Assembly: GCF_020283565.1 (NCBI RefSeq) | Contig: NC_060060.1 | Coordinates: 25,048,001 to 25,112,000 of the forward strand | Source: Trifolium pratense | Taxonomy: Eukaryota; Streptophyta; Magnoliopsida; Fabales; Fabaceae | Direction: 5' to 3' | DNA: 64,000 bases | In this document: positions 1-64,000 of the stretch, one piece after another | Numbering within the stretch: the stretch's first letter is position 1 | Layout: each line of letters begins with the position of its first letter | The notes under the pieces: generated by a model | The model's database searches: none | Told to the model about the DNA's origin: nothing | What the model saw: the letters and a program-made list of their open reading frames with translations, nothing else | Translations under genes and position numbers: made by a program

Positions 1-124
1 TTCACCCAAAACTTTAAGGTGATAGGTGAGTGAGTTCTCCTACTTATAAATGCTCACCACATTCTTGTGCAATGTGAGATTATTTCCACAAACTCACACT
101 TGCTATATTCTCAACAATAATTGT

Positions 125-466
125 TGTCCCGTCTTAGTGCGGAGTATTGTTGTCCCGTCTTTCCGTCTTTGTGCGGTGTTCATTTGTTTCAGGTTTGAAG
201 ATTAAGGTTGATCCAGTGCAGATCCAATCAATGACTTTTGTACCATCAACGCTACAGATCCGGCGACATGAATGTTCCGGAAACTTCAATATAGTCAAAT
301 ATGTAGGCTTTTGCAATATGCCGTTTGATGCTATTAACACGGATGCTGTGAGTTTGTTCGCAGATTCATCCTTTTTGTTTTTAGCGATTTTGATTTGTAT
401 TGCATCGATGTACTCTTATCAATTTGAATGAATGAATATCTTTTATTTAGTCAAAAAAAAATTCTC
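125..466 (+). repeat. Dispersed A-tailed repeat, copy 1
   Basis: About 330 bp closely resembling 10640-10970, with many small substitutions. Both copies share the stretch from 'gtgcggagtattgtt' through 'tcaatgacttttgt' and 'catcgatgtactcttatc', and both end in an A-rich tract after 'tttatttagt'. The A-rich 3' end and dispersed position suggest a non-LTR retroelement (a LINE 3' end or SINE-like unit). No family could be named. The open frames across it are short, overlap on both strands and show no recognisable domain, so no gene is called. Confidence 0.6.
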
Positions 467-3400
467 AACAATAATATGACTAATTATTATAATAATATAA
501 GAATTCCTCCATGTGAACCTTGCTGCAAAATATAGGACTTAACATGACTCCACCTCCTTCCAATCATCGTTTCGTCGTACAAATGAAGGCTAGGACTTGA
601 AATTTAATAACCTGGATCTTCAAAGTAAAAAAAAGTAAGGGGTCACGGACACTTGTTAGGAACATTATCATTATTAACTTTTTATTATAAAAGTTGAATA
701 TATATATTTTTCAAAAAAAATATTATTAGATTGGTTTCTTTAATTTGTATCCATATATAGGACACTTATTAGTATTTTTAAAAGATTAAAAACCAGCCTC
801 ACTACTAAAAACATGAAGTTAGTACAATATTTTTATTTATATTATCTTAATTATCTTAAATAAATATACTCATGATAGTAGTATACTCCTATTTATTTAT
901 CTTATCTTAATATTAGGTGTAAACACATGCACTACCCGATGCATGCAATGAGCTAGTTGCATGGTTTTTTTATTTTTATTTATCTTATAAACTCAGCTGT
1001 ATGGTTAACAAAATAAAAACAAAATGACCCAGTTGCAATATTAACTATTTAAAAACATAAAGAAAATATTACCCATTATGTTTTTAATTTCCTTTTAAAA
1101 AACATAAAGAAAATATTACCCATTTTACCTTTAACAGGTTTTGAGAAATTTCATGTGTAACATAAGATTTTTTTTATATATTATCATTTCCTTTTCAATT
1201 AACAATAACATGCATGTTTTTTTTTTTTTTGAAGCATTAACATGCATGGTTATACATTATAACGAACTCTAACGCTTATTTATGTTTTTTTGCTTATAAT
1301 TAAGTTTAAGAAAATGGGATATATATCGATAATATAAAATATTTTTATATTTTTATTTAATGTCAATCTTATGTCTTTTGTCAAGTCATTCTACTACATT
1401 CCACTTTCATGAGATATTAAACATTCGTGTAAAAATATTTTACACTAAGATAACATGTCCATTAAACTCTATAAGTTTTTATTTTACCAATTTGTAATAA
1501 AAGTGTATTCTAAAATTATTATACATGTATTTTTATGACAGAAAATAATATTTACAAAAATTTAAAATGTGCTCATATCTAACAACAATTTAAAATGTAT
1601 TAATAATAACTTCAGGTCGATCTACATATACAATATGATGTTTCCATCAACGGAATTAAATTTAACAAATTTTAAATGGACTTATCCGAAAAATTTGCAA
1701 TTATCAAATAGGAGTCAAGATAGGTCCAAATGTCCAATTGTTTTGTATAAACCACCTTATCTAATGTGATGTATTTTAAATAAAGTAGTTGTATGACGCT
1801 ATCTTGCAATAATAATCGTTTTCAATTAATAAAATAAAATACATTACAATAAACAACACAATACCTATAAATTGTGGAAGCATAAAAAATCTATGAAAAT
1901 TGTTTTTTAGCAAATAATTATTCCATGAGGTTGGCACTAGCTAGAAAAGTCGGTTTCAAGAGATTCCAATACAAACATGTATTTTAAGTTTTGTGATCTG
2001 ACTCAGCTATATAACCGTATTTGTATGTGTTTGTACTGACATACTTTATTTTCTTCCACCAAAAAATTTCTTTATTTGATTCCTTATAATTACCCACTTT
2101 AGGAAATGAAAATGAGACTTTCCATTTGGTTCGTTCCTCGTCCACATTCAACAAAACCTCACTTTTTTTGCTTAATAAAGAACCATATTCAAAACTATGA
2201 CTACGATCATACTATTTTGGTTATATTATTGTCACAAACTCTATATGGCCCATCTACCTTTATTCCTTTTTGTTTTCATTTACAACTTACCTTTACATTA
2301 TGCATGCATGACATTTCAATGAAACAACCATGACCCACAGTCCCACACACACATATTCTTAAGTCACCACCACGTTTTTATTTTATACCTGATTTTTTTA
2401 GAAAAAAAATGTATTTGGCAATTAGTTCAAGCCACATTGATGATAATTCGGTTCATAAACATTTGGTATTATCTTTTTTTTTTTTTTTTTTGGTGAATCG
2501 TGATTTGGCAACTAGTTCAAGCCAAATTGGAACAATTTTTAGTGGTTAATCTGCTTTTCAAATCATTTTTTTGGGTACATGAAATCATATATTTAAAAAA
2601 AATTAATTTAAAAAGTATTTTATATATACACAGTACTGCCTAGAGTCTATGGGCGGATATACAGCCCCGCCAGTCTGGATACTTATCCTGTCCAAAGTCT
2701 AGTAAAAATTTTTGGTATTTTAGAAGTTAGTTTAGGACAAGAATATAATTTTTTTTGTTCAAAACTGCGATTTTTCGGTGTAAAAATGAGACTTTTGCTT
2801 AAAATTGAGATTTTATCCGGACTTTATAAATTTTCTGACTTCATCACCGCTAGAGTCGCACCATATAAATCATTTTATATTTAACTCTTTTTTACTATAA
2901 CATTTCAAACTCACAATTTGTTAAAAAAGGCGTGTGGTTTATTAATTATTTAACGTCTCTTGCAATTAAACTAATTTCAATTATTCTCATTAAAGTTTTG
3001 TCAAAAAAAAAATTATTCTCGTTAAAGAAGCGAATAAAAGGTTGAAGCACTATGTTCACAAGAAAAAAAATATGTTGAAGCACTACCAAGTAGAATCTCA
3101 GGTTGATTAATTGGGCCTTGATAAAAAAAAATATACTCTTGTACCAAAAAAAAAATACTCTTCAAATATTTTCGATAATAATATTACAATTAGAACCACT
3201 TACTAACAATTGATTTAAATTGCTTCAAAAAAGAAAAAACAATTGATTTAAATGGTAAGGTTTTAATCCTCTCATAGATGTTAGATTCATATAGTTGTTC
3301 CTGTGTATAAAAAACTAGTCATTTCACTCATTATTAGTTACTTCAATGATGACTGCCGTTGAATTTTGTAAGATGAATTATGGTTCGATCTCCCACAACT

Positions 3401-3749
3401 ATGATCGGAAGGAAACTGAAATCACGACAAAACTGACGCGCAAACGATTAAACTAAATGATCTAACATGATCTCATTTTCTTTTTCAATTTCGATTTCGT
3501 ACTTTATACAAGCACTTTTTCTAAATGATCTAACATGATCTCATTGTCTTTTTTTATTTTTATTTTTAAGTCATCAATTTAACTTCTAAACTATCATTTT
3601 CTTTTTTCAAATTGATGGGAATTTTTTTTCTTGCCATAAACTTTTTTTCGATTGCCAAATTTATGTTGTCGAAATTAACATGTTACTGTACTATTACTAC
3701 TATATATTTATGTATTTTAGACATTAAATTAAAGAAAAAAAGAAGATAT
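467..3749. other. AT-rich intergenic stretch without a recognisable gene
   Basis: Very AT-rich DNA with many homopolymer runs. Open frames are below about 75 codons and show no motifs. Small local duplications are visible: 'aacataaagaaaatattaccc' type repeats near 1052 and 1098, a 'ggcaaNtagttcaagcca' pair near 2415 and 2505, and 'aaatgatctaacatgatctc' near 3453 and 3523. I see no promoter or RNA gene that can be supported. Confidence 0.5.
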
Positions 3750-3785
3750 TTTTAGAGATTAAGATATTTTTATATATTTTTAAAG

Positions 3786-6700
3786 AATCGTCTATCAGGA
3801 TGGAGGAGTCGCTTTCTTTCTTTTGGTGGTCGTCTAGGTTTGCTTAAATCCGTATTGATCTCTCTGCCTGTCTATGCTCTTTCCTTCTTTAAAGCTCCCT
3901 CAGGTACTATCTCTTCTATAGAATCTATTTTGATTAATTTTTTTTTGGGGGGGGGAAGTGAGGATTTTAGGAAAATATCTTGGATTAACTGGAAATCTAT
4001 TTGCTTACGAAAGGAGTATGGGGGTTTGGGGGTTAGCCAGTTGAGGGAGTTTAACTTAGCCCTGTTAGGTAAGTGGTGCTGGAGGATGCTAGTGGATAGG
4101 GAGGGTTTGTGGTTTCGAGTGTTGGCAGGTCGTTATGGGGTTGAGAGAGGCAGACTGTGTGAGGGTGGAGCGCGTGGGTCTACGTGGTGGAGGGAGTTGG
4201 CGCGTATTCGGGGTGGAGGTGGTGAGGTAGGGGGAGGGTGGTTCAGAGAGCATGTGTTGAGAAAGGTGAGGGATGGGTCTGACACTTTTTTCTGGACTGA
4301 TCCCTGGGTGGATGGGACCTCGTTGCGGGAGCGGTTTGGGCGGTTGTTTCACTACAAGAATAAAGAAAATTTGCAGCGACCAAATAACAACAATTTAAAT
4401 TATTGTTGGCAAATATGATGATTTGGTAGCAATGATCATAGATGGTCTTGTGAGTCGCTGCTAAATATGCAAGGCTACAGTTTTTTTAGATAGTGGCACA
4501 TATTTTGGAATATATTAAAAAAATAATATAAAAAAGTAAAAAAAATTAAAATTAAGATGCAATTTTTAACTGTTTCAAAAAAAATGCAATTTTTAACATA
4601 TAGTGGTGGATTTGTTAAAAAAAAAAAAGGTGTAGTGGTGACGACCAATTACAAAAGTAAATTAAAGTACTTTTTTTTTAATGAGATCATATATTTTTTT
4701 TGACAAAGAGATCATATTTTTATTATACGAAATGGAAAACGGTTTTCCCACAACAACATTTTTTTAGTAAATTTTTTTTTTGAATAATTTTTAGTAACTT
4801 CATTCATTCCTATTATTTAGATTTTTCTTTTCTTTCAATTACTAACAATTATATAAATTGTTTTGGTGAATCTCCAAATAATAATGGTGTCGCAAATAGA
4901 TAGTCAAATATTGAAAACATTATGTATAAAAAAAATATTGGAAACATTATTCAATCTACTATAATCATTGTGTCAAAAAAAAAAATCTACTATAATCATA
5001 TGGATGATGATAATACGTACTACAAATATATTTTCTACAAAAATAACATAACATCAAAAAATATTATAAAAAAATAAAATAAACAGTAATAAAAAAAAGT
5101 AGAGTAAATAAAAAAAATTGGAGTAAATAACTGTTGAAATAAAAAAACAGCAAAAAAAAAATCAATTTGTTAGAAAAATAAGGTGTATAACCTAATATAC
5201 TGGAGTAAAAAGTGGAACTGTAAATAGCTATTTTTTTGGGTTGGTGGAATCATGGGATAATCTCTGTATAATTTGAATTTTTTTTATTTTTTATTTACAA
5301 AATTCATGGTTGATCCATATAGTGATAGTGGGTGGTTAAATTTTACAAGTGCGGATAAAAAACAAAGTCTTCCCACTGATTATTTTTCTTTTCTCATGAT
5401 GAGTTTTAGAAACTGCGTCTAAACCAAATTTATAAAAGGCTATTTCTTTTATCTTTTTTCAAACCAATATATCATTATATATGTTATACAACTCAATTAT
5501 ACTTCTCTTTCCATAAAACTGTAATTGTACATATTCTTTATTCTTTGATGTTATCACTATATTCACTATTTATTGAAGGAACAGTCGTTGGAGAATTTTA
5601 AGAATTCAAACAAGATGTGTTTAAAAAAATAATTTATATTTAAATAATAAATTATGACTGTTTTGAGCAAAATAATAATAAAAAAAAAACAAAAAAAAAT
5701 AAATTTTGTCAAAAAAAAACAAAAAAAATAAATTATTTGAGAAAATATGTTATCGCAGCGACTTTAATCACTAAGATAAGTTAGATATAATAAAATTCTT
5801 GGTTGAAAAATGAACTTATCCCAACAAAAGTTTAAAAAATGGCAACAAATATTGTTGTTAGCAAAATTACTAACGTCAACAATATTAAATTTCGCTGCAA
5901 AACTTTTTGCAACGGAACTTATCGCAACAGCCAGCAGCGACTTTTTAGTTGTAGGTATAAAACTCTTTTCCATCAACTTTTTACATTTGCCAACGACTAT
6001 TTTCGCTACAAAAAATCCATTTTCTTGTAGTGTTTGACCTGGCAGAAAACAAATCGGCGTCTGTGGCCGAGATGTTTATGCAGGGTTGGGAGGCTGGAGG
6101 GGAGGCGTGGGTGTGGCGGCGTCGGTTGTGGGCTTGGGAGGAGGAGATGCTGGGTGAGTGTCAGTCTTTACTTCTTACCGTCTCCTCGCAGGATCATGTT
6201 TTAGATAGGTGGCAGTGGCAGTCTGATTTGGACGATGTTTATACTGTTCGTGGTGCATATCAGCTTTTGACGACACAGGATGCGGTTACTTTGGATGCTG
6301 CGTCAGGTCTCATTTGGCACCGACAGGTTCCTTTGAAGGTTTCCATTTGTGCTTGGCGTCTCTTGCGGGACAGGTTACCTACCAAAGCAAACCTGGTTAC
6401 TAGAGTGATTTTATCAGCGGAGGATCATCAGTGTGTCTCTGGTTGCGGAGAGGTTGAGTCGGCTCAACACTTGTTCCTCTCTTGCAGCACTTTTGGTGCT
6501 CTTTGGTCTCTTGTTAGTTCCTGGATTGGCTCTTCTTTGGTGATTGCTCAGACTCCTTCCGATCATTTTGTTCAGTTCACGGACTCAGCAGGTGGTTCTC
6601 GAGCACGACGTTCTTTTATGCAGCTCATATTGCTTGCTGTTGTGTGGGTTGTGTGGACCGAAAGAAATTACAGATTGTTTAGAGGTTCATCAAATTCAGT

Positions 6701-6824
6701 GCATCACATGTTGGACAAAATCAAGATTTTTTCATATAGGTGGTTGAAAGCGACGAGTACTACTCTAGCATTGAACTGCCATAGCTGGTGGTCTAGTCCT
6801 ATGCTTTGTTTGAGCCTTGTTTAG
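3786..6824 (+). pseudogene. LINE ORF2 3' remnant (RT tail and zf-RVT), interrupted
   Basis: Two coding pieces (3786-4349 and 6036-6824) read in the same frame once the CACTA insertion and one copy of its TTT duplication are removed. The first starts with residues like NRLSGWRSRFLSFGGR and continues through SWINWKSIC and KEYGGLGV, typical of the segment after the RT palm in plant LINEs. The second holds LIWHRQVPLKVSICAWRLL and a CVSGCG...HLFLSC zinc-finger pattern of zf-RVT. It ends at a stop at 6822-6824. The endonuclease and RT catalytic motifs are absent, so the copy cannot move by itself. Confidence 0.85.
4350..6032. mobile_element. Non-autonomous CACTA (En/Spm-type) element, 1.68 kb
   Basis: It begins CACTACAAGAA and ends TTCTTGTAGTG, the standard CACTA terminus, and is flanked by a 3-bp duplication TTT (4347-4349 and 6033-6035). 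Subterminal regions carry repeated short motifs such as 'gcagcgac', 'ggcaacaa' and 'cgcaac' in both orientations, typical of CACTA subterminal repeats. The interior is AT-rich and holds no transposase; open frames within it are short and motif-free. It sits inside a LINE coding frame, so it is younger than the LINE. Confidence 0.92.
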
Positions 6825-6908
6825 TTTCTTTTGGTTCATGTATCTTGACTCTTTGTAACCTTACTTAGTCTTTTCTGGCACGTCTTGCGCTGGGAGGATG
6901 ATTGGTTC

Positions 6909-6910
<2 letters not shown>

Positions 6911-6949
<39 letters not shown>
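6911..6949. repeat. (TA)n microsatellite in LINE 3' UTR
   Basis: An uninterrupted TA dinucleotide run of about 39 bp lies between the LINE ORF2 stop and the poly-A tail. Confidence 0.95.
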
Positions 6950-6951
<2 letters not shown>

Positions 6952-6987
6952 TTTTGGTTTGTTAAAAAAAAAAATTTTAGAGATTAA

Positions 6988-8324
6988 ATACATGATTTAT
7001 TCTCTTTAATCTGCATGTCGGCAATCTAATCTAGATCTCAAAAACAAAATGATTCCTAGTTAGTGGCTGTAGATTTATGAAGATTAAGCCTCCATATCTA
7101 ATAAAATTAATGATATGAAGTGGCACTTTCACAGTGCTACTTTATTTTACTCCTATTTTTTTTTTACAATCACAGTGCTACTTTTTAATGATTGAAGAAT
7201 GAGAATCCAGACACATAAACATTTTTGTTGGGACACATTCTTTGATAAAGAAAATTATGTTGATGATTAGAGCATTTGAAAAGCTACCCTGCTTTTTTTT
7301 CTTCACTTGAAATTTAAAATAAAGAAGATGCATTTAGGATTTGTATATCCAAACAAACACTTCACATATGTGCCCAACTAAATACAAATAAAATAAAAAT
7401 GTGCCCAACAAAATGCAAGTTATTATTAGCACATACTTTTTATTGATTCTCATATAATTTTTTTTTTTACATATTTTACTGATTTTTCTATGCAATTAAC
7501 AATGTTACTTGGAATATTTTAGTGTATAAACCCCTTTTAATGAGAATTTTGACAAATTAGAGTGCAACATTTGACGGGAATATTGTTATAGCTAGCTTGG
7601 GTAGCATCTCATTTATACCTAATCTAAACCTTAAGCATTATATTCTCCAAGCTATAGTAAATATTTAAACATTGTTTCATATCATGCATTCTGCTCGGTT
7701 TTATTGTTCCAACAATTTGTTTATAGATAAAATTTCAAATACATTATCCGTCTTATCCTAGCACACCCATAGATTTATTGGACAGCAATTTCTTTTATAA
7801 AAAAAGCTTATAGCATATATATAAAAATTCTGATTTAACTAACACCGATTCAATTATACAATTCAATCAACTAATTCACGCCAGTTGTCTCTAAAATCCA
7901 AAAGAAGAGGAACAAGGACTTAGTTAGAAGCGCATGTCAGCCATACCATATCCGCCTAAAGGTGCCTCCCTAACATGTCTTTATGAAGATTTTTTTTAAA
8001 ATATTCGTGGATTTGATAATTCAAACTCTCGAATAGCTCTCAAATTGGTTCCATATCTAATATTTTAGCAGAGCGTGTGGCGGGTAACTCATGTGCGAAA
8101 AAATTTGCTAATCTTGGACATGCTTAGGTTCAAATGAAATGATGAGAATCATTACCTTACTATGTAATGATTTCTTGGGGACAAACTTGGATTCCCCTAT
8201 TAGTTGAACTTATAATTGACTCTCTTCTTGTTTCTTCGGGTAAGACATAGTCCCCCTTGTAATTAATTATTTATTTGTACTCTAATATGAGATATAAATA
8301 TAGGATGATGAAGGATATAAGGGT
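6988..8324. other. Intergenic; possible LINE 3' relic near 8000-8270
   Basis: Mostly AT-rich with no gene. Around 8060-8270 the + strand can be read, with stops, as residues resembling VAGNSCAKKFANLGHA and FLGDKLGFPY. This recalls the RNase H tail of plant LINEs, so it may be a decayed LINE end. The match is weak and the relic is not mapped precisely. Confidence 0.35.
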
Positions 8325-8332
8325 ATCAATAT

Positions 8333-8585
8333 TAGAGCTGTAAAAAGGGCCTTAAGGGGCCAGCCCTTTAAGGGGCGGACCTACTTATTCCTGATTATTA
8401 ATTTTATTTAAATTTTAAATAATTTTTCTAGTGTCGTGAACTTATTCTCGTTTTCTTCAATCAGCACTGTCCACGATCGGCACCCTAAAAAAACTGTGTT
8501 TAAAATTTAAATAAAATTAATAATCAGGAATAAGTGGGTCCGCCCCTTAAAGGGCCGGCCCCTTAAGGCCCTTTTTACAGCTCTA
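8333..8585. mobile_element. hAT-like MITE, 253 bp, long inverted repeats
   Basis: Starts TAGAGCTGTAAAAAGGGCC and ends with its inverse, with imperfect inverted repeats of about 90 bp on each side. They include GC-rich 'aaggggcggacc' segments and a shared 'cctgattattaattttatt' arm. The flanking 8-bp direct repeat ATCAATAT is perfect (8325-8332 and 8586-8593). An 8-bp target duplication with a TAG-starting terminus fits the hAT superfamily. There is no coding capacity. Confidence 0.88.
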
Positions 8586-8593
8586 ATCAATAT

Positions 8594-9569
8594 AGTTGAG
8601 ATGCTTACCCCTGCATTGATATCTAGATGCTCTTAATCTATATTTTTTTTAATAATGTAATAATAAAATTTGTACAACCCCCTCCAACAACTAGCTAATA
8701 TAGCCTAATATCCCCAAGCAAATTGGTGAAACTAAATTATGATTAGTTGAAAATATCAAGCCAGCAAATCATTTCATGATCATACTAATCATGGAGTAAC
8801 CAACTTGTTAATTATTTGTACTAGCTGGCCCATCATGTTTATTTTTTTTCTACTTTTTGGTCTACGCAAAGTATGGCTATTATGATATTCCCATGATGTA
8901 AGAAGCTATTGGCTACAATCACAATGCAATTAATTAAGCAAGAATCTATCCATGCGATGGTGGCTGTGGCGGCAGGAGATATATGTTGTGGTCACACAGC
9001 ACTCACCTCTCTAACCCAGTGGTGCATATGGAGATTCACTTCGAGCAAGTGCACTATATTAATTTTGAGGCTTTTTGACTGCTATAGTATAGTATCATTT
9101 GGAGGCTAATTCTAGGTGATGGTACACACTTGATGCAAGTGGTTTATGGGGCATCAAATAGTATCAGAACACTAGCCAGGATAAAAAAAAGTACCATATG
9201 TACTACCTCCACAAAATTTAATTTTCTTGCTCTCTCTCTACCACTTTCAAGTTTCACCCTCACCTTATCAAACCACTTTGATTCACTTGTAAAGTTGTAA
9301 TGAATTAGGGTCAATGCTAATTGCATAAGTGACTAATATATCTCCTATTGTACATTGTGTGACTCACTCTAATTTTTGTTTTAAAAAAGCAATTAATTCG
9401 TGTTCAAATATAAGTGAATGTCATTAAATCAAATGATTGAACTTAAAAAAGATTAATATGTACCAAAAAAACTTAAAAGATTAATGACCTTTAAAGAATA
9501 CTCCCCTCTATTATTAAATATCTATTATTAAATATAAGTAAAATTCAACTTTTAGATTTATTGAATAAT
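8594..9569. other. Intergenic, no supported feature
   Basis: AT-rich sequence. The open frames of about 60 codons at 8909-9109 (+) and 9144-9326 (-) have no family motifs or gene-like context. I see no RNA gene or mobile-element boundary. Confidence 0.5.
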
Positions 9570-9577
9570 CCGTAACT

Positions 9578-10139
9578 TAGGGATGACAATGAGTGCCCAT
9601 GGATGCGAGTTTGATACTACCCAAACCCACACCCATATATTAGGGTGCCACCCAAATCCAAACCCAAATGTTGTTCGGGTGGGAAAATGAAACCCACACC
9701 CGCACTCGTTGGGTTCAAGTTTTTTCACCAAAACCCGAAACCCGTAACAAGAACACGCATAATTGATTATCTGCTCAAACCCGACCCGAATTATATTTGA
9801 TAAAATGTAAAATGTAGCATAATTTGGTAATATAGTTTGTAAATTTCAAAATAGTTTTTTTTTTTTTACGAAACAATTTATCAAATGTTATCATCAATTC
9901 ATCACTACAAACATGCACCCAAAAACTTAAAAGGGAGCAAAATACATAGGGTAAATAGGTAATTTAATATATAAACGGGTGGGTTAATGAGTTTCGGGTG
10001 TGAGTTTGATACTACCCAAACGCACACCCATATATTCGGGTGCCACCCGAACCCAAACCCAGTCAACTCGGGTTTCGCCCGTTAATTTGGGTTTGAGTTT
10101 GGGTGGGTCTATCGGGTTTGGATTTTCCTGTCATCCTTA
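9578..10139. mobile_element. hAT-like non-autonomous element, 562 bp
   Basis: The left end TAGGGATGACAA is mirrored by the right end TGTCATCCTTA. The flanking 8-bp repeats CCGTAACT (9570-9577) and CCGTAACC (10140-10147) match at seven of eight positions. Both arms are rich in 'aaaccca' and 'gggtttggg' pieces. The small + frame starting inside the right arm is a by-product of this repeat, not a gene. Confidence 0.75.
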
Positions 10140-10639
10140 CCGTAACCTTGGTTTGGACACTCAAAGAAATAGAGAACGAAATGAAGAAGAGAAAAATAAA
10201 TTCAAAATTAGAGTGACTGGCTCACAAACCTAAGTTTTTTGTTTTGTTTTTGACGGTCAAACTTATAAGTATTTCTATGAAGGTCGTATAGTTGATTCAA
10301 AATGATCGAAGCTCGTGGGATGTGAAACCAGTTATGCAATTTAATTTGTTTTTGTTAATTACTAACTAAGCGTTCTACATTCGGTCAAAAAAAACTAAGC
10401 GTTCTACATGATTAAGGGTGAAACAACATATTCTGGCCTTTTACCTTTTTTCCTCCACCTCCTCTAACACTAGCCATCACCACTTTTTCTCTTCTTATTG
10501 ATCTACTAGAGAGGGGTGATTTAGGGTCAGTTTAAAATACCCCTCCAAATCATTTTTTCTTTCTATTTTAATTAAATAAGTGTGATTTCCACATATATAT
10601 TTAGTATTTATTTTGTTTGTTTTTGTGATTTTCAGCATC

Positions 10640-10970
10640 CTTTATTTTAGTGCGGAGTATTGTTATCCCGTCTTGGTACGGTGTTCATTTTGTTTCAGGT
10701 TGAAGGAGTAAGGTTGATTAAGTACAGGTCCAATCAATGACTTTTGTGCCATCAACGCTACAGATCCGGAGGCATGAATATTCCGGAAAGTTCAACATAG
10801 TCAAATATGTAGGCTTATGCAATATGTGGTTTTATGCTATTAACACAAATGTTGTGAGTTTGTTCCCAAATTCATCCTTTTTGTTTTTAGCGATTTTGAA
10901 TTTGTATAGCATCGATGTACTCTTATCAATTTGAATAAGTGGATACTTTTATTTAGTAAAAAAATATATT
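10640..10970 (+). repeat. Dispersed A-tailed repeat, copy 2
   Basis: Second copy of the unit at 125-466, in the same orientation and ending in an A-rich tract after 'tttatttagt'. Substitutions are scattered along its length and the frame is not conserved as protein, so this is a shared repeat rather than a gene pair. Confidence 0.6.
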
Positions 10971-11147
10971 CTGGCCTTTTAGTATTTCCTTTTAAGCTTA
11001 AGCTTTTGACCAATATTACCTTTAATTTCAAGCCATTTATAAAGTGTGACGTTGTTGTTCTTTTGACGGTTGCACTGAGCACTATTATTGATTTAACCTT
11101 TCAAAAACATGAGGTTGATCATATTCTTATATAATAAAAAGAGGTTG

Positions 11148-11290
11148 ATTGTCCACAAATCCTAGCTCAATTGATATAAATGTCGAAATTGTTAGTGTTC
11201 GATGCTAAGACTGGGGTTCGAACTCCGGCCCTCCACTTTGTGTGTGAGTTTTCAATGGTTTTATTATTTCGTCTATCAACCAAAAAATAA
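11148..11290 (+). mobile_element. tRNA-derived SINE-like element
   Basis: The sequence holds an A-box-like 'tagctcaattgat' and about 50 bp later a B-box-like 'ggttcgaactcc', the internal pol III promoter arrangement of plant SINEs. It is followed by a T-rich tail region. I did not find clean target duplications, so the ends are approximate. A functional tRNA is ruled out because no cloverleaf or anticodon stem can be formed around the boxes. Confidence 0.55.
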
Positions 11291-12255
11291 AGTGGATCAT
11301 ATTCCTTGACCAATTAATTGTGGAGCAGTAACTAGAATATTTTTATAACCAAAATTGAACACTTGGGAATGAAATATAATTTATATTTGTCTTAAGAAAA
11401 AAAATTGCAGATTAGTGTTAAAGAAAGCATATGTAGATTAGAATCCCTACTTAATTATTCAGCGCACTAGTTAGGAGAATGTAACCCATAACAATTGCGA
11501 TACATAATATATCGGAGATTTACTTTTGTAGTTACTCGTTCTCCCTACGTCTTTTCCATTTTACCTTATCGCTTTTTAAGTAGCGGACATTACAAATATG
11601 AATTTTTTTTATAAATGTAATCTGCTACTTAATTAAGTATATGACATAAATATTTTTGTAATTTTGTAGGGCGCGCAAAAAATAAGGTAGAATGACAAAA
11701 GTAAATCTCAATATATTGTTGGTGAGAAGTTTGAGTCTCTTTGTGCATATCTTAAAGTAAAATTTAGAATTCAAATTGTTTTCATAGCATAAATTGGGCC
11801 TGGCGAGCAAATGGTATAAGCAATATTGGCCCAGCCCAATTAAATTTTTATCTTGCTAAAAATGTATTATTATATATAACATCGTTTTTAAAGAAGAGGT
11901 TAATTTATAAAAAAAAAAAAAAAGAAAAGGTTAATTTCTATGTAATGAAATAATTTTTTACTAATCAAATCATGTTAAAAAATTTACATTGTTAGAGCAT
12001 ATAACTTGAACTCTTTAAAGAATCATATGTGCCCCATATGTAAATTTAAATTTGATTGAAATTCAATAGAAATAAGTGGGAGAATCATGAGGAGCATCCA
12101 TTTAAATTTTTTTAAAAAACAATGTTTTTTTTTAATAAAAATAGGTTTTTAATTGTAGATTTCAAACATGTAAATCCATAAATTTTAAGAGGATTTCCGA
12201 TTTCCGATTTCGAACCATATGTGTGTGTGTGGGGGGGGGGGGGGGGGTTGAGAAA
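11291..12255. other. Intergenic, no supported gene; G-run near its end
   Basis: AT-rich sequence without a recognisable gene. A (GT)n tract is followed by a run of 17 G at 12231-12247. Confidence 0.5.
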
Positions 12256-12346
12256 TTTATTCACATGTATTATTGTTCATCATTGCTGCAGCCAAGCCCA
12301 AAACTGAAAAACGGGCCTTAAAAAAGCCCATCAAACATCACATGCA
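12256..12346 (+). promoter_or_regulatory. Putative original promoter/5' leader of the SIK1-like kinase gene, cut off by the MULE
   Basis: This 90 bp lies directly before the left target duplication of the MULE, so before insertion it was joined to the kinase 5' leader at 24877. It contains two TGGGCT motifs on the - strand (seen as 'agccca') and a 'gggcct' block. These resemble site II elements (TGGGCY) common in promoters of broadly expressed plant genes. That it acted as this gene's promoter is inference from position and motif content. Confidence 0.45.
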
Positions 12347-12355
12347 TTGTTCGTC
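12347..12355. repeat. MULE target site duplication, left
   Basis: TTGTTCGTC, identical to 24868-24876. Nine bases is the diagnostic duplication length of the Mutator superfamily. Confidence 0.93.
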
Positions 12356-12425
12356 GAAGTTTTCTCTCCCGACCCCCCTCATTTCTTTTATACCCCCTGA
12401 ATTTCCGTTTTTACCCTTGGGGGGT
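12356..12425 (+). repeat. MULE terminal inverted repeat, left
   Basis: Inverse of 24798-24867. The first about 44 bases match with one or two differences, including 'catttcttttataccccc'; beyond that the two arms diverge but keep the 'gcggttta'/'gcggtata' block. Confidence 0.9.
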
Positions 12426-12439
12426 ACTGCGGTTTATAA

Positions 12440-12600
12440 AAACCGATGTCTTTTGACATCTTGAAACATTTCGGTAACTGCGAACCGAACGTGGTGTTGA
12501 CATCGTTCGGTATCCACGAACCGAATGTAGGGTTGCTTCGGTGGATATTAACCGAAGGAATGGTTGATTCGGTTGATATTAACCGAAGTTATCTTACATA
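12440..12600. repeat. Palindrome cluster 1 (TTCGGT-N-ACCGAA), before PMD gene 1
   Basis: About five short imperfect palindromes of 20-22 bases lie here, for example TTCGGTATCCACGAACCGAA and TTCGGTTGATATTAACCGAA. They sit just inside the left TIR and upstream of the first PMD gene. Function is unknown; transposase-binding or promoter-related sites are possible. Confidence 0.8.
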
Positions 12601-12699
12601 TGAACAATTTCAGTAAGTTCGTTTTATTTTGAAAAACAAACCACAAAACTCCTCTCTTCCTTTCTTCTACACATTTGCGGCCAACTTCAACATCCAACT

Positions 12700-15252
12700 T
12701 CAAATCACATTTCATCAAGTAAGTTTCTTTCCTTTATTTGTCATTCTATGCATTCCTCATCACCATGACATTTCAAATTCATTTTTTGTTCTTCCGTATA
12801 AAAATTCCAAAATTTCAATATCTGATTATTGAGTTAAATTGTTGATTATGTTGTTTGAATCGTTGATTATTGGTTAGTTGTTAGATTGGTTACATACTAG
12901 CATGAATGAATGTTGCTAATTGAGTTAAATGTGAATATGAAGCTAATTGAGTTATAGTGTACTCTAAGTGTTTGTCAAAATGTACGAGTGAATATGAATG
13001 CATGTTTCCATTTGAATTATGTTTCCATTGTTGCAAGAATCATGTGTTCGATTGAATTATAAGTATTGTATTGACTGTGAATTTATTTATCTATGTATAG
13101 ATATGGAAGAAAATCTACCTAGGGGTAGGCATGGAAAGGCAATCAATGCACATGCTTCCGCTCGTAGAGAGCTTGCTGCAAATCATCCGTCCAAACGAGG
13201 TCGTCGCAAAGGACCAACTCCGGGGCAAGGTACACATGATGCCGAGGCGGGTGGGTCGCATACACGTGGACGGACACGTCTAGGACAATCATTGGTGGTG
13301 CAAGATGAATTTGATGCCGACCAATTTTTAAATGCGTGTTTTGATTATGATGATCTTGGATCACCACAAGTCTCACCACAAGTCTCACCGCAACACTCAC
13401 CGCAAGATGAACCGCAAGACCCACCGCAACAACCACCTCGACAACAACGGCGCAAACCAGTACGCCGAAAACCACCAAAGTGTTCACGTAATGATGATGA
13501 AGTAGGTTTTGGAGGAGGACCGACGGATTTGTCCTTGTTAACGGAGTACGATAAGCATATGGCTATTCCGATATGGTATGCAGACCCAAATGACAAAGAG
13601 GTAAACCAATTTAAAATACGACGATTATTTTATTAAAAATATTGTGATTACGTTAGCTCGATAATTTTTTGTGTTATTTGAATTTTTCAGATTTTAGCGG
13701 TAAATTTACGTTGCATCGCCAGCGGAAAAAAAGTTATTAATATACAAAAACCGTCCCGCCGCACGGACAGATGGTTTTGGGATGTGGTTGAAGCATCGGG
13801 TTTGGAGCCGCTTACCCGGACTAATTTTAGCGTGCTTGACTACGGGCTCCTCTGGGCATTTGTTGAAAGATGGCATACGGAGACGAGTTCATTCCACATT
13901 CCATTGGGTGAGCTGGCCATCACATTGGACGATGTCCAGTGTCTGTTGCATATTCCGATCGAGGGAAAGTTTCTGAACCATGACAAAATGTCAAGGGATG
14001 AAGCGGCTGACATGGTTAATTCATTTCTAGGAGTTGATCGGAATGTTGTTATGGGTCATTTTGCCAAAATGAACGGGCTCCATCTGAAGCATTCTGACGT
14101 GGAGGATATCTATAGTGTTAACCACGGATTAGCTGATAAAGCTGTTGCTGAAGGTAAGTCGGCGCATGAGATTAAGCTGTATAGGGACAGGTCCATACGG
14201 GCTTTCTTGCTATTTTTGGTCTGTTGTACCATATTTAGCAACAAAAGCAGTTACTACGTGGACGTAGTATACCTGCAGTATTTTCAGGATTTGTCGGCTG
14301 TCCGTGAATGGAATTGGGGTGCTGCTGCTCTGGTTCATTTGCAACATTATCTGGATGATGCGTGTTTGGTGACAGTGAATCAGATGGCTGGGTACATGTC
14401 TTTGCTTCAGGTAACATAAACGTGCGCTTACGAAAATTATTCAACATGTATGATATGTAATGTCCGTCAATATAATGAAACTTGTTTGTCATGCTTTCAG
14501 GGCTGGATAATTTCTCATTTTCCGGGACTTAGCGTGTGGGCGCAGGATCCTATCTATCTGAGGGCATGCCTCGAAATGCAAAGTTTGTTCCCGGAGCTGG
14601 ACATAGGGAACCAAGTAGCTATAGAAACAGTTTGGATAATATTCAGACGTACGACTGCGTATTCAGTCCATATGATGATCACCGACACGTCCGCCCTTTG
14701 ATAAATTCATGCTGGTTTTCTGGATGGTTGAGATGTGGTAATTTGAAAGCAAAGCATTTGCCTGAACGCGTGCTTAGACAATTTAAACATGTCCAAGGCA
14801 TTCCTAGAAAACCGGATTTGTCTGCGACTCCGGGGATGAGCCTATGTGAGATTGATCGTGTTTTTATGGAGGAGTTGGATTTGAGGATGATTGCTGAAGA
14901 GATGAGGGGTCAGGCTGTGGTTAGCGCATGGGACCATGAACCTGGATACATGACATGGTTTTACAAAGTGTCGCATCCAGTTATGCGACCCGTACAAGCT
15001 CCGGCGTCACCACCAAGGCCACCTAACTTAGAGGTGTTGATAGAGGCCGCGGAAGCAAGGAATGACCCTAACATGCTTCAGGTATGCCGTGGTGTTAGGG
15101 ATGAGGTGGAGAGGTCACTTCGCGAAGGTGAGGCGGTGGAAGGAACTCCTGTTCATGGTACTTTGCGGAGGATTTTGAATTTGCTTAACCCTGTTTTGAC
15201 GTGTCGGCGACTTAAGCGGGGTAGAGGGAGACGGTACAACACTCGAGAGTAG
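12700..15252 (+). CDS. Plant mobile domain (PMD) protein 1, probable frameshift
   Basis: A 5' UTR intron runs from a 'aag|taag' type donor (12718) to 'tatag' (13100), with the ATG at 13103. Coding exons are 13103-13600, 13691-14410 and 14501-15252, with gt/ag borders that line up with PMD gene 2. PMD (PF10536) hallmarks are present: GGPTDLSLL, ASGLEPLTRTNF, FHIPLGELAITLDDV and LPERVLRQFKHVQ. The N-terminal part is basic and then P/Q-rich. Exon 3 is odd: residues GWIISHFPGL are in one frame, while the conserved YRNSLD...YDDHR part is in another, so an indel lies near 14555-14575. A different acceptor at 14531-14532 could bypass it at the cost of about ten residues. PMD proteins of the MAIN/MAIL type act in nuclear gene silencing and are also carried by transposons. 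Confidence 0.75.
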
Positions 15253-15489
15253 GCTTAGCTAATATTGTAACTCAGTTGTTGTTTAATGTAATTTTATTAT
15301 TTGAATTTGTCGAATTTGGATGTAGTCTGATTCAAACAATTTGGTGTATTTGACTACGTTTAATTACCCGTTACCTTTTTTAAATTTCCGTTAACGTGAT
15401 GTGTCTAATACTCAGCTATGTTATGATAGTTTATGATGTTACATAAACGTGCAAGACCCAAAAAAAAAAAAAAGATAATTATGCAATTC

Positions 15490-15905
15490 ATTTCGGTATC
15501 CAGTTACCGATATCTGGGTATATTTCGGTATATGGTAACCGAATATACATTTCGGTAGATGTATGCCGAAACAACCTAATTCCAGTGAACCGAAGAAAAT
15601 TTCGGTATCCAGGTACCGATATATGGTAAACTTTCGGTACCTGATAACCGAATATACATTTCGGTAAATTTCTGCCGATTAGATCATATTCCAGTGAACG
15701 AAACAAAATTTCGGTATCCACGTACCGATATCTGGGTAAATTTCGGTACCTTGTAACCGAAATAACTTTCGGTATATTTATGCCGAATACGTCCTGTCCA
15801 GTGAACCAATGAAAATTCCGGGGACTAATTACCGAAATCTGGGTGAGATTCGGTACACAACTGCCGAAAACGCTATAGTTCGGTTCGCATGTACCGAAAT
15901 TAACT
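15490..15905. repeat. Palindrome cluster 2: 109-bp tandem array between PMD genes
   Basis: Units start at about 15491, 15600, 15709 and 15816 (period about 109 bp, nearly four units). Each unit holds three TTTCGGTA...ACCGA/GCCGA hairpins in fixed order, followed by 'ccagtgaacc'. The last unit is more diverged. The array lies between the stop of PMD gene 1 and the promoter region of PMD gene 2. Confidence 0.85.
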
Positions 15906-16029
15906 AATATATTAGGAAAAACTTTAAACGTTCACCATTTGCGCCAAAACGGTTTGCAACAGAGGCTAGGGCGATTTTGGAGGTTTCAATCGCAAATTTA
16001 AGGTTTCACCAGTAGAACGACAATTTCTC

Positions 16030-18613
16030 TCTTCTAAACATTCAATTTCTCCCTGATAATCACCAAGCTCATCTCTACAAGTAAGTTTTCAAACTCAACT
16101 CTCTCATTTTCTTGCTTTTTTTTTTATTTTTTTATTTTGATTTGTTAATGCTCGTGATTATTGTTTTGATTCCACTAAATTTGGGGTTGTATTTTAATTT
16201 AGGGTATATGATTGGACTTGTATAGGGTAATTTATTTTAGGGCATATGAATTGGATTTGTATTCTTGTTTATGTGCACCAAGTGTTTGACAAAATGCTTG
16301 TATGAGTATTGATTTATGTATAAAAATTGTTTGAATGAGTAACCGATGAATATTGATTTCGTAGATACTTATGGTGACTGTTTTCTTGTAGGAATCATGA
16401 CGGACGACAAAGTTGGCCGAACAAGACGTGGCGGTGCAAGCAAAGCACATAGCTCTGCACGTAGACAGGCTGCGGTCAATGTAGATAAAATTCCAAGTCG
16501 AGCTAAAGGGAAAGCAGTTTCAACCACGATGGATGAGCCTCGACCGGAGGATGCAGAATCGCAAGAGGAGAATGAAGACGTGGAAGAAAATATTTCTGAA
16601 GAAGGGGAAGAGGAAGGGGAGGAAGGGGAGGAAGGAGTGGATGAGGAAGCGGAGGAAGCGGATGAGGAAGCGGATGAAGAGGGGGATGATGATGGGGAAG
16701 AAGAAGTTGATGAGGAAGCGGAAGAGGAAATGGAGGAGGAAGAGGAGGCTGAACAACCACCACCAGAACCTAAAAAACCACGGAAAAAGGTTACGCGAGT
16801 AACACAAGGAAGGAACCCACCACGAGTAAAACCACCACCAGTTACATGTTATGATGGTGGTCCGTCTGACTTGTCTTTGTTGCCGGGATTTGGAAAACAT
16901 GTTGCTGTACCGTTGTGGAAAGGAGAGGTAAGTTACGATTCATATAACACTATTTATTTTCGATGTCGATTGTTATGAAGTGTAATGAAGTGTAATGTTT
17001 TGCAGCTCCAATCCCGGTATTTGAGGGTAATGAACAACGGGAAAAAAATCAACAATTTCAAGATATGTCCGAAAGAGTACTCGTGGTTTTGGAATGTCGT
17101 TAATGCGTCCGGACTCGAAACTCTGCGGCGGACAAATTACAATCACACCGATTGGGGTCTGTTGACGGCATTTGCAGAGCGATGGCATCCTGAGACCGGA
17201 ACTTTCCATCTTCCTATTGGTGAGATGACTATAACCTTGGACGACGTGTCCTCATTGCTTCATATTCCGATTACCGGAAAAATGCTCGACCACAACGGAA
17301 CGTCATGTACAAAGGAAGATGGTGAAGAGATGTGCGTAGAGTATCTGAACTTCCCTATTAGTAAGTGCAAGAAAGAGTTTCAAAAAATGAAAGGAGCACA
17401 TATAGGGTTTAAGGCGTTGAAGGATTTGTATCTCGATAATTTGAAGGATGCCTTGAAAGCTGAAAGGTTAAAGAAGCCTGCTGAAGATGTGGAATTCCTC
17501 AGGGAATGCACCATTAGATGCTATTTGCTCTACTTGATCGGTGCAACCATTTTCACCAACAAAAGTATGCAGTACGTGGACGTCATTTTTCTTACCTACT
17601 TGCGAGACCTCAGTTTAGTTAACACGTGGAATTGGGGTGCTTCTGGGCTGGCATATCTGTACAACTACTTGGATGCTGCAAGCCGCCCGAGATGTGGAAA
17701 TCATGGTGGTTATAACTGTCTATTTCAGGTATACATACAAACTCAAAATGCGTTTTGCCTTTTAACTGAATGTCGGTTGTTATAATTAAATATTTTGCTT
17801 ACCCATATCATGTGTTTTCAATAGGCCTGGATTATGGCGCATTTCAAAACTTTTGGTGGACGTTTTGTTGATGAGAGATACACCCACGACAATCCCTATG
17901 CGGCAAGATTTTTGCCTTTAAAAGGACCAAAATTTCCAGGGCAGCATAGGTCCGCATTGGATACAATGCGCATGGATGAAGTGGTGTTTTGCCCATATGA
18001 GGAGCACCGGCAAACCAGACCCTTTCAAGATATCAGTTGGTACACTGGTTGGATTATGTGTGGAAGTGCTATTATCAATCCACACTTGCCAGAACGTGTC
18101 CTCCGACAATTTGGACATGTCCAGTCTATCCCTAGGCACCCTGATGTATCTGCAAAGGCTGGTATGAATCGGTTTACGATTGCTGATGCATTTGCTTCCT
18201 ACCTGACTGCCAACTATGTGACAGAGGAGATGCGAGGACCAAAAGTTGTGCGTGCATTTGATACCGTACCCGGATACATTCCATGGTTATACCGTGTTTC
18301 TCATCCGAAGATATTGCCACCGGTTGAAGCGGATCCACCAACACATGCTAACCTTGAGGAGGACAACGTGAGTGGTGAATGCGACGTGTCTGAAGTGACT
18401 AAGAAGGTTCGAGCGGATTTGAGGAAAGCGCTCGATGGTCAACTCAATTTGGCCGATGCTTTGGTGGTTATTGAAAAAGCCTACACTGATTTGGAGCCTG
18501 TAGATGCATATTTGGTGCGACGGAAGAGGAAAAGAGACTCGGGTGAAGGAACAAAGAAGAGGAAGAAGAAGAAGAAGACAACAACGGAAGATGCCGGAAC
18601 AAGCAGCTTGTAG
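16030..18613 (+). CDS. Plant mobile domain (PMD) protein 2, intact, 680 aa
   Basis: A 5' UTR intron joins a donor near 16080 to an acceptor at 16391; ATG at 16397. Coding exons 16397-16927, 17006-17728 and 17825-18613 join in phase 0 and give 680 residues without a stop. After a basic start comes a long acidic stretch of mostly E and D (about residues 60-118), then GGPSDLSLLPGF, the PMD core with ASGLETLRRTNYNHTDWG, FHLPIGEMTITLDDV, NWGASGLAYLY and LPERVLRQFGHVQ, and a lysine/arginine-rich nuclear-signal tail. Intron positions equal those of PMD gene 1, so the two are tandem duplicates within the element. The acidic tract and basic tail suggest chromatin association; this is inference. Confidence 0.88.
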
Positions 18614-18884
18614 TTTTTTATTTTTTGTTTTCGCTATGTTTTATTTTTTTTTAAATCCTGCCGTGTACAATGGAACAACTTGTCCGTATAATTTCGTTTT
18701 GCTTGGGATGTATGAACATGGATTTATATTGAATGCGGTTTCTATTTAATTTGTTTTTTTATTGGATTTGGATTGGAATGTATGAATTTCATTTGAAATA
18801 CGATTATATCCGAACAGGTGATTTCGCGTGGATATGATCCCACGGGTGATACATAGTTTAAAGTCATTTGTTGGGAAAAGATAT

Positions 18885-19105
18885 ATTTCGGTAAAACTTT
18901 GCCGAAACATACTAAAACAGTGAGCCAGAGAAAAATTCGGGAGGATATTACCGAAATCTGGGTAATATTCGGGTTTCAGTTACCGAAATTACTAGTTCGG
19001 TAAAGTTTTGCCGAAATTACCTATTTCCAGTGACCGAGTCAAAATTCCGGTACCTAAATACCGAAATCTGGGAAAACTTTGGTATGCTTTTACCGAAATA
19101 GTATT
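18885..19105. repeat. Palindrome cluster 3, between PMD gene 2 and the small - strand genes
   Basis: About six TTCGGTA...TTGCCGAA or TACCGAA palindromes, with the same 'ccagtgacc' and 'accgaaatctggg' linkers as the 109-bp array. It lies in the convergent gap between the + and - gene groups of the element. Confidence 0.8.
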
Positions 19106-19220
19106 AATTATAACTTCAAGAAAATGAAACACACTTAGGCAAACTAAAAATCACAACAAAGATGAAAAGGAAAACACACTTAGGCAAATTAAAAAACAAA
19201 ACGATAACAACACGGTCGCA

Positions 19221-19613
19221 TCACTTAGTTTGCCTATTTGGGTCTTCTGGCCCAACAAGACAAGCAAGGATGGCTTCAACTGATCTTGTCAGTGTCGCAT
19301 CTAGCTCGATAGGTCCCGTGGAGGAGTACTGCTCGAAGATTGAAAACATAGTTTCAACATCATCGTTGTTTTCAACAGCCATACGAGTGAAAGCAACGCG
19401 TCCGTCAGAACCAATTGATGGCTTTCGATACAGGAGATTTGATACCGTTCTATTGTCGTTCGGGTTGTTGACGGTGCGATTCAGTTGGTACAGCTGCTGT
19501 TTCAGACCTTCTAACGTTTCACCGTCATTGATTCGAAACAAATGCGGTTTTCCATCGCCGAAGTAAACTGCCGCAAGAGTAGATCTCATTCGTTGTGTGA
19601 GTGAGACATCCAT
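19221..19613 (-). CDS. Small beta-grasp/PB1-like protein A, 130 aa (hypothetical)
   Basis: I chose the start at 19613 (MDVSLTQRMRS), because the upstream in-frame ATG at 19688 would add a poorly conserved leader. The protein shows a short strand region, ETLEGLKQQLYQL, then VSNLLYRKP, then VENNDDVETMF and IELDATLTRS. The pattern of a strand, 'LK.Q' helix and 'NDDDV..MF' matches protein B of this element. It recalls the small PB1-like N-terminal module seen in many plant MuDR-type transposases. No catalytic residues are visible. A role as a separate helper or adaptor for the transposase is speculation. Confidence 0.55.
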   Translation of the reverse strand: MDVSLTQRMRSTLAAVYFGDGKPHLFRINDGETLEGLKQQLYQLNRTVNNPNDNRTVSNLLYRKPSIGSDGRVAFTRMAVENNDDVETMFSIFEQYSSTGPIELDATLTRSVEAILACLVGPEDPNRQTK

Positions 19614-19932
19614 TTTCCCGTTATTTTTTTTCTGTCGAGTGTTGAATTCAACAAAACACGTGAATTTAAAGATGGGTTTGGTGCACATTATGGCGGTAGG
19701 TGAGCGTTAATGAGGTGGATTGGTAGTTAGCGGAGTTAGGTGGGCTTAAATGCGGTAGGTGGGTGTTGATTCGTTTGGCGAGCGTTTAGAAAATTTAGAT
19801 GGAGCATAAAAAACGTGCAACATAAAAGCATTCATTAATTAAAAGGTCAACATAACTGAAAAATCAGCGATAACGTAAACGAAAATGCAACGACAACATA
19901 ACTGAGAATTCAACAACATGAGTAACCAAATT

Positions 19933-20304
19933 TCAGTTTGTAACTACTAAGGTAGCATACAAACGTGGATACTTCGGATCAACTTCTACCCCATTGAACA
20001 TGTCGTTCACATCGTCATCATTTTTCAACTCCTTCCACTCGTATTTTCGCGGTTGCTCATCATATCCACCGACATTATCACTGGCCAGGTCGATTGTCGA
20101 TTCGTAATACGCAATTTTTTCTATTTTGATTTGTCTGCCGTATTTGAAGCGATACATGACTTCGATCTGGCGTTTAAGAGCTTGAATAGTCGTCAAATTG
20201 TTCGACAGGTCAACGCAGAACAACTCGTCGTTACCGCGAAACTTAACTGAAAATGCATGAGATGTCGCCCTATTGTTATTAACAGACCGATTTGAAGCAC
20301 TCAT
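19933..20304 (-). CDS. Small beta-grasp/PB1-like protein B, 123 aa (hypothetical)
   Basis: The start at 20304 (MSASNRS) is preferred: a TATA-like 'gtataaaa' at about 20355-20362 lies only some 10-15 bp before the upstream ATG at 20346, which would then be at or before the transcription start. The protein has FSVKFRGNDELFCVDL, IQALKRQIEV, IEKIAYYEST, LKNDDDVNDMF and YPRLYATLVV, so strand, LK.Q helix and NDDDV..MF recur as in protein A. The two are diverged paralogues on the same strand about 320 bp apart. Function unknown. Confidence 0.55.
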   Translation of the reverse strand: MSASNRSVNNNRATSHAFSVKFRGNDELFCVDLSNNLTTIQALKRQIEVMYRFKYGRQIKIEKIAYYESTIDLASDNVGGYDEQPRKYEWKELKNDDDVNDMFNGVEVDPKYPRLYATLVVTN

Positions 20305-20392
20305 TTTGCGAAATTGTTCAAACGTGTTTTTCACAACTATACACATACGGCGGTTTTATACTACATTCAATCTAATTACGGCCACATAATTT

Positions 20393-20515
20393 CGTCGGTG
20401 TAATTTTAACCACAACTAAATGTCGGTGTAATCTTGACCACAAAAAAAAAAAAAAATAAAAATAAAAATTGTCGATCCAATCTCGACCACAAAAAGTGTC
20501 GGTGTAATCTCAAAT
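20393..20515. repeat. Short direct repeats upstream of small gene B
   Basis: Four copies of a 'gtcggtgtaatctNgaccac' type unit, one diverged, lie in the presumed promoter region of the small - strand gene. They could be regulatory, but nothing else supports this. Confidence 0.6.
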
Positions 20516-20591
20516 ATAAATTATTTGACGGGTTCGTATCGATTAAGTTATTTATATGATTTTTAACAAGTTTTCAGGCATATGCTTACAT

Positions 20592-20632
20592 CTTTTCTAC
20601 CCCCCAGTTTTCTTTTATACCCCCAGTAAACA
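20592..20632 (+). repeat. Internal TIR-like sequence
   Basis: The block 'taccccccagttttcttt' followed by 'tatacccccag' closely resembles the left TIR segment 'gacccccctcatttcttt' / 'tatacccccTG', in the same orientation. It faces the right TIR at 24867, so 20592-24867 would form a 4.3-kb element with only the transposase-OTU gene inside. Confidence 0.6.
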
Positions 20633-20649
20633 GTTGTAAATTTAAACAC

Positions 20650-20940
20650 ATTTCGGTTCGCATTCCCCGAAGTTTATGAGTTCGGTTAATATTCACCGAA
20701 GTTTACTGTCATACCCCCTTATTTCGGTACCAATCTACCGAAAATTTCAGTGGGTCACTGGAATTTGTACGGTTCGGCAGATGTTTACCGACATTTTAGT
20801 TCGGTAACTATTTGCCGGAAGAACAACATACTTCGGTACCAATCTACCGAAAATTTCGTTTGTTCACTGTAAATAGGCGGGTTCGGCAGATATTTACCGA
20901 AATCTGGGTATATTCCGGTACCTAGTTACCGAAATATATT
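20650..20940. repeat. Palindrome cluster 4, between small gene B and the transposase 3' end
   Basis: About seven TTCGGT/ACCGAA palindromes. Linkers 'ggtcactggaa' are the reverse complement of the 'ttccagtgacc' linkers of clusters 2 and 3, so this cluster is inverted relative to them. Confidence 0.8.
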
Positions 20941-21247
20941 TTCATGAAAACCAATGATATTGTAACTCACGACCTTCCATGGAATGACATCCACGCGAAA
21001 TCCATTGTTAATGCTGTTCATCCAGACACATTCATATTGGAAAAATTATTCATACAATTACACAACATCAAAATTACTTCAACCAATATCATTATATTGA
21101 CACAAACAATTACACAACACCAAATCACTTCAATATATTTCATTACAAAATGGATGTCATTACATCTCGATTCATATCATTACAAAATGGATGTTCTTTA
21201 CATCAAAATATATAACAACGTAAAATACATTAAAATAGGCCAAATGA

Positions 21248-24200
21248 TCAGTCAATCACCAATGGAGTTTCTCTACTGCCTGCACCAACTATTTGGATGG
21301 GGACAACGTTCTCGGTGCTCATCATCACCTCGAACCTATGTTGCGCAGCTATGAATGAATCTTCCCAACCCAAACTTTGTTTAGCACAATATTGCTTCCA
21401 CGACTTGTTTGATTTGGGTATCGGACACCCAACTTTAAGCTTTACCAAAACATAGTGATCCGGTAACGCGCCAAGGCAAATAACCCTTGAAGACGGGTTT
21501 GGTGACGGAATGGAATGCAATGGGAAAAAAGTTTCACAAGGGCCGTTTTGAAGTATGGAGAGCTGAACAACTACTCTATCCAATATGGTGGCCACGATAT
21601 GTCCCATATCCGGCAACGTGAACCATTTATCCATCGGTGCAACACTATTCCTAATACTAGTACGTTGTCTCGTCCTCGGGGGTGGGAGTAGTGCATCACA
21701 GATATATTGGTAACGCTCCTCGCAACCAAATATAGCAACATACATATCCTTATTCAATCGCAACTCCCTGCTCATGTTGCACCGTATCAGTTCAAAATCA
21801 TCTTCGTTGCCTCTCTGAGCCAATGCAACGGCACGGTAACCACAATAGCCGTCGCCGTCCACGTTGATGATATCTTCAATGAAGGGATGCATGAATTTTG
21901 GCATGTGGTTAATTCCAAAAATTTGAGATGATGAGGTTAGTGGCAATGGGTTGGACACAGTGAGCGGAGCTTCAGACACCGTAGGCATAGGGTTTGATGC
22001 GGTAGGTTGTGATGATGATGGCCTTGAGTGGGATGGAATTGACGGAGACGGCTTTGACGATTGCGACGCTTGTGTCTCCGTGAAATATTCTTCAACATGC
22101 TCCCATCGAGACTTATCTCTGCTGGTGGATCTTGTTCCACGGACCACCTTTTTCTTTTTAGCCCCTTTTGATTTTACATTTGTGTTCGGAGGCTCCACAT
22201 CGGTGGTTGTAGGATACGCAATCTTGCGGAGTTGATCTCGGATCTCATTTTTCATGCTTACATCAGCTGTCCTCAATCGTTCCTAAAACAAACAAAAAAA
22301 AATATGCCATTAAAAATTAAAAACCAACGCATAATGATCGTAAAATCGTAAAATAAGTGTATTATGCCTTTAATAAACACGCACCTGAATTGCTTGCCAC
22401 TCTGCCGTGCACGCATAATTGTCCTCGACGTCACCACCAACTTCTTCATCTTGGAAACAAATTATCTTCCAATGTTTGTAAACCTCATCGAGTCTAATAG
22501 GCCTATTGTGGTGCAGTTTCTTGGCAATCAAACACGCACATGGCAGCCCGTAGTTAGTCCTCATCAGACAACCACACTTCATGCTATCCATACCAGTAAA
22601 CTCGACTCTTTTTGATTCAGTGTGGATGTATCTCATTGCACGTCTAGAGATTTTAAACATCAAAGTCGAGTAAAGTGTTTTCTTCCGGTATGTGTGTCCA
22701 TACACAGACATGTTCTGGCCAAATTCAGTTTGCACTTGGGTGAATTGATTGCCTAACATTCTGTGGATCGATTCCCAACCCTTCACCAAATCACCGAGAC
22801 CGTCGGTCAAGTAACTTTTCAAAACACCGTGTGCGCTTTCGGCTCTATTTGTCGTATGGTTGCCCATGTGCATATGCTTGTCCACCCATGCACTCACGAG
22901 CTTCTCTTTGTCGGTGTCCAAAATTGTCTCTTCAACGTATCGAACAAATTTTGGCCACCTCTCACATAACTTCCTAAAAGCCATAACATTTTCAGTATAC
23001 TCGGCCTCAGTAGACGAATCTAACACATCCTCGAACGCCAAACAGACTCTTTCCCTCATGTCCGCCGCCTTGACCTTTTCCCCATCCCTCACCTTGACCA
23101 GCTCGACTGCCTTGGTCCTCACATTCTTCTTAACATGGAACCGACAAACCAACGCCGCCGCTTCTGGAAACACAGCCGGAATAGCATTCATCAAAGCTAA
23201 ATCTCGATCCGTCAAGATAACCTTCGGCAAATTTGTCTCACGCCTTAACAAACAACGTAGTTGTTGCAGAGCCCATATAAAGTTGTCTTCCTTTTCGTTA
23301 CTGAGCCAGGCAAAAGCAACGTTGAATGTCTTCTCGGTCGAAGTGAATCCGACTATCTCAAACAGCGGCATTTTGTACTTGCTGGTTTTGTATGTGGAGT
23401 CCATCATCAGCACAGTATGAAAAGAGTTGAATAAAGTTATGGACCTCGGATGTGCAAAGAATATATCTTGAAGATGTTCTACTCCATTTTCAACAACCGT
23501 CCGATACTTGTAGTAGTACTTGTTATCATCAAGCTTCTTGCATAAGTGTTGCATCTCAGTCATGGACGCCCTCATTTTAACTCTGTACCTATGACGAGCG
23601 TTGTACACTTGCTTTGCAGAGGTCTTGTTTTCCGGATCTCTCTCCTTTAATGTGGACAATATGTTTTTTGGAGCCACCGCATTCCTTGTCATCTCGTCCA
23701 TAAAATCCTTCTCTTGTGGTTTCAAACGCCCCGCCACGAGATGCCCTTCAAGCCCTTTGTCCAACTCGTGGTTATGCATACCGTTGACAACAGTCAAACG
23801 CCATAGTTTTGTTGCCTTGTTGTAATACCCACGGAGTCGGAAAGGACATTCGCATTTTCTTGTTCCGGAGGTATCGGATTTCAACTTCTTCTTGGCTGGA
23901 ACATACTTCCCACTACGTTCACACTCTAACACCAATTGAGCCTTTCTCTTCTCGCCCGAATCGGATCGCCTAACTATAATTGCGAACCTTAAACTTTGCG
24001 ACACGCTTCGAGCCCATTTGATCAACTCATCTCTGTCGTTCTCTTCCCTATCAGTCGCAAAATGAGACGATGTGTCAATTTCTATCGGCTGCGGCACATT
24101 AGGAGGACTTCTTGGTTGACCAGCTGGAACAATGCCCGTTGCAAAAAGGCCAAGCACAACAGGTCGCCTAACTTCGACAACTTCGTTAATTTCGCCTTCC

Positions 24201-24566
24201 GTAACTACAGCATACGCAAATGAAAAAACAATCAATCAACCACACATAATATTTACAATCCTATTACAACACTAATTAAACACATAGGACACTATGAAGT
24301 CAATATGAAGCCAAAATAAAGCCAAGTCAATATGAAGTACAGTTTATAAGTCAATATAAAGTCAAGTCAAGCCAAGCCTAAGCCTAACGCAGAGGATCAA
24401 CATTTCGGTTCGTATAAACCGAAGGTCACATAACCTGACTTCGGTTTATATTCCCCGAAGGATTACTCTCAGAAACCTTGCGAGAACAGAGTCTATGATA
24501 GCAAGAAAAAACGAATTTAAATCGGTGGTTACCTGAGTTTTGTGCTTTGGTGCGTGTTGAATCCAT
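21248..24566 (-). CDS. MULE transposase fused by splicing to an OTU cysteine protease, 962 aa
   Basis: Exons on -: 24566-24533, 24204-22385 and 22282-21248, all with gt/ag borders and in frame. Start MDSTRTKAQNS was chosen as the only exon that supplies the missing phase-1 base; a TATA box 'tatatataaata' lies at about 24676-24690. Order of domains: FAR1-type zinc-binding region (about 65-165, with CECPFRLRGY and MHNHEL), MULE transposase (about 275-385, with MMDSTYKTS, LTDRDLALM and CRFHVKKNV), SWIM-like finger CGC...GLPCACLIA (about 555-575, last ligand Cys instead of His), a basic and then S/P-rich linker, and a C-terminal OTU domain with DGDGYCGYRAVAL (catalytic D and C) and LPDHYVLVKL (catalytic H). 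It should bind the TIRs, cut and join DNA in the nucleus; the OTU part may remove ubiquitin. Confidence 0.88.
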
Positions 24567-24765
24567 TAGATGATGCTTCAATCTCGATTTCAAGCCTCAA
24601 ATGCGTCAAAAGTTGATCTTCTTTCCGTAAGCTTTTCAAATTCTCGTTTTGTGAATAATAAGAACTGACAGCAGAGTATTTATATATAGAAACACTTCGG
24701 TTAACATTAACCGAAGTAATTCAGCGAGTGGTTTATATAAACCGAAGTCCATGGCCTGCGGTTCG
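24405..24765. repeat. Palindrome cluster 5, around the transposase promoter
   Basis: Five palindromes such as TTCGGTTCGTATAAACCGAA and CTTCGGTTAACATTAACCGA. One lies directly upstream of the transposase TATA box (about 24693-24716), the others within its first intron or toward the right TIR. Confidence 0.8.
24675..24690 (-). promoter_or_regulatory. TATA box of the transposase gene
   Basis: On the - strand 'tctatatataaatact' about 110 bp upstream of the chosen ATG (24566). Confidence 0.6.
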
Positions 24766-24797
24766 TAAAAACCGAAGTCTCTCGACAAAATTTTTTT

Positions 24798-24867
24798 ATA
24801 CCGCAAAGGGCAAAATGGGATTTTCGGGGGTATAAAAGAAATGGGGGGGGTCGGGAGAGAAAACTTC
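24798..24867 (-). repeat. MULE terminal inverted repeat, right
   Basis: Inverse of 12356-12425; ends 66 nt (after the 9-bp duplication) before the kinase start codon. Confidence 0.9.
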
Positions 24868-24876
24868 TTGTTCGTC
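24868..24876. repeat. MULE target site duplication, right
   Basis: TTGTTCGTC, identical to 12347-12355. Confidence 0.93.
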
Positions 24877-24942
24877 AGTGATGCCGATGGTGTGAATGTT
24901 TGTGAGGGATAGATTCCTCCCACACCCTCTCTTGTCTGAAAA

Positions 24943-27900
24943 ATGGACCGGAGCTCTTTCTCTCCGCGAAATCGGAATACCCGACCCAAGTCCGATATCT
25001 ACTCTACTTTCGTAATTCACGACGATGACGACGCCGAAACTAACCGTCGCCGGAGAGCCGGTAGCGCTGAAGTTCAGGAAGATCCATACGCAACAATGGT
25101 CTTCAAAGACAACGGCAACGATGACGATGATGAAGATTCCTTTCTCCCTCCGCTTCTCAAGCGTCTCCCCAAGGATTTCGGTGGCGGAGCGTCAATGGAC
25201 TACGACGATGACGATGATGATGAATCTGGTGATTTTGGCACGATGATCGTGAAAAGCGATCGGAACCGGCAGCGAGATCGGTCTTCTTCTGGTTTGACCT
25301 CACCGGTAGGCTCCACCTGGAAGACTGGGAGTTCTTATAAGGCGAATCCTTTGAATGGCGAGGATGATGATGAGGATGACGATGGTGGTGGATTTTCAAC
25401 TTTTGTTATGCGTTCTACGGTGAAGGCTGGCGAGAGAGAGTCTGTAAGCGGAACTATGGTGCGAAGGACAGGCGGTAATGATGGTGGTTCGACGATGGAG
25501 AGGGCGATTGCAAGTATGCAAGGTGTGGGAGAATTTGGTTTAGGGAAGCATAGGAAAGGAAGTGGATCATCACAGAACGATGAGGGAAAGCATCATTCGG
25601 TAACTAAGGTTTCGACGAGTTCAATCCCTGATAGTGTTATCAGAGAGGATCCTACCATCAAGTATGAATTACTCAATGAACTTGGTAGGTGCTAAACAAA
25701 GTCAATTCTAGCTTGTTGCTTATGTATTCACTAATTCTTGTTTTGTTTTGTATGAATTTCTAATTGTTTTTGCATTTGGATTTGTTGCAGGGAAGGGTTC
25801 TTATGGTGCTGTTTACAAAGCCAGGGATTATAAAACCTCTGAGATGGTTGCTATCAAAGTCATATCATTATCTGAAGGAGTGAGTTTCTGTTTCATTTTG
25901 TATCTAGATATTTGCATTCTGGTTATTTTGTTTATTGAATTCGTGTTTGAACTGCTTTGAATGAACTATTATGGTTTTTGTGCTCATTAGGAGGAGGGAT
26001 ATGAGGAAATTCGTGGTGAGATTGAGATGTTACAACAGTGTAATCATCCTAACGTTGTCCGTTATCTTGGAAGCTATCAAGGAGAAGAGTATCTTTGGGT
26101 AAGAATTAAGAAGGCTTTTCCTAAACATGAACTCATTGTTTGTATGGCACTGCTTTTCCGAAACTCTTTCTAGATTTAGTGGTTTTTTTGTTTTTGATTT
26201 GTGATAGGCTTTTCCTTATGCTTATGGTGATTCACTAATGATTTTATTAGAAGGATGTATTCTTATTTGGATTTTGTTATTTGTTGTTTCTTACTCTAGG
26301 ACTTATTTTCTTCATTCGTTTTATCCTAGGCTCCCTCCTTTGTATAAATAGTACAAATGATGTGGTTGATTTTGCTTGTTAAAATATTGTTTCTGAATTC
26401 TGAATCTCTGATTAAGATTTTGGCAGATAGTGATGGAATACTGTGGTGGTGGTAGTGTTGCTGATCTTATGAACGTGACTGATGAAGCATTGGATGAGGG
26501 TCAAATAGCATATATCTGTAGAGAAGCACTGAAGGTATAGTTGATTGCATGGATTGGCACTGGATGTTTTTCCTGTTGTTGTCCTACTTGTTGATTTATC
26601 CTTTCATCTCTACCAAGGTTTTCAATTTATTTGTTCTTCACTGTTGCAAACAAATTACTTTAAACAGAATTATTTGGACCATGATTTTTGCTGCAAATAA
26701 AAATAATATTGTTTTTGTTTATTTTTCTAATATCTTCCTTGATTATGAATAGGGACTTGATTATTTACACTCAATTTTTAAAGTCCACAGAGACATTAAA
26801 GGCGGGAATATCTTATTAACTGAACAAGGAGATGTCAAGCTAGGTGAGTACTGTCAGTAGTTGTGTTAGTGTAGCCTTTGCCAAGTGCTCTTAATAATGT
26901 GTTAGTGTAGCCTTTGCCAAGTGCTCTTAATAATTATACTTATTGATGTCTTGATGGTTATTTTAGTTTCCTTTATTTAACATGGAAATCACGATTAGTC
27001 GTATACATTACGTTGGCTATCTTGTTTTTTTCCTTCTTTCAAATAAAACGTTGAATTCACTATTTTGTGTTGTAACTTTTTCTTGAATTTTTTTTTAGCG
27101 AGTAGGTAATATTTCTTAGCTTATAGCTCTAGTCTTCATTTTAAAATGTTGTGTACCATCTAGAGGCTATTCTTCTAAGAAAGAGTGATTGCTTGTAAAA
27201 AGTTCCCATTCTAAATTCTAAATTATTACTGCAACTGCCAATATGGTCAAGTGGCAATTAACTGGTCCCCTTATAATCATAGTGAAGAATGAAGCTAATA
27301 TTCATCACATGGTTACTTACTCTTGAATTTGTCATGGTGTCAACAATTTCAGCTGTCATTTTCTTTTAAGTCTACAGTTGTTTGTTGTGTCTTCTAATAT
27401 TTGTATGCCATGCACACATCATATTAGGCATTAGGAAGAAGAACGTGACATTTTAGATTTTATCTAGTTAACCAATAATGCTCTCTTCCACTCCTATGTT
27501 TTGTCGAATGTTCTCTGAAACTAAGATTGATGGCATTCAGTTTTTTATATTTTAACATCACTTCCTAGATAAATTTATAGACATCTAAATTCTAATCCTG
27601 GCGTCTTTTAAAACTAAAAAATTAAAACAAATTCTATTATTTGATAGTCAACGGTAGTATGTTTTTGAAATGCTCTAAATATTTATTTTTATTCTTTATT
27701 TTCAAGTTTATTTTTGCAAAAATAGTACGTGTAAGCTCGAGGGTATTTTTCAATGACATTTCTATTCATCTGTTTGATGCATTTCAATTTAGTTGTCATA
27801 TGCATTTTATGTGCTGGACTTCATTATGTATATCAACTTATCAAGGATAAAATTTAATTTGCTTACTTCTTAGATAAAGCAGCAAGATATTGTAATAAAG

Positions 27901-30900
27901 ATTTATTTCCAAGACACTAATATTCTTGGACTTTTAACAACATACTGATTTAGATTCCTGGTTGACAATGAGCAGGGGATTTTGGTGTTGCTGCGCAGCT
28001 TACAAGGACTATGTCAAAGCGCAATACGGTAGTTTTCATGTTTAATATTATTTTAATGTTACCGTGTCAGATAATATATGAAGTGAGGAGTTTGAACATG
28101 GTTTTTAAATCTTAGATGACAAAGTTATGTTTTGATGCAAGACTGTTAATTTTGTATTAAATATCAATAGCAAAGTCAGGAACAAACTTTTCTTGCTAAC
28201 ATCAAGTTATTCCAATTTTGAAACAAATATTAAATTGGAGATAAAGCTAAAAGGTGCCACTAAGTTCTTAACCTATTATGGGGTGACTGCATTTCTTTAT
28301 GCTTTTTGTTTGAATAAACTGTTTCTGTCGGATTTGGATTCTGTGCAGTCGCTGACTGCATGCAGTTGTGCAGTCACAGATTTCTGACCGTCCGATCTCG
28401 ATGGGACAGTCTAAAATTTTATGAAGAAACTTCACATTTTATAAAATCAGAATATCACTTTATTATGGACCGTCCGATCAAGATCCGACGGTCAGAAATT
28501 AATGACTGCAGGCATTCATTGACTGCATAGAATCCAGATCCGTTTCTAGACGTAAATGAAATGAAACATGCATCAGACTTCCTTCCAGCTAACAAACATC
28601 TGTCGTAGCATATTTAGATATTTATGTGTTTGTTTATGATACATGTTCTTCCCATCCATAAACTCAGATGCATATGACTGTCCTCTGTGCACTGCGTGAG
28701 ATCCTACAAGTGGCATTTGACTTTGGCTCATCTATTTCTGATTAACCTGTACCATGGGCGATATTAAACTCCCCACCCTAGTTTTTGTGTGCAACTTATT
28801 GACTTAGAATTTGTTCTTAGTCCTATTATATTTACTTCTTCAATGTTCCTTGCTGTTATGTTTGATGTATTTTCTCTTAATAATCTGACTTTTAATGAGA
28901 TGTCTCAAATCTTGAGCTGCCCTTGAGCATTCTTGAATGTGACATGAACTTGTTATATTCAAAAGCATATGACTTGCATTCTGGTGTTTCTGCACTTTTT
29001 TATACGGACAATTTTTAATTTTTTTTATCTTTTGTTTAACGTGCTTGTAGTTTATTGGAACCCCTCATTGGATGGCTCCGGAAGTCATTCAGGAAAGTCG
29101 CTATGATGGAAAGGTATTGCGCTTTTCAGAATCTGTTAACCTGTTTGTGTTTGTGCATCTTCTTTTGTTGCCACTGTACTGCATCTTTTCCTTGCTTTCT
29201 TTCCATTTACCTTAACTTTTTCTCCACTTGATTCTTAGGTTAGGACTTCAGAGTAAAAGTAGTACCATATTCCTGACAACAGTGCAGCATTTATACATGT
29301 GCATATGTAGCGTTATTTAAAAATTCGCAAAGGATTTATAATTTGACACTTGTGGTGAGTTTCTGATAGAGCACCAGATATTTACTGAACAACGATAAGG
29401 ATAATAATATTAGAGATAGAAATCACATAGAATACAGCAATACACTTGTTGTCCCAGAGACCAAGTCTCCTATAGAGTAATCGCTATACAAAATACAAAA
29501 TAACAATCTGGCATACAGAAAACAGACACCCTACTATCATACTCCCGATAATATTTTCTAATCATTAACCGCCATCAGGTAGTTACTCTTGATGTTTTTA
29601 TGATGCCTAGTGTACATCTTCCAAACTGTTTCAATATTTCTCAGCTATCTAGAATTGTGTCCAGCTGCACCACATCATCCTGTTGAAGCTCCAAGGGTTC
29701 TTCTGGCTTAGATCCAATGGTCAAATGCACATGAAATATTGATTAACGTGGTCTGTATAGGAAACTGGTCTGTATTTTTCTAGAATTTTAAAAGGACCAC
29801 AATAGTGGGGATTCAGTTTCTGGTTGTTGTTGATAGCAACAGGTTGTTGTTTATGTGGTTTCAACTTTATGAAAAACCAATCCCCTACAACAAACTATTG
29901 ATCCCTTCTTTTCTAATTTGCACAATGATACTGCATTTGATTAAGAGTTTCGTATCTTTCCTTCAAGTTCTGTGACACAGCTTCGTTTTTTTAAAAATAA
30001 TTGTGGAAGGGGAAAAATATTATTAAACAAAGTGGCATTGATGACCATTTTACAACTGTCCCCGAGGGGATTTGAACTCCTTCTCTTGAGGTTACAATGT
30101 CGAACTCTTACTATTGAGTTGCCACTTTATGGATGTGCGACACAACTTATGCTTAGTTTCTCCTTCTATAATCTAAACAACTGTAGGAGGTTTCTCCCAT
30201 AAACCACATCAAAAGCAGTAATATTGGTGGACACATGAAAAGTAGTGTTACGGCCAGTTAGTTATGATGTTAGTATAAACTAGGTCACTTGTATTTCATG
30301 AACATGAAAAGAATAAATAGTTCTATAGTATTGCAGTTAGATTATGGCCAGATTTGTATTTGATAAGGTTGTATTTATTTAACTATGTTTTTCAGGTAGA
30401 TGTCTGGGCTCTTGGTGTGTCTGCAATTGAAATGGCCGAGGTATATCCATTGCATGTGTTTTCAATTCTATGTCTTCTATGTGAACTGCTAGTTTATCTA
30501 ATGGGATCTATAGTCTTCCTTTTCTTTCCCCCATTTTTACTCCCAACTTCTTTAAGATATTTTGCAATTGAGTTATAATTTCTGTTCTGTTACCTGTCCC
30601 ATGAAGAAACATATATTGTAGTTTTACTTTTGTGCTTTGAGGAGCAACACTCCATACATTCTATTTCTATGTGGTTGGGTTGTCATTCATAAGCAGTTAA
30701 ATGGAATTATTTTGTTAGATAGTACTTTATAAGAACGAGTACTCATTCTTATGCTTTATATTTTTAATTCTGTTATTTTAATTTTCAGGGTGTTCCTCCA
30801 AGATCGTCGGTGCATCCGATGAGGGTTAGTACTTAGAACTTTGATATTCACTGGTGTGTTATTGATAAGTGATTAAACATAATCTATTTTCCTTCCCTTA

Positions 30901-31855
30901 TTTCATGTGTAATTGCTAACTGGTAATTTATATTGATGTTTATATAATGTTCAGATGAGTTATTATTGCATCCACTATTACATATTAGTCACTTTGTTGG
31001 GAGAAACTTTGATCTTTGTATAGGTGAGTTAGGAGGGAGAAGCAGAAGAGTAACTGAGACGATTAGACTTGAAGGAGATTATTGAATATATTTTTGATTA
31101 GCTGTGTAGTTAGGGTGATATGAACCTGGTACCTTATTACGAAAAATAGGTAAAATTCCCTAAATCGCAGAATAAAATACTCGATTATGAGATCCTAGTC
31201 CCCGACTTTCTTTCAAATAACCAGATTATATGTCCCTCAACCCCGCTTCTTATTTGCTGACAACATGCCTTACTTCTCTAATTATTTTCTGTCCCCGACT
31301 ACTAACTAACTAGTTCAATCAAACTCTTTTAACTAACAAAACCTATCAGAGAGTTTTTCGGTGTTAATTAGTTATGAAAGAGGATCTAAATTTTAGTTAT
31401 TTCAGAATTCAGACTTACGTTTATGGTATCTGTTTTATCTGTTGGTGGTAGGTGTAAACTTTTTTATCTAAATTATGTGCAAAGTGGTTGTTTTTTGGTA
31501 ATTTTCCTTGCCATGAAAATATGCTGTTTGAAAAGTTTCTGTTGCAATAGGTGAGTTTAGAATAATCGATGTGAAAAGAAATACATTCTAGGTAGTTTCT
31601 TCTGTCTGCAGAAGCTACTTAGATTCTTGTTTACTTTAAGAAATTGATATGTATTAGTGCTTTCTTTTTGAAGAAAATGTCAACTTCTGTCTGCTTCCCT
31701 TTTTTTCTATTATGCTACACCCTCCGTCCCAAATTATAAGGGATAAAACTCAATTTTTTTTGTCCCAAATTATAAGGGAAAAACACAAACCTTTATCTTT
31801 TTCAAGATTTCTTTTTGTTTATTGTCATGAAATTAAATGCAAACTGCATTTAATT

Positions 31856-31893
<38 letters not shown>

Positions 31894-34800
31894 TTCCATA
31901 ACCAATAAAAATTGTTTTTACATCTTCCCATGCACAACTAATTTCAAGAAAAATACAAAGAAACATATTTCAAATTATTATGTTTTGGTTTTTCTTAATA
32001 AGTGTGTTTTTTATTTTTTCCCTTATAATTTGGGACGGACGGAGTATTATTTTATGCAATATATTGATAATAGACGAATTGTCTAAATGAAATGCAAAAA
32101 TGATGGTTATCTGAAGGCACAAAAAACTTAGTATTTGATTTTTGTAAAAGAAAAAAATGTACTAGAGTAACATTTGTTTGAAGGGATCAATTCATTTGAT
32201 TGGGTTCTTAATTCTTAAAAAAATAAATTTGGGTCTGAAATTTTTATTTTATAATTGAATATTTTTGGGATTGTCAAGGGCATAGTTTGACTTCATTTTT
32301 AGGGAAGGGGAGTTATAATTTTTATTTTTTTTTCCTTTGTAGGTTTTATTCATGATATCCATTGAACCAGCTCCAATGCTCGAGGATAAGGAAAAATGGT
32401 TTGTTTCTATAGTCTACACACGTAACTTGTGAATCAGTTAGTTTCAAATAGTTGGTTAATGATCCATGATGCTATTTGTTTTACTAATTCAAGTGGTATT
32501 CTCCATATGTTATACATTGTGCTTGTTTTTATCTTTTTAAAGACACTACTGATTTTCTGCTTTGTGCAGTACATTTACTATGCAATCTCTCAGATACTTT
32601 ACTGCGATCTTTTGATAAATGGAATCCGTATTAAGATGCCATTAAATTTAAACCACATATATATATAGTTAAAGTGATAGCTTGATTTGCCACCATCTTC
32701 TCTCATATGCTGTATCTAAGATACATTTGTTAAGAAAGAACTTTATCAATTGACCTATGTAAGCTAGATTGAAGTTTGAACAAAAGTTAGATTTCCTCTT
32801 CTATGAATCTAACACATTCATTTAGATGGTAAGACAATATCATGTGTTAAGAGTACAAGGTTGGTGCTTTTCAGTTAGAAGAACTCCTTGTATTCCAAAT
32901 TCATTGCAATTCTCTTCTCTATCTCAACGGATTTTATTTTGTTATTTCAATATTTAAAAAAATTCAAGGTTACTGCTTTCTTTGTCCAATGACATAAGTG
33001 CATCGACCTGACTGTTATTTGCTAATCAGTAGTCATTACTCACTCTTAGTGTGCTGCTCTCACAGTCTCATTTTCTCAGTGTGCCAATATCTTATTGATG
33101 GTCTCTTTCTGTATGATAATGTTTTAAATTTGATTTTTCTTTTGTAGGTCTTTATATTTCCATGATTTTGTTGCAAAATGCCTGACCAAAGAACCTCGTC
33201 TCCGCCCTGCTGCATCTGAGATGTTGAAGGTATGCTCAGTTATATTGTTTCGGATGAAAAACTAGTAACTCTGAGGAGTCTTAAATTCATTCAGAGCTGA
33301 TTCTATATTAAATAGTAGTAGGAACAACAAAATATAGAGAAAGTTATATCCACTAAAAATGGAAAATGACAAGATGGAGAGTTGAAAGGGATTGGAGATG
33401 CTTGTTTCAACTGTCAGAATATTGATTTTAATTTATGCTTATATACTTCGATTTAATTATTTAGTTTTAACTGAAGTTTCTTAAATTCTTGTTAGGATGG
33501 AGATTGCTGACATTTTTCTGAACCATTTTACCCATTTTTTTTTTTAATGTTACTATGTTCTTCCAAAGTTTGTTTCAATATCTATAACCGTTCATTTTTG
33601 TTCTCTCGACTCTCCACCTAAGCCTATATTATTTGCTATAGCTTGCATAATGGCACCATGTCTTATCTCGATCTATCTAGAAAGGAACCCTGTTATATCT
33701 TTTCCAAATCAATGAATATCTTTTGTATTTGTTTTTTATTTCTTGGATATATCTCGATCTGTCCAAGTATTTAGCTTTCATAGTTAGCCTTCCCAGCATA
33801 AAACAAATTTACTTTCGTTATGCAATTCTTTAAATAAAATTGTGAAACTTGATTCTTGTTACGACTTGAAAATAATAATAAATAAAATGTGAATGCGCTT
33901 ATATATAGTGTTTTAATATTTAAAACTTCCTGCAACACATTAGTAAGTTATACAAAACATTGGATCATAACATACACTGGTTATCCAAAATTACCATGGC
34001 AATCCTTTGAGTGATGGCTGATCATGCATGAGCTTTTCTTGAAATGTATGTCTCTATTAATTTTTAAACTAATTTGGTTTATGATTGCTTATTGAGTTTG
34101 CAATTGCATACGTTTTCTTCAACTGTTGGGTGTTTCCATTGAGTAAAGTTCTTTTCTGGCTGCCTAGCACAAATTTTTTGAAAAATGGAAAGTTGGATCC
34201 GCTGCAATGTTTCCAAAACTTGAAAAGGCAAGGCAAGTCAGGGCTTCAATGGCTTTACAGGCGCAAACTCTTGCTCCAGATTCAGCGGGGGATCAGGTAT
34301 GATTAAAACTTCCCCCTCCCCCTCCCATTCCTCTTCTCTCTTTTTGTTTTACACACACACATGCACATCTACTCAGATTTGTTCTCATCTATCTCGATTC
34401 ACATAGTTGAAAAAACAGAAAATAATTTCCGTGTGTAATATGTGTTCTTAATTTGAAGGAGCCAATGTTAGCTTCCATACTAAATGACGAATATGGAGAT
34501 ACTGTTCCATCCAGACCTCAGAACATAAGTGCTGAGGAGGCAGCGTATTTCTCATCACATGGAACTATGAGGAAGCTGCAAAAGGTGGATGAGGCTGACA
34601 ATGGTGAAGGTCTGCTGTTCTTGCATCTTTTTTTTTTCCTTCTTTGAACCGCAAATTATATTTATATATCAACAATCACCACACTTAGCATACGACATGC
34701 CAAAGAGTGAAAATAATTATTGCATTTTATCTGTAGCTTGATTTTAATTATTGTTAAGGTTGATTATTTCTTAGTTACATAAAGGATGTGTTTCACGTTT

Positions 34801-37278
34801 TATGATGGCAGAAAATGGGCTTTGAAAATAAAGTGGCCATGCAAATTTCACTTTATATATAATTTGGCATACACAGGCTGTAGCCCTCAATCCCGGCTGA
34901 ACTGAATTTTACAATCTTTGTTGGGCTTACTTGTGGGAACTTGAACCTAGCTACCTAGTAGTTGTCAAATGCATGGTTATTAAATCGTCAATCAAATCTT
35001 ATTATGAATTGTAAGATGCATTACCAATAAAAATGATATTTTTAAGTAAAAACAAGTGTCATAGTAAACTTATAAGCTAATATATCATTCACTAATCTCA
35101 ACAATTCAAGAATCAAATCAGAAAAAATGTGGTTGGACTATACAAAGTTAAAAAAAAAAAGGTTGGCTACTCTAAGTTTAGGCAGTGAGTTGAGATTCAA
35201 GATTAGATTCATGTCTAAAATAGATACACACTAAAGGCTTGTTTCGACTGGATTCAATTTTCTGTCGAACGAGATACGACTCACATGTGGTTGGCTAGGT
35301 TCAATTCTGAGCTTAATTTTTGCGATGCTTCTTTCTTCCATCTGCCTCATATTTGGGGGAAAACAGATTTATTTCTTTACTTTTTCTCTTGATTGGTGGA
35401 AGAGAAAATGAATAGAGTTGGTTAGAAGGAAAACTTCGGAACCACAAAAAGTTAAAATTTTCTCCTCCCTGATTTCCTTTCCTTTCCTTCTAAATTCTTA
35501 AAGAAATGTAAGTTATTCTGTTTTAAGGTTATTTTTTTTTGTGAAATATAATCATTTGGAATATTGGCAGGTGACTTTGGCACAATGATAGTCCATCGGG
35601 ATGAATTATTTAAGACCACACAGGACACAGATTCTACTAGTTATAAAACTGCCTTCACCAGCGGCACAGGAAGCAGATTATCTGACCCTGGGTACTTACT
35701 TACCTGTTTAACTCTAACAATGAATTTCCTCGTTAGATTTTCACATTAGGAAGTCACGTGTCAATTTTGTATTTATCTCTCTCTTCATAACCATTCACAA
35801 GTTTTGACAGAGCCCCTCTATTTAATGGCTTTAAAAAGAGAGATAGGCACAAGATTGACCTTGTCTTGTGAAAACGTAATATCCATTTACCTCTTATATT
35901 TTCCAAAAATTTATTTGTCATTTGCTTACACCTAATTTAACCAGTCTTAGCTTTGCAAACTTGTAAAACGTGCATTATATGCTTACTAGAACCTTCCCTC
36001 TTTTTTTCCTTTTCATTCCTCCTGTGTCCTAAAGTAGTCTGCTTTCTTTTGTGGGTACATTTTAGGGTTGAGAGTCTAAAAGTTGGTGACTTGAACACTG
36101 CCTCTTTTAGAGGATCTGGTCCTACTACAGATACCATACAATCATCTTTACCATCTGTTAGTAATTTAACAGAGCAGAACCTCAAAACGAAAGGCACTCA
36201 TCGAGCACAAGCTGGAATTATGAGGAATAGTACGCTTAAGAATGAAACAGTCAGCCGCAAATTTGCTTTACAAGATAAGGTATTTTTGTAATTTGATTTA
36301 TATATTTACTGTCAGGCATAATATTCGCGTACGTAATCACTCCATTTGAGCAAATATTGTGTTTTTTGGTTAAGTTGGTCACTCCTTTGTGATTCCGATT
36401 CGTATGTAAGGACAAGGATGTTTATGTTCTTCTTGAATTAATTGCCTTATGTTTTGATTGTTTTTTTTTTTTTTTTTTTTGGTTTCACGAATGTCTATTG
36501 TGAGACCATTGTCTAAGATTTATCATCTGTTTACTTCTTTTTCAGCTTTGGTCCATTTATGCCGCTGGTAATACAGTGCCCATACCATTCTTAAGGGCAA
36601 CAGATATATCACCTATTGCTCTCCTTTCAGACAATGTGTTTGGCGGCATGCAACAGGATACAAGTGGAACTGGAACAGTAGAAGCATTGCAAGAACTTTT
36701 TAGTGGCGACGGCCAGTGTAAAAAGGGTCGCAGAGGAATAAATGAGGTAACTATGTGTGTGTATTTGTGCACTCATCAATCATGCCCGCCCGTGTGTTGT
36801 GTGCACTTCTTATAGTCACTGACATTGATTTGCTTACTGTCATGCAGCAGATGCCCCTTCCTCCAAGCATTTGCCAAAGATTGACGTCTAGTTCTACTTT
36901 AATGAATTTGGGACAGGCTTTAGCTTATCATAAGATGTACGCTCAGCTTTTGCACGAATTTTTTCTTCCAACTCTGCAAATTATGTTAGTTGTTTTAATG
37001 TGTGCAAATGCTTGTAGTCGAGAACTGTATAGGTTTTCACCTCCCTATTTGTGTCAAAAAAGCACTAAATACTGGGGCCTTCCTTCTGATCTGATTAATC
37101 TCTTTAGTTCTTTAGGCGTGTGTTGGATTCCTATGTAAATGTGATTATTCTTAACATAATTGCTTTACTTGTTATTAGGTGTTACGAAGATATGCCACTG
37201 CAGGAGTTACAAGCAACGCAGGAGCAGCGAACTATTCAAAATCTCTCTGACACACTTAGAACCATTCTTCGGTTGTAG
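24943..37278 (+). CDS. SIK1: SIK1-like Ste20/Hippo-type (MAP4K) protein kinase, 825 aa, 18 exons
   Basis: Exons: 24943-25684, 25791-25879, 25991-26098, 26427-26534, 26753-26843, 27976-28028, 29051-29113, 30396-30440, 30789-30824, 32343-32398, 33148-33229, 34168-34296, 34459-34609, 35571-35691, 36066-36279, 36546-36746, 36848-36936, 37179-37278; all gt/ag and in frame. The N-terminal about 240 residues are D/E/S-rich. The kinase domain (about 242-500) has [16 protein letters not shown] (K270), HRDIKGGN (D363), DFG (381-383) and GTPHWMAPE, so it should be active. The tail ends in ELQATQEQ...TLRTILRL. Arabidopsis SIK1 is 836 aa and works with MOB1 in cell growth and in immune signalling. Large introns carry mobile elements. 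The 5' leader is cut by the MULE 66 nt before the ATG. Confidence 0.93.
26863..26935. repeat. Intronic tandem duplication, about 35 bp x2
   Basis: The unit 'gtgttagtgtagcctttgcc' plus 'aagtgctcttaataat' occurs twice in a row in intron 5 of the kinase gene. Confidence 0.85.
28329..28543. mobile_element. Intronic MITE with about 80-bp inverted repeats
   Basis: The left arm starts 'cggatttggattctgtgcag' and the right arm is its inverse 'ctgcatagaatccagatccg'. Inner parts carry 'ttctgaccgtccgatc' against its inverse. A short 'gtttct' repeat flanks it, so the target duplication is uncertain. It lies in intron 6 of the kinase gene. Confidence 0.7.
29365..30200 (-). pseudogene. Ty3/gypsy retrotransposon relic in kinase intron 7
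   Basis: On the - strand at about 29955-29765 the sequence reads, with breaks, [13 protein letters not shown].., [16 protein letters not shown]. This is the integrase C-terminal (chromodomain-proximal) motif of Ty3/gypsy polyproteins. Flanking DNA may be remaining LTR sequence, but no LTR pair or target duplication was found, so the limits are approximate. Not coding now. Confidence 0.6.
31718..32044. mobile_element. Stowaway-like MITE in kinase intron 9
   Basis: The left end 'caccctccgtcccaaattat' is mirrored by the right end 'ataatttgggacggacggag', with TA on both sides as target duplication (31716-31717 and 32045-32046). CTCCGTCCC termini with TA duplication are typical of Stowaway (Tc1/mariner) MITEs. 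A (TC)n tract lies inside (31858-31886). Confidence 0.8.
31858..31886. repeat. (TC)n microsatellite
   Basis: Uninterrupted CT dinucleotide run within the Stowaway-like element. Confidence 0.95.
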
Positions 37279-38878
37279 ATTATACCTTGCTGCCTCTTTT
37301 TTATATCCAAAGATAACATAACCATTTTCCTTTGCACGGCTTTATTATATGATGATACTTACATATCAGTGGCAGTGAAGTAATAGTTTTTGTTTTTGCT
37401 TCTTAGGTGTTTGATTGTGACTAGTTAGTTTGCTGGTTTGATTACTCGGTTTCAGTCTAACGTCATGTAATACATGTGTTTAGTCAGCTGTCACATATTT
37501 ATATGTAAATATTTTGTACCTAGGTCTTGTATCAAATGTCAGTATTTCCATATGTTGTAGTCTGTAATGGAATTTTTGGAGTAATGCTACAAATTTGTCA
37601 GCATCCATTTTAATACCACAAGATGGAGGAAATGCTTGCAAGTCTAATTCGATATTAATGTAAAGATGAATATTTCATTTTACAATTTTTACTCATGGTC
37701 ATTTTTAAAAGATAACGAATCTGTAGAAAAGTGCAATCTTAAAAAATAAAGAAATAATTGTAAGCAAACATTTTACAATTAATGAAAATTTGGAAATTCT
37801 AAGACGGTTGAGTGTCGAAATCACTCTCCAAGATCCCTCCTGGCAGCCTCTGTTGAATGCTTTTTCAGTCTTCAGGGGAGTGCATCTCTCTCTCTCTCCA
37901 TCTCCAAAACTATATGAAAGTATCGTTGTTAACACCATTGCCTTGAACATTTGCCAATGGTGCTTCTGATGAATGCAATCTCGTACTGTATGCGATACCA
38001 CCTCAGAAGGATATTTTCCCCGGACCCTTTTATTGGATTTGTGACAATACCCCATCCTGCTATAATTTAATGCAGGCGAGGTTTGGAAGTTTCAACCCTT
38101 CTTCTCTGTTTCTAGGTTTGAGGGATGCTGACAGAATCTCTAATACAATGAGTCAATTGTTTTTAATGGTGTAGTTTGAGTTTTATAGTTTATGTTTGTT
38201 GATAAGAAGCTTTCATTTCTTAGAATATGTAATGCCTCAAAGGTGATTGACGAGATTTGTGGTTTTAGAAATTTCAAAACTGAAATTTATCGCCTTTCTT
38301 AACTAATTCTCTAAATTTGGGGAGAAACTAACTTGTTAGTACATACATAGCAACCCTAATGCATATAGTAGTTTCTAAAACTCTGTAATAAGGTTGAAGT
38401 CCTATGGGAATTCACCTTTGTTTCCTTCAACTTCAACCTCTAAACCCTTAAGTTTTGATATTTTGAAAATAGACATTTCAACATCTTATAAGTTAATATC
38501 TATTTTTGTTTATTAGTAAAAAAAATATGATCAAAGCAATATGTGTGAATAGTGCACAAGTCAACTGTGTCCAAGGACAATTGTTGGCATTTGTTTTATT
38601 TTGTTAGGGTTAAATATATTTTTGATCCCTACAGTTTTTCATAATCTCCTTTTTAATCCTGAAGATTTTTTTTGTACTTTTTATTCCTGAAGTTTTTTCT
38701 TTCGGTATTTTTAATCCATACTAAAAACAAAATTATGGGAAACTATAAACACTTGAAGCATTTTTTAGGGCGAAAATGAAATAGTGGCTACTAAAGTCAA
38801 AGAAAAGAAACAATATATATTTTTTTTTTGGAAAGAGAAGAAACAATATTTTACTTAATGAATAAGATTTGCGTGGGC
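37279..38878. other. Kinase 3' UTR and intergenic DNA
   Basis: The first few hundred bases are probably the kinase 3' UTR and terminator region. A 116-codon frame on - (37705-38055) has no recognised motif, no intron signals and AT-poor codons only in part, so it is not called. The rest is AT-rich and featureless. Confidence 0.5.
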
Positions 38879-38930
38879 TTGTGGTTAAAGTACTTGGAGC
38901 CCAAGCAAACGAGTCTATAAATATTCCCCA
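38879..38930 (+). promoter_or_regulatory. Core promoter of DUF2828 gene 1
   Basis: TATAAATA at 38916-38923, 129 bp before the ATG. The block 'tgtggttaaagtacttggag' just upstream is conserved in the second DUF2828 copy, where TATAAATA is at 62893. Confidence 0.75.
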
Positions 38931-39044
38931 AATCAGTCAGTTGCAACAAACAAACAAACAAACAAACAACCTTCTACTACTTTTTCATTAACCTTACCAC
39001 ACACACACACTTTCAGTGCCATTCCTAAACTTCATTGCTCAACA

Positions 39045-40982
39045 ATGGCCGCTGTCACTCTCGTTGGCCCACCTGAGATCTACACTTTCAAATCAACCAC
39101 CACTGCTGTTGCCGTCCCCACTCCAACAACACTAACTGAAACCACAAACAACCCCTTCCTTGATCAAATGGTTGCAAATTTCAATTCCACCCAAATGGGT
39201 CTCACAGAGAACATGTCACCAACGTTTCTCTCCACAGGTAACCCTTGTCTTGACTTTTTCTTCCATGTTGTTCCCAACACACCATCTGAGACACTGGTCG
39301 AGAGACTACAACTAGCATGGTCACAAAACCCACTAACCACCCTCAAACTTGTCTGTAATCTCCGTGGTGTCCGCGGTACCGGAAAGTCTGATCGTGAAGG
39401 CTTCTACTCCGCCGCTCTATGGTTTCATGAACATCATCCTAAAACCCTAGCTGTCAATGTTCCCTCCCTTGCTGACTTTGGTTACTTCAAAGATCTCCCT
39501 GAAATCCTTTACCGTCTTCTAGAAGGTTCTTCAGTTCGCAAAACGCAAAAAGAAGAGTGGTATCAAAGGAAAGTCGGATCCAAAAACAAACGTTCGGTAA
39601 CATCATTCCCTTTTGGTAGAAGAAATACAAACCAAAAACAACAACGCAAGAAGGACAACAAAGGATGGAAAGGCACAGAAAAAGACTCTTTGATGACTGA
39701 AGAAACGCTGGCCCGGGCTAAGGCTCAGAAACAAACCGCTCATGCTTTGAAAGAAGAGAAGAGGATTGCATCGGCTAAGAAGCTTGTTCAACGATATACC
39801 AGCGACCCTAATTTTAAGTTACTTCATGATTCTATCTCTGATCATTTTGCTGATTGCTTGAAGAAAGATCTTGAGCTTTTGAAATCTGGGTCGCCCACAA
39901 AAATCAGTCTTGCAGCAAAATGGTGTCCTTCCGTTGACTCTTCCTTTGACAGGTCAACGCTTCTCTGTGAGACCATTGCAAAAAGAATCTTCCCTAAAGA
40001 GGAGTATGAAGGTGTGGAGGAGGCTCATTATGCTTACCGGGTTCGCGATCGTTTGAGGAAGGATGTATTGGTGCCATTGCGGAAGTTGTTGGAGTTGCCT
40101 GAGGTGTTCATTGGGGCTAATCAATGGAATTTGATTCCTTACAATAGGGTTGCTTCTGTGGCCATGAAGTTGTATAAGGAGAAGTTTTTGAAGCATGATA
40201 AAGAGAGATTCGAGAAGTACTTGGAGGATGTGAAAGCGGGGAAGACTACCATCGCGGCCGGTGCTTTACTTCCCCATGAGATTATAAAGTCTTTGGGAGA
40301 TGGAGATGGTGGGGAAGTTGCCGAGTTGCAGTGGAAGAGAATGGTTGATGATTTGCTCAAAAAAGGAAAGATGAGGAATTGTCTTGCTGTGTGTGATGTG
40401 TCTGGGAGTATGTATGGGATCCCTATGGAGGTGTCCGTGGCATTGGGATTGTTGGTGTCTGAACTCAGTGACGAACCTTGGAAAGGGAAAGTTATTACTT
40501 TCAGTGCCGAGCCTCAGCTTCATTCGATTCAGGGGGATAATCTCAAGTCTAAGACAGATTTTGTGAGGGACATGGATTGGGGAGGGAACACTGATTTCCA
40601 GAAGGTGTTTGATCGCATATTGGATGTGGCTGTAAATGGGAATCTCAAGGAAGATCAGATGATTAAGAGGATCTTTGTATTCAGTGACATGGAGTTTGAT
40701 CAAGCATCTATGAACCCCTGGGAGACTGACTATCAAGCGATCACTAGGAAGTATACAGAAAAAGGGTATGGTTCTGCTGTGCCTCAGATAGTTTTTTGGA
40801 ATCTGAGAGACTCAAGGGCCACCCCGGTGCCAGCCACTCAGAAAGGAGTGGCACTCGTAAGTGGATTTTCTAAGAATCTGCTGACATTGTTCTTGGATAA
40901 TGAAGGTGATATAAGCCCTGTAGAAGCCATGGAAGCTGCCATCGCTGGCCCCGAGTATCAGAAACTAGTTGTGCTTGATTGA
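39045..40982 (+). CDS. DUF2828 (L728-like) protein with von Willebrand A-like domain, 645 aa
   Basis: Single exon, ATG in context 'caacaATGGCC', with a TATA box 129 bp upstream. The DUF2828 domain covers most of the protein: NPCLDFFFHVVPNTP near residue 70, NLRGVRGTGKSDREGFY near 105, a lysine-rich low-complexity part (about 170-240), then AAKWCPSVDSSFDRSTLLCE. The C-terminal part (about 445-640) is vWA-like with a complete metal-site pattern: DVSGS near 450, NTDF near 514 and FSDMEFD near 545. The family is widespread in plants and also known from giant viruses (L728); molecular function is not established. The vWA site suggests metal-dependent protein binding (inference). A closely related copy begins at 63011. 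Confidence 0.92.
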   Translation: MAAVTLVGPPEIYTFKSTTTAVAVPTPTTLTETTNNPFLDQMVANFNSTQMGLTENMSPTFLSTGNPCLDFFFHVVPNTPSETLVERLQLAWSQNPLTTLKLVCNLRGVRGTGKSDREGFYSAALWFHEHHPKTLAVNVPSLADFGYFKDLPEILYRLLEGSSVRKTQKEEWYQRKVGSKNKRSVTSFPFGRRNTNQKQQRKKDNKGWKGTEKDSLMTEETLARAKAQKQTAHALKEEKRIASAKKLVQRYTSDPNFKLLHDSISDHFADCLKKDLELLKSGSPTKISLAAKWCPSVDSSFDRSTLLCETIAKRIFPKEEYEGVEEAHYAYRVRDRLRKDVLVPLRKLLELPEVFIGANQWNLIPYNRVASVAMKLYKEKFLKHDKERFEKYLEDVKAGKTTIAAGALLPHEIIKSLGDGDGGEVAELQWKRMVDDLLKKGKMRNCLAVCDVSGSMYGIPMEVSVALGLLVSELSDEPWKGKVITFSAEPQLHSIQGDNLKSKTDFVRDMDWGGNTDFQKVFDRILDVAVNGNLKEDQMIKRIFVFSDMEFDQASMNPWETDYQAITRKYTEKGYGSAVPQIVFWNLRDSRATPVPATQKGVALVSGFSKNLLTLFLDNEGDISPVEAMEAAIAGPEYQKLVVLD

Positions 40983-40989
40983 TTTCATT

Positions 40990-41510
40990 CTGTAAATTAT
41001 AGTTTAATTTTATGCAACGGTTTTAACAATGTCATTGATCAATATTCCGGCTACTTGGTATCCATTGTATTAAGTGAGTAAGAAATTTTTTATTGAATGA
41101 AAATGAGCAAAACTTACATACAATTGCATATATGCTTGGTTCCTACTGATTTCTAATTATAAAATGACATGTATTATATCTAACCACCTCTGTTATTGTT
41201 TGCTTTCCCTGTTAATAACTTCCGTTAACTTGTGTTTTCTCATGTGAGTTTATAGTAGCCTGCAAATAGTGGTTGGGCAGAATCATCTCTTGTCATTAGT
41301 TTCTGGCGTGATGGTTCTAGCGCAGAATAAAGAAGCTTGTTGTGCTGGATTAATTGCCTTGTAATTATAGTTTAATTTTATGCCATAATTTTAGCAATGC
41401 ATATTCCGGCTACTTTGTATCTGTTGGAGTATGTGTGAGTATGATATTTTATATTGAATAAAAATGTTGGAAACTTACATACAATTGCTTATACATGGTT
41501 TGTACTGTTT
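40990..41510 (+). repeat. Tandemly duplicated 3' UTR segment of DUF2828 gene 1
   Basis: The stretch from 41000 to 41150 ('atagtttaattttatgc', 'atattccggctactt', 'acttacatacaattgc') recurs at about 41365-41505 with substitutions. Confidence 0.75.
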
Positions 41511-41624
41511 ATTACATGTCTTGTACTGCTAATTACATGTCTTATACTGTCCATTTAACAACCAGTATATTAATAGGGGATAATATAATAACCGATGCCC
41601 TTTAAGAAAACGGAAGTTTGATGT

Positions 41625-41705
41625 GAAGTTCAAGAAATTTCTGAGGCTTATGATATTCTTAGTGACACCAACAAGGGTCAGATCTATGACCACTGGTCAA
41701 TATCC
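41625..41705 (+). pseudogene. DnaJ (J-domain) fragment
   Basis: One frame reads EVQEISEAYDILSDTNKG followed by QIYDHW. This is the helix III-IV part of a J domain. Nothing upstream continues it (the HPD loop is missing), so it is an isolated captured or left-over fragment. Confidence 0.6.
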
Positions 41706-41719
41706 CCTTAACACTCATC

Positions 41720-43580
41720 AGTCATCGCTGCAACGAGGATAATGGTGATGAAATAATATGAAGGAAGATGTAGCTGTAGTAGTTGTTGTGAGTTGTTTGG
41801 TTTGTACCCTTGAGGAGCTTTATAATGGTTGCAGAAAGAAGTTGAATACCATAAGGACTGCCTGATGAATTTGGGTAATCCATATTCTCCACAATTATTG
41901 TTATTAGGATTTTAGACAATGCTCACTGTAACTTTTGCAGTAGCATCTCAATTATTGATATTGCAGTAGAATACTGCCTGATGTGGCCTCAATTAGTGTT
42001 TTGGAAACATCAAATCCGGTATGTTGCTATCTTGGTCGCAGTTGCAGACTGTTATTTAAAACTCTGATTTTTTTTTTTATTTATTTTATTTTTACGGTTA
42101 AACCCTGATTGTTATTACTTGTAGAAATTGTGATTTTTTTGGTGGTGGTAGAATTAAGTATTTGAGTTTTAGGTTATATCTATGAAAAATTTGAATTGGC
42201 TAATTGGATTCTACCATTTTGGTTATGTTTGTTTTGGCTAGAAGGCAGGATGTAGATGTTAGCAGTGTCTCAGACTCAGAGAGCCTATAAATTGAAAATG
42301 AAATACTATTACCAATTTTTAAAGTTTGGTGGGTTTGGAAAGCCTTTTTCGGCTTATACTATTATACACTTCTGCAAATGTTTGGAAGAGTTTATGAAAA
42401 TAGTTTTTGACTCTTCAGTAAGGTGTTTTTCACTTATTTTGATAAGTTCTCCATGATGGCCTAGAGAAACAACTTGCTGCTTATACAAATACATTTTAAC
42501 CTTATTTTCTATTCAATTATAAAAATAGCTTGTAAATAAGAACATATGTAATAAACGTCTAATACTAATCTACCATTTGTGTTACATTTTACTGTAATCA
42601 AATGAAACTATGACACTAATTTTGAATTGTGCAAAAGAAAGTATTGTGTGTTTTGTTGCATAATGAATTTTTTATGTTTACTTGGTAGTTGATGCCATGG
42701 TGTTGCCATGATTCAAATGCGACAATTGGCTACTATTTTCTGCTGTTTTGGTTGTTTTCTATTTCAATCATAAACTTATTTGGTTTGATTATGCACACAC
42801 TTGGGTAGGAAGCATGCATATAGATTTATTTGTATTCTGTACCCACATGTGAGGAAGGTGTAAAATTGTTATGTTGATTTTTGTTGGCCCTCCGGATGTT
42901 AATATCAGTTGTAAATTTTTGTTGGCCCTCCGGATGTTAATATCAGTAATATAAAAAAAGGAGAAGGATTTATGGTTCTTAGTTGCGGTCGTGGTTATGC
43001 TGGGAATTAGTTTATTGCTGCTGATGCGGCCGCAGTTGTAATAGAGATTGAACGCGGTCTAAAACCTTTATATTCTTTGCTGACCGCAATTTAGAACTAT
43101 TTTTATCCGCAGCATAATATGTAGCTTTGGAAACAAGTGTTTATCCATCTACTGTTCTAGAAGAGAGATTAACTAGTTTAATTTCAGTTAAATAGAGGTA
43201 TCATATTTATATTTGATTTCATAAACCTATCATTTGGCTGATATTTTGAGAATTATTTCTCTTTTTTCATGTAAGACAGAGCACAAACTATGTTAGTTTT
43301 GAGATATATTTCTCTTTTTTATTGCAAGTTGTTCAAGATTTTGGTTATTAGCAGATCAAATAACATTGAAGAATCCAATTATATCTATGTAGTTCATGTG
43401 GATACCCTTCTATGTAACCAAAACATGACATATTACATTGATCCTCTTAAATTGTTAAAGAATGACACCAATTTTTTTTATTCTTTGAGTGAAAATGATG
43501 ACACCACTTATTATCTTCTGAGCTTGTAGGTTGTTCCCTTGTAATAAAAAAAGAATGTGTTGCAAAGACTGATTTTGTTA
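41720..43580. other. Intergenic, no supported gene
   Basis: AT-rich, with frames under about 80 codons and no motifs. A 35-bp direct repeat containing 'ttgttggccctccggatgtt' occurs at about 42883 and 42918. Confidence 0.5.
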
Positions 43581-43582
43581 CA

Positions 43583-43860
43583 GTGATGAGAATGAACCAT
43601 CAATTTGGTCCCTAAATTATCAACCTCTCTCCAATTTAGTTACTAAACTATCAAAATATACCAAATAGTCCCTAAACTATTATTAATACATCAATTTAGT
43701 CCCTCAATTCTTTTAAAAACATGAGAGAAAATTATAGTTCAGGGACCAAATTGATGGTTTATTAATAGTTTAGGGACCACTTAGAATATTTCCATAGTTG
43801 AGGAATCAAATTGGAGAGAGCTTGATAGTTCAGGGACCAAATCGAAGGTTTGTTCCTCTT
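43583..43860. mobile_element. Foldback MITE, about 275 bp
   Basis: The two halves are inverted copies: 'gaaccatcaatttggtccct' on the left against 'agggaccaaatcgaaggttt' on the right, with further matching inner parts ('ctctctccaattt' / 'aaattggagagag'). Target duplication not resolved. Confidence 0.65.
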
Positions 43861-43899
43861 GTTTTCACTCATTCGCGAGATTGGTTTTCCGCATTTTAA

Positions 43900-44262
43900 A
43901 ATGATTGGTTTTGGTCCCCCACATTTTTAACTATGTCTTGCCAATCTATTTCTTGTCCTTCTTTAAGGGTTCATCAAGTACTATTTCTCTTATTGAATCT
44001 TTGCTAGTTTGCTTAAAGCTTTTTTATGCGGAGGGAGTGAGGAAGCGAGGAAAATACAATGGGTTAAATGGGAAAAAGTTTGGCATAGGGTTCTTGTTAA
44101 AAGATATGGCTCAAGCTTGAAAGAGGTGAATAACAAATGTTCGTTGCGGAGGAGAGACTTGAATGCTATATCGAGATTACTAGATAGAGGGGGAGTCAGG
44201 TGGTTTGAAGAACATCTAAGGAAGAGGGTGAGATGTAGTTACTTTGTTTTAAATATGTAGAT
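43900..44262 (+). pseudogene. Decayed LINE reverse transcriptase fragment
   Basis: With frame changes it reads LPIYFLSFFKGSSSTISLIESL and FLCGGSEEARKIQWVKWEKVW. These align with the LINE fragment at 3840-4050 (LPVYALSFFKAPSG..., GGGSEDFRKISWINWKSIC). It ends in AT-rich DNA, and no intact domain remains. Confidence 0.75.
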
Positions 44263-44613
44263 CCAACGACAATAGTAGATCAAATAGATGAGAAGTAGAA
44301 ATTAAAATAAATTTAGAAAATTAGAGTATCTTTCACATCTCCTTTATCTACATATTACAAGCTTGTAAGATATAAAATTTCTCTCTTCTATCAAAGATGG
44401 ATAAAAGCAACAAAGCGAAAAGTATAAGAGATTAAGAGAGAGAAGAGATGCTCGAATCTAAAGAAAAAAAATTAATTTGCGTCATAGTGATTGTTCGGTC
44501 GTTTTGGTTATGAAGAGATGAATTTTTAAAGACCCGCACATGTCCGTACATAACTGATTTTTACAATTGTTGACCTAAGACCCGACCTACACCCGACCAA
44601 ATGCTTCCTTATA

Positions 44614-44916
44614 TTGGCAGTTATATTGGTTTCGAGTCGGGTTGTGGGTCCTTGCTCAGCCTTAGGTTCAGTAACATGTGAAAAACAAATTTTGTCCGGT
44701 TCTGGTCTGAGGTGCGTTCGCTACCTAGATAGCGAACAACAACTTGGTTTGCCACATAGCCGGCGAACGGTGAAGGTGTTCGCTAGAAAATTAGTAATTT
44801 TTGACGATCTGCATGCTCAAGCTGGGGATAAAGCTAATGATGATAAAGGAGACGGTGACAGGCCTAAGACCACAAAAGAGATAGCTGATGAGCTACCAGT
44901 TGTGAAGCAGTCCTAA
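44614..44916 (+). other. Conserved 100-codon frame in duplicated segment, copy A
   Basis: Open frame of 100 codons, identical to that at 57465-57767 except one residue (R or M near position 83). It has S/R-rich and then acidic/lysine-rich parts. I do not recognise it. Conservation follows from the recent DNA duplication and is not evidence of selection. It may be a captured exon. Confidence 0.25.
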
Positions 44917-45142
44917 GACCACAAACCAACAATCATACAGTTAAATACACCATGTATGATCTGTCACTTAAATTGTGATATGGTATTTAAATGCACAATG
45001 TATGATTTGTCACTTATATTATTTTATGAGGTGATCTGTCACTCTTTTTAGAATACGTCTCTTTTCAATGTGAGACGAGTTTTTCTCGAAAATAGTAACG
45101 TACACTTACTAAAAAGAATAAAAATAAATTAAGTTTCCTTAC

Positions 45143-45300
45143 CAAATGTTGCCGGTAATAACTGTTCGATTGATTCCGTCTCCAACCATAATGAGATATG
45201 CCTTGTTTTGCGGGATAGACACATATTCTTCATAAACACCTTCTTTGATAAAAATCAAGAAATATCCATTTGTTGCATTAATAGTGTTATTTGAAGCACT
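45143..45300 (-). pseudogene. Captured pectinesterase exon, copy A
   Basis: Reads ASNNTINATNGYFLIFIKEG, then VYEEYVSIPQNKAYLIMVGD and GINRTVITGN. This is the start of the catalytic beta-helix of plant pectin methylesterases. It has an acceptor 'ttttgtag' before it and a donor 'gtaagg' after it, so it came from genomic DNA. The catalytic Asp/Arg motifs, which lie further downstream in the family, are absent. Confidence 0.8.
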
Positions 45301-46167
45301 CTACAAAACCAACGTGTAAGGTGAGGATTGCCTCTTACTTATAAACTTTTGTCAGGCCAACTCACATCCGATGTGGGAATTCTTAACAACCAGAATGCCA
45401 CCCTCTAGAATTCCATAATGTCTTGTTCTTTTTTTCATGCATCCAACCCTTTGTGAAAAGAAGAAGTGAAACACTATGAAGTTTGTCATCATTAGAGAGT
45501 TGGCTAATAATATCATTTTTTATGGTTAAATTGGAATTAGCCACTCATTAGTCCATCTAAACATGTTTGATGGTTTGTTATAACTGCACTAAGAAGGGTT
45601 TGAGTATCATCAACTTGAGAGGTATAGAGAGTTAGTGTTTTTGAGTGCAATGTAATTGGATTTTGACAAGTATTGTGAGGTGAGTTGAAAGAGGAATAAA
45701 CAATCTTTTAGACCATTTTTTTTGTCTCTTCAAATAATGTACTAGTACTAGACCCAAAGATAGAAGTTCAACGAGTTCAAAAACTTATGGGATTGAAGAT
45801 GGATTTTTTAAATTGAGGATCTAGCAAAGTCATGGATTTTGGCTTTTTGTTTTGGAAGAATATTTCTACATGGGTAGTGGGAGGATTTACAAATGGGTTC
45901 TTGAGGGACAAGGATGTCATTTGCAGTAGCTAGAAATGCAAAGGAGGGAATAAAAATGACAATGTGTAATAGAGAAGATCTTCCAACCCATTGTTATAAA
46001 GGAAAATAATGTTTATAATTGCATGAATGATTCAGCTAGCATTATATACATATATATAGGTGATTAATCTGATGATATGGTGGTTTTTTTTTGGATGTGT
46101 GATCACGTTCACCAAGCCAGCTAATTGGTATGTATTATTTTTATTTTTTTTTTTGAAGGAAAAAGAC

Positions 46168-49100
46168 TTATAGCATTTCATTATTAACTATGTTACAAAT
46201 ACATATGGGTACATCAATAAAGAGGTGGAAACTAGCTAGAGATGTGGCCACCCTTGCTAAGGCATGAGCAACCTCATTGGCTTGTCTCCTAATAAACTCG
46301 ATACGAGAGTTTCTAAAATAAGTGTTATAGACACGTACGCAATCCTTAATAATATCTCCGAGCTCAGACGTGTTAGGATGCTTACTATGGAAACTAGTGA
46401 CAACATTTCTTGAATCAAGTTCAAAATCAACATTTTCCAGCTGCAAGTCATGGACCCAATTGAGAGTAGAGGTGGGAATAGGCTAGGCCGAGCTAGGCTT
46501 TGCCAAGCCTGAGCCTGGCCTGTCAAAAAATCGAAGGTCTGAGCCTGGCCTGTGGCCTATCATAGGCTTAAATTCTAGGCCTGAGCCTGGCCTTTTGAAA
46601 GTCTGATGTGGCCTGTTAGCCTGTTTAAAAGCCTATTTCATATGAACATATTTAAATAAATAATTATATTTATTTTGAAATATACTTATGAACTAATAAA
46701 ATAATGTCCCATTTGATATTTTAGAGAATTTGACTATATATGTCATCATATTTCAATTCTAGTTTATAATAATACATTTATATATGTTAAAAACTAATGT
46801 AGATTAATAAACTTAAATTATTTAAAAAGTTAATAGATTTATAATTTAATCAAAGTATAAATTTTAATATATAAATAATAATCGTAATAAAAATATTATT
46901 CATGTTAACTTAAATAGGCCGGCCTAATAGGCCTCAAAGGCTTTTTTAATGGCCTGCGGCCTGGCCTTTTTAGCTAAATAGGCTTATAAAAAAGCATTGG
47001 CCTGCTCTATTTAAAGAAATAGGCTGGCCTGGCCTGAGCCTATGTAGGCTAGGCCTTAAGGCCATGTAGGCCGGCCTGGCCTGTTCCCACCTCTAATTGA
47101 GAGCACTGAGTAAGCCAAGAGCTTCTCCTATATCGACATCAGTAATGGGCGATAGCCATTCTGTTTTGGCCAAAACAAATCTTCCTTGATCATCTCGGAT
47201 GCACATACCTATTCCAACTTTGTTCTGGTGTTTGGAGAATGATGCATCTATATTGCATTTGTACCGACCAGTTGGAGGTTTTGACCAACAAATTGCAGTA
47301 TTATGTTGTCGTTGCTGGGAGTGCAAGTTCTTGTGATTCTGCGCACCTTTCCAATCTGTAAGCAAGTTGATAGCACGTGCACGTACATGTTGAAACGGTT
47401 CAACCTTGTCTCTCCAAACCTTGTCATTTCTTTGTTGCCAAATACTCCATAACAAAACCATGAAAAGTGACACTTGATCTGAATTGAAAACCTGTAACAC
47501 AGAGAAGATAATGTCTGCAATATTATTATGCTGCAAGTGAGTTTGCAAAGTATTCCACCATCCAACACTTTTCCAAATTTCCTTTGCATTGTTACACAAG
47601 AGGAATATGTGTAAATTATTTTCCTGTTCATTTTCACAGAGAGCACAAATATCAGGACAGTTAACGCCTTTTTGAATAAGGCGAGCACGAGTCGGAATAC
47701 AATTTCGACATAATCGCCAAATAAAATTCTTAATTTTTGGCGGAACTTCAGCTCTCCAAATTTTATTCCATTGACCCGGGATTTGTAAACCAGTTGTGTC
47801 AATTGCTTCATTGATGCAGTAACGATATGCACTCTTAACAGAGTAGTGTCCATTTTTCTCAAGTCTCCAAATCAATTTATCTTCAACAACCGACTCTAAT
47901 AAAGGAGTTTGCAAAATTTTTGTTGCACTACTGTTATAAAAAATAGAGCAAATAAGAGGCATATTCCACTTTTTTGCATTTGCCATTAACAAGTCAGATA
48001 CATTCAAATAGCTTAACATTGGATCCAGTTGCAAGGATCTTGTAAAAACTGAACCATCAGACACCCATCTATTATCCCAAACCGGTATATCATAACCCGT
48101 TCCAATACTCCACTTATAGCCACCACGAACAATAAATTTTGCACTCCAAATGCTTCGCCACACGTAACTTGGGTTGTGCCCAATGCTTGAGCCAAGGAAA
48201 TCGCTTCTAGGAAAATATTTAGCTTTGAATAATCTAGTGATTAAATTACCCGGATTAGCTTGTAACTTCCAGGCCTGCTTACCAAGCATCGCATAATTAA
48301 AAGCTTGAATACTCTTAAAACCCAAGCCACCCGTATTTTTGTGCATAGCTAACCTCTCCCAAGAGAGCCAATGGATTCCTTTAGACTGTTCTTTGTTATG
48401 ACCCCACCAAAATGAATTCATCATCTTTTCAATTTCGTCGCAAAGAGAGGACGGAATCAAAAAAATACTCATGATGTAAGAAGGTATAGATTGAAGAACC
48501 GATTTAATCATAATTTCTCGTCCTGCTTGAGAGAGACATCTGCTGCTCCAAGAATTTATTTTTTTCCAAATTCGATCTTTAATAAACCTGAAAGTTGCTT
48601 TTCTACTTCTCCCAACCATAGAAGGCAATCCGAGGTATTTTCCAGTACCAAGAACCTGCTGCACCCCTAGAATATTAGAGACAGAGTTTTGAATGGCCGG
48701 AGAGACATTCCTGCTACAATAAATTTCAGATTTTTGCAGGTTAATTGTTTGGCCTGATGCAGCTTCGTAAGTAGAGAGAATATTCTTCATGATTACAGCT
48801 TCACTGTCAGAAGCTCGAAAGAAAAGGAAACAATCATCTGCAAAAAGAAGATGTGAAATAATGGGGGCATTTCTGCAAATTTTAACCCCGTGGATATCAC
48901 CTTGGCATTCTGCTTTTCTAATAAGTGCCGACAAACCTTCGGCACAAATAATAAACAGATAGGGGGACAGAGGGACCCCTTGCCGTAAGCCTCTGCCCGG
49001 GATGATAGGTCCAGCTGTGTTGCCATTGAGGATCACTGAGTAATCAACTGTCTCAACACAAAGCATAATCCAAGATATCCAATTATGAGAGAAACCCATA

Positions 49101-50887
49101 GTTTTCATAACATCTTTGAGATAATCCCAATCTATCCTGTCATATGCTTTACTAATATCAAGTTTAAGAGCAACATCTCCTTGCTTGCCTCTAGTCTTTG
49201 CTTTCATATAATGCACTAATTCAATTGCATCCATAGCATTATCGAGAATTGATCTTCCAGGAACAAAAGCAGATTGATTATCAGAAATACATTTATTAAG
49301 CACACCTTTTAATCTGTTAGCAAGAACCTTAGCTACCACTTTATAGAGAACGTTACACAAAGCAATTGGTCTCCAATCCTTCATAGTGGTTTGAACATCA
49401 CCTTTAGGAATTAAAGCGATGTTAGTAGAATTCAAGCTAGGAGGAAAAACACCGGAATTAAGCCAAGAACAACCAGCACTAAAGACTTCTTGACCACAAA
49501 TATCCCAAAACTGTTGATAAAAACCCGGATTGAAACCGTCCGGACCTGGACACTTGTCGGCTTCCATGGAAAAAATTGCTTCACGAAACTCTTCAAACAT
49601 GAAAGGCGCTGAAAGTTGGTTGTTGTCCTCAACTGTTATCGAAGGTGTGATAGCATTAAGAACTTCATCACGTGCACTGTTTTGCTTCTGAAACAGATTT
49701 AAAAAATACTCTCTAGCAATAGCAACCATGCCTTCCTGAGATCGGCACTCAACATTGTTGTTATCGGTCAAGACTTCAATTCGATTCACATTCTTTCTTG
49801 TAGAAGCAGCAGCATGAAAAAATTTGGTATTTAAATCTCCATCCTTGTACCAGAAAGTTTTGGCTCTTTGTTTCCAAAAACGATCCTCCTGAGAAAGTAA
49901 AACATTTAATCTTTTTTTTAAAGCATTGAAGTAATTGATATTGGTCTCATCTACATGACCACGAGTCTGCTCCAGTTTCTTGTGATAGGTGTCAATTTGC
50001 TTACGCAAATTATGGAAATGATCCTTGCTCCAGTTTGACAAGTCTGCTGCGCAAGCATCGAGCTTATGTGTAATATCATTTGCGTTGTATATGCTCCACC
50101 TGTTGCGAACAAAGTTAGCAAATTCTGGATCTTCCATCCAAGCCATCTCAAATTTAAAATGTCTCGGTGCATAAGAAGTGGGCTGAATCGGCTCACAGAC
50201 AAGCCACAATGGATAATGGTCAGATGAGGTAGCTGTCAAGCACTCCAATCTAGCATTAGGAAAATGTTGACTCCATGAATCATTTGCTAAAGCTCTGTCC
50301 AATTTTTCTTCAACCGCACGATTTGTTCCCAAGCTTTTAAACCAAGTGAATTGATAACCATGCATAAACAGATCAAATAAACCAGCATCTCCCACCGCTT
50401 CTCTAAAACCATTTATCAACCAATTTGCTCTGTCAGCTCTACCTTTCTTTTCATCTGAAGACAATATATCATTGAAGTCACCAATGACACACCAAGGTAA
50501 ATTAGATCGTTGAGAAAGTTGTCGGAGTAAATTCCAAGAGTCTCTTCTACGACTACCTTCCGGATAACCATAAAAACCTGTTAATCTCCAATTCCCCTTA
50601 CCTGAATCAGCCACCTCAATATCAACATGATTGGAAGAATAATTGGTGATATTACAATTTACATGATTATTCCAAAAAACAGCCACTCCCCCTCCTCTTC
50701 CTTCACGATCAACAACAAGACAAGAATCAAAACTCAACTCATAACGCAAATCAGTTGTTTTATTTGAGTTGACCAAAGTCTCATACAATATCATTACATC
50801 CGGTTTATATCTACGGATGAGGTATTTCAAATGAAGAACTGCACTCGGGTTACCCAATCCCCGACAATTCCAACTAATGACACTCAT
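46168..50887 (-). pseudogene. LINE 1 ORF2 (endonuclease, RT, zf-RVT, RNase H), broken by a MITE
   Basis: 1264 codons are open from 50887 to 47093. Endonuclease: MSVISWNCRGLGNP, WCVIGDFNDIL and SSDHYPLW. RT: ALKLDISKAYDRIDWDYL, GLRQGVPLSPYLFIICAEG and LLFADDCFLFF (FADD). zf-RVT: CALCENEQENNLHIFLLC. RNase H begins with KCNIDASFS and IGEALGLLSALN. The frame is then cut by the MITE and continues at 46458 with WVHDLQLENVDFELDS to 46168. Apart from the MITE all catalytic motifs look intact. Removing the MITE and one 8-bp repeat would keep the frame, which shows the LINE was younger than, or intact at, MITE entry. Confidence 0.9.
46467..47095. mobile_element. hAT-like MITE inside LINE 1, 629 bp
   Basis: Starts TAGAGGTGGGAATAGGC and ends GCCTGTTCCCACCTCTA. 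Flanked by a perfect 8-bp duplication ATTGAGAG (46459-46466 and 47096-47103). Rich in repeated 'ggcctggcctg' near both ends, with an AT-rich centre. No coding capacity. Confidence 0.92.
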
Positions 50888-50929
50888 TTAGCCTTATTTT
50901 TAGTATCAGAGGGAAATTAATCATACACA

Positions 50930-51166
50930 TTTATTTGTTTTTGACTAAAATTGGTTTGTATTATTATGTAATGTCAATGGTATTATTTCACTTACCAAAA
51001 AAATGGTATTATTTCCCTCAGCAAGTTTTATTATAGTTATTATTGGAGACTTTGTCATAAAAATTCAGATTCAGTTATTTAAAAAATTACTATATTGTTC
51101 ATGCATATCATTTTCAATCAATTTTACATTATTTTTTTTAATGGCAGTTGATTTTATATGGCAATC
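50930..51166. repeat. Duplicated segment, copy A (part 2)
   Basis: Continues copy A between the two LINEs; matches 58991-59227 with only a few differences. Confidence 0.93.
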
Positions 51167-51276
51167 TTTTTTTTGGTTACAAGGCTAATCAAAACAAAAC
51201 AAAAAACAAAACAGAAAAAAGAAAAGGGAACTATTCTCTAAGGTAGAAAGTTCCAGTCGCGTCGCTTCGAAGAATG

Positions 51277-54200
51277 TCAAAGAAACCTTCTGGGGGGGGA
51301 CGCATGAATCGTGAGATCAGAATCTGAAGAGGCTCCAAGCTTGGCTAAGAAATCCGCACAATTGTTTCCCTCTCTGAGAGTGTGGCAAAGGGTAATGTTC
51401 CTTTGAGATATCAACTCTTTGATGTCTTGAATCAACACAGCATAAACATGATATTTGATATTGGGACCTTTAAGGAGGTTGATGCAGTGGAGAGAATCGG
51501 AGTAGCAAACTAACTCATCAATAGCCATATTTTTCGCCAAAGTGAGGCCTTGATAGATGGCAAATAAATCTGCGAGTAGAATGTCTGAGGATCCCTGAAT
51601 GAAACCCGAGAAGCCTGACAAATAGTAGCTTGAGTCATTTCTGATAACTCCTCCATAGCCGGCTCTAACAGGTGATCCGAGGCAACTTCCGTCAACATTG
51701 AGGATAACACCGGAGTAGTTACTGTTGTTCCATTTAACATGGATTTCTTCCGAAGTGGTTGTTGAGCGGGATGAGAAACAAGAGGTGAGGGTGGCAATCA
51801 TACTATGAATATTAAAAGAGAGACGATTGATAGACCATGTCTCGTTTTGTAAACACATCAAATTTCGATGTCTCCAGGCCCACCAAACGCCAGCAGAGAA
51901 AGCGAAAGCTTGAGAACTAGTGGAACCAAATTTGAGCCACTCGTGAGCATCCATAGGGATGAAGAAATCGGGGGTGATAAATCCAAGGTGGTGCCAAATG
52001 GGTCTAGAGAAATCACAATCCCGAACACAATGGAGAAAAGTTTCTTCATGAGTACCACATCGAGGACAAGTGGAGGATGGGTTCATCTTACAATGGTGGA
52101 TTAACGAGAGGGTGGGGACCGAGTTGTGGCAGGCTAGCCAATAAAGGAATTTGATCTTCTCGGGTAAGTGAAGCTTCCAAATCCAAGTCCAAGAAAAAGG
52201 GAGGAAGGAGGTGTTAGCTGAATCTTTTTGGGACATGAGCCAACTATAACCGCTTTTGGCTGTATAAGATCCATTCTTGTTATTGGACCAAATAAAAGCG
52301 TCTTCAATAGAGTCATTGAATCTGATCTGTAAATTGTTGATGAGATCGAAGGCTGGCGGAGGAAGCTGGGTGTAGAGGATCTGGGAATGAGGGCTGTCAG
52401 AGGTGAGTACGTCTCTGACAGTGAGGTGCAAATCATGGATGTCAACATACGGGACAATGGTCCCAAGGTAACCTAAGGAGCTCCAGGGGCTGAACCAGAA
52501 GGAGGAAGACCCCGAACCTGCTCGCCAAGAGAAACCGTCTTTTAAGATATTTTTAGCACGGATTATAGAAGACCAAGTGGGGGAGGCATTGGAAAGACTA
52601 TTGGTGTGAAGAATGGCTGACCCTATGGTGTATTTTTTAGAGAGAAGGTTGACCCATAACTTATTTGAAGACTGCACCATATCCCAAACGAGCTTTCCAA
52701 GGAGACAAATGTTGGCCTCCCTTGCTGGTCGGATTCCCAATCCACCTTGAATCTTTGGTCGGGCAATTTTGTCCCACCCCACCAAATGAATTCCCTTATT
52801 ATTGGAGTCTCGCCAGATGAAGTTTCTTGTCGTTTGGTCGATGCTATCACATATACTTTGAGGAAGCCAAGAAACCTGCATGTAATAATTGGGGATGGAG
52901 GAAAGAACCGAAGAGGCGAGAGCCAATCTACCAGGCTTGTTTAAAAGACGATTCTTCCAAGAAGCGAGCCGAGATTGCATCTCATTGATGATGAAATGGA
53001 AGTCGCTACGCTTGGCTCTCCCTTTGAGGATAGGGAAGCCAAGATACTTGTCAAGAGAAGTAGTGCTCCTTATGCCAGAGATTGAAGTAAGCTTATTAAT
53101 TTTAGCTGGAGGAGTACCTGTAGAGTAGAAAGCCCTGGATTTAGATAGATTAATCTTCAACCCTGAGGCATTGCTGAAACGCTCAAACAAATCGGTGATG
53201 AAGCGAATTTGAGAATTCTTGGCCTTAGTGAAAAGGAGGACGTCATCTGCAAAGAGGAGGTGAGACAAGCGAGGGCCGTTGTCGGAAATATGAATAGGGT
53301 GCCAAGCTCTTTGTTGAACGGCATCGTTGATGGCGACTGAGAGCTTTTCCATACAGAGGATAAAAAGATAAGGTGATAGAGGGTCGCCTTGTCTGAGACC
53401 ATGAGCTGGCTTAAAAGGAGGCATTTTGTTACCATTCCAAAGGATAGAGTAAGTTGAGGAAGTAACACAATGCATGATAAGCCGAGTAGTGATGTCCGGA
53501 AAGCCGAAATCTTCAAGGCAAGATTGAAGAAATTTCCAGTTAACATTATCAAAGGCTTTCTCAAGGTCAAGCTTGAAAGCAACATAACCTTTCTTCTTCT
53601 TTGATCGCCGCATGAAGTGAATGATTTCCTGTAAAACAATAACATTATCAGCAGTACCTCTACCTGGTAGAAAACTGCTTTGGTAAGGGCCAATAATAGA
53701 ATCAAGAAGAGGCCTAAGACGATGTACAAGAACTTTGGTGATGATCTTGTAGACAATGTTACACAAGCTTATCGGTCTGAAGTCTTTGAAAGTATTTGGG
53801 GGGTCAATTTTAGGAATGAGGGAGATCAAGGTTTCAGAAATGGCTGGATCGAAGTATCCTGATTGGAAGGCTGTTTTGACAAGATTAAAAATGTCATCAC
53901 CGACTATATGCCAATATTGTTTGAAGAAAATGCATTGGAAACCGTCGGGACCCGGAGCCTTGTAAGGTTTCATAGAGTTTAAGGCAATTGTCACCTCCTC
54001 TTTAGTGATCAGTTTGGTAAGGGAGATTTTGCCTAAATCGTCAATAGTTGGGTGGCTACCGTTGGTGAAAGAGGGGATAGTATTATGCTGGTTACTACAA
54101 AAAATTTTTTTGTAGTAATGTTGTGCCTCTTGTTGAAGGATGAAACTGTCAGATGTCCAAATACCATTAGGGAGTTGAAGCCGATGGATTCTATTACGCG

Positions 54201-55313
54201 AATGATAGTTTGGGCATGAAAAAAAGAGCTGTTTTTGTCCCCGAATTTGACCCATTGTTCTCTAGATTTTTGATACCAGAGCATTTCTTCTTGGAAGAGG
54301 ATGTGATTGTACTCACGCTGAAGGTCTTTTTCGAGGAGAACGTGGTGAAGGGAATCCACACGTTCAAGATATTTTTGAATGCCTTTAAGTCTGCTTTCAA
54401 TGTGTCTCTTTCGTTTGAAGATGTTACCAAAAACTTCATGATTGAAAGAGATAGAGTCTGACCTGACATTGTTAAGAGCAATAACAGTGTTGTGGTTGGA
54501 TGATTTCCAGGCTTTATCGACCAAAGCAGAGTAGTCTTTATGATCTATCCATGCAGCTTCAAAGCGAAAGGGTCTGGGACCGGAGGCTAGCGGCAGGCCA
54601 CCAAAGCGGAGGAGAAGAGGATTGTGATCCGAGTGAAATCTGCAGAGAATCTCGACAAAAGCTTCTGGGAAGGCTAGGCGCCACTCAACATTAGCAAGGC
54701 CCCTATCAAGCTTCTTTGAGAGAATGCGAAAACCATTATGGTTACGATGCCAAGTGAAAATGCCTCCTGTGGTAGTAAGGTCAAGGAGGTTACAACTATC
54801 CATAAAGTTGGCGAAGACAGCAGCTCTAGAGTGTTGGAAAATGCCCCCTCTTTGGTCACTAGGAGAAAGGGTCTCATTGAAGTCTCCGATGAGCATCCAA
54901 GGTCCAACAATAGAATGGTGGAGATGAATGAGGTAGTTCCAAAAGTTTGTGCGCAGAGAAGGGTTGGGACTAGCATACACGCAAGTGCATGTAGTAGAAG
55001 CATTACCCCTATTCACGGTAAAGGTAATGGAGTATTGATTGGAATCCTTGATAGTCAAAGTAACATTGAAAGTAGATTGTTGTAAGAGCCAGATACCTCC
55101 AGAGTGTCCATTAGCTTCAATAATGTGAACCGGATTATAACCATTGTTCATCCAAAAAGTGGATAATCTAGCATACGGCACATGAGTTTCAAGAATAGCA
55201 AGAAAAGTTGGATGATACTTTCTAATCACTTCTTTCATATGTCTTCTAGCATTGTTATTTTGCGCCCCTCTAATATTCCAAGAGAGGATTGAAGTATCAA
55301 AGAGAGCTTCCAT
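51277..55313 (-). pseudogene. LINE 2 ORF2 with one frameshift
   Basis: Starts MEALFDTSILSWNIRGAQ (55313). Endonuclease motifs: ILETHVPYARL, MLIGDFNETLSPSDQRGG and FHSDHNPLLL. Near 54197-54205 the frame changes: the first frame holds FGDKNSSFFHAQTIIR and the next goes on with RNRIHRLQLPNGIW, so one or a few bases were lost. RT motifs follow: FKLDLEKAFDNVNWKFL, GLRQGDPLSPYLFILCMEK and LLFADDVLLF. Then zf-RVT (CPRCGTHEETFLHC) and a C-terminal RNase H (NVDGSCLG, CYSDSLHCINLL, HTLREGNNCADFLAKLG). Stop at 51277. No other stop is present. Confidence 0.9.
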
Positions 55314-55351
55314 AACAAACCGAAGAGGGAAATAGCGGAAGAGAGAAAAGA

Positions 55352-56889
55352 CTAAGTGACCATATCCTCCTCATTGTGCTTGGGAGCTTCACAATTTTCA
55401 AATTTATCATCTCCATTGTCATCATTAGGTTTCGCATGAGCAAGGTGGACATCTTGTTGGTCGTTATTTGTGTGAGGAACAGGCTGTAATATGTAACTAG
55501 GGTCAAAGTTGTGATTTTTTTCCAAGTCAGGGGTATTATGGTCATTTGGGACGGTCACATGAGTCAAAATGGGGGGTGGGGTCACGTTTTTTTTTGCATG
55601 AGGGGATGGTAAGCTTTTGTGAAGGTCATGGGATAAGCTTTTGTGAGATGTGGGGTCACTTTTAATGATTGGCTCATGATTGGAAGGGAAAATAATTGGC
55701 ACATGATCTTGGTCATCATGACGTCGTCGTTTGGGATCCGTGTTTCTTTTATTGGGGCGCGCGATTTCACTCTCTTTTGGTCTAGGTGGTAATTTCTGAT
55801 TTATTGCTTTGGATTTCTTTTGGTGGGCCAGAGGAGACAACACATTAAAATTATTTGTTGTATGTGTAACAGATTTTGAGTTTTCTGTGGTGAGTTGATG
55901 AGATTTCTTTTTTCGCCTAGTCACTAACAACCAATCACCATGCAGCTTTGATGATTCATCCTTATTATTTGTGATTTGCTCCTTTTCTGTTTCCTTTTCT
56001 TCTGCGCCTGCATTTAATTCAATGCCATTTTGAGAAATAACATTTAATTCTTGCTGATTCCGATTTGAGTGTTGATGAGTTGACCGAGAATTGTTGACAG
56101 TTTGACTTTCTCGGTGTTGATTCGCCGCAACTTCCGGCACGGTGTTGGAGAGGGGGCACTTCCGGCCAAGGTGGCCATAACAACCGCAATTAGTGCAGAT
56201 TAAGTGTAGACCTTCATATTGAACTTTGTACCAGTGTCCATTCACCCAAATTTTTCCAACCACTAGTACCGTTAAGTCCACTTCGACACAAACTCTTGCG
56301 AATTTGCCTCTCTCAACATTCAAAGTATTGATGTCCACTTTTATTGGACGACCGATTGCCGACGCCATAGCAAGAAGGAAACTTTCATCATAATAAACTA
56401 AATTTAAACCGGGAAAACGTACCCAGACAACAGTGCGCTCAACAGTTGCATTTGGAGAAGCGAATTCTGGAGACCAGTGGGAGACGGCTAGGCAGTGATC
56501 AAAGATTAGCCATTGTCGTTATTCATAATTTCGAAGCCTCCTTGTGGTTTCCACACTCTTTGGAGACGATCTTTCATTGTGTTGTAACCTAAGTTCTTCC
56601 CCAAGAGTTTGATCACAATAGCATCTTTCCAGGGAGTGCATAGATCTTGAAAAACTTTTGGTTCAAGGTAGACTTTGGGAAGGAGACGGTTGCCATCTTC
56701 GAGCTCTATGCGGACAAGTTTCTTTTCGATCATGTCCTCTTTTTCTCGTGTGTGATTAGTTTGTGAAGGGCCTAGAAGCTTATCACGAAAAGAGGTTTTA
56801 GGCGGCGGCTGTTTGGTCGAATCAGGAGGCTTTTTGGCTATTTGGTGGTGAGGGTCACCATGAGAGGTGAAAACAAAAGCAGATGTCAT
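55352..56889 (-). pseudogene. LINE 2 ORF1 (DUF4283 and CCHC zinc knuckle), internal deletion
   Basis: Starts MTSAFVFTSHGDPHH (56889). The N-terminal DUF4283-type RNA-binding part runs to WKPQGGFEIMNNDNG, where a stop follows (56506). The domain resumes in another frame with WLIFDHCLAVSHWSPEF. About twenty residues usual at this point in the family are missing, so a short out-of-frame deletion is likely. Further on come GRPIKVDINTLNVERGKFARV and the zinc knuckle CTNCGCYGHLGRKC, then a low-complexity S/H/N/K-rich tail to 55352. Confidence 0.85.
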
Positions 56890-56946
56890 GGAGAGAAACC
56901 CTAGCAGAGCGTGTTTTCTCTTTCTTTATATGGCAATCAATTTTAG

Positions 56947-57316
56947 TAACTGCACTAAGAAGGGTTTGAGTATCATCAACTTGAGAGGTATAGAGAGTTA
57001 GTGTTTTTGAGTGCAATGTAATTGGATTTTGACAAGTATTGTGAGGTGAGTTGAAAGAGGAATAAACAATCTTTTAGACCATTTTTTTTGTCTCTTCAAA
57101 TAATGTACTAATACTAGACCCAAGATAGAAGTTCAACGAGTTCAAAAACTTATGGGATTGAAGATGGATTTTTTAAATTGAGGATCTAGCAAAGTCATGG
57201 ATTTTGGCTTTTTGTTTTGGAAGAATATTTCTACATGGGTAGTGGGAGGATTTACAAATAGTTTCTTGAGGGACAAGGATGTCATTTGCAGTAGCTAGAA
57301 ATGCAAAGGAGGGAAT
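56947..57316. repeat. Third partial copy of the 370-bp block, at the tandem junction
   Basis: Matches 45581-45950 and 58432-58801 with few differences ('taactgcactaagaagggtt' to 'aaaggagggaataaaa'). It starts 8 bp after the LINE 2 target duplication and ends where copy B begins. Confidence 0.9.
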
Positions 57317-57464
57317 AAAAAATTAATTTGCGTCATAGTGATTGTTCGGTCGTTTTGGTTATGAAGAGATGAATTTTTAAAGACCCGCACATGTCCGTAC
57401 ATAACTGATTTTTACAATTGTTGACCTAAGACCCGACCTACACCCGACCAAATGCTTCCTTATA

Positions 57465-57767
57465 TTGGCAGTTATATTGGTTTCGAGTCGGGTTGTGGGT
57501 CCTTGCTCAGCCTTAGGTTCAGTAACATGTGAAAAACAAATTTTGTCCGGTTCTGGTCTGAGGTGCGTTCGCTACCTAGATAGCGAACAACAACTTGGTT
57601 TGCCACATAGCCGGCGAACGGTGAAGGTGTTCGCTAGAAAATTAGTAATTTTTGACGATCTGCATGCTCAAGCTGGGGATAAAGCTAATGATGATAAAGG
57701 AGACGGTGACATGCCTAAGACCACAAAAGAGATAGCTGATGAGCTACCAGTTGTGAAGCAGTCCTAA
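57465..57767 (+). other. Conserved 100-codon frame in duplicated segment, copy B
   Basis: Same frame as 44614-44916, with one residue changed. Not recognised; see that entry. Confidence 0.25.
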
Positions 57768-57993
57768 GACCACAAACCAACAATCATACAATTAAATACA
57801 CCATGTATGATCTGTCACTTAAATTGTGATATGGTATTTAAATGCACAATGTATGATTTGTCACTTATATTATTTTATGAGGTGATCTGTCACTCTTTTT
57901 AGAATACGTCTCTTTTCAATGTGAGACGAGTTTTTCTCGAAAATAGTAACGTACACTTACTAAAAAGAATAAAAATAAATTAAGTTTCCTTAC

Positions 57994-58151
57994 CAAATGT
58001 TGCCGGTAATAACTGTTCGATTGATTCCGTCTCCAACCATAATGAGATATGCCTTGTTTTGCGGGATAGACACATATTCTTCATAAACACCTTCTTTGAT
58101 AAAAATCAAGAAATATCCATTTGTTGCATTAATAGTGTTATTTGAAGCACT
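57994..58151 (-). pseudogene. Captured pectinesterase exon, copy B
   Basis: Same exon as 45143-45300 with the same splice-site remnants, reading GYFLIFIKEGVYEEYVSIPQ. Confidence 0.8.
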
Positions 58152-59329
58152 CTACAAAACCAACGTGTAAGGTGAGGATTGCCTCTTACTTATAAACTTT
58201 TGTCAGGTCAACTCACATCCGATGTGGGAATTTTTAACAACCAGAATGCCACCCTCTAGAATTCCATAATGTCTTGTTCTTTTTTTCATGCATCCAACCC
58301 TTTGTGAAAAGAAGAAGTGAAACACTATGAAGTTTGTCATCATTAGAGAGTTGGCTAATAATATCATTTTTTATGGTTAAATTGGAATTAGCCACTCATT
58401 AGTCCATCTAAACATGTTTGATGGTTTGTTATAACTGCACTAAGAAGGGTTTGAGTATCATCAACTTGAGAGGTATAGAGAGTTAGTGTTTTTGAGTGCA
58501 ATGTAATTGGATTTTGACAAGTATTGTGAGGTGAGTTGAAAGAGGAATAAACAATCTTTTAGACCATTTTTTTTGTCTCTTCAAATAATGTACTAGTACT
58601 AGACCCAAAGATAGAAGTTCAACGAGTTCAAAAACTTATGGGATTGAAGATGGATTTTTTAAATTGAGGATCTAGCAAAGTCATGGATTTTGGCTTTTTG
58701 TTTTGGAAGAATATTTCTACATGGGTAGTGGGAGGATTTACAAATGGGTTCTTGAGGGACAAGGATGTCATTTGCAGTAGCTAGAAATGCAAAGGAGGGA
58801 ATAAAAATGACAATGTGTCATAGAGAAGATCTTCCAACCCATTGTTATAAAGGAAAATAATGTTTATAATTGCATGAATGATTCAGCTAGCATTATATAC
58901 ATATATATAGGTGATTAATCTGATGATATGGTGGTTTTTTTTTGGATGTGTGATCACGTTCACCAAGCCACCTAATTGGTATGTATTATTTTTATTTGTT
59001 TTTGACTAAAATTGGTTTGTATTATTATGTAATGTCAATGGTATTATTTCACTTACCAAAAAAATGGTATTATTTCCCTCAACAAGTTTTATTATAGTTA
59101 TTATTGGAGACTTTGTCATAAAAATTCAGATTCAGTTATTTAAAAAATTACTATATTGTTCATGCATATCATTTTCAATCAATTTTACGTTATGTTTTTT
59201 AATGGCAGTTGATTTTATATGGCAATCAATTTTAATTTTTTTTTTTTTAAAATGATTCATTATTTTTTTAGAAAATTTGTCAGACAACCGTGTGACCAAC
59301 CCAATGTGCTGGTTGAGAACGATTATGAT

Positions 59330-60326
59330 TAGGGGTGTGCAAAAAATCCAAGTAACCTTAACCAAATCACTAACCAAACCATATCCAAAATTAATAACCA
59401 AATCCATTTTAAAAAAAAACCACACCAATCCAATACAAAAAAACCAATTCTAAACCATATCCAATTTTTTATAATTGGTTTAAAATTGGTTTTTAAATTG
59501 AGGCCCAATAAGGAAAAAGCCCAATAGTTTCTTTTTTAAAAAAAAACAAATTTTCCAAATTCAATTAATTATATAATTTAATAAATAAATAATTAATAAG
59601 GTGGTGGAGGAATTGGTCAACGTGGCGGTCAACGCCGGACCACCGGAGCTCCGGCGGCGGACGGCGATTTTCCGGTGACCTCCGGCGAACTTCCGGTGAC
59701 CGGCGCGGTGGTTGGCGGCGCTCCGGCGGCCGGCCACCGTCAACCACCCTTTAATATTTAATTATTTTTTATTTAACAAAATTTATTTATTTTAAAAATA
59801 ATTATAAAAAACAGATTTTTGATGGTTTTATTTTTTAAAAAAATCTATATTTTAATTATTTTGGGCTTAAAAAAATCTGTTTTGTTGGGCTTAGTTTGAA
59901 ATATGTTTGGGCTTAGAAAAAAAAAATTTATGAATTGATTATAAACCAATAATTCATAAAATTAAAGAAAAATTATGTTTTTTTTATAAACAATAATTAT
60001 TAAATATGTTCTTTTAATCAATTAAACAAAAAAAAATTGGCTTAATTATTGTAAAAAAAAAAGTTTAAATATATAGGAATTAAAAGTTATAATAATGCAT
60101 TTTTTAAAAAAATAAAAAATAAAATAAAATTTAAGATGAATCGGTTATAAATAAGTAACCTATTTTTTATTATAAACCGGTTATAAATTAGTTTCGAACC
60201 GATTATAAACCATATCCAAATTAGTTTTGCAAAATAACCAATTTTTCATTAAAATGGTTTTGGTTCTAAACCAAAACCATAAATATGGTTTGGTGTGGTG
60301 TAGTTTTTAAACCACGCACACCCCTA
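59330..60326. mobile_element. hAT-like non-autonomous element, 997 bp, with GC-rich core
   Basis: Starts TAGGGGTGTGCA and ends GCACACCCCTA, with a perfect 8-bp duplication ATTATGAT (59322-59329 and 60327-60334). Arms are rich in 'aaccaaaccatat' and 'aaaccaatt' pieces. A strongly GC-rich block of about 150 bp (59600-59750, many 'ccggcg' and 'ccggtgacc') contrasts with the AT-rich remainder and could be captured gene DNA. The two overlapping 60-codon - frames there are repeat-derived and not called. Confidence 0.9.
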
Positions 60327-60369
60327 ATTATGATGAATCCCATAGAATGTCACCACATAACTAAGCCAT

Positions 60370-60456
60370 TAGGTTTGGTCTGGAGATAAGAGATTTGGAT
60401 AGTATGCCAGAGGTATTGGGTACGATCCTCCCAACTCATCGTAAAAAAAAAAAAAA
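60370..60456 (+). mobile_element. SINE-like remnant with A-tail
   Basis: 'gagatttggatag' followed by a B-box-like 'gggtacgatcctcc' and then an A-run (60441-60456). It looks like the 3' part of a tRNA-derived SINE. No A box or target duplication is secure. Confidence 0.35.
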
Positions 60457-61718
60457 ATCACCACAGACTAACTATAACTAAAGTGAATAGCCTGGATTTT
60501 GAGACCAAGACCTTTACATAAACAAACAAAACATAAACGCTCGGCCACCAGATCTATATTAATCCTTTTTTTTTTCCAGTTTCTTCAACTTGTGTTTTTT
60601 TTTACAACATTAATTTTTCTTTACTAATTTTTACAACATTAATTGCTACTTTGTCATTATGATTAATTTTTCGAATTTTTTCACCACCAGTATTCGGCCA
60701 ACTGGACCGTCTAATCTGGTATTGATACAACTCTGGTATCAAGTGGTTTCCGATCAAGTTCAACGTCAATCACCACTAAAACAATTAACGATTGATCAAT
60801 TTTTTTCTTCAAAATCTTAACAAATCGATAAAGTAAATTTGAAATCTTAAAAAATATGTGATAGAAATTCATTACAATCCTACATAAAGAATCTTGATTC
60901 TAAAAAACCTTTTAAAAAATCTTTAGAAATCTCACAAAGTCAATATAATCTCACAAAATCTTTTAAAATCTTCAAGATTTATTTTACTAAGATGTTCTTT
61001 CAAAATCTCTGTTTGGATTGATGAAATATAATGGAATAGAGCGGACCGGAATATAGTGAAGTGGAACGGAATGTAATAAATCTTCCATTCCATTATTTTG
61101 ATATTAAAAAAAATAAAATTCAAAATAAATGGTGATATTAGATGAAATTTATTCCATCGTATTCCATTTCATTATTATTGTTCGGGTGAACAGTTAAAGA
61201 GGATTATATATTTGATTAAATAGAGATATAATTTTACCTAAGTTTGGACCAAGAAAAGTCCATTAGGTTTACAAAGATTATGAAGTGCTATTTATAAGCC
61301 TTTGATTCCTTCTTCTCCAAGCTTAAACACCTTATTTTTCGGCCACCACTCTCTCCGTCGTGCTGACGTGGGTGTCGGGGCGATTTCTTCTTCTACTACT
61401 CCAAGCTATGGCAGATCGTGGGAACGACAATGGTGGTCCTCTTTTCTGTGATGTGCAGCGGTAGTGGATCGTGGGGGTGATAGATATTTTGGTTCTTCTT
61501 CCTTTGGAGTATATGCCGTCTTTACTTGTTGCTTTCCCACCTTCGAGTATTTTGAATCACATGAGTCTGAATCTATTCAGCTTCTAGCACCTGGGTCGTG
61601 TCAAATATACGTTAGATCTATACTCAGTCCAATTATCTTACAAATCCAAACGACAAAATATTATTCTACTCCATCGCGTCTCATTTCATTTCATCTCATC
61701 TCATCGATACAAAATAGC
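60457..61718. other. Intergenic, no supported gene
   Basis: AT-rich DNA. A 96-codon frame (61464-61754) lacks any motif and runs into repeat sequence, so it is not called. Confidence 0.45.
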
Positions 61719-62806
61719 CTAAGTGCCTGTTTGGTTCACGTTCACAGGCACTAGATTCACGTTTCTTTCATTAAACGTGATTTTAAAGCCTTACAAAGTT
61801 GTTTGGGTGTTTTGTGAGAAACCAATTATATGGACTAGAATGGATTCTAAGTGAAGCAGCAATTCATAGCTTTTGCGTCATAAGCAAATCGATTCTACCC
61901 AATTGTATATGTCACAATATGTGTATTCCACAACTGCCCTTTATTATCCTCTTGTAAAATTTTCTTTGGGGAATATATTTAACGTCAATCTTATTTTTAA
62001 CAAAGTATATTTTTACTAATAAAAATCAACCAAATAAAAAAGATATTTTGATGAATAGTAATACCAATTTAACAAAGTGTATTTTTGCACCTTATCTTCC
62101 TATTATTCATTCGTTTTAATCCACCGATAAATTTATATTTTTTACACACACTTATTTTTTGGATACATCTGCACATGCTTTTTCTTTTCAATAAATTCAA
62201 TATATTATGTATATAAAAAATTAATATGTTATGTACCAAAAAATTTTATTTTTTACACACTTTTTTTTTGGATAGATTTGCAATTACTTTTTCTTTCCAA
62301 TAAATTTAATATATTATGTATAAAAAAATTAATATGTTATCTACAAAAAAAAAAAATTAAACAAACTTTAGTTTTTCAAATATACATTTTTTGTATATAT
62401 ATATATTTTGATAAATTAATATATAGCATTAATTAGTTTATTGAAAAAGATATGAGTAATTGACAAATGGTATAAGTGACGAATCGTATCTTTAAAACAT
62501 AAAAAAGAATGTTAAATAGAAACGTTAAATCCGACGTCAAAAAACACTTAAAAATAAACGGAGAAAGTATATAACATTTAATAATGCAATTTAAATATAT
62601 ATAAAACCCATTTTGGTAATTGCATATTCAAAAGCAATTTAACTTTAAGTTATCCAAACATCATGAGTTGATAAGAATCAATTTTACATGAATGTATCCA
62701 AACAAAAATCAATTATGTTCAACTCACTTTTAACTATAATCAATTCTGTCAAACTCAATTCTGCCAAACTCAATTCTATCCGCCGCATAACCAAAACACT
62801 AATTAA
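61719..62806. mobile_element. Possible MITE/non-autonomous DNA element, about 1.1 kb
   Basis: Left 'agtgcctgtttggtt' and right 'aaccaaaacact' are inverted and resemble ends of plant elements starting AGTG(T)TTGGTT. No clear target duplication was found. The inner 'caattctgNcaaactcaatt' repeats are typical of such elements. Confidence 0.4.
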
Positions 62807-62849
62807 GCATTTGTATTAGTACTATTTTACTTAATGACTAAGATTCGAG

Positions 62850-62905
62850 AGCACATGTGGTTAAACTACATTGGAGCCCACGCAGATAAGATTATAAATA
62901 CCTGA
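62850..62905 (+). promoter_or_regulatory. Core promoter of DUF2828 gene 2
   Basis: TATAAATA at 62893-62900, 118 bp before the ATG, with an upstream block 'tgtggttaaactacattgga' shared with gene 1. Confidence 0.75.
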
Positions 62906-63010
62906 ATCAAATCAACATAGGATCTCGCACTCGCACCCTACCTGCTCCCTCTTACTCTCAGTCAGGTCAGTCCAAATCTCCCCTTTTCATTTCATTTCTC
63001 ATCACTCACT

Positions 63011-64000
63011 ATGGCCCCCGCCGTCACTCTTGTTGGCCCACCTGAGATCTACACTCTCAAATCAACTCCAACTACTCAAACCACCGTCACCACCACCGCC
63101 GATGCTGCTGCTGCTGCTTCTGCTCCCACTGGCAACGCCTTCATTGACCAAATGGTGGCCAATTTCAATTCCTTTTCGACCATTGAAAATCCACCAATGG
63201 GATTAACAGAGAACATGTCACCAACATTTATCTCTACTGGTAACCCCTGTCTTGACTTTTTCTTCCATATTGTTCCTGACACTCCCTCTCAAAGACTCGT
63301 TGAGACACTCCAACTAGCTTGGTCGCAAAATCCACTAACCGCCCTCAAACTCGTCTGTAACCTCCGTGGTGTCCGCGGTACCGGCAAGTCTGATCGTGAA
63401 GGATTCTACGCTGCTGCTCTCTGGTTTCATCAACATCACCCCAAAACCCTAGCTTCCAATGTTCCTTCCCTTGCTGACTTTGGTTATTTCAAAGATCTCC
63501 CTGAAATCCTTTACCGTCTTCTAGAAGGTTCTTCAATTCGCAAAACACGGAAAGAAGAGTGGAAGAACCAAAGGAAATTGGGATCCAAAAACAAAAACAA
63601 CAAGCTTTCATCCTCATCAACCCCTTTTGGTGTTAGAAAAACAAATAAAAAACAGAGCCACAACAAAAATGACAACAAAGAGTGGAAAGGAACAGAGAAA
63701 GACTCTTTGATGACTGAAGAGGTGCTGGCCAGAGCTAAGGCTCAGAAAGAAACTGCTCACGCTTTGAAGGAAGAGAAGAGGATTGCTTTGGCTAAGAAGC
63801 TTGTTGAACGTTACACTACCGACCCCAATTTTAAGTTACTTCATGATTCTATCTCTGATCATTTTGCTGATTGCTTGAAGAAAGATCTTCAGTTTTTGAA
63901 ATCTGGGTCGCCCACAAAAATCAGTCTTGCTGCTAAATGGTGCCCGTCCATTGACTCTTCCTTTGATAGGTCAACACTTCTGTGTGAGAGCATTGCAAAG
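63011..64000 (+). CDS. DUF2828 (L728-like) protein 2, cut by window end
   Basis: Open for 330 codons from ATG 63011 to the window edge. It starts MAPAVTLVGPPEIYTLKST and is alignable throughout with the gene at 39045. Shared motifs include NPCLDFFFHIVPDTP, NLRGVRGTGKSDREGFY, DFGYFKDLPEILYRLLEG and AAKWCPSIDSSFDRSTLLCE. Differences: an alanine/threonine-rich insertion near residues 20-40, a longer linker before MGLTENMSP, and a longer N/K-rich stretch near 195-220. The C-terminal vWA-like half lies beyond the window. It is a tandem paralogue with its own promoter. Confidence 0.92.
   Translation, partial: MAPAVTLVGPPEIYTLKSTPTTQTTVTTTADAAAAASAPTGNAFIDQMVANFNSFSTIENPPMGLTENMSPTFISTGNPCLDFFFHIVPDTPSQRLVETLQLAWSQNPLTALKLVCNLRGVRGTGKSDREGFYAAALWFHQHHPKTLASNVPSLADFGYFKDLPEILYRLLEGSSIRKTRKEEWKNQRKLGSKNKNNKLSSSSTPFGVRKTNKKQSHNKNDNKEWKGTEKDSLMTEEVLARAKAQKETAHALKEEKRIALAKKLVERYTTDPNFKLLHDSISDHFADCLKKDLQFLKSGSPTKISLAAKWCPSIDSSFDRSTLLCESIAK

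Follow-up and report, generated by a model that had tools for sequence, protein, structure and literature searches.

Results

The window analysed, a 64,000-nucleotide stretch of Trifolium pratense (C2:25048001-25112000 of a 413.6-Mb genome), contains a Mutator-like element (MULE) of 12,512 bp at positions 12356-24867. Its terminal inverted repeats (TIRs) are 67 nt long, the left on the forward strand at 12356..12422 and the right on the reverse strand at 24801..24867, and share 57 of 67 positions; immediately outside them lies a perfect 9-bp target duplication, TTGTTCGTC, at 12347..12355 and again at 24868..24876. TIRs, a MULE transposase domain and a target duplication within the expected 8-11 bp identify the element as a MULE; it is not a VANDAL proper, as VANDALs are defined by the absence of TIRs. 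A first-pass annotation of this DNA had reported the perfect duplication, the matched TIRs and five genes inside the unit, and all of these are borne out: PMD1 and PMD2 lie on the forward strand, and S1, S2 and a transposase-OTU gene on the reverse strand. It had missed the arrays of an inverted motif, a remnant of a TIR standing alone inside the element, and the ~3.3-kb tandem duplication that gave rise to the two PMD genes.

The transposase-OTU gene (21248..24566, reverse strand; exons 24566-24533, 24204-22385 and 22282-21248) encodes 962 aa with Pfam matches to MULE (PF10551, E 3.4e-28) and AFT (9.3e-10), and is matched at 99% by a T. pratense protein, P0015. It has 195 relatives at E <= 0.001; among the 120 listed, many come from other legumes. 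The putative OTU domain was read from its DGDGxC and His motifs (VDGDGYCGYR and PDHYV) and from the names of some relatives (OTU); the region had no Pfam match at E <= 1 and no PDB sequence match. A custom OTU HMM, built from nine seeds of which two aligned poorly at the tail, matched 101 of the best 120 of the 195 relatives, and a strict motif matched 14.

PMD1 (13103..15252, forward strand; exons 13103-13600, 13691-14410 and 14501-15252) and PMD2 (16397..18613, forward strand; exons 16397-16927, 17006-17728 and 17825-18613) both match the PMD family (PF10536; cut-off 34.9 bits), PMD1 in exon 2 with 101.6 bits (E 6.5e-29) and PMD2 with 163.7 bits. PMD2 is intact, with 680 aa, and protein P0135 is identical to it over residues 120-640; exon 3 of PMD1 is frameshifted in the window copy, whereas six of the nine other full copies described below have an open PMD1. 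The pair originated in the ~3.3 kb tandem duplication (repeat offsets 3311-3318), and the exon 2 products are now 45% identical; we set aside dN/dS between PMD1 and PMD2 as a test of selection, synonymous sites being saturated. In a tree of 46 proteins, drawn from the 120 listed of 132 PMD proteins found, the 15 PMD1-like sequences group in one clade and the 14 PMD2-like ones in another, each supported at 1.0, and because both clades span T. pratense, T. repens and T. subterraneum, the duplication probably predates these three species. In T. subterraneum, the PMD gene TSUD_319150 and TSUD_319160, which encodes a transposase with an OTU-type motif, bear consecutive locus tags and are recorded on contigs of the same length. 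A second clover family comprises P0003, P0016 and P0157.

The two small genes were first annotated as a small beta-grasp pair. S1 (19221..19613, reverse strand; 130 aa) has a predicted PB1-like fold, modelled at low confidence, and a Pfam search with S1 gave no PB1 match. S1 has 14 relatives, and the species-named ones are all from Trifolium (10/10); in one T. repens gene model, the end of S1 and transposase-like sequence are fused into a single predicted gene. S2 (19933..20304, reverse strand) is an ORF of 123 aa whose profile match to S1 is weak (E 0.016, probability 2.9%), making it a possible paralogue of S1 as judged from sequence.

We used the left 115 bp of the element as a query against the genome, as the first-pass annotation had proposed for the TIR, and found at least 40 left ends on C1-C7 with 93-100% identity, one of them being that of the window copy, together with one further short match; the count is a lower bound because 40 of 1,205 candidates were scored. 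Of these copies, 21 were read, window included, and ten carry all five genes in identical order (the window, L011, L013, L015, L017, L019, L023, L037, L045 and L047, counting L013 with PMD2 exon 3 partly deleted and L019 with the transposase partly deleted). All five ORFs are open in half of these full copies (L011, L015, L017, L023 and L047); taken singly, PMD1 is open in 6/10, PMD2 in 8/10, and S1 and S2 in 10/10 each. The remaining 11 are nine derivatives of ~1.0 to 6.0 kb, L041 (~9.8 kb, with most of transposase-OTU gone) and L043, which was read to a point short of its right end. Perfect 9-bp duplications, each different, surround 15 of the 21 copies; none was found at L015 (whose right end was placed by TIR match, not exact string), L029 or L033, the case of L041 is ambiguous, and for L037 and L043 the sequence read ended before the right end was reached. 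The genome copies and target duplications exclude chance or artefact as the source of the element, and the proposal of a single mobile system of five genes is well supported.

The solo internal TIR remnant (20599..20624, in the forward orientation of the left TIR; 88% over 26 bp, E 2.6e-4) is present in all ten full copies and is therefore an old part of the element, not the trace of a recent nested insertion. Solo internal TIRs are known from tomato MULEs.

The element contains ~35 noncoding sites of an inverted motif, TTCGGT-N8-ACCGAA, distributed over both subterminal regions, three intergenic arrays and one intron. Five sites lie in the left subterminal block (12428..12587); 12 in array B1 (15490..15900), in units of ~109 bp; six in array B2 (18880..19105), between the convergent 3' ends of PMD2 and S1; eight in array B3 (20645..20940), which is inverted relative to B1 and B2; two in intron 1 of the transposase gene (24404..24459); and two, with at most 2 mismatches, in the right subterminal block (24696..24776), where a third (24727) has 3. 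One site falls in coding DNA, in S1 at 19543, and the short gap between S1 and S2 has none. There are 20 instances of CGGT-N8-ACCG in the element and none in the remaining 51.5 kb of the window, CGGT and ACCG at other spacers (0 to 24) never occur more than once inside the element, and 500 dinucleotide shuffles gave a maximum of 2 CGGT-N8-ACCG sites. A scan made with no preset motif led to the same site: among gapped 4-mer palindromes in the element, TCGG-N10-CCGA was the most frequent (28 inside and 0 outside). With up to 2 mismatches of 12 allowed there are 36 sites inside the element and 2 outside, the latter being copies of one repeated sequence.

Positions 1, 4, 5, 16, 17 and 18 are invariant across the 35 noncoding sites, and mismatches fall at CpG positions in 1 of 27 cases (binomial 2.6e-4), figures that are read with the sites having been chosen by similarity, which favours conserved positions. 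In a methylated transposon, CpGs are expected to decay fastest. Within the aligned ~109-bp units, half-site columns (sites 2 and 3) have a mean identity of 0.95 versus 0.71 elsewhere (permutation P 5e-5), and coding DNA has 0 exact half-sites versus 4.45 expected from codon shuffles (P 0.017). Helical phasing of sites, an idea from work on VANDALs, is weak here (R 0.37 over 29 spacings), and we set aside strict phasing.

Comparison of copies used 7 or 10 of the 21, the other 11 being internally deleted or incomplete, with motif sites defined on the window copy and copies that are not independent of one another. Nucleotide diversity among the seven close copies is 0.0038 in coding DNA, 0.0052 in half-sites, 0.0090 in other noncoding DNA, 0.0365 in linkers and 0.0468 in spacers, and 0 of 210 core CGG/CCG positions vary. 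Across ten copies, variation affects 15/420 half-site positions (core 5/210), 56/280 spacer, 104/530 linker, 252/3615 other noncoding and 277/7667 coding positions; in gap-free surroundings the counts are 14/364 for half-sites, 53/256 for spacers and 87/430 for linkers. Set against the divergent copy L037, the window copy shows differences of 13-14% in spacers and linkers, 5.2% in other noncoding DNA, 3.0% in half-sites and 2.9% in coding DNA; in its comparison with L023, half-sites (1.2%) exceed other noncoding (0.75%) and coding DNA (0.43%) and stay below spacers (4.0%) and linkers (3.7%). The arrays therefore evolve rapidly overall, with slower change in the half-sites they contain, which are constrained relative to their neighbours but no more than coding DNA. 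Whole sites have also been gained or lost, with one B1 site missing from four copies. Nonsynonymous/synonymous variable codons in the seven copies number 2/1 in PMD1 exons 1-2, 7/13 in PMD2, 2/1 in S1, 2/5 in S2, 10/10 in the transposase exon and 7/4 in the OTU exon, numbers too small for a firm statement on any gene.

The predicted model of PMD2 matches the fold of the VANC21 DNA-binding region (9lnj), with a Foldseek E value that just misses 0.001 and an rmsd of 4.5. A PDB sequence search with PMD did not find VANC21. DUF1985 appears at E <= 1 in 24 of 52 PMD relatives (best 2.3e-6, below the Pfam cut-off); in the element's own PMDs it reaches E 0.18 for PMD1 exon 2, with no match for PMD2. 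A search of viral_contigs gave no match.

Discussion

We propose, with a probability of roughly 0.6, that red clover harbours a recently active multi-gene TIR-MULE whose PMD proteins form a VANC-like anti-silencing system aimed at the element itself. We propose this role because a VANC21-like predicted fold occurs together with a near-fixed site amid fast-changing DNA. PMD1 and PMD2 would be VANC-fold DNA-binding proteins, and a homodimer or heterodimer of them, perhaps a PMD1-PMD2 pair, would bind the inverted TTCGGT-N8-ACCGAA. Binding would remove or block silencing marks, with loss of methylation, along the element and its derivatives; the transposase gene could then be expressed, and full copies and deletion derivatives alike could move. 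The PB1-like small protein or proteins may be accessory, possibly in complex assembly, and so may the OTU protease, possibly by stripping ubiquitin marks; that the small proteins act as adaptors and OTU in protein turnover are guesses. Both the predicted fold match to VANC21 and the constrained noncoding arrays strengthen the first-pass suggestion of a silencing-related PMD module that may counter silencing.

Several observations count against the anti-silencing reading. Host PMD members have the opposite effect, being needed for transposon silencing in the available part of one account (PMC5418596), and the window's own PMD1 is broken. The structural link has its own weaknesses in the Foldseek E value, the rmsd of 4.5, the sub-cut-off DUF1985 matches and the sequence search of the PDB that did not retrieve VANC21; to these are added the half-site excess between the window and L023 and the weak helical phasing.

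The main rival, which we consider unlikely, is that the motif is a site for the element's own transposase, whose FAR1/AFT-type domain would use it in end recognition, the internal arrays being former ends of a composite element. Subterminal repeats serve in end recognition in CACTA elements. The clover sites cluster by both ends (5 left, 2 right), B3 adjoins the solo internal TIR remnant, the transposase has an AFT/FAR1-like domain, and deletion derivatives have kept 4 to 12 CGGT-N8-ACCG sites; yet 26 of the 35 noncoding sites lie in the internal arrays, B1 and B2 have no adjoining TIR, and the VANC21-like predicted fold of PMD is left unexplained. A role as promoter or enhancer, recognised either by a transcription factor of the host or by PMD working as an ordinary activator, with silencing unaffected, seems to us distinctly improbable: B2 lies between convergent 3' ends, two sites are intronic, and ~35 sites per element are many for promoters, although PMD1, PMD2, S2 and the transposase gene do have arrays upstream, and genes with a 'DOWN' promoter motif need host PMD proteins for their expression, as stated in the accessible part of PMC7156037. 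It is very improbable that the PMD genes are passengers picked up by capture and that the arrays are functionless, ordinary repeat expansions, for while MULEs do capture host genes, with PMD-C capture reported twice (PMC5418596 section 11), both PMD lineages are present in three Trifolium species, PMD1, PMD2, S1 and S2 are open in six, eight, ten and ten of the ten full copies, and the half-sites are constrained within diverging arrays.

An anti-silencing clover element would have counterparts in the Arabidopsis non-TIR MULEs VANDAL21 and VANDAL6 with their proteins VANC21 and VANC6, which, in the portions of PMC5735166 and PMC10398659 available, share with it a MULE with a transposase and further genes, the VANC21 fold (predicted in clover), a short, specific, repeated noncoding motif and fast-diverging arrays; VANC targets also sit in fast-changing repeats. 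In contrast to these elements as described there, the clover element has TIRs, PMD in place of a recognised DUF1985 VANC, an OTU-fused transposase and two small extra genes, and its motif is inverted with an 8-bp spacer whereas VANC targets are YAGTATTAY or AGTTGTCC. Anti-silencing is established for VANC systems in the same portions, whereas in clover we infer it from sequence and a predicted fold. VANDALs with Ulp1 (KIU; PMC13317346, in part) likewise combine an anti-silencing gene set with a ubiquitin-type protease domain, Ulp1 being joined to VANC there and OTU to the transposase in clover. PB1 is associated with a MULE transposase in MUSTANG-B (PMC3435246, in part) as well, but as a 5' exon of domesticated host genes and not, as in clover, as a separate small gene (PB1-like by prediction) on a mobile element. 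PMD is carried by MULEs of grasses and Amborella, for which anti-silencing was suggested earlier (PMC5418596 section 11); there PMD is fused to the transposase, whereas in this legume two separate PMD genes stand beside transposase-OTU, with motif arrays. Legume proteins named 'PKS-NRPS hybrid synthetase cheA-like', a database misnomer, correspond to transposase-OTU and have the same make-up of MULE transposase and OTU. Among other transposons, TnpA of En/Spm binds repeated motifs and relieves methylation; that element belongs to the CACTA superfamily, its motifs lie near the ends and its protein is unrelated.

Our literature search, which covered few subscription papers, found neither a TIR-MULE that combines two stand-alone PMD genes with a constrained array of an inverted motif, nor this five-gene set, nor a link between PMD and VANC. 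That transposon PMDs may counter silencing was suggested earlier by Ikeda et al. (PMC5418596, in the part available) and in a 2021 review; what is added here is the PMD-VANC fold link, a candidate target and the constraint on that target. In the accessible text of PMC7156037, PMD counts as a domain whose function is unknown, and the element offers test material for it: proteins from a recently mobile transposon together with a candidate target that is specific, constrained and repeated. Should PMD bind the motif and lift silencing, anti-silencing in plant MULEs would extend past VANDALs, PMD function would be solved in outline, and MAIN and MAIL1, placed in one pathway 'perhaps as heterodimers' in the available part of PMC5418596, would become candidate DNA-binding proteins of the same make. 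We tentatively extend this to a broader view that we hold as somewhat less than an even chance: PMD and VANC may form one superfamily of sequence-specific DNA-binding chromatin regulators. The version carried by transposons would serve as an anti-silencer of the element itself, its repeated motif co-evolving with it, and the host silencing factors MAIN and MAIL1 would be domesticated members that act as a dimer on their own motif. Clover linkers and spacers would be driven to change fast, as if escaping small-RNA-guided methylation, with the PMD half-sites held. According to an idea put forward in the available part of PMC10398659, rapid change lets the noncoding DNA of transposons evade RNA-directed methylation; the clover arrays are a natural test of it, with anti-silencer sites kept.

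To the right of the element, two ORFs lie close by. The second has a protein-kinase match of 21.2 bits, below the Pfam cut-off of 31.7; the first, on the forward strand, has its ATG at 24943, 66 bp beyond the right target duplication, and is one that we take to be SIK1-like.

Internally deleted derivatives of the MULE (the copies L021, L029, L031, L033, L035 and L039), about 1.0 to 3.6 kb in length, retain both ends of the element together with 4 to 9 motif sites, and are likely to be non-autonomous copies mobilised in trans. In the window copy, a second conserved block, CAGTGA, recurs beside the TTCGGT-N8-ACCGAA motif in the linkers of its arrays (15490-15900, 18880-19105 and 20645-20940).

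The element also carries a solo internal TIR remnant (20599-20624), oriented as the left TIR, which recurs in the remaining full copies, those with all five genes in the same order; it may mark the end of a shorter, older transposase-OTU element. The MULE lies 66 bp upstream of a kinase-type host gene (24943-25957; Pfam kinase match weak), and its insertion may therefore affect expression of that gene.

Other repeats occur in the window. Two direct repeats of 1,687 bp (44466-46152 and 57317-59003; 99.6% identity, spacing 12.85 kb) flank long minus-strand ORFs, which resemble LINE endonuclease/RT; the layout suggests either an unusual LTR-like structure or a segment duplicated recently. An inverted repeat (8331-8419 / 8499-8587), with 89-nt arms that are 98% complementary and a 79-nt gap, is MITE- or hairpin-like. 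Two copies of ~1.2 kb (38847-39982 and 62823-63999), 78% identical, separated by 24 kb and each within a long plus-strand ORF, are possibly duplicated host genes.
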